Positions 1 to 37,086 of a DNA stretch of 37,086 nucleotides are shown here, piece by piece (within the stretch, counting starts at the first letter, position 1; each line of letters opens with the position of its first letter). The notes under the pieces were generated by a model. The model was not told the DNA's origin. It made no database searches and worked only from the letters and a program-made list of their open reading frames with translations. This DNA comes from a virus. The position numbers were made by a program, and so were the translations under genes. Location of the stretch: positions 1 through 37,086 of the IMG/VR virus record IMGVR_UViG_3300042543_000852. One strand, given 5' to 3'.

Positions 1-1233
1 TCACTTCACCATCCGCAAATTTGCTCGTGGTTTGTCGTGCGGTGGCATGGGGCTGGTGGTTTGGGCAACGTTGGCGATGCGGTTGCTGATATCCTCTGCC
101 GCTTTGCGCAGGTGGTCGGTTGCCAGATGGGCGTAACGCAGTGTTGTTTGCGCCTGCGTGTGGCCGAGCAACGCACCTATCATCGGCAGTGAGTAGCCCA
201 GCGCGTTGGCCATGCTGGCATGGCTGTGCCGCAAATCATGCAGATGTAATTCCGTGGTGATGCCCGCTGCCTTTTTGATGCGATCCCACGGTTTTTTTAC
301 ATCCATAATCGGCTTGCCGTCATTGCGTTCGCTCACCACCACATAGGGATTACCCTCCATGCGGCGGATATTTTTCAGCACTCCCTCGATATAGGGCGTG
401 ATGAAGAGCGTCTTCGGGCGTTTTTCCTTGGTGGCTTCTTTGGGCAGACGGATGACGCGGTTAGCCAAATCGACATAATCCCATTTCAGGTGGCGCGCTT
501 CGCCAGGGCGGCAGCCCGTGTGCATCATGATGCGGAACATGGCCAGCACATGCGGGCTTTCCGTTAAATTGCGCTCGGCACGTTGCATCGCCGACTCAAG
601 TGCGGCAAATTCCTGTTCGTTCAGGAACCTCTCGCGGCGATTTTCAGGGAAGCGTTCTACACCGAAGCACGGATTGCTGTTGCGGTCGCGGTAGCCCCAT
701 AGCTCTGCCTTGCTCATGATGGAGGACATCGCGGCGAGTGAGCGGTTGGCACCGATGGGGCGATGTCGGTTTTTGGCGAGGTAATCGTAAATATCCTTGC
801 GCTCGATGGAGCGGATTTTCATCTTGCCAAAATGCGGCAGAACCATGTGCGCTAGAATTTGTATATTACTGGCGTGCGTCGCAGGACGGCTGCGTATGGA
901 GCTATGGTCATCGAGAAAACGCTGTGCTACCTCAGCGAATGTGGGCTGGCTGCGCTGCATCTCGTCCTGTTGCACCGGGTCTTCACCTTTGACGATGCGG
1001 TAGGTCAATTCGCGGGCAAAATCCCGCGCCTGTTCAACGGTCAGATGACCATACTTGCCGATGGTTTTTCGCCGTGAGCGGTTGTCCTGGTTGCGGTAAT
1101 TGAGAATGAAGGATTTGCTGCCAGCGGGTGTGATAACCACCCCGAATCCCTTCACCTCCATATCCCACAGATATTCCAGTTTGCCGGTTGCCTCAAATGC
1201 GTCGATGGATTTTTTGGTAAGTTTTGCTGTCAT
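1..1233 (-). CDS. int: Tyrosine-family site-specific integrase
   Basis: Catalyses integration and excision of the prophage at att sites. The 410-residue length is typical. An N-terminal DUF4102-type arm-binding domain covers about residues 1-85, a SAM-like core-binding domain about 95-190, and the catalytic domain about 200-385. The visible catalytic residues are R242 (in CRPGEARHLKW), H332 and R335 (in HDLRH), H358 (in LGHTQ) and the nucleophile Y367 (in LRYAHL), so the enzyme looks active. The start has a good AAAGGAG site 6-7 bases upstream. It is the last gene of a leftward operon with the excisionase-like and XRE genes, and it lies at the edge of the element, as expected next to an att site. 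Confidence 0.97.
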   Translation of the reverse strand: MTAKLTKKSIDAFEATGKLEYLWDMEVKGFGVVITPAGSKSFILNYRNQDNRSRRKTIGKYGHLTVEQARDFARELTYRIVKGEDPVQQDEMQRSQPTFAEVAQRFLDDHSSIRSRPATHASNIQILAHMVLPHFGKMKIRSIERKDIYDYLAKNRHRPIGANRSLAAMSSIMSKAELWGYRDRNSNPCFGVERFPENRRERFLNEQEFAALESAMQRAERNLTESPHVLAMFRIMMHTGCRPGEARHLKWDYVDLANRVIRLPKEATKEKRPKTLFITPYIEGVLKNIRRMEGNPYVVVSERNDGKPIMDVKKPWDRIKKAAGITTELHLHDLRHSHASMANALGYSLPMIGALLGHTQAQTTLRYAHLATDHLRKAAEDISNRIANVAQTTSPMPPHDKPRANLRMVK

Positions 1234-1319
1234 GATTCGCTCCTTTCAGTGGTGATGACAGGGTCACTACCGCTCTTAAGGGGTTGAAAATCAACGTATT
1301 TATGAGCAATTTCAGCCAT

Positions 1320-1679
1320 CTAAACCGCTTGACTCCTGCCGCTTTCGCTGGATGCCGCCAACCGTTGCGATTCCTCGGTGGTGGAGCGGAAACACCGCTG
1401 CTGCTCAAACTCCAGCACACCGCCCGCACCGAGGATGGGATAACGCACATTCGCTTTCGGGCCGGGGCCGGTTTTAATGTAGATCGGCCCGCCACCAGTG
1501 AAACGCCAGTTGTTGAGGCAGCTGATCGATAGCTCCCACCGCTGCGCCAGATGCTCCGGCTTCAGGAAGAGATTGTCCGTCACCACCGTGATGCCATGCG
1601 CCATGAAAAAACGGTGCAATGCGTTGAGCGTGGGCGTGATGTCAGTGGCTTGAAGATTATCGAGGTCGATGGTTGCCAT
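1320..1679 (-). CDS. Excisionase-like winged-helix DNA-binding protein
   Basis: A small protein of about 119 residues. The centre (about residues 40-85) holds a MerR/AlpA-type helix-turn-helix: LKPEHLAQRW, then CLNNWRFTGGGP and YIKTG. This pattern is typical of phage excisionases and AlpA-like regulators that bind DNA next to att and steer integrase towards excision. Its place directly upstream of integrase supports that role. Two in-frame ATG codons exist, at 1685 and 1679. The GGAGG site sits one base before the first but seven before the second, so the second is chosen. The upstream XRE gene ends at 1682, so the genes nearly touch and are probably co-transcribed. Excisionase function is inferred from fold and position. 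Confidence 0.75.
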   Translation of the reverse strand: MATIDLDNLQATDITPTLNALHRFFMAHGITVVTDNLFLKPEHLAQRWELSISCLNNWRFTGGGPIYIKTGPGPKANVRYPILGAGGVLEFEQQRCFRSTTEESQRLAASSESGRSQAV

Positions 1680-1681
1680 GC

Positions 1682-2050
1682 TCATTCCTCCACATCGTCG
1701 CGGGTGGTGATATTGGCGATGGCTTTAACTACCTGATACACGTCATCGTAACATTCTGCAGGAATGCGCGTGAGCAGACGGATGATCCGCATGGTGGGTG
1801 GCGGCAAGGGTTCGGTGGATTGGCAATCACCGCGCGGCGGGTAAAAAACAAGGATCGACACATCGAACGCCTCGGCAAACTGCATGGCCTTGCCGACCGA
1901 CAGACGATTATGGCCGCGTTCGTATTTCTGAACCTGTTGCGGCGATAGCTCGACTTCCTCGCCCAGCCGCTTCTGGCTGATGCCAGTGGTCTGGCGAAGC
2001 ATGAGTAGCTGGCGCGCAGCGTACTGGTTGATGTCATTTTCATCAATCAT
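1682..2050 (-). CDS. XRE-family helix-turn-helix regulator
   Basis: A Cro/C1-type helix-turn-helix covers about residues 8-65: LRQTTGISQKRLGEEVELS, then QQVQKYERGHNRLS. The C-terminal half has no recognised domain. The pattern with QKYERG and NRLS is common in alphaproteobacterial XRE proteins. The start at 2050 is chosen because GGAGG lies five bases upstream of it; an in-frame ATG exists at 2062 but lacks that spacing. The gene overlaps the end of the upstream membrane-protein gene by eight bases and abuts the excisionase-like gene. It probably regulates the integration operon or the lysogeny choice. The target is unknown. Confidence 0.85.
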   Translation of the reverse strand: MIDENDINQYAARQLLMLRQTTGISQKRLGEEVELSPQQVQKYERGHNRLSVGKAMQFAEAFDVSILVFYPPRGDCQSTEPLPPPTMRIIRLLTRIPAECYDDVYQVVKAIANITTRDDVEE

Positions 2051-2255
2051 GGCTGCCTCCATCCGCTTTGCAACTGGGGTACAGCCACTCAGGAATACAT
2101 ACGCCGCCTTCGCAGCACCCGCTGATCCAATTGATAATCAGCCAGTCAAAGAAAGCTGCAAATAACAGCATGAAGAAGCTGGCGATGATGAAGTGGAAGG
2201 CTTGTCGCCATGTCAGCCGCGTAAGCCATTTTTGCAATTTTTCTTTTATAGCCAT
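2043..2255 (-). CDS. Small membrane protein of unknown function
   Basis: About 70 residues. A basic N-terminus (MAIKEKLQKWLTRLTWRQ) is followed by one long hydrophobic segment, about residues 20-45 (FHFIIASFFMLLFAAFF then DWLIINWI), and a short tail with three cysteines (CCEGGVC). The likely topology is a single inner-membrane span. A GGGAGGT site lies about ten bases before the ATG at 2255; an in-frame ATG at 2273 overlaps that site and is less likely. First gene of the leftward integration operon. Membrane proteins in prophage immunity regions sometimes cause superinfection exclusion, but nothing in the sequence proves this here. Confidence 0.7.
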   Translation of the reverse strand: MAIKEKLQKWLTRLTWRQAFHFIIASFFMLLFAAFFDWLIINWISGCCEGGVCIPEWLYPSCKADGGSHD

Positions 2256-2399
2256 CGGTGTTTTACCTCCCATAAAGTTGCCTATGGGTAGGATTCGGTA
2301 GCAGATAGCGCAATTATTTGTCTATAGAAAAATTGCAATCAAAGAAAATATTTCACTGAAATAACAGTGGTTTATTGCCGCTTCGGCAAAGAATCAGGA
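2256..2399. other. Intergenic region upstream of the integration operon
   Basis: A+T-rich 144-base gap with no gene. It must hold the leftward promoter for the integration operon and the 3' end of the CI transcript. Two small hairpins are visible: TTGCCG/CGGCAA at 2375-2389 with a 3-base loop, and CACTG/CAGTG at 2354-2369 with a 6-base loop. Reading leftward from the CI stop codon they could act as a weak terminator, but neither has a clear U tract. An AAATTGC core like that in the CI/Cro operator repeats also occurs near 2330. I could not fix a convincing -35/-10 pair. Confidence 0.45.
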
Positions 2400-2984
2400 T
2401 TAAGCGCGTTTGATGTGCAGGATGGGGTGCGCTGCAAGAATTTTGACATCCATCATCAGCGTTCCGCCTTGCGGATGCAGGATGTAACGACCTTCCTTGC
2501 CGCCCTTGGAAACCCAAGCCAGCAAACGCTCACCACGCTTCTTGGTGTCGAGCGTCAGGACGCATTCGCGGTCTAGGAAGAGTCGCTCGTTTCGCTGAGG
2601 TGCGCCGTCGAAATACAGAAGGTCGTTCGCCCCATGATACGGCACGAGATCGGAAGTCTTGATTTTAAGCACCTCTGCCGTCTCTGGCAGTCCGGGGATG
2701 GCATCCACGGTCTCGCGCTGTTTTTCAGCGATTTCCTTGATGAAGGTCTTGTATTTAATAAAGCCGGTGATGGGTGTGCTGGGCAGGTCAAGCTCAGGCG
2801 CGTCCAGCGCTTCCGGGGCGCAGCTGAGCGCCTTGGCAAGCAATGCGCGATACTTCTCAAAGCCCTCAGTTTCGCCCGTCTCAATGCGATTCAGGGTGGA
2901 GGCCGGAATGCCGATCATATCGGCCAGCCGCTTTTGCGTGAGATTCCGCCGCCTGCGTAGGTATGCGATGTTGTTTGTGGTCAT
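2400..2984 (-). CDS. CI-like phage repressor (HTH plus S24-like C-terminus)
   Basis: 194 residues, normal for CI-type repressors. An XRE helix-turn-helix covers about residues 3-55 (LRRRRNLTQKRLADMIG, then STLNRIETGE). The C-terminal half, about residues 100-194, resembles a LexA/CI-type S24 domain (LLYFDGAP, VLTLD, GRYILHPQGG). Where S24 peptidases carry the G-D-S-M-x-P nucleophile motif, this protein reads SDLVPYHG, so the serine seems to be missing and self-cleavage is doubtful. It faces the Cro-like gene across a short promoter region, the classical immunity layout. A probable promoter (TTGACA, 17 bases, TAAAAA) lies just upstream on the minus strand. Confidence 0.85.
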   Translation of the reverse strand: MTTNNIAYLRRRRNLTQKRLADMIGIPASTLNRIETGETEGFEKYRALLAKALSCAPEALDAPELDLPSTPITGFIKYKTFIKEIAEKQRETVDAIPGLPETAEVLKIKTSDLVPYHGANDLLYFDGAPQRNERLFLDRECVLTLDTKKRGERLLAWVSKGGKEGRYILHPQGGTLMMDVKILAAHPILHIKRA

Positions 2985-2992
2985 AGTCCCGC

Positions 2993-3108
2993 TTTTTACC
3001 GTAACGGCAAAATCCTGTCAAGTCGTTAGCGGGAAAATTGCATTGACAGAAAATTGCATTTAGTGCGAATTAGTGATCATGAAATTGCACCATTGGCTCA
3101 AATTAGTG
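2993..3108. promoter_or_regulatory. CI/Cro divergent promoters with repeated operator motifs
   Basis: Leftward promoter for CI: -35 TTGACA (3016-3021, minus), 17-base spacer, -10 TAAAAA (2993-2998). Rightward promoter for Cro: -35 TTGACA (3043-3048), then a weak -10 such as GAATTA (3067-3072). Repeats in and after the gap: GAAAATTGCATT at 3033-3044 and exactly again at 3049-3060 (16-base step), with a shorter GAAATTGCAC at 3081-3090 (two steps on). AATTAGTG occurs at 3068-3075 and 3101-3108. CTGTCA (3015-3020) and TGACAG (3044-3049) form an inverted repeat. These are the likely CI and Cro operators. Confidence 0.7.
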
Positions 3109-3360
3109 GGAATGAAGCAATCCGAACTCGCATCGATGGTCGGCTGCTCTGTCTCGACCATTAATCGGCACATCAAGCATGGACGCATTCTAGACCCAGA
3201 CGTGGTGGTGCGCATTTACTTCATCACGATGGGTGCCGTCCGCCCCGATGATTATTACGATCTCGAAAATGTTCCCCCCGATGTGCAGGCATTGCTCGAT
3301 CCACGGTTCGCGCTCCGCAAACGTTTCCTGCCAGCGAAAGAAAAAGCGGATGCAGCATGA
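3079..3360 (+). CDS. Cro-like helix-turn-helix regulator
   Basis: 93 residues with a short helix-turn-helix near the N-terminus: KLVGMKQSELASMVG, then SVSTINRHIKHG (about residues 10-37). It is transcribed away from the CI-like gene, so it is probably the Cro/early regulator of the lytic branch. The ATG at 3079 is preferred; a GTG at 3073 is in frame. No Shine-Dalgarno sequence is visible, and the weak -10 at 3067-3072 would place the transcript start at or near the ATG, so the mRNA may be leaderless. It overlaps the next gene by four bases (ATGA), showing one early rightward operon. Confidence 0.8.
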   Translation: MKLHHWLKLVGMKQSELASMVGCSVSTINRHIKHGRILDPDVVVRIYFITMGAVRPDDYYDLENVPPDVQALLDPRFALRKRFLPAKEKADAA

Positions 3361-3683
3361 ACGACGAGCGCCAGCCACTCTCCCCCCGCAGGAAAAACCA
3401 GAGCATGGAGCTGGTGTTCGATGGCGTGCGCTATCAACTGACCATCGGCTTTTACACAAACGGGCGGATCGGCGAGGTCTGGCTGAACGGGCCGCGACCT
3501 GACAGCGCCCTCTACCATATTACCCAGGATGCGTGCGTACTGATCTCACACCTGCTGCAGCGTTTTACCTCACCGCACACGCTGTATGATTCCCTGCCGC
3601 GCAAGGCAGATGGATCGTCTGCGTCGGTGATCGGCGCGATCATTGAACTGCTCATCTCGCTTCCCGAAGTGGAGGTGCCATGA
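3357..3683 (+). CDS. TSCPD-like small phage protein
   Basis: 108 residues. From about residue 17 the protein reads like the TSCPD-type domain found in many alphaproteobacterial prophages: GVRYQLTIGFYTNGRIGEVWLNG, then a helix with DACVLISHLLQRF and a final SASVIGAIIELL. TSCPD domains also occur in some ribonucleotide reductases, but this short stand-alone form has no known catalytic role. It starts at an ATGA overlap with the Cro-like gene and ends at an ATGA overlap with the DUF1376 gene, so the three are translationally coupled early genes. Function unknown. Confidence 0.65.
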   Translation: MNDERQPLSPRRKNQSMELVFDGVRYQLTIGFYTNGRIGEVWLNGPRPDSALYHITQDACVLISHLLQRFTSPHTLYDSLPRKADGSSASVIGAIIELLISLPEVEVP

Positions 3684-4450
3684 CCAAGCATTTTTACATG
3701 CCGTTTTTTACCGAAGCGTATCTGGCTGACACGCAGCATTTGTCGCTGGAAGAGCAAGGCGCGTATATGCGGCTGCTCTGCTTCATGTGGATGCGTGGTG
3801 GATACTTACGCGATGACGACAAAGAATTATCCCGACTGCTTGGTTTGCATGTGAATAAGTGGAAGAAGATACGCGAAACCCTGGGGGCATTTTTGCAAAA
3901 ACACCCCCCACACTTACTCACTCAGAAGCGTTTAATCCATGAATACCAAAAGGCCGAAGCAAAGCGCGATAGCAAACGGCAAAATGCCAATGCCAGATGG
4001 CAGGGTGAATCCAATAAAAACAATCAGATAGCAAATGCGGATGCATCGCTGCCGCATATGCAAAGCGCATACGAACCATCGTTGTTCGCAGATGCGGGGG
4101 TGGATGCGAACCACATCACTTCTCACCTGCTATCTATATCTATATCTAAATTTAAGAATAATAGATCAGATAGGCTCGGCAGAAACTGTGGACAACTTCG
4201 CCATCCATTCAACGAACAGGACGCTGGGGCATTCAGTGCCAAGCTCGTAGAAATATTCACGCAGCACAAACTTCAGCCGCCCGGCGACTACGAAATCATC
4301 CGCCAATGGATTGATAGCGGCATTGATCCCTTCCAGCACATCCTGCCCGTCATTGCCGAACTGCTGATGCGTAACCTGCAGACGCATAGCGAGCCGCCGC
4401 GCAGCTGGAAGTATTTTGCCAAAGAAGTCTATGCAATGGGGCTTCGGTGA
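3680..4450 (+). CDS. DUF1376 (YdaU-like) phage replication-region protein
   Basis: 256 residues. The N-terminal 95 residues match the DUF1376 pattern: FYMPFFTEAYLADTQHLSLEEQGAYMRLL, a WMRGGYLRDDD turn and a winged-helix-like region with LSRLLGL. A basic, polar linker follows (about 95-130). The C-terminal part (about 180-256) contains a region resembling phage replication or primosome proteins (DYEIIRQWIDSGIDPFQHILPVI, then PPRSWKYFAKE). DUF1376 proteins sit in phage replication regions and may act like helicase loaders or origin-binding proteins. That role is inferred from family and position. It overlaps both neighbours by one to four bases. Confidence 0.75.
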   Translation: MTKHFYMPFFTEAYLADTQHLSLEEQGAYMRLLCFMWMRGGYLRDDDKELSRLLGLHVNKWKKIRETLGAFLQKHPPHLLTQKRLIHEYQKAEAKRDSKRQNANARWQGESNKNNQIANADASLPHMQSAYEPSLFADAGVDANHITSHLLSISISKFKNNRSDRLGRNCGQLRHPFNEQDAGAFSAKLVEIFTQHKLQPPGDYEIIRQWIDSGIDPFQHILPVIAELLMRNLQTHSEPPRSWKYFAKEVYAMGLR

Positions 4451-5022
4451 TGGGAAAAAAGCAACGCAAACCACGCCAACGCACGCACGCCATCCAACTG
4501 GAGGCGGATCGCGGCACGCCGGAGTTTCAGGCAAAGGTGAAGCTGGAGACGGTGTATCTCGACCGCAAGACCACGGCCACGCGGGTGCGTGATAAACGCC
4601 CCATCGATAAATACCACCGCCTCTACAAGATTGATGAGGAGAACGGCGTGCGCGAGGCTGACCGGCGCGGCATCAACGACGCGCAATACCGTGCTGCCGA
4701 CCGCATTGCCTGCAACCATGAGAAGACGCACCCGCGCCTGTCGCGTGAGCTGGTGCCAATGGTGTTCGATAAAGGCATCAACCCCGGCGCATACCCGCTG
4801 GAGATACAGATCGAGGCCGTGCATCTGCACGACCGTCTGCTCAGGCCGCTCAATAATGAATCACGCAGCATGGTGCGGCAGATCTGTTGCTACGGGGAAT
4901 GCCTCAACGAGTACGAGGCTGCCAGACGGTGGCGCAAAGGTTACGGGATGATCCGCCTGCGTGAGGCACTCGATGAGTTGGTGGAGTCATTTAGAAAAAC
5001 AAAGAATTCATATACCTTCTGA
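4450..5022 (+). CDS. DUF6456-like protein, possible late-gene regulator
   Basis: 190 residues from the ATG at 4450, which overlaps the previous stop codon (TGATG); a GTG at 4447 is also in frame. The first 60 residues are basic (KKQRKPRQRTH). The C-terminal 70 residues resemble DUF6456: HDRLLRPLNNESRSMVRQICCYGECLNEYEAARRW, then RLREALDELVESF. This domain is common in alphaproteobacteria and phages and has a DNA-binding-like helical pattern. As the last gene of the early operon, before the terminator at 5031-5062, it sits where lambdoid phages keep a late regulator, so a role in late-gene control is possible but unproven. Confidence 0.6.
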   Translation: MGKKQRKPRQRTHAIQLEADRGTPEFQAKVKLETVYLDRKTTATRVRDKRPIDKYHRLYKIDEENGVREADRRGINDAQYRAADRIACNHEKTHPRLSRELVPMVFDKGINPGAYPLEIQIEAVHLHDRLLRPLNNESRSMVRQICCYGECLNEYEAARRWRKGYGMIRLREALDELVESFRKTKNSYTF

Positions 5023-5030
5023 TATTAGTA

Positions 5031-5062
5031 AGTAGGCAGGGCTGTAAACAGCCCTGCCTACT
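5031..5062. terminator. Perfect 14-bp hairpin between convergent transcripts
   Basis: AGTAGGCAGGGCTG (5031-5044), loop TAAA, then its exact complement (5049-5062). It lies eight bases after the stop of the early rightward operon and five bases before the end of the leftward copper operon, so it probably terminates both. On + it is followed by ACCTTTAA rather than a long U tract; on - by TTACTAATAT. Confidence 0.85.
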
Positions 5063-5066
5063 ACCT

Positions 5067-5375
5067 TTAATGCTTCATTCCTTCATGCTTCTTTTGCATC
5101 GATTCTTTTTCAGATTTAGCGCAGATTTCGCATTGCTCACCTTCTTTCATGGAAGACATGCCTTCCATTTTACCCATACACATTTTGCACATGCCGTCTT
5201 TACAGCATTTGCATTCGCCAGATTTGCAGCACTCACCGCATTTTCCGTCCTTGCAACACTCACATTTTTCACAGCATGGCATTTTCATGTCCATACCAGA
5301 CATTGAACCACCCTTCGTGTTGGCACAGGCAGTTACAAAAACGAGCAGAATGATAGGCAATAGTTTCTTAAACAT
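5067..5375 (-). CDS. Cysteine-rich metallothionein-like lipoprotein
   Basis: 102 residues. Residues 1-17 form a lipoprotein signal peptide with lipobox FVTAC (lipidated C17). The mature part starts with a Met-rich stretch (SMSGMDMKMP). It then carries a dense cysteine cluster in which a CCKxGxC unit is repeated three times (CCKDGKC, CCKSGEC, CCKDGMC). A final CEIC pair follows, giving 15 cysteines besides the lipid-bearing one, and then an E/K/M-rich tail. Such a protein should bind several Cu(I) ions at the periplasmic face of a membrane. It is the last gene of the copper operon, with an AAGGAG site eight bases upstream. I recognise no named family; the metallothionein-like role is inferred from composition and context. 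Confidence 0.85.
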   Translation of the reverse strand: MFKKLLPIILLVFVTACANTKGGSMSGMDMKMPCCEKCECCKDGKCGECCKSGECKCCKDGMCKMCMGKMEGMSSMKEGEQCEICAKSEKESMQKKHEGMKH

Positions 5376-5398
5376 AACAAATCTCCTTTGGTTGGTGG

Positions 5399-6064
5399 TT
5401 AGTTCTTTTTGATAGTTGAAATCGTGTAGTCATCCTTGCCCGCTGGCTTCAGCGTAAAGGAAACGGCATCACCTTCTTTGACGTTGGACAAGTCAACGCC
5501 ACTATCCGCAGTGAATGTCATCGTCATCACTGGCCAACCCAACGATTTAATCGGATCATGCTTGATTTTGATGGTATGTTTTGCTTCGTCAGCACTCACT
5601 ACTTTTCCAGTAGCGACAACGCCACCGCCTGCAGGTGCTGCTTCGCCACTTTCCAACTTCTTCGTCAGCTTGTGGTGATCCACATTTTTGGTTTCACCTG
5701 CCTTTGAAGGCGCACCCACAATCAGCACCCCATCCATGCCGAGTGCTTCATGCGGGTGGCAGTGATATTTATAGGTTCCTGGCACGGTGAAAGTGTAGGT
5801 GAACTTGTCGCCTTTCTTTTCCTGCATCGGTGACATAATCATTTCATCCACGCCCTTGGGAACGCTCACAAACATCACCTGATGTGCTTCATCCTGCGCG
5901 TTTTCAAACGTGACAGTATCACCAGGCTGGATAGTCAGTTTATCAGGTGAGAAGAAGTTTTGTTTCTTCGCATCATAGTCTGTGACTTCCTTGATGGTGA
6001 ATTCAGCCGCGAATGCAGGTGTTGTTGCCAGCATTAGCGCGGTAGTGAGTAGTAGCTTTTTCAT
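5399..6064 (-). CDS. Periplasmic cupredoxin-CusF fusion copper protein
   Basis: 221 residues with a clear Sec signal peptide (cut after TPAFA, about residue 19). Domain 1, about 22-118, is a plastocyanin-like cupredoxin: ligand candidates H61, C102, H105 and M110 in YHCHPHEALGM. Domain 2, about 150-220, is a CusF-type beta barrel whose copper site is complete: H169, W177, M180, M182, with the same spacing as H36, W44, M47, M49 of E. coli CusF. A Gly/Ala/Glu linker joins them. The protein could take electrons or copper at the first domain and bind Cu(I) at the second. It probably serves CopA and CopB in the periplasm. SD AAGGA lies eight bases before the ATG. Confidence 0.88.
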   Translation of the reverse strand: MKKLLLTTALMLATTPAFAAEFTIKEVTDYDAKKQNFFSPDKLTIQPGDTVTFENAQDEAHQVMFVSVPKGVDEMIMSPMQEKKGDKFTYTFTVPGTYKYHCHPHEALGMDGVLIVGAPSKAGETKNVDHHKLTKKLESGEAAPAGGGVVATGKVVSADEAKHTIKIKHDPIKSLGWPVMTMTFTADSGVDLSNVKEGDAVSFTLKPAGKDDYTISTIKKN

Positions 6065-6089
6065 AAGATTTTCCTTTATAGTTAGTTGA

Positions 6090-6824
6090 TTAAAACATCA
6101 GTCGCAGGCCGAAAGAGCCAACTAGCTCGTCGTTATTTTCCCCGTTACTTTTGGCAATGGAGGAGGTTTCACCGAATTTTCGGCCATAGTGGACATCCAC
6201 ATACGGTGCGAATTTTCGGGTGAATTCGTAGCGCGTTTGCAAGCCTATCTGCCCGTCTGTCACGCCCGCACCAATGTCCTGTTCGTGGACATCTTGTGCT
6301 GAGAGATTGACTTCAACATAAGGCTGCAAAATCAGCTTTTGTGTCAGAAGAAGGTCGTTTTCCTGCCGCAGCCGCGCTGTGACATCGCCATGTTCACTGA
6401 CGAAAAGATGTGCTTCAGTTTCAAACCATTGCTGGGCAAGCCCGTTAATCCCAAGTGTCAGGTATGCAGTAGATTCGGGCTTGGTATCGTAGCGAATCCC
6501 TGCCTGTGCATCCCAGAATGTCGAGATGTTGCGGCTATAGAGTGCCAAAAACTCAGCACTTTCCAGCTTGCTATCGGCACGCTCACCCTCTGATTTTATC
6601 CAGAGCTTGTTTTCATCCGTACCGATCCACCCATCCAAATCCCAGCTTTGAAGCGGCGTTCCATCGGTATTGCTCCCAGCATCGGTTTCCAAACGGAACA
6701 TGTGGAAGATCCCGCCGCCATGCTCTGCAGCCATATCTGCGTGGGCAGAATGATCCGCCGCGAATGCAGGCTGTGCGAGTGCAGTAGTGAGGCTGAGTGC
6801 CATAAGTAAACGCTTATTGTGCAT
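6090..6824 (-). CDS. copB: Copper-resistance outer-membrane protein CopB
   Basis: 244 residues from the ATG at 6824, chosen because GGAGG lies five bases upstream and a Sec signal peptide follows directly (ends QPAFA). The mature start is His-rich (ADHSAHADMAAEHGG). The rest is an amphipathic beta-strand protein ending in LRLMF with a C-terminal Phe, as in outer-membrane barrels. Family marks of CopB/PcoB are visible: WDLDGWIGTDENKLWIKSEGE, FWDAQAGIRYD, LQTRYEFTRKFAPYVDVHYGRKFG. The long Met/His repeats of some CopB proteins are absent, so this is a short form. It overlaps the end of copA by 11 bases, so the two are translationally coupled. Confidence 0.93.
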   Translation of the reverse strand: MHNKRLLMALSLTTALAQPAFAADHSAHADMAAEHGGGIFHMFRLETDAGSNTDGTPLQSWDLDGWIGTDENKLWIKSEGERADSKLESAEFLALYSRNISTFWDAQAGIRYDTKPESTAYLTLGINGLAQQWFETEAHLFVSEHGDVTARLRQENDLLLTQKLILQPYVEVNLSAQDVHEQDIGAGVTDGQIGLQTRYEFTRKFAPYVDVHYGRKFGETSSIAKSNGENNDELVGSFGLRLMF

Positions 6825-8436
6825 GGTGGCCTCCATTGGCTTTGGTTTCTGTAGCAGGCACATCCGCCGCATCGAGCTTGGCGACGACGACCTGACGCAT
6901 CATGCCGCTGGCCATGTGATAGAGCAGATGGCAGTGGAACGCCCATTCGCCGATTTCATCCGCTGTCACCAGCACAGAGTATGACCCACCTGGTGGCACA
7001 ATCACCGTATGCTTGTTGGGTAGCTTTGCCGCAGGCTGGCCGTTCTCCAACTGCACAAACATGCCATGCAGGTGCATCGGGTGCGCCATCATGGTTTCGT
7101 TGGTGAAGTTGAGGCGTACACGCTCGCCATATTTCAGGCGGATGGGTTCGGCCTCCGAGAATTTCTTTTCGTTAATCGTCCAGATGTAGCGTTCCATATT
7201 ACCGCCCAAACGCACGTCGATGGTGCGCTGCGGCTGGCGTTGGTCTTTCTGCACACCCGCGTAGCGCAAGTCAGCGTATGAAAGTGCTTTCTGGCCTTCA
7301 GGCATTCCCGTTTTCGCCCAGCCGCTAATCATATCGGCGGGTGTCATTTCCATATCGGGGTCGTCCTTCATCATCATCTCCATGTTCATATCGGCCATAG
7401 AGAGCAATGCGCGGGGACGGGCTGGCGGGATTTCTCCCTTCATGCCTTCGCGAGTGGCAAGCGTGCCAATGGCGAAGCCCGTGCGGTCAATCGGCTCGGC
7501 AGCGATGGTGTAGGCTTTATCGTCCTTCGGCGTGACAATCACATCGTAGGTTTCCGCAGGCGCGAAACGGAATTCATCCACTGTAACAGGCTCGATGCCC
7601 TGACCATCAGCTTGCACCACGCTCATCTTTAACCCAGGAATCCGCACATCGAAGAATGACATGGCCGAGGCATTGATAAAGCGCAGACGCACTTTCTCAC
7701 CTGGCTTGAAAAGCCCCGTCCAGTTTTGTTTTGGCGATTTGCCATTGGTGAGGAACGTGTAGCCTGTGACATCAGCCAGATCGGTACGCATCATCCGCAT
7801 ATCGCCCCAGTCTTTGGCATCTTTGAACGCCTTGTCCCACCCACGCTCCTTTATATCCGCGAAGAAATCACCAACCGTGAGCCGCGCATTGGCGTAATAA
7901 TCCGACGACTTTTTGAGATTCGCCATGATGTCGCTGGAATGTTCTTCGGAGAAATCGGAAAGCACCACGACATAATCGCGATCCGCCGCAATCGGGTCTT
8001 TGCCTTTAGGCGAAGTGATAATCGAGCCATATAACCCGTCCTGTTCCTGACCGCTGGTATGCGAGTGATACCAGTAAGTGCCAGTTTGCCTTACGGGGAA
8101 ACGGTAGGTGAAGGTCGTCCCTGGCTCTATCGCCTTATAGCCTCCAAACCCTGTTACACCGTCCATTGCGTCGGGCAGTAGCAGGCCGTGCCAATGGATA
8201 GAGGTTGGTTCATCCATTTTATTGGTGACGTGGATCACCGCTTCATCGCCTTCGGTGAAGCGAAGCGTGGGGGCTGGGATGCTCCCATTCACGGTGATTT
8301 TCTCGATTGGTTTGCCAGTAATGTTTACAGGCAACCGCTCAATCGTAAGCGTGTATTCTGATGTTTTGGCGTGTGCAGGAGTGGCTAGAAACCCTACCAT
8401 CAGCAACGCCATCATCAGGGGATGATGTGTTCGCAT
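6814..8436 (-). CDS. copA: Multicopper oxidase CopA (copper resistance)
   Basis: 540 residues from the ATG at 8436 (AAGGA seven bases upstream). Periplasmic oxidase that converts Cu(I) to the less toxic Cu(II). All copper-site motifs are present: HWHG (H81, H83), HSH (H124, H126), HPMHLHG (H452, H455, H457) and HCHLLYHMASGM (H501, C502, H503, H507, M512). A Met-rich insert (MADMNMEMMMKDDPDMEM) near residues 340-360 is typical of CopA/PcoA. The signal peptide (MRTHHPLMMALLMVGFLATPAHA) has no twin arginine, unlike the usual Tat-exported CopA, and the protein is shorter than PcoA. It overlaps copB by 11 bases. Confidence 0.95.
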   Translation of the reverse strand: MRTHHPLMMALLMVGFLATPAHAKTSEYTLTIERLPVNITGKPIEKITVNGSIPAPTLRFTEGDEAVIHVTNKMDEPTSIHWHGLLLPDAMDGVTGFGGYKAIEPGTTFTYRFPVRQTGTYWYHSHTSGQEQDGLYGSIITSPKGKDPIAADRDYVVVLSDFSEEHSSDIMANLKKSSDYYANARLTVGDFFADIKERGWDKAFKDAKDWGDMRMMRTDLADVTGYTFLTNGKSPKQNWTGLFKPGEKVRLRFINASAMSFFDVRIPGLKMSVVQADGQGIEPVTVDEFRFAPAETYDVIVTPKDDKAYTIAAEPIDRTGFAIGTLATREGMKGEIPPARPRALLSMADMNMEMMMKDDPDMEMTPADMISGWAKTGMPEGQKALSYADLRYAGVQKDQRQPQRTIDVRLGGNMERYIWTINEKKFSEAEPIRLKYGERVRLNFTNETMMAHPMHLHGMFVQLENGQPAAKLPNKHTVIVPPGGSYSVLVTADEIGEWAFHCHLLYHMASGMMRQVVVAKLDAADVPATETKANGGHHAQ

Positions 8437-8467
8437 AACTAATCCTTGATTTGCATTGAAAATAGTC

Positions 8468-8490
8468 GCCACGCGCGAAAGCGCTTGGGC
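8468..8490 (-). promoter_or_regulatory. Intercistronic hairpin between copL-like gene and copA
   Basis: On the minus strand GCGC-TTTC-GCGC forms a tight stem-loop, extended by GCC/GGC across a small internal loop. An ACTATTTTC stretch follows about 5 bases later. It lies in the 73-base gap before copA and could be a weak attenuator or an mRNA-stability element setting the CopL-to-CopA ratio. Function inferred. Confidence 0.45.
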
Positions 8491-8509
8491 GTCATACAGA
8501 CAATAGGAC

Positions 8510-8893
8510 TCAAGCTTTGGGAGGGCGTTTTAAGCGATTGGAAAGCGCGGATTCCACCACATCATTGGTGAAGCCGAAGCTGCTTTTGCTGGCAGTTAAA
8601 CGAAAGAGTGATTCACTGCCGTTGCCAAAAATCTTTGACAGGCCGCTATGACAGGTGCTTCCGATGCACTTGCACATACCTTTATCACAGCATTTTCCAG
8701 ATTCTTTATCGTTCTGTGCTGTTTTATCGGATTGCTCGGCCTTAGCCTGTTTGTGGCAATCACCATGTTCTGAGGATGCTTCGGCTTTCTCTACCTTCGC
8801 AGAATCATGAGGCATCATTGCATGAGACGCGGTTGGAAAGCTCGTTGCCATAACGAGTGCCAGAACCATAAACATGCTGATGAAGATTCTCAT
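8510..8893 (-). CDS. copL: CopL-like cysteine/histidine-rich periplasmic protein
   Basis: 127 residues from the ATG at 8893, where a clear signal peptide begins (MRIFISMFMVLALVMATSFP, ending TASHA). The mature protein has a charged region with HGDCHK, a cysteine cluster KCCDKGMCKCIG then TCHSG, and a conserved-looking end SNRLKRPPKA. Its order before copA-copB, its size and its metal-ligand cluster match the copLAB arrangement known from Xanthomonas, where copL is needed for copper-induced copAB expression. The ORF runs upstream to 8986, but that part has no signal peptide. No SD is visible, and the promoter -10 ends seven bases before the ATG, so the message may be leaderless. Family call is moderate. 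Confidence 0.65.
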   Translation of the reverse strand: MRIFISMFMVLALVMATSFPTASHAMMPHDSAKVEKAEASSEHGDCHKQAKAEQSDKTAQNDKESGKCCDKGMCKCIGSTCHSGLSKIFGNGSESLFRLTASKSSFGFTNDVVESALSNRLKRPPKA

Positions 8894-8899
8894 GAGGAT

Positions 8900-8928
8900 A
8901 GCATACACGCTGTTAAGTTTTAATTCAA
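8900..8928 (-). promoter_or_regulatory. Probable promoter of the copper operon
   Basis: On the minus strand: -35 TTGAAT (8923-8928), 17-base spacer, -10 TATGCT (8900-8905). The predicted transcript start is at or next to the ATG of the copL-like gene (8893), consistent with a leaderless mRNA and with the lack of a ribosome-binding site. I saw no clear CueR or CopR/CusR box. Confidence 0.55.
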
Positions 8929-8970
8929 TGTGTAGATGAGGGTAATAAATTAATCCTGCGAACCTTGTCG

Positions 8971-9000
8971 TTGACAGTAGGTGCACCTAGATGCTATACA
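8971..9000 (+). promoter_or_regulatory. Strong rightward promoter with palindromic operator in the spacer
   Basis: -35 TTGACA (8971-8976, consensus), 18-base spacer, -10 TATACA (8995-9000). The spacer holds the perfect 12-base palindrome TAGGTGCACCTA (8978-8989). A dimeric regulator bound there would block or remodel the promoter. It reads into the structured RNA at 9034-9183 and then the ParB-methyltransferase gene. The regulator is unknown. Confidence 0.7.
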
Positions 9001-9033
9001 TTTTTACATCATCCAAGAATTGTTTCTACACAA

Positions 9034-9056
9034 CCTGCTCACCGAGCGGGTTTTTT
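9034..9056 (+). terminator. First terminator of the leader RNA, with an alternative pairing
   Basis: CCTGCTC (9034-9040), loop ACC, GAGCGGG (9044-9050), then six T (9051-9056): a standard intrinsic terminator about 30 bases after the expected transcript start. Its core CCGAGCGG (9042-9049) is also an exact complement of CCGCTCGG at 9072-9079, so the terminator can be exchanged for an antiterminator-type stem. Confidence 0.75.
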
Positions 9057-9077
9057 ATTGTTCACTCCCTGCCGCTC

Positions 9078-9183
9078 GGCGCGGCTTTCCGCCCATCTCC
9101 CGCTATCCCACGTCGCATCGGCAAGCCACGGGTCCTCCCCGTGCATAGAACGTATGCGGGGGGCAAAGCCGCGCCACTTTTTT
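9078..9183 (+). ncRNA. Candidate structured RNA ending in an intrinsic terminator
   Basis: A 20-base right arm (9156-9175) pairs completely with three left segments: 9078-9088 (11 bp), 9091-9094 (4 bp) and 9099-9103 (5 bp), leaving only left-side bulges CC and ATCT. Inside are a hairpin CACGGG/CCCGTG with loop TCCTC (9127-9143) and a CATA/TATG hairpin (9144-9156). ACTTTTTT (9176-9183) follows the main stem. The TCCTC loop is complementary to a Shine-Dalgarno core. It could be a free small RNA of about 175 bases counted from the promoter, or an attenuating leader of the methyltransferase gene 60 bases downstream. Phages are known to use C4/CI-type antisense RNAs, but I cannot assign this to a named family. 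Confidence 0.6.
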
Positions 9184-9242
9184 AGCGATAGGCATAAAAT
9201 CCGGGTTCGCAGTTCGCGCCTCGGTTCGCACCTGAGAACACC

Positions 9243-10478
9243 ATGACCGATCTTACCATCCACACCATCGCTACCGAGCGATTGATTCCGTATGCCCGCA
9301 ATGCGCGCACCCATTCGGAAGAACAGATCGCACAGATCATGGCCTCCATCGCGGAGTTTGGATTCATTAATCCGATCCTCGTCGATAAGGAGCATGGCAT
9401 CATCGCTGGGCATGGCAGGTTGATCGCCGCCCAACGGCTTGGCATGAAAGATGTTCCGGTGATCGCCATTTCGCATTTGAGCGAAACGCAAAAACGTGCG
9501 CTGGTCATTGCCGATAACCGCATCGCCATGAATGCGGGATGGGATGAAGATATGCTGCGACTGGAACTGACCGAGCTGCAGGAAGAAAATTACAACCTCG
9601 ACATCATGGGCTTCAGCGAAGACGAGCTGGATAAGCTGCTCGCGCCCATGACGGAGGAAGGCAACACCGAAGACGACGCCGTGCCGGAGGTGGAGGCAAC
9701 CGCCATAAGCAAGCCCGGAGATATGTGGCTGCTCGGTTCGCATCGTTTGCTTTGCGGTGATTCCACCAAGCTCGATGCGGTGGAGCGTGTGCTGGGCGGC
9801 AGCCTCGCCGACATGGTATTTACCGACCCGCCCTACAATGTGAATTACGGCGCTACCGCAAAAGACAAAATGCGCGGCAATAAACGCACCATCAAAAACG
9901 ATAATCTCGGTGCGGAGTTTGAAGAATTCCTGCTGGAGGCATGCACCAATTTCGTCGCCGTGTGCAAGGGCGCAATTTACATCTGCATGTCGTCATCGGA
10001 ACTGGACACACTGCAAAGCGCCTTCCGCAAGGCAGGTGGGCATTGGTCAACTTTTATCATCTGGGCGAAGAATACATTCACGATGGGTCGTGCGGATTAC
10101 CAGCGGCAGTACGAACCGATCCTCTATGGCTGGAAGGAAGGCACCGCCCATTTCTGGTGCGGCGCACGCAACCAGGGCGATGTGTGGTTTTTTAATAAAC
10201 CCGTTTCGAACGACCTCCACCCGACCATGAAGCCAGTGGAGCTGGTGCAGCGTGCAGTGGAAAACTCCAGCAAGAGCCGCGACATCGTGCTTGACCCGTT
10301 CGGTGGCTCCGGCTCGACACTTATCGCCTGCGAAAAAACAGGCCGCAGTGCTTGTCTTATCGAACTCGACCCGAAATATTGCGACGTCATCATCCGCCGC
10401 TGGCAGGAATTTACCGGCAAGGAAGCAACGCTGGAGGAAACAGGTCAGTCGTTTGCGACGCTGGTGGAGGAACGATAG
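9243..10478 (+). CDS. ParB-domain fused DNA methyltransferase (N4/N6 type)
   Basis: 411 residues. N-terminal ParB/sulfiredoxin-like domain, about residues 5-95, with NPILVDKEHGIIAGHGRLIAA. C-terminal amino-methyltransferase domain, about 155-400, with the catalytic DPPYNVNYG (D195-Y198) placed before the AdoMet-binding loop DPFGGSGST (near residue 350), i.e. a beta-class order. It should methylate adenine N6 or cytosine N4 in a short DNA site. No restriction enzyme is nearby, so it is an orphan methylase, probably protecting phage DNA or altering gene expression. The start is ATG at 9243; only a weak GAGA lies upstream. It converges on a leftward gene across a perfect inverted repeat. Confidence 0.92.
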   Translation: MTDLTIHTIATERLIPYARNARTHSEEQIAQIMASIAEFGFINPILVDKEHGIIAGHGRLIAAQRLGMKDVPVIAISHLSETQKRALVIADNRIAMNAGWDEDMLRLELTELQEENYNLDIMGFSEDELDKLLAPMTEEGNTEDDAVPEVEATAISKPGDMWLLGSHRLLCGDSTKLDAVERVLGGSLADMVFTDPPYNVNYGATAKDKMRGNKRTIKNDNLGAEFEEFLLEACTNFVAVCKGAIYICMSSSELDTLQSAFRKAGGHWSTFIIWAKNTFTMGRADYQRQYEPILYGWKEGTAHFWCGARNQGDVWFFNKPVSNDLHPTMKPVELVQRAVENSSKSRDIVLDPFGGSGSTLIACEKTGRSACLIELDPKYCDVIIRRWQEFTGKEATLEETGQSFATLVEER

Positions 10479-10512
10479 ATTGCCCAGCACAAACCGGCTG
10501 GGCAATCTATCG
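10473..10512. terminator. Perfect 16-bp inverted repeat between convergent genes
   Basis: CGATAGATTGCCCAGC (10473-10488), 8-base loop, exact complement (10497-10512). It includes the methyltransferase stop codon on the left and directly abuts the stop codon of the leftward small gene on the right. No U tract follows on either strand, so it may act as a bidirectional terminator or as an mRNA 3'-end stabiliser. Confidence 0.75.
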
Positions 10513-10647
10513 TCAGGCAAGATGGTCAATTGCATCCATGATTTTCTGCAGGGCGCGGGATTGCTTTTCACTATAGTTGCAATCACCATCCATTGCTTTG
10601 TCACGAAGGCGTTCGAGCTGCTCGCGCAATTCGTTATCGGTTAGCAT
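10513..10647 (-). CDS. Small hypothetical protein (44 residues)
   Basis: The start at 10647 is chosen because AAAGGAGG lies about five bases upstream; the longer reading frame has no such site. The product is charged and helical (LTDNELREQLERLRDKAMDGDC, then SRALQKIMDAIDHLA), probably two helices. Second gene of the leftward operon after the DUF3489 gene, 10 bases downstream of it. No recognised family. Confidence 0.65.
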   Translation of the reverse strand: MLTDNELREQLERLRDKAMDGDCNYSEKQSRALQKIMDAIDHLA

Positions 10648-10657
10648 ACATCCTCCT

Positions 10658-11137
10658 TTACGCGATTTTGTATGTGCGTTCGCCATCGCGGTTCTTGCCG
10701 GACTCAATGGTAAGGCCGAGCTTCTTTTTCAGCACACCCGCCATCGCGCCATGCACCGAATGTTTCTGCCAGCCCGTGGCAGCGACCAGTTGATGCAGTG
10801 TTGCGCCTTCTTCACGCTTCAGCAGGTCAATCATAATCTGCTGCTTGGATTGTCTGGGCGCATTAGCTTCAGGTTTCTTGGTTGCGGCAGCATCAGGTGC
10901 TTCGCCTGCGGCTTTGCCAATGGCGGCGTAGCCCATGTCGCTGACCAGGGTGAGTTTGCCGCCATCCTCGTCATGGCGAATTTCAAGCAAGCCGCGCTTG
11001 AGCATGCCCTTGATGATATTTTCACGGATGGGCGGCCCAAGCCGTTTGAGAGCTTCAAGCTCGCGTACATCGTTATATTTTTTCTGCGTTGCCTCTTCGA
11101 TGATGGCGCGTTGGTTGTCGGTAAGTTGGATAATCAT
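10658..11137 (-). CDS. DUF3489-family protein
   Basis: 159 residues. The C-terminal 65 residues match DUF3489: KQQIMIDLLKREEGATLHQLVAATGW, then QKHSVHGAMAGVLKKKLGL and ERTYKIA, a winged-helix-like fold. The N-terminal part (about 5-75) looks like a second winged helix (LTDNQRAIIEEA, IIKGMLKRGLLE). A linker rich in Ala, Lys and Pro joins them. DUF3489 proteins are common in alphaproteobacterial prophages and plasmids and are probably DNA-binding, but have no proven function. AAGGAG lies six bases before the ATG. It is first in a two-gene leftward operon and is driven from the promoter block at 11164-11244. Confidence 0.85.
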   Translation of the reverse strand: MIIQLTDNQRAIIEEATQKKYNDVRELEALKRLGPPIRENIIKGMLKRGLLEIRHDEDGGKLTLVSDMGYAAIGKAAGEAPDAAATKKPEANAPRQSKQQIMIDLLKREEGATLHQLVAATGWQKHSVHGAMAGVLKKKLGLTIESGKNRDGERTYKIA

Positions 11138-11163
11138 ACATGCTCCTTTGCGTTCGGGTTAAT

Positions 11164-11244
11164 GTCCATGCGGACAAGTGCATGAATGCTTCGAATGCGA
11201 AGGATAGCAACGCTTATAAGCACTTAATCGCATTATAAATCAAT
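11164..11244 (-). promoter_or_regulatory. Promoter/leader block A, duplicated upstream of 13844
   Basis: Contains CATGAATGCTTCGAA (11181-11195) and TCGCATTATAAATCAAT (11228-11244), plus GTCC/GGAC arms at 11164-11175. The same elements recur without gaps at 13870-13950. On the minus strand TATAAT (11232-11237) is a possible -10. The block starts 26 bases before the DUF3489 gene, and the conserved 15-mer lies 44 bases before its ATG. Confidence 0.6.
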
Positions 11245-11283
11245 GCGCTAACCAACTAATTCCGTTGACTTCGTATATGCCCT

Positions 11284-12534
11284 ATGGATGCCAAACCCAT
11301 TCGCTATCTGTCGGTATGTTCCGGCATTGAGGCAGCAACAGTGGCGTGGCATCCGCTCGGATTTGAGGCGGCAGGATTTTCCGAAATTGAACCCTTCGCC
11401 CGCGCGGTGCTTTCGCATCATTATCCTGATGTGCCTCTCTTCGGTGATTTCACGACACTCACGGAAAATGACTATGGAGCAATTGACCTTCTGGTCGGAG
11501 GCACACCTTGCCAGTCCTTCAGTATCGCCGGACTTCGCAAAGGATTTGCTGACGACAGAGGCAACCTCGCACTCGGATTTATTCACCTTGCTCAAAGCGC
11601 AAAGCCACGATGGGTGGTTTGGGAAAATGTCCCCGGTGTGCTGTCGATTGACAGAGGACGGACATTTGGCACCTTCCTCGGCGCGTTGGCGGAATGCGGG
11701 TATGGGTTCGCCTACCGCATTCTTGACGCTCAGTATTTCGGAGTGCCACAGCGGCGCAGGCGTGTGTTCGTTATCGGATATCTTGGAGACTGGCGACCTG
11801 CCGCAGCGGTATTATTTGAGCGCGAAAGCCTGCAGCGGGATATTACGCCGCGCCGAGAAACGCGGGAAGAAGTTGCCGGAACATTTAAAAGTCGCGCTTC
11901 AAGCGGTGGCTGGGGAGCCGATGTCGATCTCGCCAGCAGCGGCTACATGCGCCCCGTCGCAGGAGCACTCGGTGCCAGAACCTGCTTAAGCCGTGGTGCG
12001 CAGGATGCGGATTGCGGCCATTTAATCGCCCGCACATTGATGTCGCGCTATAATAAGCATGACCCGGAGCTTGAAACCTACGTCCCGCAAGCCAGAGCTT
12101 ACAACGTTACCTGCTGCGATGCCAATGGCAGACGCAAAGACCGCCCGAACGGCGGCATGTATGTAAACGAAACCGAGCAATCTAAAACCGTCACCGCTGG
12201 TGGCGACCGTTCCACCTACATCGCCTTCGAGCCTGGAAGCATCGCACGAAACGCAGGGCCGACCGATTTGCAGGAAACCTGCTCAACGCTACGTGCGGAG
12301 ATGGGAGATAATCAACCTGCTGTGTTGGCGGATATGGCGGTGCGGCGGTTAACGCCGCGTGAGTGTGAACGGCTGCAGGGATTTCCCGATGATTATACGT
12401 TGATTCCCTATCGTGGAAAATCCGCAGCCGATGGGCCGCGCTACAAGGCGTTGGGCAACAGCATGCACACCGGCACGATGCGCTGGCTGGGTGAGCGAAT
12501 TAAAAAAGTGAATGCGATGATATGCGCCCCCTAA
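11284..12534 (+). CDS. DNA (cytosine-5) methyltransferase
   Basis: 416 residues with the ordered motifs of C5 methylases: motif I VCSGIEAATVAW (about 11-22), motif IV GGTPCQSFSIAG with catalytic C76, motif VI ENVPG, motif VIII QRRRR, motif IX RRLTPRECERLQGFP and motif X ALGNSM. The target-recognition region lies between about residues 190 and 355. No cognate restriction enzyme is nearby, so it is an orphan phage methylase. The ATG at 11284 has no clear SD. Its stop codon overlaps the stop codon of the leftward 67-residue gene (shared CTAA at 12531-12534). Confidence 0.93.
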   Translation: MDAKPIRYLSVCSGIEAATVAWHPLGFEAAGFSEIEPFARAVLSHHYPDVPLFGDFTTLTENDYGAIDLLVGGTPCQSFSIAGLRKGFADDRGNLALGFIHLAQSAKPRWVVWENVPGVLSIDRGRTFGTFLGALAECGYGFAYRILDAQYFGVPQRRRRVFVIGYLGDWRPAAAVLFERESLQRDITPRRETREEVAGTFKSRASSGGWGADVDLASSGYMRPVAGALGARTCLSRGAQDADCGHLIARTLMSRYNKHDPELETYVPQARAYNVTCCDANGRRKDRPNGGMYVNETEQSKTVTAGGDRSTYIAFEPGSIARNAGPTDLQETCSTLRAEMGDNQPAVLADMAVRRLTPRECERLQGFPDDYTLIPYRGKSAADGPRYKALGNSMHTGTMRWLGERIKKVNAMICAP

Positions 12535-12734
12535 TCGATATCGAACCACTCCATGCAGGTATTCAGCAGGTGATTGTAATCGCCTGATTTTGCCACCTGC
12601 ATGAAAGCGTCGATTTCGGATTTTGGAAGCCCCGCATTATTTGCAGCGCGTTGGCAGAGACCAAGAATCATAAAGGCATTGCCATCCTGACCGACCAACT
12701 GCACATGCACGTTGGGATATTTGGGTGTTGTCAT
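12531..12734 (-). CDS. Small hypothetical protein (67 residues)
   Basis: Last gene of a four-gene leftward operon. The start is well supported by AAGGAG six bases before ATG. The sequence (KYPNVHVQLVGQDGNAFMILG, then a helical part with LPKSEIDAFMQVAKSGDYNHLL and CMEWFDID) resembles small conserved phage/plasmid proteins of unknown role. It ends by overlapping the stop codon of the C5 methylase, tail to tail, with no terminator between. Confidence 0.75.
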   Translation of the reverse strand: MTTPKYPNVHVQLVGQDGNAFMILGLCQRAANNAGLPKSEIDAFMQVAKSGDYNHLLNTCMEWFDID

Positions 12735-12744
12735 ACAATGCTCC

Positions 12745-12999
12745 TTATGCGTTGAGTTCAGCGAGTGAGATGGTAAATGCGTTACTTCTGTTTTGCAGCG
12801 TGACGATGCCGTTATCGATACTGGTCTTCCACCGGAAGCCTTGCTCGCAGGTGAAATCCTCGCTGCGGTTAATCGCCGCCAAATGCTCTGGGTGGATGAT
12901 GCAGGTATAGGCGTTGCCCATGCGCAAGGTGCGCAATTCGCCCCAGCTGTAGCTTTGTTTGTGGTAGGTTTGCCGATTGTTATGCGTAAAAGATGTCAT
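12745..12999 (-). CDS. Small hypothetical protein (84 residues)
   Basis: The start at 12999 is chosen from an AAAGGA site about eight bases upstream; the ORF extends to 13152 but has no site there and would overlap its neighbour. The protein is mixed polar (MTSFTHNNRQTYHKQSYSW, then GNAYTCIIHPEHLAAIN and FRWKTSIDNGIVTLQNRS). No recognised domain. Third gene of the leftward operon, 13 bases after the 106-residue gene and 10 bases before the 67-residue gene. Confidence 0.6.
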   Translation of the reverse strand: MTSFTHNNRQTYHKQSYSWGELRTLRMGNAYTCIIHPEHLAAINRSEDFTCEQGFRWKTSIDNGIVTLQNRSNAFTISLAELNA

Positions 13000-13012
13000 G
13001 GTTTGATTCCTT

Positions 13013-13333
13013 TCAGTTGTTGGTTTCGTTGAGGCTGGTGCCGATATAGCGTGCGTAGCTGTAGCCTTCGGGATTGGCGTAAAGCGTTTCGCGCTCCGGC
13101 GCGGTGATTGCCACCACTTGGCGGATGCTGTTACGGTCGCCACCCCGACCATCGAGCCAAGGCCAGTCCTTGTAAATCAGGCGCGTAAAGGTGTCGTACT
13201 CCTCGGTGGTGAGCGTGACTGTTTCGGCGATTTCGCATTTTGCGACCTCGCAGCCGTGGCTGTTAATCTCGGCTTGCATTTCCTGCAGGCTGCTTGGCTT
13301 GCGGGCAAATCGGACGGTTACAAAGTTGCTCAT
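13013..13333 (-). CDS. Hypothetical protein (106 residues)
   Basis: The start at 13333 follows AAGGAG by six bases; the longer frame overlaps the upstream gene and is rejected. The product (MSNFVTVRFARKPSSLQEM, then CEIAETVTLTTEEYDTF and WPWLDGRGGD) has an alpha/beta look and an ending with PEGYSYARYIGTS. I recognise no family. Second gene of the operon headed by the DUF6900-like gene. Function unknown. Confidence 0.65.
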   Translation of the reverse strand: MSNFVTVRFARKPSSLQEMQAEINSHGCEVAKCEIAETVTLTTEEYDTFTRLIYKDWPWLDGRGGDRNSIRQVVAITAPERETLYANPEGYSYARYIGTSLNETNN

Positions 13334-13334
13334 G

Positions 13335-13844
13335 TTACGCTCCTTTCCGTTTGGCGCTGGCTCTGCCTGCGGCGTATGCAGCTTCGAGGGCGGCTTTGAC
13401 ATTGAGCACTCCGACATCCTTAAAATCGAGGCTGTCGGATTTGCGTTCTTCGAGCGTCTCAAAATTGAGATGCGTAAGCGCGATGTTGGTAAGTATCTCG
13501 TCTTTGCTTTTCGGCGTGGTGTAGGGAATCAGCTTGCCCGTCTCTTCGCGGATGGCTTTTTCAAAATGCCTACGCCAGCCTTTATCGGCGTTGCGTTTTT
13601 CGAGGTGGTTTGCAACCGCCTCCGCCGTTGCTGGGCCGCCGTTGATGAAGCTCAAGTCATCCGCAAGGTGGCGACCGAAACGCGCATCGAGCAACGTGCG
13701 GGTTTCTTCGGGCGTAAGGTTAAAGGTTTTGGCAAAAAAGCGGCTGGCGGTATCCCAGGTCATTGCGGCATCGTAGCCGTTGCTGACGCTGGTTCCCCAA
13801 AAGCCCCATTCTTCGTTGTTGGTAGGTAGCGGTTCGTTTTTCAT
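13335..13844 (-). CDS. DUF6900-like protein
   Basis: 169 residues from the ATG at 13844 (AAAGGA six bases upstream; another ATG at 13850 is too close to that site). The N-terminal region reads EEWGFWGTSVSNGYDAAMTW, then LLDARFGRHLADDLSF, a motif seen in many plasmid and phage proteins. The C-terminal 50 residues match DUF6900: ILTNIALTHLNFETLEERKSD, then LDFKDVGVLNVKAALEAAY. Both parts are common in alphaproteobacterial mobile DNA without a known role. First gene of a four-gene leftward operon driven from promoter block B. Confidence 0.75.
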   Translation of the reverse strand: MKNEPLPTNNEEWGFWGTSVSNGYDAAMTWDTASRFFAKTFNLTPEETRTLLDARFGRHLADDLSFINGGPATAEAVANHLEKRNADKGWRRHFEKAIREETGKLIPYTTPKSKDEILTNIALTHLNFETLEERKSDSLDFKDVGVLNVKAALEAAYAAGRASAKRKGA

Positions 13845-13869
13845 ATGCATTCCTTTCGGTTGGTTGTTG

Positions 13870-13950
13870 TCCCCTGTGGACACCCCCATGAATGCTTCGA
13901 ACTGCATCTTAATCAACCAGAAAAATCAATAATTCGCATTATTTATCAAT
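13870..13950 (-). promoter_or_regulatory. Promoter/leader block B, paralogue of block A
   Basis: CATGAATGCTTCGAA (13887-13901) and TCGCATTATTTATCAAT (13934-13950) repeat the elements of 11164-11244 with identical 47-base spacing. The 15-mer lies 43 bases before the DUF6900-like ATG, nearly as in block A (44). The 74 bases from 13951 to the terS start hold no recognisable gene; TTGACT at 13971 could be part of a rightward packaging promoter, but the -10 is unclear. Confidence 0.6.
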
Positions 13951-14024
13951 ATATTAAACGTCTATTTGGCTTGACTGGAGGTGTGTCTTGGACATGGCAG
14001 TTTTATGGGGTTTTGGGGGCTGAT

Positions 14025-14567
14025 ATGGGCATGTCAATTCGTGCCTATGGTCGCCATCGCGGGGTCAGCGATGCGGCGGTAAGAAAGGCGATAAAATCAG
14101 GACGCATACGGCTGGAGGCGGACGGCAGCATCGGTGCGGATAAAGCCGATGCGCTCTGGAAAATTAACACCGATGTCGCCCAGCAACGTGGATCGCAAAC
14201 GGTGAAGCCGGTGCCGGATGCGGCGCTCGATGCGGTGCGCGATACGCTCAAAGAAAATGGCGCACCCACCAATGGCGGCACCACTTACATGCAGGCGCGC
14301 ACTGCGAATGAAGTATTGAAGGCGCAAACCAATCGTGTGCGGCTGCAAAAACTTAAAGGCGAGTTAATCGACAGGGCGAAAGTTATGGCGCATGTATTCA
14401 AGCTGGGACGGCAGGAACGCGATGCATGGCTTAACTGGCCTGCACGCGTCTCCGCGCAAATGGCAGCGGAGCTGGGTGCTGATCCACACACCACGCATGT
14501 GACGCTGGAAACCTATGTCAGACAGCATCTCTCAGAGCTTGCCGAATTCCGCGCAGGCGTCGACTGA
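14025..14567 (+). CDS. Terminase small subunit (Nu1-like)
   Basis: 180 residues. It binds the packaging site and hands DNA to the large subunit. An N-terminal winged helix-turn-helix of the Nu1 type covers about residues 1-45 (SIRAYGRHRGVSDAAVRKAIKSGRI). The C-terminal helical region (NEVLKAQTNRVRLQKLKGELID, then ARVSAQMAAELGADPHTTHVTLE) is typical of these proteins. ATG at 14025 is chosen because GGGGG lies five bases upstream; ATG at 14031 is also possible, and the open frame extends upstream to 13845 across promoter block B, which is not protein-like. It overlaps terL by 53 bases. Confidence 0.85.
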   Translation: MGMSIRAYGRHRGVSDAAVRKAIKSGRIRLEADGSIGADKADALWKINTDVAQQRGSQTVKPVPDAALDAVRDTLKENGAPTNGGTTYMQARTANEVLKAQTNRVRLQKLKGELIDRAKVMAHVFKLGRQERDAWLNWPARVSAQMAAELGADPHTTHVTLETYVRQHLSELAEFRAGVD

Positions 14568-16530
14568 ATTTTACGAAGGTGCGGATGCGGTAGAGAACCA
14601 GTGGCGCAGTGGATTAACGCCAGAATCGTTCCTCGCCGTTTCCGAGTGGGCGGATCGCTATCGGATGTTGTCTTCTAAATCCGCCGCCGAGCCAGGGCGG
14701 TGGCGTACCAGCCGCACGCCTTATCTGAAGCAGATCATGGATAATCTCTCGCCGCACTCGCCGGTGCAGCGGATCATTTTCATGAAAGGCGCGCAGATCG
14801 GCGGCACAGAATGCGGCAATAACTGGATCGGCTATGTCATCCATATGGCACCAGGGCCGATGATGGCGGTGGCACCGACGGTGGAGTTGGCGAAACGTAA
14901 CTCGAAGCAGCGTATCGATCCGCAGATCGATGAAACGCCGGAGCTGCGCGAATTGGTGAAGCCCGCCCGCGCGCGTGATTCAGGCAACACCATCCTGAGC
15001 AAGGAATTTCGCGGAGGCATTCTGGTGATGACGGGTGCCAACTCGGCGGTGGGACTCCGTTCCATGCCAGCGCGGTATTTGTTTATGGATGAGGTCGATG
15101 GGTATCCGGGCGATGTGGAGGGCGAAGGCGATCCAATCCTGCTTGCCGAACGCCGCTCCGCCACCTTCCAGAAGCGGCGGAAGATTTTTCTGGTGAGTAC
15201 GCCCACCACCAAGGGTATCTCGCGCATCCAGCGTGAATTCGACGGCAGCGACCAGCGGTATTTCCATGTGCCGTGTCCGCATTGCGATCATTTCCAGCCA
15301 TTGCGATTCACGCAGCTGCGCTGGCATGAGGGCAAACCACAAGAGGCGCAATATGCCTGCGAGGAATGCGGCGCGTTGATCGATGAGCATCATAAAACGC
15401 AGATGCTGGCGCGTGGACGCTGGGTTGCCACTGCTGAAACGGATGGCCGCACGATTGGCTACCATCTCTCTTCGCTTTACAGCCCAGTGGGTTGGTTTTC
15501 GTGGGGTGATGCGGCGGAGATGTTCGAAAACGCACAGGCGAATCCTGAGCTGATGAAGGGGTTTGTCAATACGGTGCTGGGCGAGCCGTATGAAGAAGAA
15601 TACGAAGCTCCCGAATGGAAACGGCTCTATGAACGCCGTGAACCATACCCAATGGGCGTGGTGCCAAATGGTGGATTATTTCTTACCGCTGGCGCGGACG
15701 TGCAGAAAGACCGCATCGAATGCGAAGTGGTGGCATGGGGCCGCCATAAAGAAAGCTGGTCGGTCGATTACCATGTCCTCATGGGCGATACCGCCATGCC
15801 GGAAGTGTGGGAAAAGCTCGAAGCATTGCTCAGGCGCGATTGGCACCATGCAGGTGGTGGCACATTGCCCATCCGCGTGCTGGCGGTGGATAGCGGTTAC
15901 GCGACGCAGGATGTGTATGGCTGGGTAAAAACTCACCCGCAAGCGAGCTGGGGTGGTGCGGGTGCGCGCGCATCGTCCCCGCGCACGGTGGTCGCGGTGA
16001 AAGGCCGCGATAGTGAAACCGCACTGATTTTGAGCGTGTCGAAAGCCGATGTCGGCAGCAAACGGCGTGGGCTTCGCGTCTGGAATGTCAGCGGGCCGGT
16101 TGCCAAGATGGAGCTGTATCGCTGGCTGAAACTTGACCGTCCGACCAAGGAAGATGAACCGTTTCCGCCCGGAACATGCCACTTCCCAGAATATGCCGAG
16201 GAATATTTTAAGCAGCTGACGGCGGAAAAGCGTGTGATCAAATTGCACAAAGGCTTCCCCCGTGCCAGCTGGGAAAAAGACCCGACGCGCAATAACGAGG
16301 CACTCGATTGCCGCGTCTATGCACGCACGGCGGCAAGCCTTTACGGTCTCGACCGTTTTTCCGAGCGGCAATGGCAGCAGATGGAAGTGTCGCTCGGTAA
16401 GCAGCGTAACGTTCCTTATGCGGATACTTACGCGCCATCGCCGCAGCAAACTGCTGAAACAACTGCACCGACGCGCACGGCAGCCATTAGCCAGCGCACC
16501 ACTATGGCGGCGGATGATCCGTATCTATGA
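14515..16530 (+). CDS. Terminase large subunit (GpA family)
   Basis: 671 residues, normal for lambda gpA-type terminases. N-terminal ATPase: deviant Walker A MKGAQIGGTE near residue 90, Walker B RYLFMDEVDG near 187, and a STPTT coupling motif near 228. A zinc-ribbon-like CPHC/CEEC pair follows near 255-290. The C-terminal nuclease domain carries acidic residues at GADVQKDR, LAVDSGYAT and NEALDCRVYA. It cuts concatemers and drives DNA into the procapsid. The family predicts cohesive-end (cos) packaging. The ATG at 14515 lies inside terS, so the pair is coupled; only a weak GGAA precedes it. Confidence 0.97.
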   Translation: MSDSISQSLPNSAQASTEFYEGADAVENQWRSGLTPESFLAVSEWADRYRMLSSKSAAEPGRWRTSRTPYLKQIMDNLSPHSPVQRIIFMKGAQIGGTECGNNWIGYVIHMAPGPMMAVAPTVELAKRNSKQRIDPQIDETPELRELVKPARARDSGNTILSKEFRGGILVMTGANSAVGLRSMPARYLFMDEVDGYPGDVEGEGDPILLAERRSATFQKRRKIFLVSTPTTKGISRIQREFDGSDQRYFHVPCPHCDHFQPLRFTQLRWHEGKPQEAQYACEECGALIDEHHKTQMLARGRWVATAETDGRTIGYHLSSLYSPVGWFSWGDAAEMFENAQANPELMKGFVNTVLGEPYEEEYEAPEWKRLYERREPYPMGVVPNGGLFLTAGADVQKDRIECEVVAWGRHKESWSVDYHVLMGDTAMPEVWEKLEALLRRDWHHAGGGTLPIRVLAVDSGYATQDVYGWVKTHPQASWGGAGARASSPRTVVAVKGRDSETALILSVSKADVGSKRRGLRVWNVSGPVAKMELYRWLKLDRPTKEDEPFPPGTCHFPEYAEEYFKQLTAEKRVIKLHKGFPRASWEKDPTRNNEALDCRVYARTAASLYGLDRFSERQWQQMEVSLGKQRNVPYADTYAPSPQQTAETTAPTRTAAISQRTTMAADDPYL

Positions 16531-16539
16531 GGATTCACT

Positions 16540-16773
16540 ATGACCGATCTTACCACGTTGCAAACCCGCCTTGCAGAAGCGGAAGAAGCACAGCACCAGC
16601 TGATGATGGGCGCGAAAGAAGTGAGCGTGTCGATAGGAAATTATGGCTCCACTACCTACGCGCAGGCCAATGCCGAAAAGCTCGAACAATATATCGAAAA
16701 ACTCAAAAGCCAGATCGCCCGCTTAAGCGGTACCGCGCGTCGTGGCGTGATCAAGGTGGTATTCGATGAGTGA
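16540..16773 (+). CDS. Head-tail joining protein gpW
   Basis: 77 residues with the gpW pattern: LTTLQTRLAEAEEAQHQLMMG, then VSVSIGNYGSTTYAQ and YIEKLKSQIARL. In lambda this protein completes the neck after DNA packaging. It starts ten bases after terL and overlaps the portal gene by eight bases. Confidence 0.92.
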   Translation: MTDLTTLQTRLAEAEEAQHQLMMGAKEVSVSIGNYGSTTYAQANAEKLEQYIEKLKSQIARLSGTARRGVIKVVFDE

Positions 16774-18304
16774 TACTTCACATCGTGCCGCATCGCTAAC
16801 TGCGCGCGAACTCTCCAGCTGGCTGCCTGGTAACGGCTCGGCGGATGGTGATCTGCTGGGTGAATTACCCACGCTGGTGGGTCGTTCGCGTGATCTCATC
16901 CGTAACCACGGCGTGGCAGCGGGCGCGGCACAGACGATGGTGGATAATGTTGTCGGCACGGGACTCAGGCTGGTGGCCTTGCCTGATTACCGCGCACTTG
17001 GAAATACCAAAGAATGGGCGGATGATTGGGCGCGTGATGTTGAATCCCTCTGGCGCGGATGGGCGGAAGGGTTTGAGTGCGATGCGGCTTTGTCACTCAA
17101 TTTTGCGGGGCTGACTACGCAGGTGTTCCGCTCCGGTTTTATCAATGGCGAGGCATTGGCCTTACCGCTCTGGCTGCCAGAACGTGGTGGTGCATTTGCG
17201 ACCACGATTCAGCTGGTGGAACCGGATCGCCTGAGTAATCCGGGCGGCAAGCCAGACGATAAAACACTCCGCGCAGGAATTGAGATCGATGATTACGGCG
17301 CGCCGCTGGCGTACCATATTCGAAAAACCCATCCTGGCGATGTGTTTATGCCGTTTGCATCTTCAGCAGATGAATGGCAGCGCGTTCCCTCGCGCACCCC
17401 GTTCGGTCGCAGGCGTGTGCTGCATATCCATGATAAGGAGCGCAGTGGCCAGAACCGTGGCAAGCCCGCACTCACCTCTGTCATGCCGATGTTTAAAATG
17501 CTCGATCATTATGAACGTTCGGAGCTGCAAGCGGCGGTAGTAAACGCCATGATCGCGGCCTTTATCGAAACGCCGCTCGATGCAGAAACCGTGGTTGAAA
17601 TGTTTGGTGGCAGTTACGAGGATTACGACACAAAGCGCAAAGAATGGAAGGCCAAGCTCGCGGGAGGCTCCATCATCACCACATTCCCTGGTGACAAGCT
17701 GTCGCCGTTTACGCCGAGCCGCCCGAATTCTGCTTACGGTGCGTTTGTCGAGAATATCCTACGTCATATTGGGACAGGCCTCAATCTGCCCTTCGAACTT
17801 CTAATGAAGGATTTTTCAAAGACAAATTATTCGAGTGCCCGCGCCGCATTGCTCGAAGCATGGCGGTTTTTCTCAGGCCGCAGGCAGTGGCTCGCCACCT
17901 ATTGGGCGAAGCCCGTGTATGAGCTGTGGCTGGAAGAAGCGATTAATAGCAGCAAGATCGAGGCGCCAGATTTTTACATCAACCGTGCCGCATGGTCGCG
18001 CTGCAAATGGATTGGTCCCGGTCGCGGCTGGGTTGACCCGGTCAAAGAAGCGCAAGCCTCACAAATCCGCATGGAGGCTGGTCTTTCCACCCTCGAAGAT
18101 GAATGCGCTATGCAGGGGCTCGATTGGGAAGAAGTGCTGGAGCAGCGTGCGCGTGAAAAAGCCAAGATGCAGGAGCTTGGGTTGGGTGATTTGACCCCCA
18201 GCATTGCGGTTAAATCGCTCCCAGGCCAAGGCAAAGATAGTGGAAATGACAACAGCAATAATCAGGAGGATGACAATGCGAGCATGGAACAAAGCGACCA
18301 GTGA
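16766..18304 (+). CDS. Portal protein (lambda family)
   Basis: 512 residues. Forms the ring at the capsid vertex through which DNA passes. Lambda-portal marks are visible: ARELSSWLPGNGSADGDLL, LVGRSRDLIRNHGVAAGAAQ and DNVVGTGLRL near the N-terminus, FINGEALALPLW and VEPDRLSNPGG in the middle, IGTGLNLPFELLMKDFSKTN and SSARAALLEAWRFF near residue 360, and a Gln/Asn-rich tail. The last 29 bases overlap the protease gene, whose ribosome-binding site lies inside this reading frame. Confidence 0.96.
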   Translation: MSDTSHRAASLTARELSSWLPGNGSADGDLLGELPTLVGRSRDLIRNHGVAAGAAQTMVDNVVGTGLRLVALPDYRALGNTKEWADDWARDVESLWRGWAEGFECDAALSLNFAGLTTQVFRSGFINGEALALPLWLPERGGAFATTIQLVEPDRLSNPGGKPDDKTLRAGIEIDDYGAPLAYHIRKTHPGDVFMPFASSADEWQRVPSRTPFGRRRVLHIHDKERSGQNRGKPALTSVMPMFKMLDHYERSELQAAVVNAMIAAFIETPLDAETVVEMFGGSYEDYDTKRKEWKAKLAGGSIITTFPGDKLSPFTPSRPNSAYGAFVENILRHIGTGLNLPFELLMKDFSKTNYSSARAALLEAWRFFSGRRQWLATYWAKPVYELWLEEAINSSKIEAPDFYINRAAWSRCKWIGPGRGWVDPVKEAQASQIRMEAGLSTLEDECAMQGLDWEEVLEQRAREKAKMQELGLGDLTPSIAVKSLPGQGKDSGNDNSNNQEDDNASMEQSDQ

Positions 18305-19484
18305 ACCGTGGGCAATCACGGAATCAGCCTTGCAGACGATTTTAGAAATCGCCGAGCGCGAAAATGAAAAACCCGAAGCGGTGGCGGCGCGGCTGGGAAA
18401 AGAATTGCAAAACACCCATACCGTGACCGAACGTGATGGTGTGGCGGTCATTCCCGTCACCGGCCCGCTCTTTCGCTACGCCAATTTGTTCACAGCCATC
18501 AGCGGTGCCACCTCCTATGAAATACTGGCGCAGGATTTTACCGCCGCCATCGAAAACCCCGACATCAATGCCATCATTCTTAATATTGACTCTCCTGGTG
18601 GTGAGGTAAATGGCTGCTCGGAACTGGCCAATATGATTTTTGCGGCACGCGGCAAAAAACCGATCATCGCTTATGCCTCCGGTGATGCTGCGTCGGGTGC
18701 GTACTGGATTGCCAGCGCTGCCGATCAGGTAGTCGCCTCCGAAACCTCCGGCCTCGGCTCTATCGGCGTAGTGGCGGTGTATCGCGGTGCCAAACCCGAT
18801 AAAAATGCGCCCACCACCATCGAAATTGTCTCTTCACAAAGCCCGTTTAAGCGCCTCAACCCCGAAAGTGATGAAGGCCGTGCCAAGCTACAGACGCGCA
18901 TCGACGCGATGGCGGAAGTATTTGTGAACACCCTCGCGCGCAATCGCGGCATTGAAGCTACGCAAGTGTTAGAGCAGTTCGGTGGCGGCGACATCTTGAT
19001 CGGCGCGCACGCCGTGAATGCTGGTCTTGCCGACCGCATTGGCTCTCTCGAAAAACTGATCGCGGAATTTTCCGCCAGTTCAAACCCCGCCCTCCAGCGG
19101 GGTTTTTTATTACCCGCAACCACTCAACAGAAGGAGACCGCCATGAATTTAGAAACACTCGCCCAAGAACATCCTGAATTGCTCGCGCAAGTGCAAAGCG
19201 ATGCGAGGGCATCTGAACGATCACGCATCCAGACCATCCTTGCATCCGAGGAAGCCAAGGATCGTGGCGATCTCGCCCAGCACCTATCCTTTGCCACCGA
19301 TATGGCAGCGGATAGCGCGGTCGCAATGCTCGCTAAGGCACCAAAAATTCAACCCGAACCAAAAACCAACGGCTTCGATGCGGCCATGCGCGATCTCGGC
19401 AATCCGAAAATCACTCCAGCAAGTGCCGAAGCCGAGGAAGACTCCATCGACAGCGTGGCTAAACGCCTCGCTGCGGCTTCATGA
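18276..19484 (+). CDS. S49 (ClpP/SppA-type) prohead protease fused to scaffold
   Basis: 402 residues from ATG 18276 (AGGAGG six bases upstream). The SppA-like serine protease domain spans about 50-265, with NIDSPGGEVNG for the oxyanion region, nucleophile S140 in AASGAYW and probable general base K192 in FKRLN. It matures the prohead, like lambda gpC. From about residue 290 the chain is a charged helical scaffold-like segment (LETLAQEHPELLAQVQSDAR, later GFDAAMRDLG). As in lambda C/Nu3, this 3' part has its own start signal. A terminator-shaped hairpin lies in the coding sequence between the two parts (19085-19108). Confidence 0.93.
   Translation: MRAWNKATSEPWAITESALQTILEIAERENEKPEAVAARLGKELQNTHTVTERDGVAVIPVTGPLFRYANLFTAISGATSYEILAQDFTAAIENPDINAIILNIDSPGGEVNGCSELANMIFAARGKKPIIAYASGDAASGAYWIASAADQVVASETSGLGSIGVVAVYRGAKPDKNAPTTIEIVSSQSPFKRLNPESDEGRAKLQTRIDAMAEVFVNTLARNRGIEATQVLEQFGGGDILIGAHAVNAGLADRIGSLEKLIAEFSASSNPALQRGFLLPATTQQKETAMNLETLAQEHPELLAQVQSDARASERSRIQTILASEEAKDRGDLAQHLSFATDMAADSAVAMLAKAPKIQPEPKTNGFDAAMRDLGNPKITPASAEAEEDSIDSVAKRLAAAS
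19085..19108 (+). terminator. Terminator-like hairpin inside the protease-scaffold gene
   Basis: CCCCGC (19085-19090), 6-base loop, GCGGGG (19097-19102), then six T (19103-19108). It has every feature of an intrinsic terminator but is read in frame (encoding NPALQRGFLL). It lies at the junction between the protease and scaffold domains, 34 bases before the internal scaffold start. Confidence 0.7.
19143..19484 (+). CDS. Scaffold protein from an internal in-frame start (Nu3-like)
   Basis: 113 residues if translation starts at the internal ATG 19143, preceded by AAGGAG with good spacing. The product is acidic, helical and without hydrophobic core signs, as expected for a capsid scaffold. In lambda, Nu3 is made in the same way from the 3' third of gene C. 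The arrangement is seen here; that it is used is inferred. Confidence 0.6.
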   Translation: MNLETLAQEHPELLAQVQSDARASERSRIQTILASEEAKDRGDLAQHLSFATDMAADSAVAMLAKAPKIQPEPKTNGFDAAMRDLGNPKITPASAEAEEDSIDSVAKRLAAAS

Positions 19485-19548
19485 ACCAACCCCTTATGAC
19501 CTGCAATCCATTGATAACCCAACCCTAGAACCCAAAGGAGATAACGCT

Positions 19549-19923
19549 ATGCCAGTATCAGGCTTTACCAATCAGGGCACTTATACCCCTGACAATCTAA
19601 TCGCCGGTGAGTTTCCACGCGTTGCACGCAAGGTAACAATCGCAACCCCAGCCAATCTTTTACGTGGAGCGGTATTGGGGCGCATCACCGCCAGCGGAAA
19701 ATATATCCTCAGCGCCTCAGCGGCGGTGGATGGATCGCAAACGCCGGAGGCTATTCTCGGAGAAGATACCGATGCCTCTGGAGGAGACAAGGAAGCGATT
19801 GTTTACCTGTCGGGTGAGTTCAATGAACTCGCTCTGACGCTTGGCGCTGGCCACACCGCAGCCTCCATCTCACTTGGCCTGCGGAATAAATCCATCTTCT
19901 TAACCAAAAACCAAGGAGCTTAA
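19549..19923 (+). CDS. Head decoration protein (gpD-like)
   Basis: 124 residues from ATG 19549, with AAAGGAG upstream. The sequence shows the gpD family pattern: YTPDNLIAGEFPRVARKVTI, then LLRGAVLGRIT and PEAILGEDTDASGGDKEAIVYLSGEFN. Trimers of this protein cap the expanded capsid and stabilise it. The reading frame runs upstream into the protease gene, but that part is only a shadow. It ends two bases before the major capsid gene. Confidence 0.93.
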   Translation: MPVSGFTNQGTYTPDNLIAGEFPRVARKVTIATPANLLRGAVLGRITASGKYILSASAAVDGSQTPEAILGEDTDASGGDKEAIVYLSGEFNELALTLGAGHTAASISLGLRNKSIFLTKNQGA

Positions 19924-19925
19924 CC

Positions 19926-20963
19926 ATGCCTGTCGATATTTTTTCTACGCAAGTGCTGAACAAGACCGTCGAATATCTCGACCGTCCAGCCTCATTCCTG
20001 CTCGATACATTTTTCGGGCAGGTGCAAACCGCCGATACCGAAGAAATTTTCTTCGATATCGATAAATCGAAACCGCGCCTCACGCCGTTTGTGTCACCGC
20101 TGGTTGCGGGTAAAGTCGTCGCTGATTCGGGCTATGAAACCAAAAGTTTCAAGCCAGCCTATGCCAAGGATAAGCGCCGCTTTGACCCCAGCGCTCCCCT
20201 CAAACGCACTATCGGAGAAAGAATCGGTGGCACGCTCACGCCCCAACAGCGACGGGATGCGGCACTGAATCGCTCGCTGACCAACCAGCTGGAAAATCTC
20301 ACACGCCGAGAGGAAGTGATGGCTTCTGAAGCACTGAGGCTGGGACAAGTGACCGTTTCTGGAGATAACTACCCGACCGTGGTGGTGAATTTTCAGCGCG
20401 ATGCGGCACTCACAGTGACACTCACGGGCGTAAACCGCTGGGGTCAGGCTGGAATCAAGCCTCTGGATAATCTGGAGGATTGGGCAAGCCTTGTGCAAAC
20501 CAAGTCTGGCGCAGCAGCCAAAACGGTGATCATGGACCCTGCCGCATGGCGACTGTTCCGAAACAGCGACGATGTGAAAGCGTTGCTCACCATCTACCGT
20601 GGCACCAATTCGGCTTTCCAGGTAGATCCGCTAGTGCGTGGCCAAGGTAATGAGAAGGCGCGTTTCATCGGCACCATCGGTGATTTTGACATCTGGATTT
20701 ACAATGATGTCTATACCGATGATCTGGGCAACACCGTACCGATGCTTCCCACCAACACGGTGATTGTGGGCAGCCCCGTCAATGTGGAAGGAACACGCTG
20801 CTACGGCGTGATTCAGGACGAAAAAGCGGCATACCGCGCACAGCGTTATTTCAGTAAATCATGGCTGGAAGAAGACCCTGCAGTGCGTTGGCTGCTTTTG
20901 CAGTCGGCACCACTTGTCGTGCCGTATCGCCCGAATGCCTGCTTCTGTGCAACCGTCAATTAA
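19926..20963 (+). CDS. Major capsid protein (gpE family)
   Basis: 345 residues with AAGGAG seven bases upstream. Family marks include FLLDTFFGQVQTADTEEIFFDID at the N-terminus, SPLVAGKVVADSGYETKSF, a long helix with RRDAALNRSLTNQLENLTRR and late motifs IYNDVYTDDLGN and KSWLEEDPAVRWLLLQSAPLVVP. It has the HK97-type fold and forms the icosahedral shell. Directly follows the decoration gene, as D-E in lambda. Confidence 0.96.
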   Translation: MPVDIFSTQVLNKTVEYLDRPASFLLDTFFGQVQTADTEEIFFDIDKSKPRLTPFVSPLVAGKVVADSGYETKSFKPAYAKDKRRFDPSAPLKRTIGERIGGTLTPQQRRDAALNRSLTNQLENLTRREEVMASEALRLGQVTVSGDNYPTVVVNFQRDAALTVTLTGVNRWGQAGIKPLDNLEDWASLVQTKSGAAAKTVIMDPAAWRLFRNSDDVKALLTIYRGTNSAFQVDPLVRGQGNEKARFIGTIGDFDIWIYNDVYTDDLGNTVPMLPTNTVIVGSPVNVEGTRCYGVIQDEKAAYRAQRYFSKSWLEEDPAVRWLLLQSAPLVVPYRPNACFCATVN

Positions 20964-20975
20964 TGGAGGACACTC

Positions 20976-21221
20976 ATGAAAATCACATCACACACGACAC
21001 TTGTTGTTGGTAAAGCCGGAAAAACGGAGGAAGTGCCTCCTGGTGCGCCGGTCGATATCGATGACGATGAAGCCAAAGACCTTATCGCACGCGGTATCGC
21101 CGTGAGGGTTGGAAAATCGGATAAATCTGCGGAGAAGGAAACAAAAGAGCCGCAGGGTAGCAAACCACCTGCAGAAGGAGGTAACAGCAAACCACCCGTC
21201 GATGGTGGAAAACAACCATGA
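20976..21221 (+). CDS. Small head/packaging-region protein
   Basis: 81 residues with GGAGG before the ATG. The first 50 residues are a compact beta/alpha unit (KITSHTTLVVGKAGKTEEVPPG, then DDDEAKDLIARGIAVRV). The tail is flexible and low-complexity, with two KPP-x5-G units (GSKPPAEGG, NSKPPVDGG). Position after the capsid gene equals lambda FI, but sequence similarity to FI cannot be shown. It overlaps the next gene by four bases. Confidence 0.7.
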   Translation: MKITSHTTLVVGKAGKTEEVPPGAPVDIDDDEAKDLIARGIAVRVGKSDKSAEKETKEPQGSKPPAEGGNSKPPVDGGKQP

Positions 21222-21523
21222 CGGCGTTTTCCCGCTCCGTCGATTCGCTCTTTGCCAAACTGGGGGTGGCGGCAACATTCCAGCCACGCATCGGCATGAA
21301 CCGTGCCGTCACCCTTATTCCCAAGCGCCCTGACGAAATCATTGGCCTTAGACAGAGCGACATCAGCAGCGAAGTCACGCTGTTCGATCTGCGGATCAAC
21401 GAAGTAGCAGATCCGAAGGCCGATGATGTGGTGATTTATCAGGGTGAAGAGTATCGCATCATCGGTGAACCGAGGCGCGACATACATCGTCTGATCTGGA
21501 CGGTGGAGGCAGTAAAGCGATGA
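21218..21523 (+). CDS. Head-tail attachment protein (FII-like)
   Basis: 101 residues. The pattern resembles lambda gpFII-type connectors: SRSVDSLFAKLGVAATF, VTLIPKRPDEI and a beta-rich end PKADDVVIYQGEEYRIIGEP. It joins the packaged head to the tail. It overlaps both neighbours by four bases (ATGA), so synthesis is coupled. Confidence 0.75.
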   Translation: MTAFSRSVDSLFAKLGVAATFQPRIGMNRAVTLIPKRPDEIIGLRQSDISSEVTLFDLRINEVADPKADDVVIYQGEEYRIIGEPRRDIHRLIWTVEAVKR

Positions 21524-22179
21524 GGCTGGAAGCGGCAATCCGTGGCGATCTGCAAAAGATCATGAAGCAGGAAGCCGCCGCCGCTGAAAAAGCTGTGACG
21601 CTGGGTGTTACGGAAGCCGCAACGGGTCTCAGGGATGAACTTAAATCGCAGGTGTTACGGGCTGGCCTTGGTGAAAAAATGGCGCGCACCTGGCGGTTCA
21701 AACGCTATCCTGCCAGTGGCTTTTCGCTTGGCACTGCGGGGCTGGTCTACAGCAAAGCTCCGCTGATCATTCGCGCCTTCAGCGAAGGAGCCGTTATTAA
21801 AAGCGACAAAGGCATGTTTCTTGCCATCCCCACCGCCGCCGCTCCCAAGCGAGGGGTCGGCGGAAAACGCATTAACCCGGATAATTTTCCTGAACATTCG
21901 CTGGGACGATTGCGTTTTGTGTATCGCAAGGGCGCACCGTCTCTGTTGGTAGTGGATAATCTGCGCGCTGGCACGGGCAAACGCGGTGGCTACCGCAAAG
22001 CCTCGGAGAGTGCGCTGAAAACAGGCCGAGGCCTTGCCACGGTGGTGATGTTCATTCTGCTGCCGCAGGTGATGCTCAAGAAACGGTTGGATGTCGATGG
22101 GGCAATGCAGCGCTGGCGCGACAAACTCCCCCAACTCATTTTGCAGAATTTTACGGAGACAAACGATGCCGAGCGTTAG
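21520..22179 (+). CDS. DUF6441 phage neck/tail protein
   Basis: 219 residues. Matches the DUF6441 pattern of alphaproteobacterial phages: RLEAAIRGDLQKIMKQE, ARTWRFKRYPASGFSLG, VYSKAPLIIRAFSEGAVIKS, MFLAIPTAAAPKRG and LRFVYRKGAPSLLVVDN. Its position between the connector and tail terminator genes is that of lambda gpZ, so it probably completes the tail top. It overlaps the next gene by 14 bases. Confidence 0.8.
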   Translation: MRLEAAIRGDLQKIMKQEAAAAEKAVTLGVTEAATGLRDELKSQVLRAGLGEKMARTWRFKRYPASGFSLGTAGLVYSKAPLIIRAFSEGAVIKSDKGMFLAIPTAAAPKRGVGGKRINPDNFPEHSLGRLRFVYRKGAPSLLVVDNLRAGTGKRGGYRKASESALKTGRGLATVVMFILLPQVMLKKRLDVDGAMQRWRDKLPQLILQNFTETNDAER

Positions 22180-22606
22180 AGAGCAGATCATAGCAGCATT
22201 CTTTGCCGAGCTTAAAACGCTGGAAAGCAGCCGGATCAAGGTGTTGCGTAACCCTGATAAGCTGATGAAGGTGCCAGCGGACGGCGCGATCATCGTTCTG
22301 CGTGATGGCGAAAGCGGCGATCCCGAAGTGTTGCTCTCACCGCTCACCTATATTTACGAGCAGGTCGCCACGCTCGAAATCATGATCGACAATGCCTACG
22401 CGCAAAGCCAGCAGACCAGTCTCGATGATCTGCTGATGATCATCGGCAACCTGATCGACAATAACCGCAGCATGAACGGCCTCGCCGAATGGATGGAAGC
22501 GCAGGCACCAGAGTTTTTGCAGGAAGCGGTTGAAGGCGCACCCGCCATCCGTACCGCCACCGTCAATGTGCTGATGCGGTTTAATACCACCAGTCCGCTT
22601 CGTTAA
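22166..22606 (+). CDS. Tail terminator-like protein (gpU position)
   Basis: 146 residues from ATG 22166 (GGAGAC before it). The N-terminus SVREQIIAAFFAELKTLES, the middle IIVLRDGESGDPEVLLSPLTY and the end PAIRTATVNVLMRFNTTSPLR fit phage tail-completion/minor tail proteins placed directly before the tail tube gene. These cap the tail tube and set its end. Assigned mainly by position and general pattern. Confidence 0.7.
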   Translation: MPSVREQIIAAFFAELKTLESSRIKVLRNPDKLMKVPADGAIIVLRDGESGDPEVLLSPLTYIYEQVATLEIMIDNAYAQSQQTSLDDLLMIIGNLIDNNRSMNGLAEWMEAQAPEFLQEAVEGAPAIRTATVNVLMRFNTTSPLR

Positions 22607-22632
22607 TTTTTTAACCCAACAAGGAGACTAAT

Positions 22633-23907
22633 ATGGCTCGATCCTATGGTTCGGCAGCGACGCTGCTTGCGCTTAAAGAAGCTAGTTACGGGGTAAAACC
22701 ACCCGGCAACTGGGAGAAATTTGCATTTGTTTCGTCCGATATCGGCGCAGAGCAGAACCTGCTGTCCTCCGAATTGCTCGGTCAGGGACGTGAGCCACGC
22801 GCGCCGTTTCGTGATGTAATTAACGATGAAGGTAATTTTGTAGTGCCGGTGGAAGCACGCGATTTCGGTCGCTGGCTACAGCTGCTGATGGGAAACCCTA
22901 CCTCGGCCGGTGTCGCCGCGACAGGTGATATTACCTTTACCGCCAATCCGAGCGCGAGTCATACCATCACCATTAACGGTGTGGTGTGGACATTCGTGGT
23001 ATCGGGCGCGACGGGTACACAGACCAATATCGGTGCAAACCTGAATGCTACGCTTACGCAACTGGCAACCGATCTCAATGCTTCGGTGAATGCGAGCATC
23101 ACGCCCGCAACTTATTCCAACGGTGCTGGCACGAAACTTAACATTGTGCATGATACGCTCAGTGCGGTGGGCAACAGTTTCACGCTCGCCTCTGGCAACC
23201 CCAATGGTGTGGCAAGCGGTGCCACGCTATCAGGCGGCGGCTTTACCCACACGTTCGTCAGTGGCGCAGCGGCACTACCATCATTCGCCGCTGAGATCGG
23301 CCATGTGAATGTGCCTGCTTATTTCGTGCATACGGGCTGCATGCTCAATTCGATGGCACTGAATTTCCAACGCTCCGGTGCGGCGAATGCCACGCTTAAT
23401 ATTCTGGCGCAGGGAGAGACGCGTTTTGTAGCATCGCAAGGCGGCACACCGACAAGCCGTATCTACAAGCCCTTCAGCCAGTTTAACGGTTCGGTCAAAC
23501 GCAACGGTGCAGCACTGGGCAATGTGACGGGCGCGCAATTTACCTACAGCAACGGCATGCAGGGTGTGCCGACCATCCGTAATGATGGGCTGATCGATGG
23601 GGTTGACCCCACCACGATCACCACCACGGGCAGTATCGAAGTGCGCTTTGCCGATACCACGCTGGTGGATGATGCCATCAACAACACCGCCATCGAACTA
23701 GAGCTGGCTTACCGTCTGGCGGGGCTGGACGGCAATAACTTCAGCCTCACATGGACATTCCACGAGGTGTATCTGCCGCGCCCGCGCATCCCCATCTCTG
23801 GCCCTGGCGGCGTGCAGACCAGCTTCAACTGGCAGGCGGTCTATGACGATGCGCTCGGAAAATCCGTCACTGCCGTGCTTAAAAACGATGTCACCAGCTA
23901 CCCATAA
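22633..23907 (+). CDS. Major tail tube protein with inserted domain
   Basis: 424 residues, with AAGGAG before the ATG. The outer parts (about 1-93 and 212-424) form a tail tube protein: GSAATLLALKEASYG, AEQNLLSSELLGQGREPR, DFGRWLQLLMG, then HVNVPAYFVHTGCMLNSMALNFQRSG, QFTYSNGMQGVPTIRNDGLIDG and the closing region. Between them, about residues 95-210, sits a Gly/Thr/Ala-rich beta domain (SHTITINGVVWTFVVSGATG, NIGANLNATLTQLATDLNAS) that also occurs in other phage tail proteins and is probably surface-exposed on the tube. Confidence 0.88.
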   Translation: MARSYGSAATLLALKEASYGVKPPGNWEKFAFVSSDIGAEQNLLSSELLGQGREPRAPFRDVINDEGNFVVPVEARDFGRWLQLLMGNPTSAGVAATGDITFTANPSASHTITINGVVWTFVVSGATGTQTNIGANLNATLTQLATDLNASVNASITPATYSNGAGTKLNIVHDTLSAVGNSFTLASGNPNGVASGATLSGGGFTHTFVSGAAALPSFAAEIGHVNVPAYFVHTGCMLNSMALNFQRSGAANATLNILAQGETRFVASQGGTPTSRIYKPFSQFNGSVKRNGAALGNVTGAQFTYSNGMQGVPTIRNDGLIDGVDPTTITTTGSIEVRFADTTLVDDAINNTAIELELAYRLAGLDGNNFSLTWTFHEVYLPRPRIPISGPGGVQTSFNWQAVYDDALGKSVTAVLKNDVTSYP

Positions 23908-23916
23908 GGAGCCATT

Positions 23917-24438
23917 ATGTTGAAACTCGACCTTAAAAAAGAACCGTTCTGGATAGCCCTGCAAGCGGATGCGCGCGTGAAGGTAAAACCGCTCACCTCC
24001 GCGCTTATGCATATGGCGCAGGCAGATGCGGTGCGCGCCATGCTCGCCCTGCAAGCCGAACGCAAAGCGCGCCTGGATGCAGGGGCGGATGCAAGTGATC
24101 TGCCCGATCTGGAAAATGATCGGGTGCGTCATGCGCTATCAGAAACCGCGCTCATTACGGCACTGGCCACCCATGCCATCATCGCGTGGGAAAATGTGAT
24201 GAAGCCGGGAGGCGAGGAGCTGGCCGAGTTGACCACTGCGAATATCACGGACTTAATGGACATCTGGTTCGTGAATCAGGAGTTTGGCAAAAAATACATG
24301 CGCCAGTTAGATCTGCTGGAGGCAGAGGGAAACGGCTTGCGGCCCGTTGTAAATGGCACTTCGGCGGCGGGCCGCGCTACTGCAGGTCGTGCACGGAAGA
24401 AAATCTCCCCTGCAGCCGAGGCGAAGCCAGCACCCTGA
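23917..24438 (+). CDS. Tail assembly chaperone (gpG-like)
   Basis: 173 residues. The N-terminal part has the fold signs of lambda G-type chaperones (LKLDLKKEPFWIALQADARV, ITDLMDIWFVNQEFGKKYM) and the last 30 residues are a flexible basic Ala-rich tail. G proteins coat the tape measure protein and help tube assembly. A second reading frame at -1 relative to this one continues past the stop codon into a T-like protein, as in the lambda G/GT pair. SD AAGGAG lies just before the ATG. Confidence 0.75.
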   Translation: MLKLDLKKEPFWIALQADARVKVKPLTSALMHMAQADAVRAMLALQAERKARLDAGADASDLPDLENDRVRHALSETALITALATHAIIAWENVMKPGGEELAELTTANITDLMDIWFVNQEFGKKYMRQLDLLEAEGNGLRPVVNGTSAAGRATAGRARKKISPAAEAKPAP

Positions 24439-24728
24439 ACGGCGAACGCTGCCCCTATATTGAGCATCAGGCGATCACCGAGGAAGGTCATGCGGTGTGG
24501 GATGTGATCCTGCGCGGTGCCAACCAGCTGCGCGTGGGTGCTGGCGGTCTCGTGCTTGGCTTCGATATCGAAGCCTTATCGGTTATTGGCGCTGCGATTG
24601 GTTACGACACCACGCCCTTACTGCTTCTTTTTCACCATGCCGAACATGGCCTTCACCAAGCGTTAAAAAATAATGGCGACAGCAACCACGAGAAATGTAT
24701 CGATCCGACTGGCGGTGATCGAGGGTGA
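24435..24728 (+). CDS. T-like part of a G-T frameshift product (-1 frame)
   Basis: About 97 residues in the -1 frame: CPYIEHQAITEEGHAVWDVI, then GANQLRVGAGGLVLGFDIEALS, which looks like a genuine protein similar to DUF1799/T-type tail chaperones. No ATG, GTG or TTG with a ribosome site precedes it (the coordinate given is a CTG overlapping the G stop). The -1 frame is open across the last 250 bases of G, so a programmed -1 shift inside G is the likely way it is made. A run of six A at 24289-24294 (GGC AAA AAA TAC) is a possible slip site, but not a standard heptamer. It overlaps the tape measure gene by 56 bases. Confidence 0.6.
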   Translation: MNGERCPYIEHQAITEEGHAVWDVILRGANQLRVGAGGLVLGFDIEALSVIGAAIGYDTTPLLLLFHHAEHGLHQALKNNGDSNHEKCIDPTGGDRG

Positions 24729-27090
24729 TAAAGCGCGGCGTGAGCTGACACTCACCGGCGATACTGGCGAGCGTGCGTTAAAGAAGATTAAGGACGCGAC
24801 GCAACCCGCATCCCGTTCGCTGGTTGCCGTTAATGCGGTGAGCCAGGAAGTGCGCCTTGGCATGGAAAGCCTTGCCGGTGGCGCAGGGTCGGTTGGCAGT
24901 GTGCTGGGTCGACTTGGGCCGATCGGCCTTGCCACCGCCGCCGTGCTGGGCGGTCTGGCGCTCGCCACGGCTAAGGGAATCGCCGAATTCAAGGAGGCTG
25001 AACAGGCACTCAATGGTCTGAATGCCGCACTGAAAGCCACCGATCAGGCATCGGGTGTGACTGCCCGTGAAATCACCGCGCTCGGCGAAGCCATTGAGGC
25101 CAACACTTTATTCAAGAAGGAGGAAATACAAAACGCGGCGGCAGCCCTGACTTCATTCCAGAATGTGGCGGGCGATGTATTCACCCGCGCGCTTGCACTT
25201 TCCACTGATCTCGCCGTGCGGCTTGGCACCGATGTGCCATCCGCCGCCGACATGCTGGGGAAATCGCTGGAAAATCCCGAAGAAGGCCTTGGGCGGCTGG
25301 CACGGAAATTCTCAGACCTATCGCCTGCACAGAAAGAGGTGATCGAGAATTTTATTAAACAAGGCGATGTCGCTTCCGCGCAGGCGGTAATACTGGAGCA
25401 TCTGGAAGGCAAAACCCGTGGGCTGGCAGAAGCGCAAGCCAAAGGACTCACAGGTGCAGCGGATTCGCTCGGCGATGCATGGGACGATCTCATGGAATCG
25501 TTCGGGCGCACGGTGGGTGAATCGGCAGCCGCACAATCGAGCCTCAGCGCACTTACCCGCGTGGTGCGTGGGCTGCAGGAAGCACTCGACCCTACGCCTG
25601 CTAACCGCAAATCGCAGTTGGAAAAAGAAATCTCCGAGCTGGAAAATAGCTTCGGTACACGGCTGGATCGCGCCGTGCTGGGCAGTGCACCCGCGCTCGA
25701 TGCGAAGAAAGAAGATCTGCGCCGGATTAACGAAGGCATTGCAGCGGAAGAATTGCAGGCGGATAAAGAACGCCGGGAAGCGCGTGCTGCCGCTGACCGT
25801 GCCGCTGCCGAGCGTCGCAACGAAACACTGCTTGGCATTGAGCGCGAGTACCAGAAAAAGCTCAAGGAAAGCACGCAGACCGAGCGTGATCGTATCCTCG
25901 AAGATGCTGCTGATGCCAAAAAGCGAATCGATGGATTGTTTAAGGATAATCGTAACTCTGATTCCGCCCGCAGTGCGCTTGAAGCCGTCGATGCCACCAC
26001 CCGCGCCAAACTGGCCAAGCTCGATGAAGAAGCGGCACGCCCTGCGCTGCAGTTGGCGGAGGCCAATAAGAAAGTCATCGCCACACTGGAAAAACGGCTT
26101 CAGCTGGAAGGCACTGCCGATCCGCGTGCACGGTTCATTCAAGCGGAAACCGATAAGCTCAATGCCAATGCCACCAAGGAATATCGTGACCGCGTGGCAG
26201 AGCTGGCTGGCTCGCTCTATGACCTGCAGGAGGCAGAAAAACAGGCAAAAGACGCCGAGGAAAGCCGCGTTAAGGCGATTGAGCAGATCACCGAAGCCAT
26301 CCTCGATACCAGCACTGGCTATGATGTTGCCAAACAGGCACTCGACCAGTGGAGGGAAAAACTGATCGATGATCTTGGTGGTGCCACAGAAGCAAATCAG
26401 CGCTACCTGGAACAGATCGAGCAGATATACGCCGTCAGGCTCAAAGAAATTTATGATAAATCGCTGCTCGATAGCGATAAATGGGAAGATGGTGCCACCC
26501 GCGCGCTGCGCCGCTACGCCGATGAAGCCACCAATGCTGCCAAAAATGCCGAGGAATTATTCGGCAGCGCTGCCCGCAAGGTAGAAGACACTCTGGTCGA
26601 CATGGTCAGCAGCGGCGAAATCTCGGTCGAAAAAATCGGCGATCTGCTGCAGTCGTTGCAGCAGGATATTCTGCGTATGTTCATCCGTGAAAATATCACC
26701 GGCCCCATCGCTGGTGGCTTGGGTGATTTACTCAAAGGTGGCAGCGGCGGCAGCAGTGGCGGTGGGTTTCTTGGCGGGTTCTTCGATGATATTTTCGGCA
26801 GCCTGTTTCATGGCGGCGGCACAGTAGGTGAAGCAAGTCCCTCGCGCCGCGCTGTACCTGCCTATGCCTTTGCGGGTGCACCGCGCCTGCATAGCGGTCT
26901 GATGCCCGATGAATTTCCCGCCATCCTGCAGCGTGGTGAAACGGTACTACCAAAAAATATGAAATCTGGCGGCAACAATATCACCTTCAATATCACCACG
27001 CCAAACGCGCAGAGCTTCATGGATAGCCAGGGCCAGATCATGAGCAAGCTGGCTGGCCAGATGCAGCGCTTTCGCACGAGGAACAACTGA
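24673..27090 (+). CDS. Tail tape measure protein
   Basis: 805 residues, the second longest product of the phage. It sets tail length and passes into the host envelope during DNA injection. A hydrophobic stretch lies at about 77-100 (LGPIGLATAAVLGGLALATA). A lambda-type tape measure region with ALNGLNAALKATDQASGV and LGTDVPSAADMLGKSLENPEEG lies at about 110-220. Long charged coiled-coil follows at about 300-600 and a Gly-rich region at about 690-720 (GGSGGSSGGG), then the typical end HSGLMPDEFPAILQRGETVLP. Its length implies a short-to-medium flexible tail. Confidence 0.95.
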   Translation: MATATTRNVSIRLAVIEGDKARRELTLTGDTGERALKKIKDATQPASRSLVAVNAVSQEVRLGMESLAGGAGSVGSVLGRLGPIGLATAAVLGGLALATAKGIAEFKEAEQALNGLNAALKATDQASGVTAREITALGEAIEANTLFKKEEIQNAAAALTSFQNVAGDVFTRALALSTDLAVRLGTDVPSAADMLGKSLENPEEGLGRLARKFSDLSPAQKEVIENFIKQGDVASAQAVILEHLEGKTRGLAEAQAKGLTGAADSLGDAWDDLMESFGRTVGESAAAQSSLSALTRVVRGLQEALDPTPANRKSQLEKEISELENSFGTRLDRAVLGSAPALDAKKEDLRRINEGIAAEELQADKERREARAAADRAAAERRNETLLGIEREYQKKLKESTQTERDRILEDAADAKKRIDGLFKDNRNSDSARSALEAVDATTRAKLAKLDEEAARPALQLAEANKKVIATLEKRLQLEGTADPRARFIQAETDKLNANATKEYRDRVAELAGSLYDLQEAEKQAKDAEESRVKAIEQITEAILDTSTGYDVAKQALDQWREKLIDDLGGATEANQRYLEQIEQIYAVRLKEIYDKSLLDSDKWEDGATRALRRYADEATNAAKNAEELFGSAARKVEDTLVDMVSSGEISVEKIGDLLQSLQQDILRMFIRENITGPIAGGLGDLLKGGSGGSSGGGFLGGFFDDIFGSLFHGGGTVGEASPSRRAVPAYAFAGAPRLHSGLMPDEFPAILQRGETVLPKNMKSGGNNITFNITTPNAQSFMDSQGQIMSKLAGQMQRFRTRNN

Positions 27091-27692
27091 TGCCCGCTTT
27101 TCATGAAGTACAGTTCCCGCCTAAAATCGCCTATGGCGCCACAGGTGGGCCAGAGTTTAACACCAGCGTTACGACAACATTTGCAGGGTTTGAGCAGCGC
27201 AATGTGAACTGGCAGAAAGCCCGTGGCCGTTGGGATGTGTCGACGGGGCTGAAAAACAAAGCCGATATGGAGGCGTTGCAGGCATTCTTCCGCGCAAGGT
27301 TTGGTAAGGCGCATGGATTTCGCTTTAAAGACTGGTCGGATTATCAGGCCGTGGCGCAGAATCTTGGCACAGGCAATGGTACACAAACTGCATTCCAACT
27401 GCTCAAAATATACAGCAGTGGCGGCTACAACTATAGCCGCGAAATCAAGAAACCCGTTTCCGGCACGGTGAAGATTTACCTCAACTCTATCCTGCAATCG
27501 TCGGGATTTACCATCGATCATGCAACGGGCATTGTCACTTTCAGTGTAGCTCCCGGCGCTGGTGTTAATGTCAGTGCGGATTTTGACTTCGATGTGCCAG
27601 TGCGGTTCGATACCGATGTGCTGGCGGTGCGTGCCGATGGGCCGGGTATTTTTGTGTGGGATACAATTCCTATTGTGGAGATTCGTGCATGA
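27090..27692 (+). CDS. DUF2460 distal tail protein
   Basis: 200 residues. Family pattern: FHEVQFPPKIAYGATGGPEF, QRNVNWQKARGRWDVSTGLK, FFRARFGKAHGFRFKDWSDY and a C-terminal DTDVLAVRADGPGIFVWDTIPIVEI. In gene transfer agents the DUF2460 product (g12) forms the distal tail ring below the tube. It starts one base before the tape measure stop ends and is followed by the hub genes, all with ATGA overlaps. Confidence 0.95.
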   Translation: MPAFHEVQFPPKIAYGATGGPEFNTSVTTTFAGFEQRNVNWQKARGRWDVSTGLKNKADMEALQAFFRARFGKAHGFRFKDWSDYQAVAQNLGTGNGTQTAFQLLKIYSSGGYNYSREIKKPVSGTVKIYLNSILQSSGFTIDHATGIVTFSVAPGAGVNVSADFDFDVPVRFDTDVLAVRADGPGIFVWDTIPIVEIRA

Positions 27693-28549
27693 GAACCGCA
27701 TCTTCCAACCTCACCGCGCATCTGGCGGGTGAAGTCACCAGCCTTGCCATCTGCTGGAAACTCACGCTGGTGGGTGGCACAGTGATGGGATTTACCGATC
27801 ACACCTCTGATCTCACCATCAGTAGCCAGCTTTACAAGGCCGCGACGGGATTTTCCCCCACCAGTATCGAAACCAAGGATAGATTCTCTGTTGATAATCT
27901 TGATGTTGCAGGCATTCTCGATTCGGCTGCGATTACCGAGGCCGACATCATGGCGGGCAAATATGATTTCGCCGAAATCGAGATATTCATGGTGAATGTC
28001 ACCGATCTCGCACAAGGCATCATCACCCATCGCCGTGGCTGGCTGGGTGAAATCAGCGTTAAAAACGGCCAGTTCGTAGCTGAAGTACGTGGCCTTGCAC
28101 AGAAATTCCAGCAGAATATCGGTGAACTTTACAGCCCCACCTGCCGCGCTGTGTTCGGCGATACGCGCTGCAAGATCAATCTGGCAAGCTATACGGCGAG
28201 TGGTGCCATCAATACCGTGACCAGCAGGCAGGTGTTTATCAGCAACGCCATGACACAGGCGGCGGGCTATTTCTCTGGTGGTGAAATGGTATGGCTTACG
28301 GGTGCAAATGCTGGGCGGCAGATGGAGATTAAGGAATTCTCCAACAAGCAATTTACGCTTGTATTGCCCATGCCCAATTCGGTGGCAGTCGGGGACACAT
28401 TTAATGCCATCGCTGGGTGTGATAAAACCTTCAATACCTGCTTTACCAAATTCGCCAATGCTGTGAATTTTCGTGGTGAGCCGCATGTTCCGGGGATGGA
28501 CAAGGTGCTCGCTACCGCTGCAACCGCTAACGATCTACAACACTCATGA
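27689..28549 (+). CDS. DUF2163/BR0599-type tail hub protein
   Basis: 286 residues from ATG 27689 (ATGA overlap with DUF2460). N-terminal DUF2163 region with SSNLTAHLAGEVTSLAICWK and GFTDHTSDLTI; C-terminal BR0599 region with CRAVFGDTRCKINLASYTASG and the cysteine pair CDKTFNTC near the end, where it reads FRGEPHVPGMD. This is the GTA g13-type hub protein, placed between the distal tail ring and the megatron. An iron-sulfur cluster has been found in some GTA hub proteins; four cysteines are visible here, but a cluster is not proven. Confidence 0.93.
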   Translation: MRTASSNLTAHLAGEVTSLAICWKLTLVGGTVMGFTDHTSDLTISSQLYKAATGFSPTSIETKDRFSVDNLDVAGILDSAAITEADIMAGKYDFAEIEIFMVNVTDLAQGIITHRRGWLGEISVKNGQFVAEVRGLAQKFQQNIGELYSPTCRAVFGDTRCKINLASYTASGAINTVTSRQVFISNAMTQAAGYFSGGEMVWLTGANAGRQMEIKEFSNKQFTLVLPMPNSVAVGDTFNAIAGCDKTFNTCFTKFANAVNFRGEPHVPGMDKVLATAATANDLQHS

Positions 28550-28992
28550 TCTTGGAAAATGACATTGTCGTGCAAGCCCGCACATGGCTTGGCACGCCGT
28601 TTCATCATCAGGCCCGCCTGAAGCGTGTCGGCTGTGACTGCTTGGGCTTAATCATCGGCGTGGTGGATGAATTGGACTTGAAGGACAAGCATGGTCAGCC
28701 ACTCGCGGCCTATGACGAAATCACTTATTCCAAAGAGCCGGACGGTGCGTATCTCACGCAGAAAATTGCCGCATTGCTGGATGAAGTGCCGATAGAGAAC
28801 GCTCAGGCAGGTGATCTGGCTTTGTTCAATATGGCGGGCAACCCCCAGCATCTTGCCATTCTGACGGACTATGAAAATGCGCTCGGCATGATCCATTGCT
28901 ATGCACAGGCGCGGCGCGTGGTGGAGCATCGTCTGGATGATGACTGGAAAAACAGGCTTGTGAAGGTATTCCGATGGCATCAATCGTCCTAG
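28546..28992 (+). CDS. NlpC/P60 tail peptidase
   Basis: 148 residues. NlpC/P60-type cysteine peptidase that cuts peptidoglycan peptides during DNA injection. Catalytic C32 is in GCDCLGL, H102 in PQHLAIL, and a third polar residue is near IHCYAQARRVVEH. N-terminal ARTWLGTPFHHQ is the usual lead-in. GTA g14-like. It overlaps its upstream neighbour by four bases and the long tail protein by 19. Confidence 0.95.
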   Translation: MILENDIVVQARTWLGTPFHHQARLKRVGCDCLGLIIGVVDELDLKDKHGQPLAAYDEITYSKEPDGAYLTQKIAALLDEVPIENAQAGDLALFNMAGNPQHLAILTDYENALGMIHCYAQARRVVEHRLDDDWKNRLVKVFRWHQSS

Positions 28993-31900
28993 CAGCAGCG
29001 GCCAGTTCTGCCGCCACATCGCTGGGCGCGGGGACGTTCTTCGCTGCTGTTGCGGGTGGTGCTGGCGGCTTTCTCGGTGGGTTTGTTGACCGCGCAATCT
29101 TCGGTGGCGGCAAAACCCGCATCAATCAGGAGGGCTCGCGTCTCACTGACCTGATGGTGCAGTTTTCCACCTACGGGAAAGCCATACCCATCATTTATGG
29201 CAACAGCCGCATTGCAGGAAACGTCATCTGGTCGCGCCCGATCAAGGAAAGCGTAACGACGACCACGCAATCCTCTGGCGGCGGCAAAGGTGGTGGCGGT
29301 GGTGGCAGCGTGGAGACCACCACCACGACCTATAGCTACAGTGTCAGCATGGCGATTGCCATTTGCGAGGGGCCGATCACTGAGGTGGTACGGGTATGGG
29401 CGGATTCCAAGCCGCTCGATCTCACGCAGGGCAGCTATAGCCTTTATCTTGGCAATGAAACCCAGCTGCCTGATACTTTCATCTCGTCTTTCCACCCTGC
29501 GGGGCAAACGCCAGCATACCGGGGAATGGCCTATGTGGTGATTAAGGATTTCCCCCTAGCCGATTATGGTAACCGTATCCCCAACTTTACCTTTGAGGTA
29601 CGCCGCACGCTTAAAAAGCCGTTCGATCTGGAAGATAAGATTAAGGTAATCTCGCTGATCCCCGGCGCGGGTGAATATGTCTATGACACAGTGGTGCAGG
29701 AAAAAACCTTCGGCCAGCAGGATGTTGCGGGCAATTTTGTGCAGGGCGGCAAGATCACCAAGCTGAACCTGAATAATCTCAGCAACAAAGCGGACAGCCT
29801 CGTGGCGCTGGATAATTTGAAAGCCACGCTGCCAAACGTCGAATATGTCTCGGTCATTCTGAACTGGTTTGCAGATTCAGTTGACCCCGCCGTATGCATC
29901 ATCAAGCCCGGTGTCGAGTTCGACAGTCAGGGTGCGCGTGTTGCCCCCGATGATTGGGTGGTGGCTGGGTTTACGCGCAACACCGGCCACCCCATCCTCG
30001 AATTTCCCGATGGCTCGCCCACTTACGGCGGAACACCAACCGATAAAAGCATCGTGCGGCTGTGTCAGGAATTAAAGGCACGCGGCTATAAGGTGCTGTT
30101 TTACCCCATGCTGCAGGTGGATACGATCACGCCGCAAAGCAAACCGTGGCGTGGGCGCATCACTCCCACCACCGCAACAGATGCCAATAATTTCTTCACG
30201 CGCAGCAACGGCTACAACGCATTCATCAACCATTACGCCAATTTGAATGTCGGCGGGGTGCTACTCAAAAACACCATCGATTCCTTCATGATCGGCTCCG
30301 AATTGGTTGGGCTGACCACCTACATGAGCAGTCCCGGCGTCTTTCCTGCTGTCACCCAGCTTAAGAGCCTTGCTGCATCGGTGAAATCTGCCGTGGGTGC
30401 TGGCGTAAAAGTGATGTATGGCGGCGATTGGAGCGAATATCATTCCTCGAATGGCTGGTATCATCTCGATCCGCTCTGGTCAGACAGCAACATCGATGTG
30501 GTGGCGATTGACTGCTATTTCCCGCTTACGCCAGATTTGCCGCAAACACAGATTGATTATCAGGCGGTCTATGACGGGTGGACGCAGGATGAAGGCTGGG
30601 ATTATTACTATGCTGATTCGGTGAACCGCACCGGCCTCACCAGCTATGGTGGATCAGCGACTTACGCATGGAAGAACATCAAGCACTGGTGGAACAGCAC
30701 CCATACCAACCCCAATGCCACGGTCACGGCATGGACACCGAAGATGAAGCCGGTATGGTTTTCGGAGCTTGGCTTTCCCTCGGTTGATGGCTGCGCCAAT
30801 CAGCCCAACGTGTTCGTTGATCCTGATTCGGTGGAGAGTTTTTATCCCCGTGGCTCGCGTGCGCGGGTGGATTTTCTGGCGCAACGTACTGCGCTTGATG
30901 CGTCCATCGACTATCTCAACGCTGAAAACGCGCTGGAGGCCAACTTCATTCCACGCAAATTCATCTGGACATGGGATGCGCGGCCATTCCCGTTCTGGCC
31001 AGATCTGCTCGGTGTCTGGTCGGATGGCGGTAACTGGAAAACAGGCCACTGGATTCAAGGAAAGCTGGGACTCTCTAATCTCGGGCAGATCGTCGCCGAT
31101 TTGCTGAAGCGCGTTGGCTATGACAGCACTATGTATGATGTTACGCGCCTGACCGATATCGTCAGTGGCTACATCATCAATAACCGCCAGACGGTGCGCG
31201 GATGTTTGGAGCAGCTGGCGGCAGCGTATTTCTTTGACTGCGTGGAATCCGATGGGTTGCTGAAATTCATCAAGCGCGGCAAGGTTTCAAATGTCACAGT
31301 CGATTTCACGGAGCTGGTGGCACAGGACGATTCCAACGATACGCTTGCCATCACTCGCACGCAGGAGCTGGAGCTGCCGCGTCAGGTAGATGTGATTTAC
31401 CTGAACCGCACGGCAGATTATCAGGCAGGAACGCAATCATCGCAGCGGCAAACCGTCAAAGCGGTGGATTATGTGACGGTGAATCTTCCCATCGTGCTAT
31501 CCGATCAGGAAGCCAAAGTGGTCGCGGATGTGACGCTCTACAACGCATGGGTGGGGCGTGTGCAGTTTCAGCTGACCGTGCCGCCGAAATATGCACTGCT
31601 GGAGCCGACCGATGTCATTACCATCACCAAGGATGGTGCAGCCTATCTGATGCGTGTGACGGCATCCAAGCTGGTGCGAAACGGTGTGCAGGAGCTGGCA
31701 GCGGTCGCGGAAGATGTCAGCAGTTACGACTTTTACAATCCTGCAGGTAGTGGTGCACCCGCGATTCAGCCGCCCACAACGGTTTCCGCCACGCGACTGG
31801 ATCTACTTGATCTGCCAGCATTCCCGACTGATGCGGTAACGGATGCATATCTGCGCTATGGAGTAGTTGGGCTTGGTGGTGAATGGACGGGATCGGCAGT

Positions 31901-32705
31901 CTACCGCTCCGACGATGGCGGTGCCAACTATGCTCTGATGCAATCCTTAACCGCGCAGGCAACGATTGGTGCCGCCTTAACCATTCTACCTGCTGGCACG
32001 GCCTACACATGGGATGTCACGGGCAGCGTTGATGTATTGCTCACCTTTGGCGAGCTGCAGAGCGTGACCGAGATTGCGGTGCTGAATGGTGCGAATGTCT
32101 GCGTCATTGGCGATGAGGTGCTGCAATTTCAAACGGCAACTCTCATCGGCGACAACCAGTACCGTCTATCGCGGCTTCTGCGCGGCAGGCTTGGCACGGA
32201 ATGGGCTATTGCTGGCCATGTAGCAGGTGAGCGTTTTATTCTGCTCACCAACGCCCTGGCGCGAGAGCTGGTGGCATCATCAGGATGGAGCATCAGCAAA
32301 AAGTACAAACCTGTTACCATCGGCTCCACGCTAGGGGCGACAACTGCGCAGGATTTTACCTATGCCGCCCGTGCGCTGAAACCCTATGCGCCAGTGCATA
32401 TCGTAGGCAGCCGAAATGTGGCTAGCGATCTGACCATCGGCTGGAAGCGTCGCACACGGATCGGTGGGGATTGGCGGGACGCGGTGGACATTCCGCTTTC
32501 CGAGGAGTCGGAACGCTACGAGGTGGAAATCATGCAGGGTGTAACGCTCAAACGCACGATTACTGGTCTGACTTCGCCCATAACCATCTACACCGCCGCG
32601 CAGCAGGTGACCGATTTCGGATCGGCGCAAAGCAGTGTCAGCGTGAAAGTCTATCAGCTTTCAGCAGCAGTCGGGCGTGGCAATGCAGGCATAGCCATCA
32701 TCTAA
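28974..32705 (+). CDS. GTA TIM-barrel tail-tip host-interaction protein (megatron)
   Basis: 1243 residues, the longest gene. N-terminal hydrophobic Ala/Gly segment at about 1-40 (SIVLAAAASSAATSLGAG), then a Gly- and Thr-rich low-complexity stretch near 100-118. A GTA TIM-barrel domain follows at about 280-680, with acidic motifs MIGSELVGL (near 437) and VWFSELGFPSVDG (near 596) of a glycoside-hydrolase-like fold. A phage-tail_3-type domain lies at about 690-880 and beta-rich modules run to the end. It forms the tail tip that contacts the receptor and probably acts on surface glycans. The start ATG lies within the peptidase gene. Confidence 0.95.
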   Translation: MASIVLAAAASSAATSLGAGTFFAAVAGGAGGFLGGFVDRAIFGGGKTRINQEGSRLTDLMVQFSTYGKAIPIIYGNSRIAGNVIWSRPIKESVTTTTQSSGGGKGGGGGGSVETTTTTYSYSVSMAIAICEGPITEVVRVWADSKPLDLTQGSYSLYLGNETQLPDTFISSFHPAGQTPAYRGMAYVVIKDFPLADYGNRIPNFTFEVRRTLKKPFDLEDKIKVISLIPGAGEYVYDTVVQEKTFGQQDVAGNFVQGGKITKLNLNNLSNKADSLVALDNLKATLPNVEYVSVILNWFADSVDPAVCIIKPGVEFDSQGARVAPDDWVVAGFTRNTGHPILEFPDGSPTYGGTPTDKSIVRLCQELKARGYKVLFYPMLQVDTITPQSKPWRGRITPTTATDANNFFTRSNGYNAFINHYANLNVGGVLLKNTIDSFMIGSELVGLTTYMSSPGVFPAVTQLKSLAASVKSAVGAGVKVMYGGDWSEYHSSNGWYHLDPLWSDSNIDVVAIDCYFPLTPDLPQTQIDYQAVYDGWTQDEGWDYYYADSVNRTGLTSYGGSATYAWKNIKHWWNSTHTNPNATVTAWTPKMKPVWFSELGFPSVDGCANQPNVFVDPDSVESFYPRGSRARVDFLAQRTALDASIDYLNAENALEANFIPRKFIWTWDARPFPFWPDLLGVWSDGGNWKTGHWIQGKLGLSNLGQIVADLLKRVGYDSTMYDVTRLTDIVSGYIINNRQTVRGCLEQLAAAYFFDCVESDGLLKFIKRGKVSNVTVDFTELVAQDDSNDTLAITRTQELELPRQVDVIYLNRTADYQAGTQSSQRQTVKAVDYVTVNLPIVLSDQEAKVVADVTLYNAWVGRVQFQLTVPPKYALLEPTDVITITKDGAAYLMRVTASKLVRNGVQELAAVAEDVSSYDFYNPAGSGAPAIQPPTTVSATRLDLLDLPAFPTDAVTDAYLRYGVVGLGGEWTGSAVYRSDDGGANYALMQSLTAQATIGAALTILPAGTAYTWDVTGSVDVLLTFGELQSVTEIAVLNGANVCVIGDEVLQFQTATLIGDNQYRLSRLLRGRLGTEWAIAGHVAGERFILLTNALARELVASSGWSISKKYKPVTIGSTLGATTAQDFTYAARALKPYAPVHIVGSRNVASDLTIGWKRRTRIGGDWRDAVDIPLSEESERYEVEIMQGVTLKRTITGLTSPITIYTAAQQVTDFGSAQSSVSVKVYQLSAAVGRGNAGIAII

Positions 32706-32735
32706 AACTTAACAATTTAACCAGGGGACCATCCG

Positions 32736-33449
32736 ATGCCCAACAACACCGGACGATTACTGCTGCCTTATATTCTGCAATCGCAAAGCCAGAAGGAAGT
32801 GACACATAATGATGCACTCAATATTCTCGACGTGCTGATTCAGGCGGTCGTGCAGGATGTGGGTTTGAACACGCCACCTGGCAGCCCCACAGTCGGACAA
32901 TGCTGGGTGGTGGGTTCTTCGCCCACAGGCGCATGGGCAGGAAAAGCCAGCCAGATTGCTCAAGCGGTGGATGGTGGTGGCTGGTTTTTTGTTGCCCCAT
33001 TCAAGCGGCTGAAGCTCTGGAATGAAACCACCGACGAATATGTGATGTTCGATGGCACAAACTGGGTGCCACAAGGTTTGCTGCTCAAAGAAACCGGTGA
33101 ATATCTGCGTGTGGAACATAAAACCGAGGATGTGACGGTCAACACGGGCGCATTCAAGGATACCACGATTCAGATTCCCGACCGCGCTATTGTGCTGGCG
33201 GTCAACGTGCGCGTGATTACAGCAATCACAGGCGCGACATCCTTTGGCATTGGGGTGGTTGGCGATACCACGCGATACGGCAACCTGATCGGCATTGCGC
33301 TTGATTCCACCAATATCGGTATCACCAGCCCTCTGGCGTACTACGCCAACACGGCCATTCGCTTGACTGCCAACGGTGGAAACTTCACGGGCGGCGTGAT
33401 CCGCACCACGATGCAATATCTCAAACCACGCGGCCCATGGACATGGTAA
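32736..33449 (+). CDS. DUF2793 tail-associated protein
   Basis: 237 residues. N-terminal DUF2793 pattern: LPYILQSQSQKEVTHNDALNI, LDVLIQAVV, SPTVGQCWVVGSSPTGAW, GGWFFVAPFKRLKLWNETT. The C-terminal half is a beta domain (ATSFGIGVVGDTTRYGN). DUF2793 proteins are found just after the megatron in alphaproteobacterial phages and are taken as tail fibre or receptor-binding parts. AGGGGA lies upstream of the ATG. Confidence 0.9.
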   Translation: MPNNTGRLLLPYILQSQSQKEVTHNDALNILDVLIQAVVQDVGLNTPPGSPTVGQCWVVGSSPTGAWAGKASQIAQAVDGGGWFFVAPFKRLKLWNETTDEYVMFDGTNWVPQGLLLKETGEYLRVEHKTEDVTVNTGAFKDTTIQIPDRAIVLAVNVRVITAITGATSFGIGVVGDTTRYGNLIGIALDSTNIGITSPLAYYANTAIRLTANGGNFTGGVIRTTMQYLKPRGPWTW

Positions 33450-33453
33450 TTTT

Positions 33454-33807
33454 ATGACCACACACCCAGCCAAGCATAATTTCTATGTGTATCGCGGCGC
33501 GACGTTCAGCGAGCAGATCGAATGGAAGGACGAAAGCGGCACGCCTGTGAACCTGACCGGCTTCACCGCCCGGCTGCACATGCGCGAAACGCTCGAAGCG
33601 GCTGATCCGTTCCTGACACTCACCACGGAAAACGGCGGCATCACCCTCGGCGGGGTGGCGGGAACCATCCAGCTACTGGCCAGTGCCACACAAACCACAA
33701 CCATTACCGCCATCAGCGGCGTGTATGACCTTGAGCTTGTCTCAGGCGCGAACGTCACTCGCTTGCTGGAAGGGCTGGTGATCATCAGCCCGGAGGTAAC
33801 GCGATGA
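33454..33807 (+). CDS. Ig-like phage baseplate/fibre-region protein
   Basis: 117 residues. The beta-strand pattern (KHNFYVYRGATFSEQIEWKD, then VNLTGFTARLHMR, GVAGTIQLLAS and SGVYDLELVSGANVTRLLEG) looks like an immunoglobulin-like sandwich of the kind seen in small baseplate or upper-fibre proteins. No ribosome site is obvious. It overlaps the following fibre gene by four bases (ATGA), so the two are coupled. Structural role inferred. Confidence 0.7.
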   Translation: MTTHPAKHNFYVYRGATFSEQIEWKDESGTPVNLTGFTARLHMRETLEAADPFLTLTTENGGITLGGVAGTIQLLASATQTTTITAISGVYDLELVSGANVTRLLEGLVIISPEVTR

Positions 33808-34460
33808 CGGAAGTAGTCACCATTAACGAAGTGATCCATATCGTCAAAGTCACCGAGCCGAAAGTGCAAGTGGTGACGGTTGGAACGCAGGGACCACACG
33901 GCACCGGCGGAGATATTGACCACGCCAGCCTGAACGGGCTGGAGGCCGATGATCATCCCCAATACCACACCGATGCGCGTGGCGATGTGCGCTATTACAC
34001 CAAGGTGCAGGTGGATGCCGAGCTGGCTGGCAAAGCAAACGCAGCACACGGGCATAGCGTGGCGGATGTCGCAGGGCTTCAGGCGGCACTGGATGCAAAG
34101 GCAAGTACCAGCCACGGACACACGATTGCCGATGTCGCAGGGCTACAAACCGCGCTCGATACCAAGGCAGATCAATCGGCCATGCCAAACACGGCGCTGG
34201 CGCAGGTGGACTTTGGCCACGCATCCGGTGGGGAAAGCAACTTCGCCCGTGCATCGGTGTCTGCTGCATGGGTGGCAAGCGGGTCAGTGATCCTCTGCGC
34301 GGTGGCGTCAGGATCAGCGGATCATGATCCCGAAGATGGGGCGCTCGAAGGCATTACGGCCACGGCCTGCAATCTGGTGGAAGGTTCTGGTTTCGACGTG
34401 ATTGCCCATGCGCCGGGTGGCAGCTGGGGACGGTACAACATCAACATAATGGGGTTATAG
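33804..34460 (+). CDS. Tail fibre protein with short collagen-like/HGH repeats
   Basis: 218 residues. N-terminal attachment part, then GTQGPHGTGGDIDHASLNG and EADDHPQYHTDARGDVRYY, a motif set common in phage fibres. Two tandem 22-residue units follow: HGHSVADVAGLQAALDAKA and HGHTIADVAGLQTALDTKA, which would trimerise into a helical shaft. The C-terminal 90 residues are a beta-rich tip (SVILCAVASGSADHDPEDGA). Probably the receptor-binding side fibre. It ends one base before the next structural gene. Confidence 0.8.
   Translation: MTEVVTINEVIHIVKVTEPKVQVVTVGTQGPHGTGGDIDHASLNGLEADDHPQYHTDARGDVRYYTKVQVDAELAGKANAAHGHSVADVAGLQAALDAKASTSHGHTIADVAGLQTALDTKADQSAMPNTALAQVDFGHASGGESNFARASVSAAWVASGSVILCAVASGSADHDPEDGALEGITATACNLVEGSGFDVIAHAPGGSWGRYNINIMGL
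34054..34185 (+). repeat. Two imperfect tandem units in the tail fibre gene
   Basis: About two 66-base units coding HGHSVADVAGLQAALDAKA and HGHTIADVAGLQTALDTKA. The core GATGTCGCAGGGCT is identical in both. Such units can expand or contract by slippage and alter fibre length. Confidence 0.6.
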
Positions 34461-34461
34461 C

Positions 34462-35889
34462 ATGAGCATCATTCTCAAATCGGGTGATTCTGCCGATCTT
34501 GCATCGGTGGACGCCAATAAACGTCTGAAGATCAACCTGCCGATGGAGCTGGTGGATGCTGGCTACTCGGTGCTTGCCGGGGAATCTCACGATGGGCAAA
34601 GCGGCGAGCCGCGACTGGTTCGTGCCGCACGGGTTTCAACCGATGGCCGCCTGCGCGTGGGCGTGGATAATATCTACTGGGCGGATACCTTCAATCACAC
34701 GGTGGTGGATGGCAGTGCCTATCAATTTGTCAGCGTGACGGCCACCATCGCCATGACAGGCGGCTTTCTGGTGCTAAATGCTGGTAACTCGGTCGCATCG
34801 GCAGCGGTAGCACGGGCGCAAACCTTCCGAACTTTCCCACTGCATCCGGCAGGATCACTGGAAGTTGCCTTCAGGCAGCGCTTTGCCAATAATCCCATCG
34901 CCAACAATGTCTGCGAGTTCGGTGTTGGTTTTGCCGCAACGACTGCCACGCCAACGGATGGGGTATATTTCAAACTCAACACCGCTGGCGTGCTGGTGGG
35001 CGTGATGAATATCAACGGCACGGAAACAACCACCGCGCCGATGCCTTCGCCCGTGGCCGGACAAGTGAGCCACTACCGCATCGTGATTGATCAGGATCGG
35101 ATCGAGTTCTTTATCGACGGGGTATTAGAAGGCGTGATCCTGTCACCAAATACTGCCGCCGCCGTATCGCTGTCACGCTGGCAGCCGCTGCTCATGCGCT
35201 GCTACAATGCCGCCGCAACCGGCACCGCTCAGCGCATGGAAGTGGCCGATGTATCGGTGATTGCCCGTGATCTGGCACTAAACCGCCTCTGGCCTACGGC
35301 AATGGCTGGCGCAGAGTGTGGCAGCTACAACAACCCACGCGGCGCAGCGGTGGCGCAGTCTGCCAACTATGCCAACAGCGCAGCGCCGGTATCCGCCACG
35401 CTTTCCAATACGGCGGCGGGCTACACCACGCTGGGCGGCCAGTTTCAGTTTGCAGCCGTGGCCGGTGCGGAAACCGATTACGCGCTCTTTGCCTTTCAGG
35501 TTCCAGTAGCGGCAGCCGGTGGCGGCAACCGCAATCTGGTGATCCGTGGGGTGCGGATTGAAACTTTCAATATGGGCGCGGCTTCTGCCACCACACCCAC
35601 GCTTTTACAATGGGCATTGGGCATTGGCTCCACCGCCGTGTCGCTTGCCACAGCGGATTCCAACACCGCAGGCACACGCTCGCCGCGCCGGGTGCCGCTG
35701 GGTATCCAGTCCATGCCGGTGGGAACGCCGATTGGTGGCGCATTAACACCCATCGACGTGAACCTTGATGCACCGCTCTATGTGGCGGCAGGCACTTTTG
35801 CCCATGTCATCCTTCGCATACCGGTGGCAACCGCCACCGCATCCCAGATCATCCGTGGGTTGGTGATGATCAACGGCTATTTTGAGTAA
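34462..35889 (+). CDS. Large tail-fibre-region structural protein with LamG-like domain
   Basis: 475 residues. The N-terminal part has SIILKSGDSADLASVDANKRLKI, a common phage baseplate/fibre lead. A concanavalin/LamG-like beta sandwich follows at about 75-265 (WADTFNHTVVDGSAYQF, CEFGVGFAATTATPTDGVYFKL, DQDRIEFFIDGVLEGVIL). The C-terminal half (about 280-475) is a second, Ala-rich beta region ending RGLVMINGYFE. Likely a surface-exposed adhesin or fibre tip that binds sugars. Last gene of the structural operon, before the terminator at 35938-35961. Confidence 0.75.
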   Translation: MSIILKSGDSADLASVDANKRLKINLPMELVDAGYSVLAGESHDGQSGEPRLVRAARVSTDGRLRVGVDNIYWADTFNHTVVDGSAYQFVSVTATIAMTGGFLVLNAGNSVASAAVARAQTFRTFPLHPAGSLEVAFRQRFANNPIANNVCEFGVGFAATTATPTDGVYFKLNTAGVLVGVMNINGTETTTAPMPSPVAGQVSHYRIVIDQDRIEFFIDGVLEGVILSPNTAAAVSLSRWQPLLMRCYNAAATGTAQRMEVADVSVIARDLALNRLWPTAMAGAECGSYNNPRGAAVAQSANYANSAAPVSATLSNTAAGYTTLGGQFQFAAVAGAETDYALFAFQVPVAAAGGGNRNLVIRGVRIETFNMGAASATTPTLLQWALGIGSTAVSLATADSNTAGTRSPRRVPLGIQSMPVGTPIGGALTPIDVNLDAPLYVAAGTFAHVILRIPVATATASQIIRGLVMINGYFE

Positions 35890-35937
35890 AAACTTCTCAA
35901 AATACCCCCAAGACACCCACAAATCCCAAAATGAAAC

Positions 35938-35961
35938 ACCGCCCTTTGAGGCGGTTTTTTT
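35938..35961 (+). terminator. Intrinsic terminator of the structural operon
   Basis: ACCGCC (35938-35943), loop CTTTGA, GGCGGT (35950-35955), then a run of seven T through 35961. It ends the tail operon 48 bases after the last stop codon and lies just before the lysis genes, which may rely on read-through or a weak local promoter. Confidence 0.88.
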
Positions 35962-35984
35962 ATTCCCAAACCTAAGGAGGAACC

Positions 35985-36212
35985 ATGTCACCAAGCGACG
36001 ATATTGATGTGCGCTCACAGCTGGCTGTGATGAATGCGCAGATCCAAACACTCACCAAAACGGTTGATGTGTTGGCAGAGGAAGTGAAGTCGCTCACCGC
36101 GCTGGCCAACCAGGGCAAGGGCAGCCTGCGCACGCTGTTGATCGTTGGCGGCTTATGGACGGGTTTAGTGGCCTTTCTCAGTTTCGCCGCTGGCAATCTT
36201 TCTTGGAAATAA
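35985..36212 (+). CDS. Small single-span membrane protein of the lysis module
   Basis: 75 residues with an excellent AAGGAGG site before the ATG. The N-terminal 45 residues are a likely coiled coil (VRSQLAVMNAQIQTLTKTVDVL). One transmembrane segment follows at about 52-70 (LLIVGGLWTGLVAFLSFAAG). The topology and position before the holin suggest a holin-associated or XhlA-like protein. Function inferred. Confidence 0.75.
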   Translation: MSPSDDIDVRSQLAVMNAQIQTLTKTVDVLAEEVKSLTALANQGKGSLRTLLIVGGLWTGLVAFLSFAAGNLSWK

Positions 36213-36223
36213 TGGAGGTTCTT

Positions 36224-36649
36224 ATGATTACGCTACTTGGTTCACTGCTTGGCTTCCTATCGGCAGCCTTTCCTGATTTCTTAAAACTGTTCCGCGACGC
36301 GCAGGATCGCAAGCACGAGCTTAAAATCCTTGAAATGCAGATGGAGCAGCAAAAACTCGGTGCTTCCCAACGGTTGGAAGAAATCCAAGTGAACGCCGAT
36401 ATTGCCGAATCCCAAGCCCTTTATCGGACGTACAACACAGGCATTCGCTGGGTGGACGCACTCAACGGCACCGTGCGCCCCGTCATCGCTTACAGCTTCT
36501 TCATTCTCTATGCGCTGGTGAAGGTGATGCAGTTTTCGGCAGATCTTCCGTGGTTGCTATGGACGGCTGAAGACCAGGCGATTTTCGCAGGCATCATCAG
36601 CTTTTATTTCGGCCAACGCGCTATGGCTAAAGTTCGGGGTGGGAAATGA
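36224..36649 (+). CDS. GTA-type three-TM holin
   Basis: 141 residues from ATG 36224, where GGAGG lies five bases upstream (an ATG at 36212 is less well placed). Hydrophobic segments lie at about 1-17 (MITLLGSLLGFLSAAFP), 85-105 (VIAYSFFILYALVKVMQF) and 115-132 (IFAGIISFYFGQ). Between the first two is a charged coiled coil (RDAQDRKHELKILEMQMEQQ). This is the GTA_holin_3TM pattern. It should open the inner membrane to release lysozyme. It overlaps the lysozyme gene by four bases. Confidence 0.9.
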   Translation: MITLLGSLLGFLSAAFPDFLKLFRDAQDRKHELKILEMQMEQQKLGASQRLEEIQVNADIAESQALYRTYNTGIRWVDALNGTVRPVIAYSFFILYALVKVMQFSADLPWLLWTAEDQAIFAGIISFYFGQRAMAKVRGGK

Positions 36650-37086
36650 GACACGTCACACAAGAAGGCCTGAGCCTGATTAAGCGCTTCGAAGGCTTTT
36701 CTCCGACGATCTATGTGGATGCGGCAGGCCTGCCCACGATTGGCTACGGGCATTTGCTGCGTCCGAATGAAGCGGAGATGTTTCGGCGCGGTATCAGCCA
36801 CGAGGCTGCTATCGCGTTATTGAACAAGGATGTGGAAGCCGCCGAGCGTTCGGTGCTGCGCCTGATCACCGTGCCACTCACCAACGGCCAGTTCGATGCG
36901 CTGGTGTCATTCACGTTCAATCTGGGCGGTGGGGCGCTCCAACGCTCCACCCTCCGCCGCAAAGTAAACCGCGAAGAACATGATGACGTGCCAGCCGAAT
37001 TTCTACGCTGGGTCTGGGCTGGCAGGAAGAAGCTGCGCGGGCTGGTAAAGCGGAGACAGGCAGAGACCAAGCATTACGCATCATAG
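36646..37086 (+). CDS. Phage lysozyme (GH24 endolysin)
   Basis: 146 residues. T4-type muramidase with the exact E-8-D-5-T catalytic spacing: E16, D25 and T31 in FEGF, YVDAAGLPT and GYGH. Later motifs QFDALVSFTFNLGG and the closing LRGLVKRRQAE are also family marks. It has no signal peptide or SAR anchor, so release depends on the holin encoded just upstream (ATGA overlap). The stop codon is the last base of the window. Confidence 0.96.
   Translation: MRHVTQEGLSLIKRFEGFSPTIYVDAAGLPTIGYGHLLRPNEAEMFRRGISHEAAIALLNKDVEAAERSVLRLITVPLTNGQFDALVSFTFNLGGGALQRSTLRRKVNREEHDDVPAEFLRWVWAGRKKLRGLVKRRQAETKHYAS

Follow-up and report, generated by a model that had tools for sequence, protein, structure and literature searches.

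The window analyzed here is a single metagenomic virus contig of 37,086 bases. Five leftward genes between 5067 and 8893, each open and full length, encode a CopL-like protein, the multicopper oxidase CopA, CopB, a two-domain protein joining a cupredoxin to CusF, and a Cys-rich lipoprotein (Table 1). The first three adjoin one another and run co-directionally on the minus strand from 8893 to 6090. In CopA, the type 1, 2, and 3 copper ligand motifs are intact (HWHG, HSH, HPMHLHG, and HCHLLYHM..M), and the His, Cys, and Met ligand positions are invariant in a family alignment of 16 homologues. The lipoprotein, a probable metal-binding protein, matched no Pfam or NCBIfam family; a homologue occupies the equivalent position in three genomes that carry a related cassette (G001, G003, and G004). 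The window contains no copper sensor of the CueR, CopRS, or CsoR type, and since it also has neither a P-type ATPase nor an RND pump, the cassette would handle periplasmic copper only.

Table 1 Features of the copper cassette and its borders within the window.
Feature	Position	Strand	Evidence or remark
DUF6456 gene	4447-5022	+	PF20057; 82% aa in L083, 85% in G249
Inserted cassette (cargo)	~4997-8957		Alignment to L083 and G249
Hairpin between convergent cop and early operons	5031-5045/5048-5062		15-bp perfect arms, 2-nt loop
Cys-rich lipoprotein	5067-5375	-	16 Cys; lipobox VTAC
Cupredoxin + CusF two-domain periplasmic protein	5399-6064	-	PF00127 E 2e-16; PF11604 E 3.5e-24
CopB	6090-6824	-	PF05275 E 1.6e-72
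CopA multicopper oxidase	6814-8436	-	TIGR01480, 682.6 bits against a cut-off of 479 (478.95)
CopL-like, first operon gene	8510-8893	-	NF033807, 39.0 bits against a cut-off of 40; 94% aa to the first cop gene of G001
Candidate cop promoter, leaderless type	8900-8928	-	TTGAAT-17-TATGCT, 6 nt before the copL ATG; conserved position
Phage promoter	8971-9000	+	TTGACA 8971-8976, 18 nt, TATACA 8995-9000; conserved in L083 and G249
ParB-DNA methyltransferase fusion, right neighbor	9243-10478	+	phrog_498 E 1e-165; 91% aa in L083 and L073

On either side of these genes lies phage sequence. The integrase, a CI-like repressor, and the DUF1376 and DUF6456 replication genes are found to the left, with the DUF6456 gene closing a rightward early operon at 3073-5022, and the ParB-methyltransferase, TerL, portal, protease, major capsid protein (MCP), and tail genes are found to the right. 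The terminase is closest among named phages to that of Wolbachia phage WO (~53%), followed by Rhodobacter phages. Judged by these genes, the backbone is that of an ordinary tailed temperate phage, and both the family matches and the phage flanking genes bear out the first-pass annotation, which had described five leftward cop genes in an otherwise standard prophage. The outermost bases of the record are the ends of two stop codons, that of the integrase at its start and that of the endolysin at its finish, a pattern typical of a provirus excised at gene borders. These borders, together with the failure to find att sites, could also indicate a defective prophage that makes no particles and holds a frozen host operon inherited only vertically. 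However, no gene for integrase, repressor, terminase, portal, protease, capsid, tape measure, tail, or endolysin is interrupted or truncated, and the same phage genes are intact in the G249 prophage and in others, so that we regard a defective prophage as unlikely. Candidate att sites for the G249 prophage were not accepted, the sole 14-bp match lying inside two genes.

The borders of the insert could be read from relatives. The first-pass annotation had proposed a search for the same backbone without the cassette, and such a backbone exists in an IMG/VR contig (L083), which matches the window DNA up to 4996 and resumes at 8958 with ~7 bp between; its two flanking phage genes are adjacent, ~270-280 bp apart. 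The alignment leaves the operon where it was first placed, at 5067-8893, but extends the insert beyond it, to ~4997-8957. The last codons of the DUF6456 gene are supplanted by cassette sequence, and the C-terminal ends of its product differ among the relatives compared. G249 contains a near-identical complete prophage (integrase 97%, DUF1376 protein 98%, TerL 94%, MCP 99% aa), in which a different cargo, composed of an NhaA antiporter, a GCS2-family ligase, and a Na+/H+ exchanger (Na_H_Exchanger), lies no more than ~10 bp from the insertion point of the window (L421, G249:C2:36793-40339). In four more distant prophages (G244, G012, L084, and L085), the interval between the DUF6456 and methyltransferase genes holds no cargo gene. 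That the same point may be empty, occupied by cop genes, or occupied by other ion-stress genes indicates a cargo, or moron, site.

These comparisons also bear on whether the record is an assembly chimera, a phage contig to which a cop operon from some co-occurring genome had been joined in error. The record is one metagenomic contig, and at least one copA contig of the collection does look chimeric (L197, in which a truncated copA runs straight into fragments of tail and methyltransferase genes, and which we excluded). Yet a false join in the window would have to coincide with the point at which the independent G249 prophage carries other cargo, since both junctions fall within ~10 bp of it; moreover, the cassette is whole and includes a promoter and a hairpin of its own, and the cop genes are joined identically to a related prophage in two separate MAGs, G001 and G003. 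We therefore consider a chimera very unlikely. Similarly, cop operons often ride on transposons or islands, and the GC content of the cassette (45-54%) is below that of the backbone (~55%), as might be seen had a transposon or integron that moves by its own recombinase landed in the prophage by chance. Against this, no transposase or integrase gene, no terminal inverted repeats, and no target duplication at the junctions were found in 4997-8957, and one site holds two unrelated cargos, leaving chance insertion of this kind highly improbable.

The cassette appears to be equipped with its own regulatory signals. A similar promoter element is located at about the same distance from copL in most of 12 other loci, both chromosomal and phage-borne, and this retained spacing suggests that a promoter, apparently of the leaderless type, arrived with the cassette. 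It was called solely from its conserved position; a consensus promoter scan gave no excess over shuffled sequences. At the other end, the perfect hairpin reported at first pass is present, although its arms are 15 bp with a 2-nt loop rather than 14 bp; it folds as 14 bp with a 4-nt loop (z = -6.7 relative to shuffles) and is without a U-tract. Because the chromosomal cop cassette of G004 likewise ends in a hairpin, equal in size but unrelated in sequence, we interpret 5031-5062 as a probable terminator lacking a U-tract, which would also separate the cassette from the convergent early operon.

Just outside the cassette, the phage promoter that had been predicted on the right was recovered, with a 12-bp palindrome, TAGGTGCACCTA, at 8978-8989 in its spacer. 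This palindrome occurs once in the window; no repeat of it lies near the repressor gene, so that it could not be linked to control by CI. A strong terminator at 9032-9052 follows the promoter by ~50 nt, an arrangement also seen in L083 and, through L421, in G249; the 8971-9052 region likely specifies a small RNA or an attenuator ahead of the methyltransferase gene. Given that the operon adjoins this conserved phage promoter, it might be supposed to serve the phage in lytic growth rather than the lysogen. However, cop transcription would point away from the phage promoter and against the early operon, starting from a promoter of its own, and the products would be exported, slow-acting protective proteins, which makes a lytic role extremely unlikely.

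We then asked what the divergence of the cassette reveals of its history. Relative to G001, dN/dS was 0.08 for copL, 0.07 for copA, 0.05 for copB, 0.08 for cupF, and ~0.24 for the lipoprotein gene. The cassette genes are thus under purifying selection, part of which may have acted in chromosomal copies. Cassette dS ranged from 0.31 to 0.69, compared to 1.1-1.4 for two of the three backbone genes compared, indicating that the cassette has a history of movement distinct from that of the backbone. The copA genes most similar to that of the window (95% aa) are those of G001 and G003, both in related prophages; the copA tree groups them with the window (support 98/88) and places the chromosomal copy of G004 next. 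A single clade of phage-borne copA was rejected (AU test, p = 3e-92), and the tree needs at least three label changes, that is, at least three independent phage associations. A search of 344 genomes of the order found copA scoring above the family cut-off in 32 of them, and most of the copies examined have chromosomal surroundings at many different places. The first-pass annotation had raised the possibility that close relatives all carry the operon at this same locus outside any prophage; the scattered positions, and the location of the nearest copies in prophages, contradict it.

With the genes, ligand residues, empty site, alternative cargo, regulatory signals, and purifying selection all evident at the level of sequence, we consider the cassette highly likely to be a moron, namely a self-contained piece of cargo in a temperate phage that confers copper tolerance on the lysogen. 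In the mechanism we propose, the cassette sits after the early replication operon and ahead of the next unit transcribed rightward; leftward cop transcription would start at the cassette promoter, probably also while the phage is repressed in the lysogen, and would be closed off by the cassette hairpin. All cassette proteins would act outside the cytoplasm: CopA would oxidize Cu(I), while CopB, the cupredoxin-CusF protein, and the Cys-rich lipoprotein would bind copper at the outer membrane and in the periplasm, and CopL would probably tune expression. The lysogen would thereby gain periplasmic copper tolerance, and the phage a fitter host. We infer that the operon is expressed in the lysogen, alters its copper phenotype, and is packaged in infectious virions; such viruses probably pass metal tolerance between bacteria.

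The prophages that carry the nearest copA copies point to a second cargo site. G001:C8 and G003:C154 belong to separate MAGs (titled Rickettsiales and Alphaproteobacteria) and share an identical layout, in which an island of cop, cus, CDF, and P-type ATPase genes lies directly beside the endolysin of a related phage. These prophages resemble the window in their cop genes (copA 89% identical in DNA) and in their tail and lysis genes (72-80% DNA); they differ in that the cargo adjoins the endolysin and is larger, the cus genes encoding an RND pump, and in that the phage has another integration and replication module. On its other side, the G001 island is followed by an orphan protein (orf262), an S24 peptidase, a phage replication protein, and a serine recombinase. 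The orphan family orf262/orf268 (L296:5027-5815, L300:1315-2121), for which no Pfam match was found, borders the second site in several prophages. In G007:C29 (L339/L340), homologous flanks hold a type I restriction-like system, Mrr/STAND, and an AAA ATPase, with host genes next; this defense island lies between the endolysin and the integration module.

Metal-efflux genes are also found just beyond the lysis or tail end of the prophages in G010:C39, G010:C51, G323:C69, G090:C20, G002:C113, and G344:C39, such that at least seven distinct prophages of the order carry metal-efflux islands when G001 and G003 are counted once. The corresponding island loci are L296/L297 (G001:C8), L298 and L300 (G010), L392 (G323), L422 (G090), L425 (G002), and L426 (G344). 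Two more multi-gene cargos adjoin the endolysin in G338:C1 and G329:C7 (L428 and L444), the former resembling a DndC/cysteine-desulfurase type system.

Plasmids, transposons, and genomic islands are the vehicles normally associated with metal resistance. A single point that is empty, filled by a copper operon, or filled by other ion-stress cargo in close relatives constitutes unusually clean evidence of moron exchange. The order concerned, whose MAGs are titled Rickettsiales, is best known for intracellular bacteria. The copies most closely related to this operon likewise reside in phages, at a second site, so temperate phages may routinely carry metal tolerance in this order. Virus databases probably undercount such cargo, since provirus-calling tools cut out host-like genes: many metal islands at the endolysin or tail end would be trimmed, and in the present record itself the last base belongs to the stop codon of the endolysin, which borders the second site. 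A broader reading, possible but doubtful, is that a family of temperate phages in the order to which G001 belongs has two standing cargo sites, one after the replication operon and one after the endolysin, that are repeatedly and independently loaded with cop, cus, czc, P-type ATPase, CDF, NhaA, or defense genes, and that these phages form a main route by which metal tolerance spreads. Protist phagosomes kill prey with copper, and such a route would perhaps be explained by the many bacteria of the order that live in or near protists.

Finally, we compared the operon with known systems and with earlier reports of phage-borne copper genes. In its copL-copA-copB order, its TIGR01480 CopA, and its PF05275 CopB, it resembles copLAB of Xanthomonas and Stenotrophomonas and PcoAB/CopAB; unlike these, it adds the cupredoxin-CusF fusion and the Cys-rich lipoprotein, is without copCD and copRS, and resides in a prophage, whereas they are found on plasmids or chromosomes. 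The first-pass annotation had judged a full cop operon on a phage to be uncommon. A profile scan of IMG/VR agrees with this, giving just two other copA contigs, one a fragment and the other with a Pco-type region adjoining ars-like genes and a mutagenesis-polymerase gene; a scan with a single CopA sequence gave nothing in IMG/VR. On the other hand, phage copper genes as such have already been described. Three Streptococcus suis phages (phi-SsuSSJ28_rum, phi-SsuHCJ3_rum, and YS43; MN270276, MN270269, and OP662531) also carry a multicopper oxidase, and the one examined, MN270276, has in addition a copper-operon repressor, a copper ATPase, and cadmium genes. Their cargo differs in being of the Gram-positive cytoplasmic export type, in lying at the integrase end, and in having an oxidase only ~28% identical, with no CopB or CopL.

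Within the Alphaproteobacteria, the Paracoccus prophage vB_PspS_PD33 is reported to carry a copper ATPase and a multicopper oxidase (PMC6536676) but, going by its published description, no copLAB operon. A groundwater viral contig includes copper among other metal genes (PMC8269241). Certain apparent precedents were set aside. Four copA records named 'Acinetobacter phage MD-2021a' were dropped, the one examined (L249, CAKLQH020000046.1) being a bacterial chromosome contig, with argJ, nadA, and four tRNAs, filed as phage, and a Mannheimia paper was not used, its multicopper oxidase residing on ICEs and not on phages. Relative to the open-licence PMC papers covered, two aspects are new: first, a phage with a complete copLAB-type operon whose insertion point is mapped both empty and with other cargo; second, the repeated appearance of metal cargo across this phage family.

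Follow-up and report, generated by a model that had tools for sequence, protein, structure and literature searches.

The window analysed here is the whole of a 37,086-base virus record, in which an integrase and a repressor-like gene lie on the minus strand and the head genes on the plus strand. The head genes encode the terminase large subunit, a lambda-type portal, an S49 protease with a C-terminal scaffold, the decoration protein D and the major capsid protein E. The ORF at 18276-19484 matches Pfam PF01343 and phrog_53, a head maturation protease (residues 2-397); phrog_17040 and phrog_8399 match the nested scaffold part alone, and the scaffold is a separate gene in some other phages. With its S49 domain, a C-terminal scaffold that has its own in-frame start and Shine-Dalgarno sequence, and D and E following, this is a gene of the lambda C/Nu3 type. 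The features relevant to the analysis are as follows.

16766-18304, plus strand: portal protein (PF05136), upstream neighbour of the protease
18276-19484, plus strand: S49 head maturation protease with C-terminal scaffold domain (lambda C/Nu3 type), 402 amino acids
19082-19105, plus strand: terminator-shaped hairpin, stem 19082-19090 / 19097-19105, loop 19091-19096, identified by fold, conservation and covariation
19103-19108, plus strand: tract of six T abutting the GC stem, from the sequence, of which the first three are also paired, with AAA
19131-19136, plus strand: AAGGAG ribosome-binding site of the nested scaffold, from the sequence
19143-19484, plus strand: nested in-frame scaffold (Nu3-like), 113 amino acids, with its own ATG and AAGGAG
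19549-19923, plus strand: head decoration protein D (PF02924), downstream
19926-20963, plus strand: major capsid protein E (PF03864), downstream

The hairpin arms AAACCCCGC (19082-19090) and GCGGGGTTT (19097-19105) flank the loop CCTCCA (19091-19096) and form nine pairs, six of them G-C, around a loop of six, with a calculated energy of -14.8 kcal/mol. The reading frame is open across the whole structure (SNPALQRGFLLP), and the nested scaffold ATG at 19143 starts 34 bases past the T run. An in-frame GC stem with six T inside the S49 gene was the core of the original prediction, and that description is exact (19082-19108); the internal scaffold start with an AAGGAG of its own, 34 bases later, is likewise present where it was placed (19131-19136, ATG 19143). 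Just 5' of the hairpin, at 19062-19075, lies a further short palindrome, GCGGAATTTTCCGC.

Taken within the window, the hairpin is prominent in quality and unremarkable in the company it keeps. Scanning both strands from 10000 to 29000 returned 27 terminator-like sites, of which this one has the most pairs and the most G-C pairs. Shuffled sequence is expected to yield 22.2 such sites (sd 4.9), so the count alone proves nothing about the hairpin. The local fold has a z of -2.43, with 4 of 200 shuffles folding equally well. A terminator score of the d'Aubenton-Carafa type, computed with ViennaRNA energies, gave 29.2 for the hairpin. Three other plus-strand sites in the window pass the scan, at 6320, 9032 and 35938, with scores of -22.7, 29.2 and 29.4, respectively; besides the hairpin, none lies between 13845 and 35938.

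We assembled 154 distinct loci, including the window, from viral contig scans, one genome scan, genome searches and single records; two of the viral contig scans contributed the best 80 of 94 and the best 80 of 157. Loci ending within 60 bases of the protease end were dropped, for example L008 and L174, two metagenome contigs whose 3' ends fall inside the hairpin, perhaps through an assembly or sequencing break at the palindrome. The junction between protease and scaffold was scored for a stem followed by at least 5 T in 8 bases, and the same test was applied at 17 control offsets in the same loci. Nucleotide-level conservation of the hairpin was among the checks named in the original prediction, and we found this conservation to be strong: stem and T tail occur together at the junction in 54 of 153 measurable loci (window included), compared with 0 to 8 of 127-154 loci at the control offsets, all but one of which gave 0 to 3. 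These counts reject a chance origin. A loose stem criterion by itself showed no enrichment (74 of 153 at the junction, 27-90 at the controls), whereas at least 5 T of 8 stood behind 54 of the 74 junction stems and behind only 0-8 of the 27-90 control-offset stems. It is the stem combined with a T tail, and not the stem alone, that is special to the junction.

The phylogenetic distribution is restricted as well. A protease-domain tree was built by a quick method for 129 of the 154 rows and drawn open, omitting lambda and the rows below 45% identity to their query (save one group); in it the element is confined to a single clade of 63 rows (SH-aLRT 94). Its gain and loss require 5 changes on this tree, compared with 41.5 in shuffles. 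When entire loci were scanned, the top terminator-like site fell at the junction for 41 of the 63 clade rows and for none of the 91 others, and L047 is the sole row outside the clade to pass the loose criterion. Inspection by eye of isolate phages nearest to the clade (five phages and L047-L049) revealed no like element at the junction, L047 being weak by the loose criterion. Searches of 369 and 385 genomes, from the classes of the two named metagenome-assembled genomes (MAGs) described below, recovered the two known members again (L193 and L198); the further rows examined from these searches were outside the clade or lacked the element (L194 by the tree; L199, which has no linker; L200, where two hairpins are each followed by only 1-2 T).

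When the clade is read in codon register, a T-tailed hairpin is kept by 54 of its 63 rows, the window among them, with the pattern X-CCn-... / ...-R-GGn-TTT and variants of it, the codon sets that define the register having been picked after the rows had been viewed. This total coincides with that of the junction test by exchange of two rows for two: L161 and L162 pass the loose junction test and bear the label 'hairpin' in the tree and are excluded in the codon-register table, which includes L149 (hairpin at +54) and L177 (one mismatch), both 'none' in the tree. For the tree, L047 was set by hand to 'none' in spite of passing the loose test, and L152, with 4 T, to 'hairpin'. The nine clade rows without the element are the seven of one subgroup (L157-L162 and L165) together with L056 and L058. 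The nested start is still present in all six of these whose junction was inspected.

Two clade members belong to named MAGs, and they are the only ones. L020, whose 61 kb contig (CANHDY010000002.1) belongs to a Rickettsiales MAG, has a protease-scaffold gene 97% identical to that of the window, a hint at the phage host; L021 derives from a Gammaproteobacteria MAG. The contig numbers of L059/L167, L135, L143 and L179 suggest prophages in the genomes of isolates. The GCGGA/TCCGC arms of the palindrome at 19062-19075 are kept in the window's own subgroup and not in L021. In L021 (identical to L039), the 3' hairpin arm GCGGGG could pair alternatively with a CCCCGC just before the scaffold ATG, enclosing the ribosome-binding site. 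We noticed this pairing in L021 only, where a two-state switch is possible.

Across the clade, the two arms of the stem change together. The rows comprise 13 distinct seven-pair arm types, including CCCCG/CGGGG, CCCGG/CCGGG, CCCTC/GAGGG, TCCTG/CAGGA and CCCTTC/GAGGGG, and all seven pairs form in 52 of the 54 rows. One of the two exceptions, L177, has six pairs; the other, L166, has two in the common register and seven once its 5' arm is displaced by one base relative to the codons. Pairing holds in 93% of cells across the 13 types; re-dealing the 3' arms gave 74% (at most 88%), and none of 10,000 re-deals reached as high a value, a figure to be taken as a guide and not as a probability, given the relatedness of the rows and a register selected in knowledge of the hairpin. 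Six of the seven pairs switch between kinds of standard pair, with 15 changes on the tree in total, and several are two-sided (C-G, G-C and T-A at one pair); P1-G1 is the invariant pair. Two further tallies are not evidence: the 12 stem-type changes are simply the minimum for 13 types, and core trimming and row choice by themselves largely account for the T found at both of the first two positions past the GC core in all 21 tails.

The hairpin is encoded within a protein linker, and the linker peptides themselves have a common pattern, roughly (N/S/A)P..(R/E/Q)G(F/L/S). A conserved peptide, such as a self-cleavage site, might thus be encoded as a palindrome by coincidence. We recoded the linkers synonymously 100 times, holding amino acids fixed and drawing codons at the group's own usage, and defined the signal as a stem score of at least 18 with 5 T of 8. 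The signal is present in 49 of 51 distinct real linkers; after recoding, it appears in 1.25 of 51 on average and never in more than 5, so that identical peptides lose it. Codon choice at 19 distinct sites is skewed: all 7 of 7 Glu codons of the 3' arm are GAG (background 37%), Phe in the tail is TTT in 12 of 13 (background 65%), Gly is never GGA (0 of 18; background 13%) and Pro never CCA (0 of 17; background 25%). The hairpin signal is kept beyond the amino-acid requirement. Moreover, the 5' arm of L166 pairs although it lies one base off the codon register of the others, and stem changes alter the residues themselves (R-G to P-G in L057, Q-D in L175). The recoding result largely refutes a constraint on peptide alone, and we consider it highly improbable. 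A DNA operator for a dimeric protein was also rejected, as the 8-base arms are spaced 3, 6, 9 or 15 bases apart in relatives and the T tract is 3' throughout, with a 5' A run as well only in L137, L142 and L147.

The original prediction had suggested that the hairpin might be the fossil of two fused genes and had proposed looking for the split state in relatives. Separate protease and scaffold genes do exist outside the clade, in L103, L107 and L204 (Sulfurimonas phage SNW-1). In L107 (about 3240-3265), a hairpin of nine pairs, TTGAGGCTC...GAGCTTCAA, covers the last protease codons, with 3 T in the next 8 bases; in L103 (about 3233-3250), one of seven pairs does so, with 2 T in the next 8; L204 has just a weak 5-pair hairpin at the protease end. 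Split genes with hairpins over the protease end are what a former intergenic terminator, now functionless, might be expected to leave behind. The L103 and L107 hairpins, however, have no T tail and belong to distant lineages, and the fused outgroups L009-L011 and L199 lack both linker and hairpin. No old terminator was seen at any of the three split-gene protease ends. A functionless relic is also at odds with clade stems that change on both sides and are maintained in excess of what the amino acids demand. On these last two grounds we rejected the fossil, whose probability we judge to be minimal and on a par with that of the peptide constraint. A hairpin at this place may, from these sequences, be older than the clade. 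The tail-less hairpins fit a non-terminating hairpin equally well; they slightly weaken the reading of the element as a terminator, and slightly strengthen both a post-transcriptional role, considered below, and the fossil.

Since the hairpin is kept in dozens of phage sequences while its letters change, it very probably does some job, and its form is that of a stop signal for transcription. It shares with intrinsic (Rho-independent) terminators a GC stem, a short loop and a T tract directly behind, and its score equals that of the window's two best other sites; it differs in lying in frame inside an essential ORF with a nested start behind it, where release of the RNA is only predicted. The score is above 0 in 44 of 52 scorable clade rows (window included) and at or below 0 in eight (L156, L167, L169, L163, L175, L181, L136 and L139). 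In 11 of the 54 rows the T tract is broken after two T (TTCTT...) with the strong stem retained. The eight low scores and the 11 broken tracts count against a terminator, as does the expectation that a translating ribosome would normally melt the hairpin. The nine clade rows without a hairpin, of which the six inspected retain the nested start, indicate that the element is dispensable in some phages.

A T run behind a stem-loop has other potential uses, as terminators and slippage signals have features in common. Transcriptional slippage or -1 frameshifting on the run (GGT TTT TTA), stimulated by the stem-loop, would yield protease without scaffold. The window's G GGT TTT TTA looks slippery, and in 24 of the 54 rows, which do not include the window, the final T of the run opens a stop codon in an alternative frame (one frame in 11 rows, the other in 13). 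Slipping at that point would terminate the protein immediately, which slightly raises the standing of this explanation. Nevertheless, the runs vary in length, being 2 (11 rows), 4 (4), 5 (9), 6 (27) or 7 (3), and lie in differing codon phases; other-frame stops are scattered from the end of the run to 154 codons beyond, and the early ones need opposite shifts across rows. Given these inconsistencies, slippage was rejected as a common role, and we regard it as very improbable.

The 3' end might instead be the product, as the terminus of an ORF-internal small RNA of the Hfq type. Rfam returned a full-length match to isrJ (RF01393, an Hfq-binding small RNA) at 19049-19106, at 29.2 bits, and the relative L006 resembles isrJ too (29.1 bits, E 0.11). 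Membership in isrJ was rejected, however, as the window's match falls short of the gathering score of 37, and nothing at the gathering threshold was found in the window or in 20 relatives. Among seven relatives searched at a lax threshold, resemblance to isrJ was confined to L006, a member of the window's own subgroup, and five families weakly match the same stretch, which points to the terminator shape alone. We therefore hold such a small RNA to be scarcely more probable than slippage.

Lambda offers the best-known comparison. Its C/Nu3 gene and head operon share with the window an S49 protease fused to a scaffold that has its own in-frame start, followed by D and E. In contrast to the window, no hairpin was found at the C/Nu3 junction of lambda; its terminator-like hairpins are located near the start of gene C and between genes D and E. 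The first, at 4484-4512 (185-213 in L050), is in frame, 66 nt past the start, and scores 15. The second, with a T run, lies at about 6097-6120 (about 1798-1818 in L050), just before the start of E, and scores 20. The gene C stretch CCCGCCTAYGCGCGGGTTTTCTTTTG is kept save for one loop base in five of six lambdoid relatives (L206-L211; 80-95% identity), and the sixth, L210, is missing one stem C in a record with further single-base gaps; as the peptide is conserved too, we take this conservation as a lead. Across the 154 loci, strong terminator-like sites cluster at the distances expected of two further junctions: portal/protease, with 11 sites at -795 to -880 relative to the protease end, and D/E, with 12 at +812 to +955, lambda included. 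These junctions were assigned by distance, with annotation checked in lambda only. In L135 and L142, a second strong terminator-like hairpin (GCCGCCTTCGGGCGGC followed by six T) lies about 820 bases before the protease end, near the portal/protease junction.

A device that sets protease against scaffold and capsid levels had also been proposed from the window. Such a device is possible, and the element probably does act on transcription or on the transcript. The head, however, requires scaffold, D and E in much higher copy number than the protease, and a plain terminator would lower exactly these products relative to the protease, a point against that reading. A conditional or a post-transcriptional role is thus easier to defend, and the stoichiometry leaves the latter a substantial share.

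A post-transcriptional element could take the form of a hairpin with a U/A-rich 3' flank that marks an mRNA processing or stability boundary, or that insulates and exposes the nested ribosome-binding site (a standby site); it would raise scaffold expression independently of protease translation, a direction suited to the excess of scaffold and capsid over protease. The geometry is favourable, as the GC core ends 27-60 nt 5' of an in-frame start preceded by a Shine-Dalgarno sequence in 51 of 54 rows, the automatic start call not being credible in the other three. Retention of the stem where the T tract is broken, the tail-less hairpins at the protease end in L103 and L107, and the similar lambda hairpin directly ahead of the capsid gene E are all consistent with it. 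Yet neither a stability hairpin nor a standby site needs the T tail that so consistently accompanies the stem (54 of 74, compared with 0-8 of 27-90), nine clade rows lack the element, and among the 91 rows outside the clade none but L047 has even a loose version. On balance we consider a post-transcriptional role possible though unlikely.

We favour, at close to even probability, a conserved in-frame intrinsic terminator or strong pause that is conditional on ribosome coupling or antitermination. A polymerase with a ribosome close behind it, or one modified by a phage antitermination system, would pass the hairpin; among ten upstream ORFs searched, no antiterminator was matched by name. A polymerase with neither, as in stray transcription in a lysogen, in early infection or under failing translation, would stop there, and scaffold, decoration and capsid proteins would not be made. 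The role of the hairpin would then perhaps be to halt unwanted capsid production. The cut mRNA would be a protease message without a stop codon and hence a putative tmRNA substrate, as with arfA.

Two parts of this proposal have a precedent in E. coli. A closely following ribosome is reported to keep intrinsic terminator hairpins from forming, and stalling to unmask them (PMC5021804). The pyrL hairpin reporters and EF-P work reported there share with our site a terminator in a translated region that is masked by the ribosome and unmasked by stalling; the systems covered in the part of that report drawn on here are an engineered reporter and E. coli genes, whereas ours is a conserved natural phage site with putative gating. 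For arfA, a stem-loop within the ORF is reported to act both as terminator and as RNase III site, giving a nonstop mRNA repressed through trans-translation (PMC10107115). The likeness to our site lies in a terminator-shaped stem-loop positioned within an ORF, before the stop codon; dependence on tmRNA or RNase III is only putative here, and arfA, as described in that source, is a ribosome-rescue gene repressed by trans-translation, whereas ours is a structural gene of a phage, with a further start past the hairpin.

Intrinsic terminators are themselves well known; what appears to be new is the conservation of an intrinsic-terminator-like element, in frame, inside a nested structural gene of a phage. 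In the open-licence literature, we found no description of a protease-scaffold junction signal, of phage intragenic terminators or of lambda late internal terminators that matches it. A stop-shaped signal in frame in an essential late gene is unexpected, all the more so with a stem that changes on both sides, as every change must satisfy two codes.

A broader and more doubtful proposal, which we rate a little below the post-transcriptional role, is that lambda-type head operons in general carry in-frame intrinsic terminators at their junctions (portal/protease, protease/scaffold and decoration/capsid) as a translation-gated checkpoint, the site moving between junctions in evolution and lambda having two. 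Only a polymerase that is ribosome-coupled or antiterminated would carry transcription on into the capsid gene; transcripts that fail would end as stop-less protease mRNAs and then be cleared. With its related signals at 4484 (gene C) and 6097 (between D and E), lambda would allow the question to be addressed in a standard laboratory phage. If conditional termination at the protease-scaffold junction is true, the hairpin would offer a natural system in which to test how ribosomes gate intrinsic terminators, and, for the phages that carry it, a checkpoint coupling transcription, translation and head assembly.
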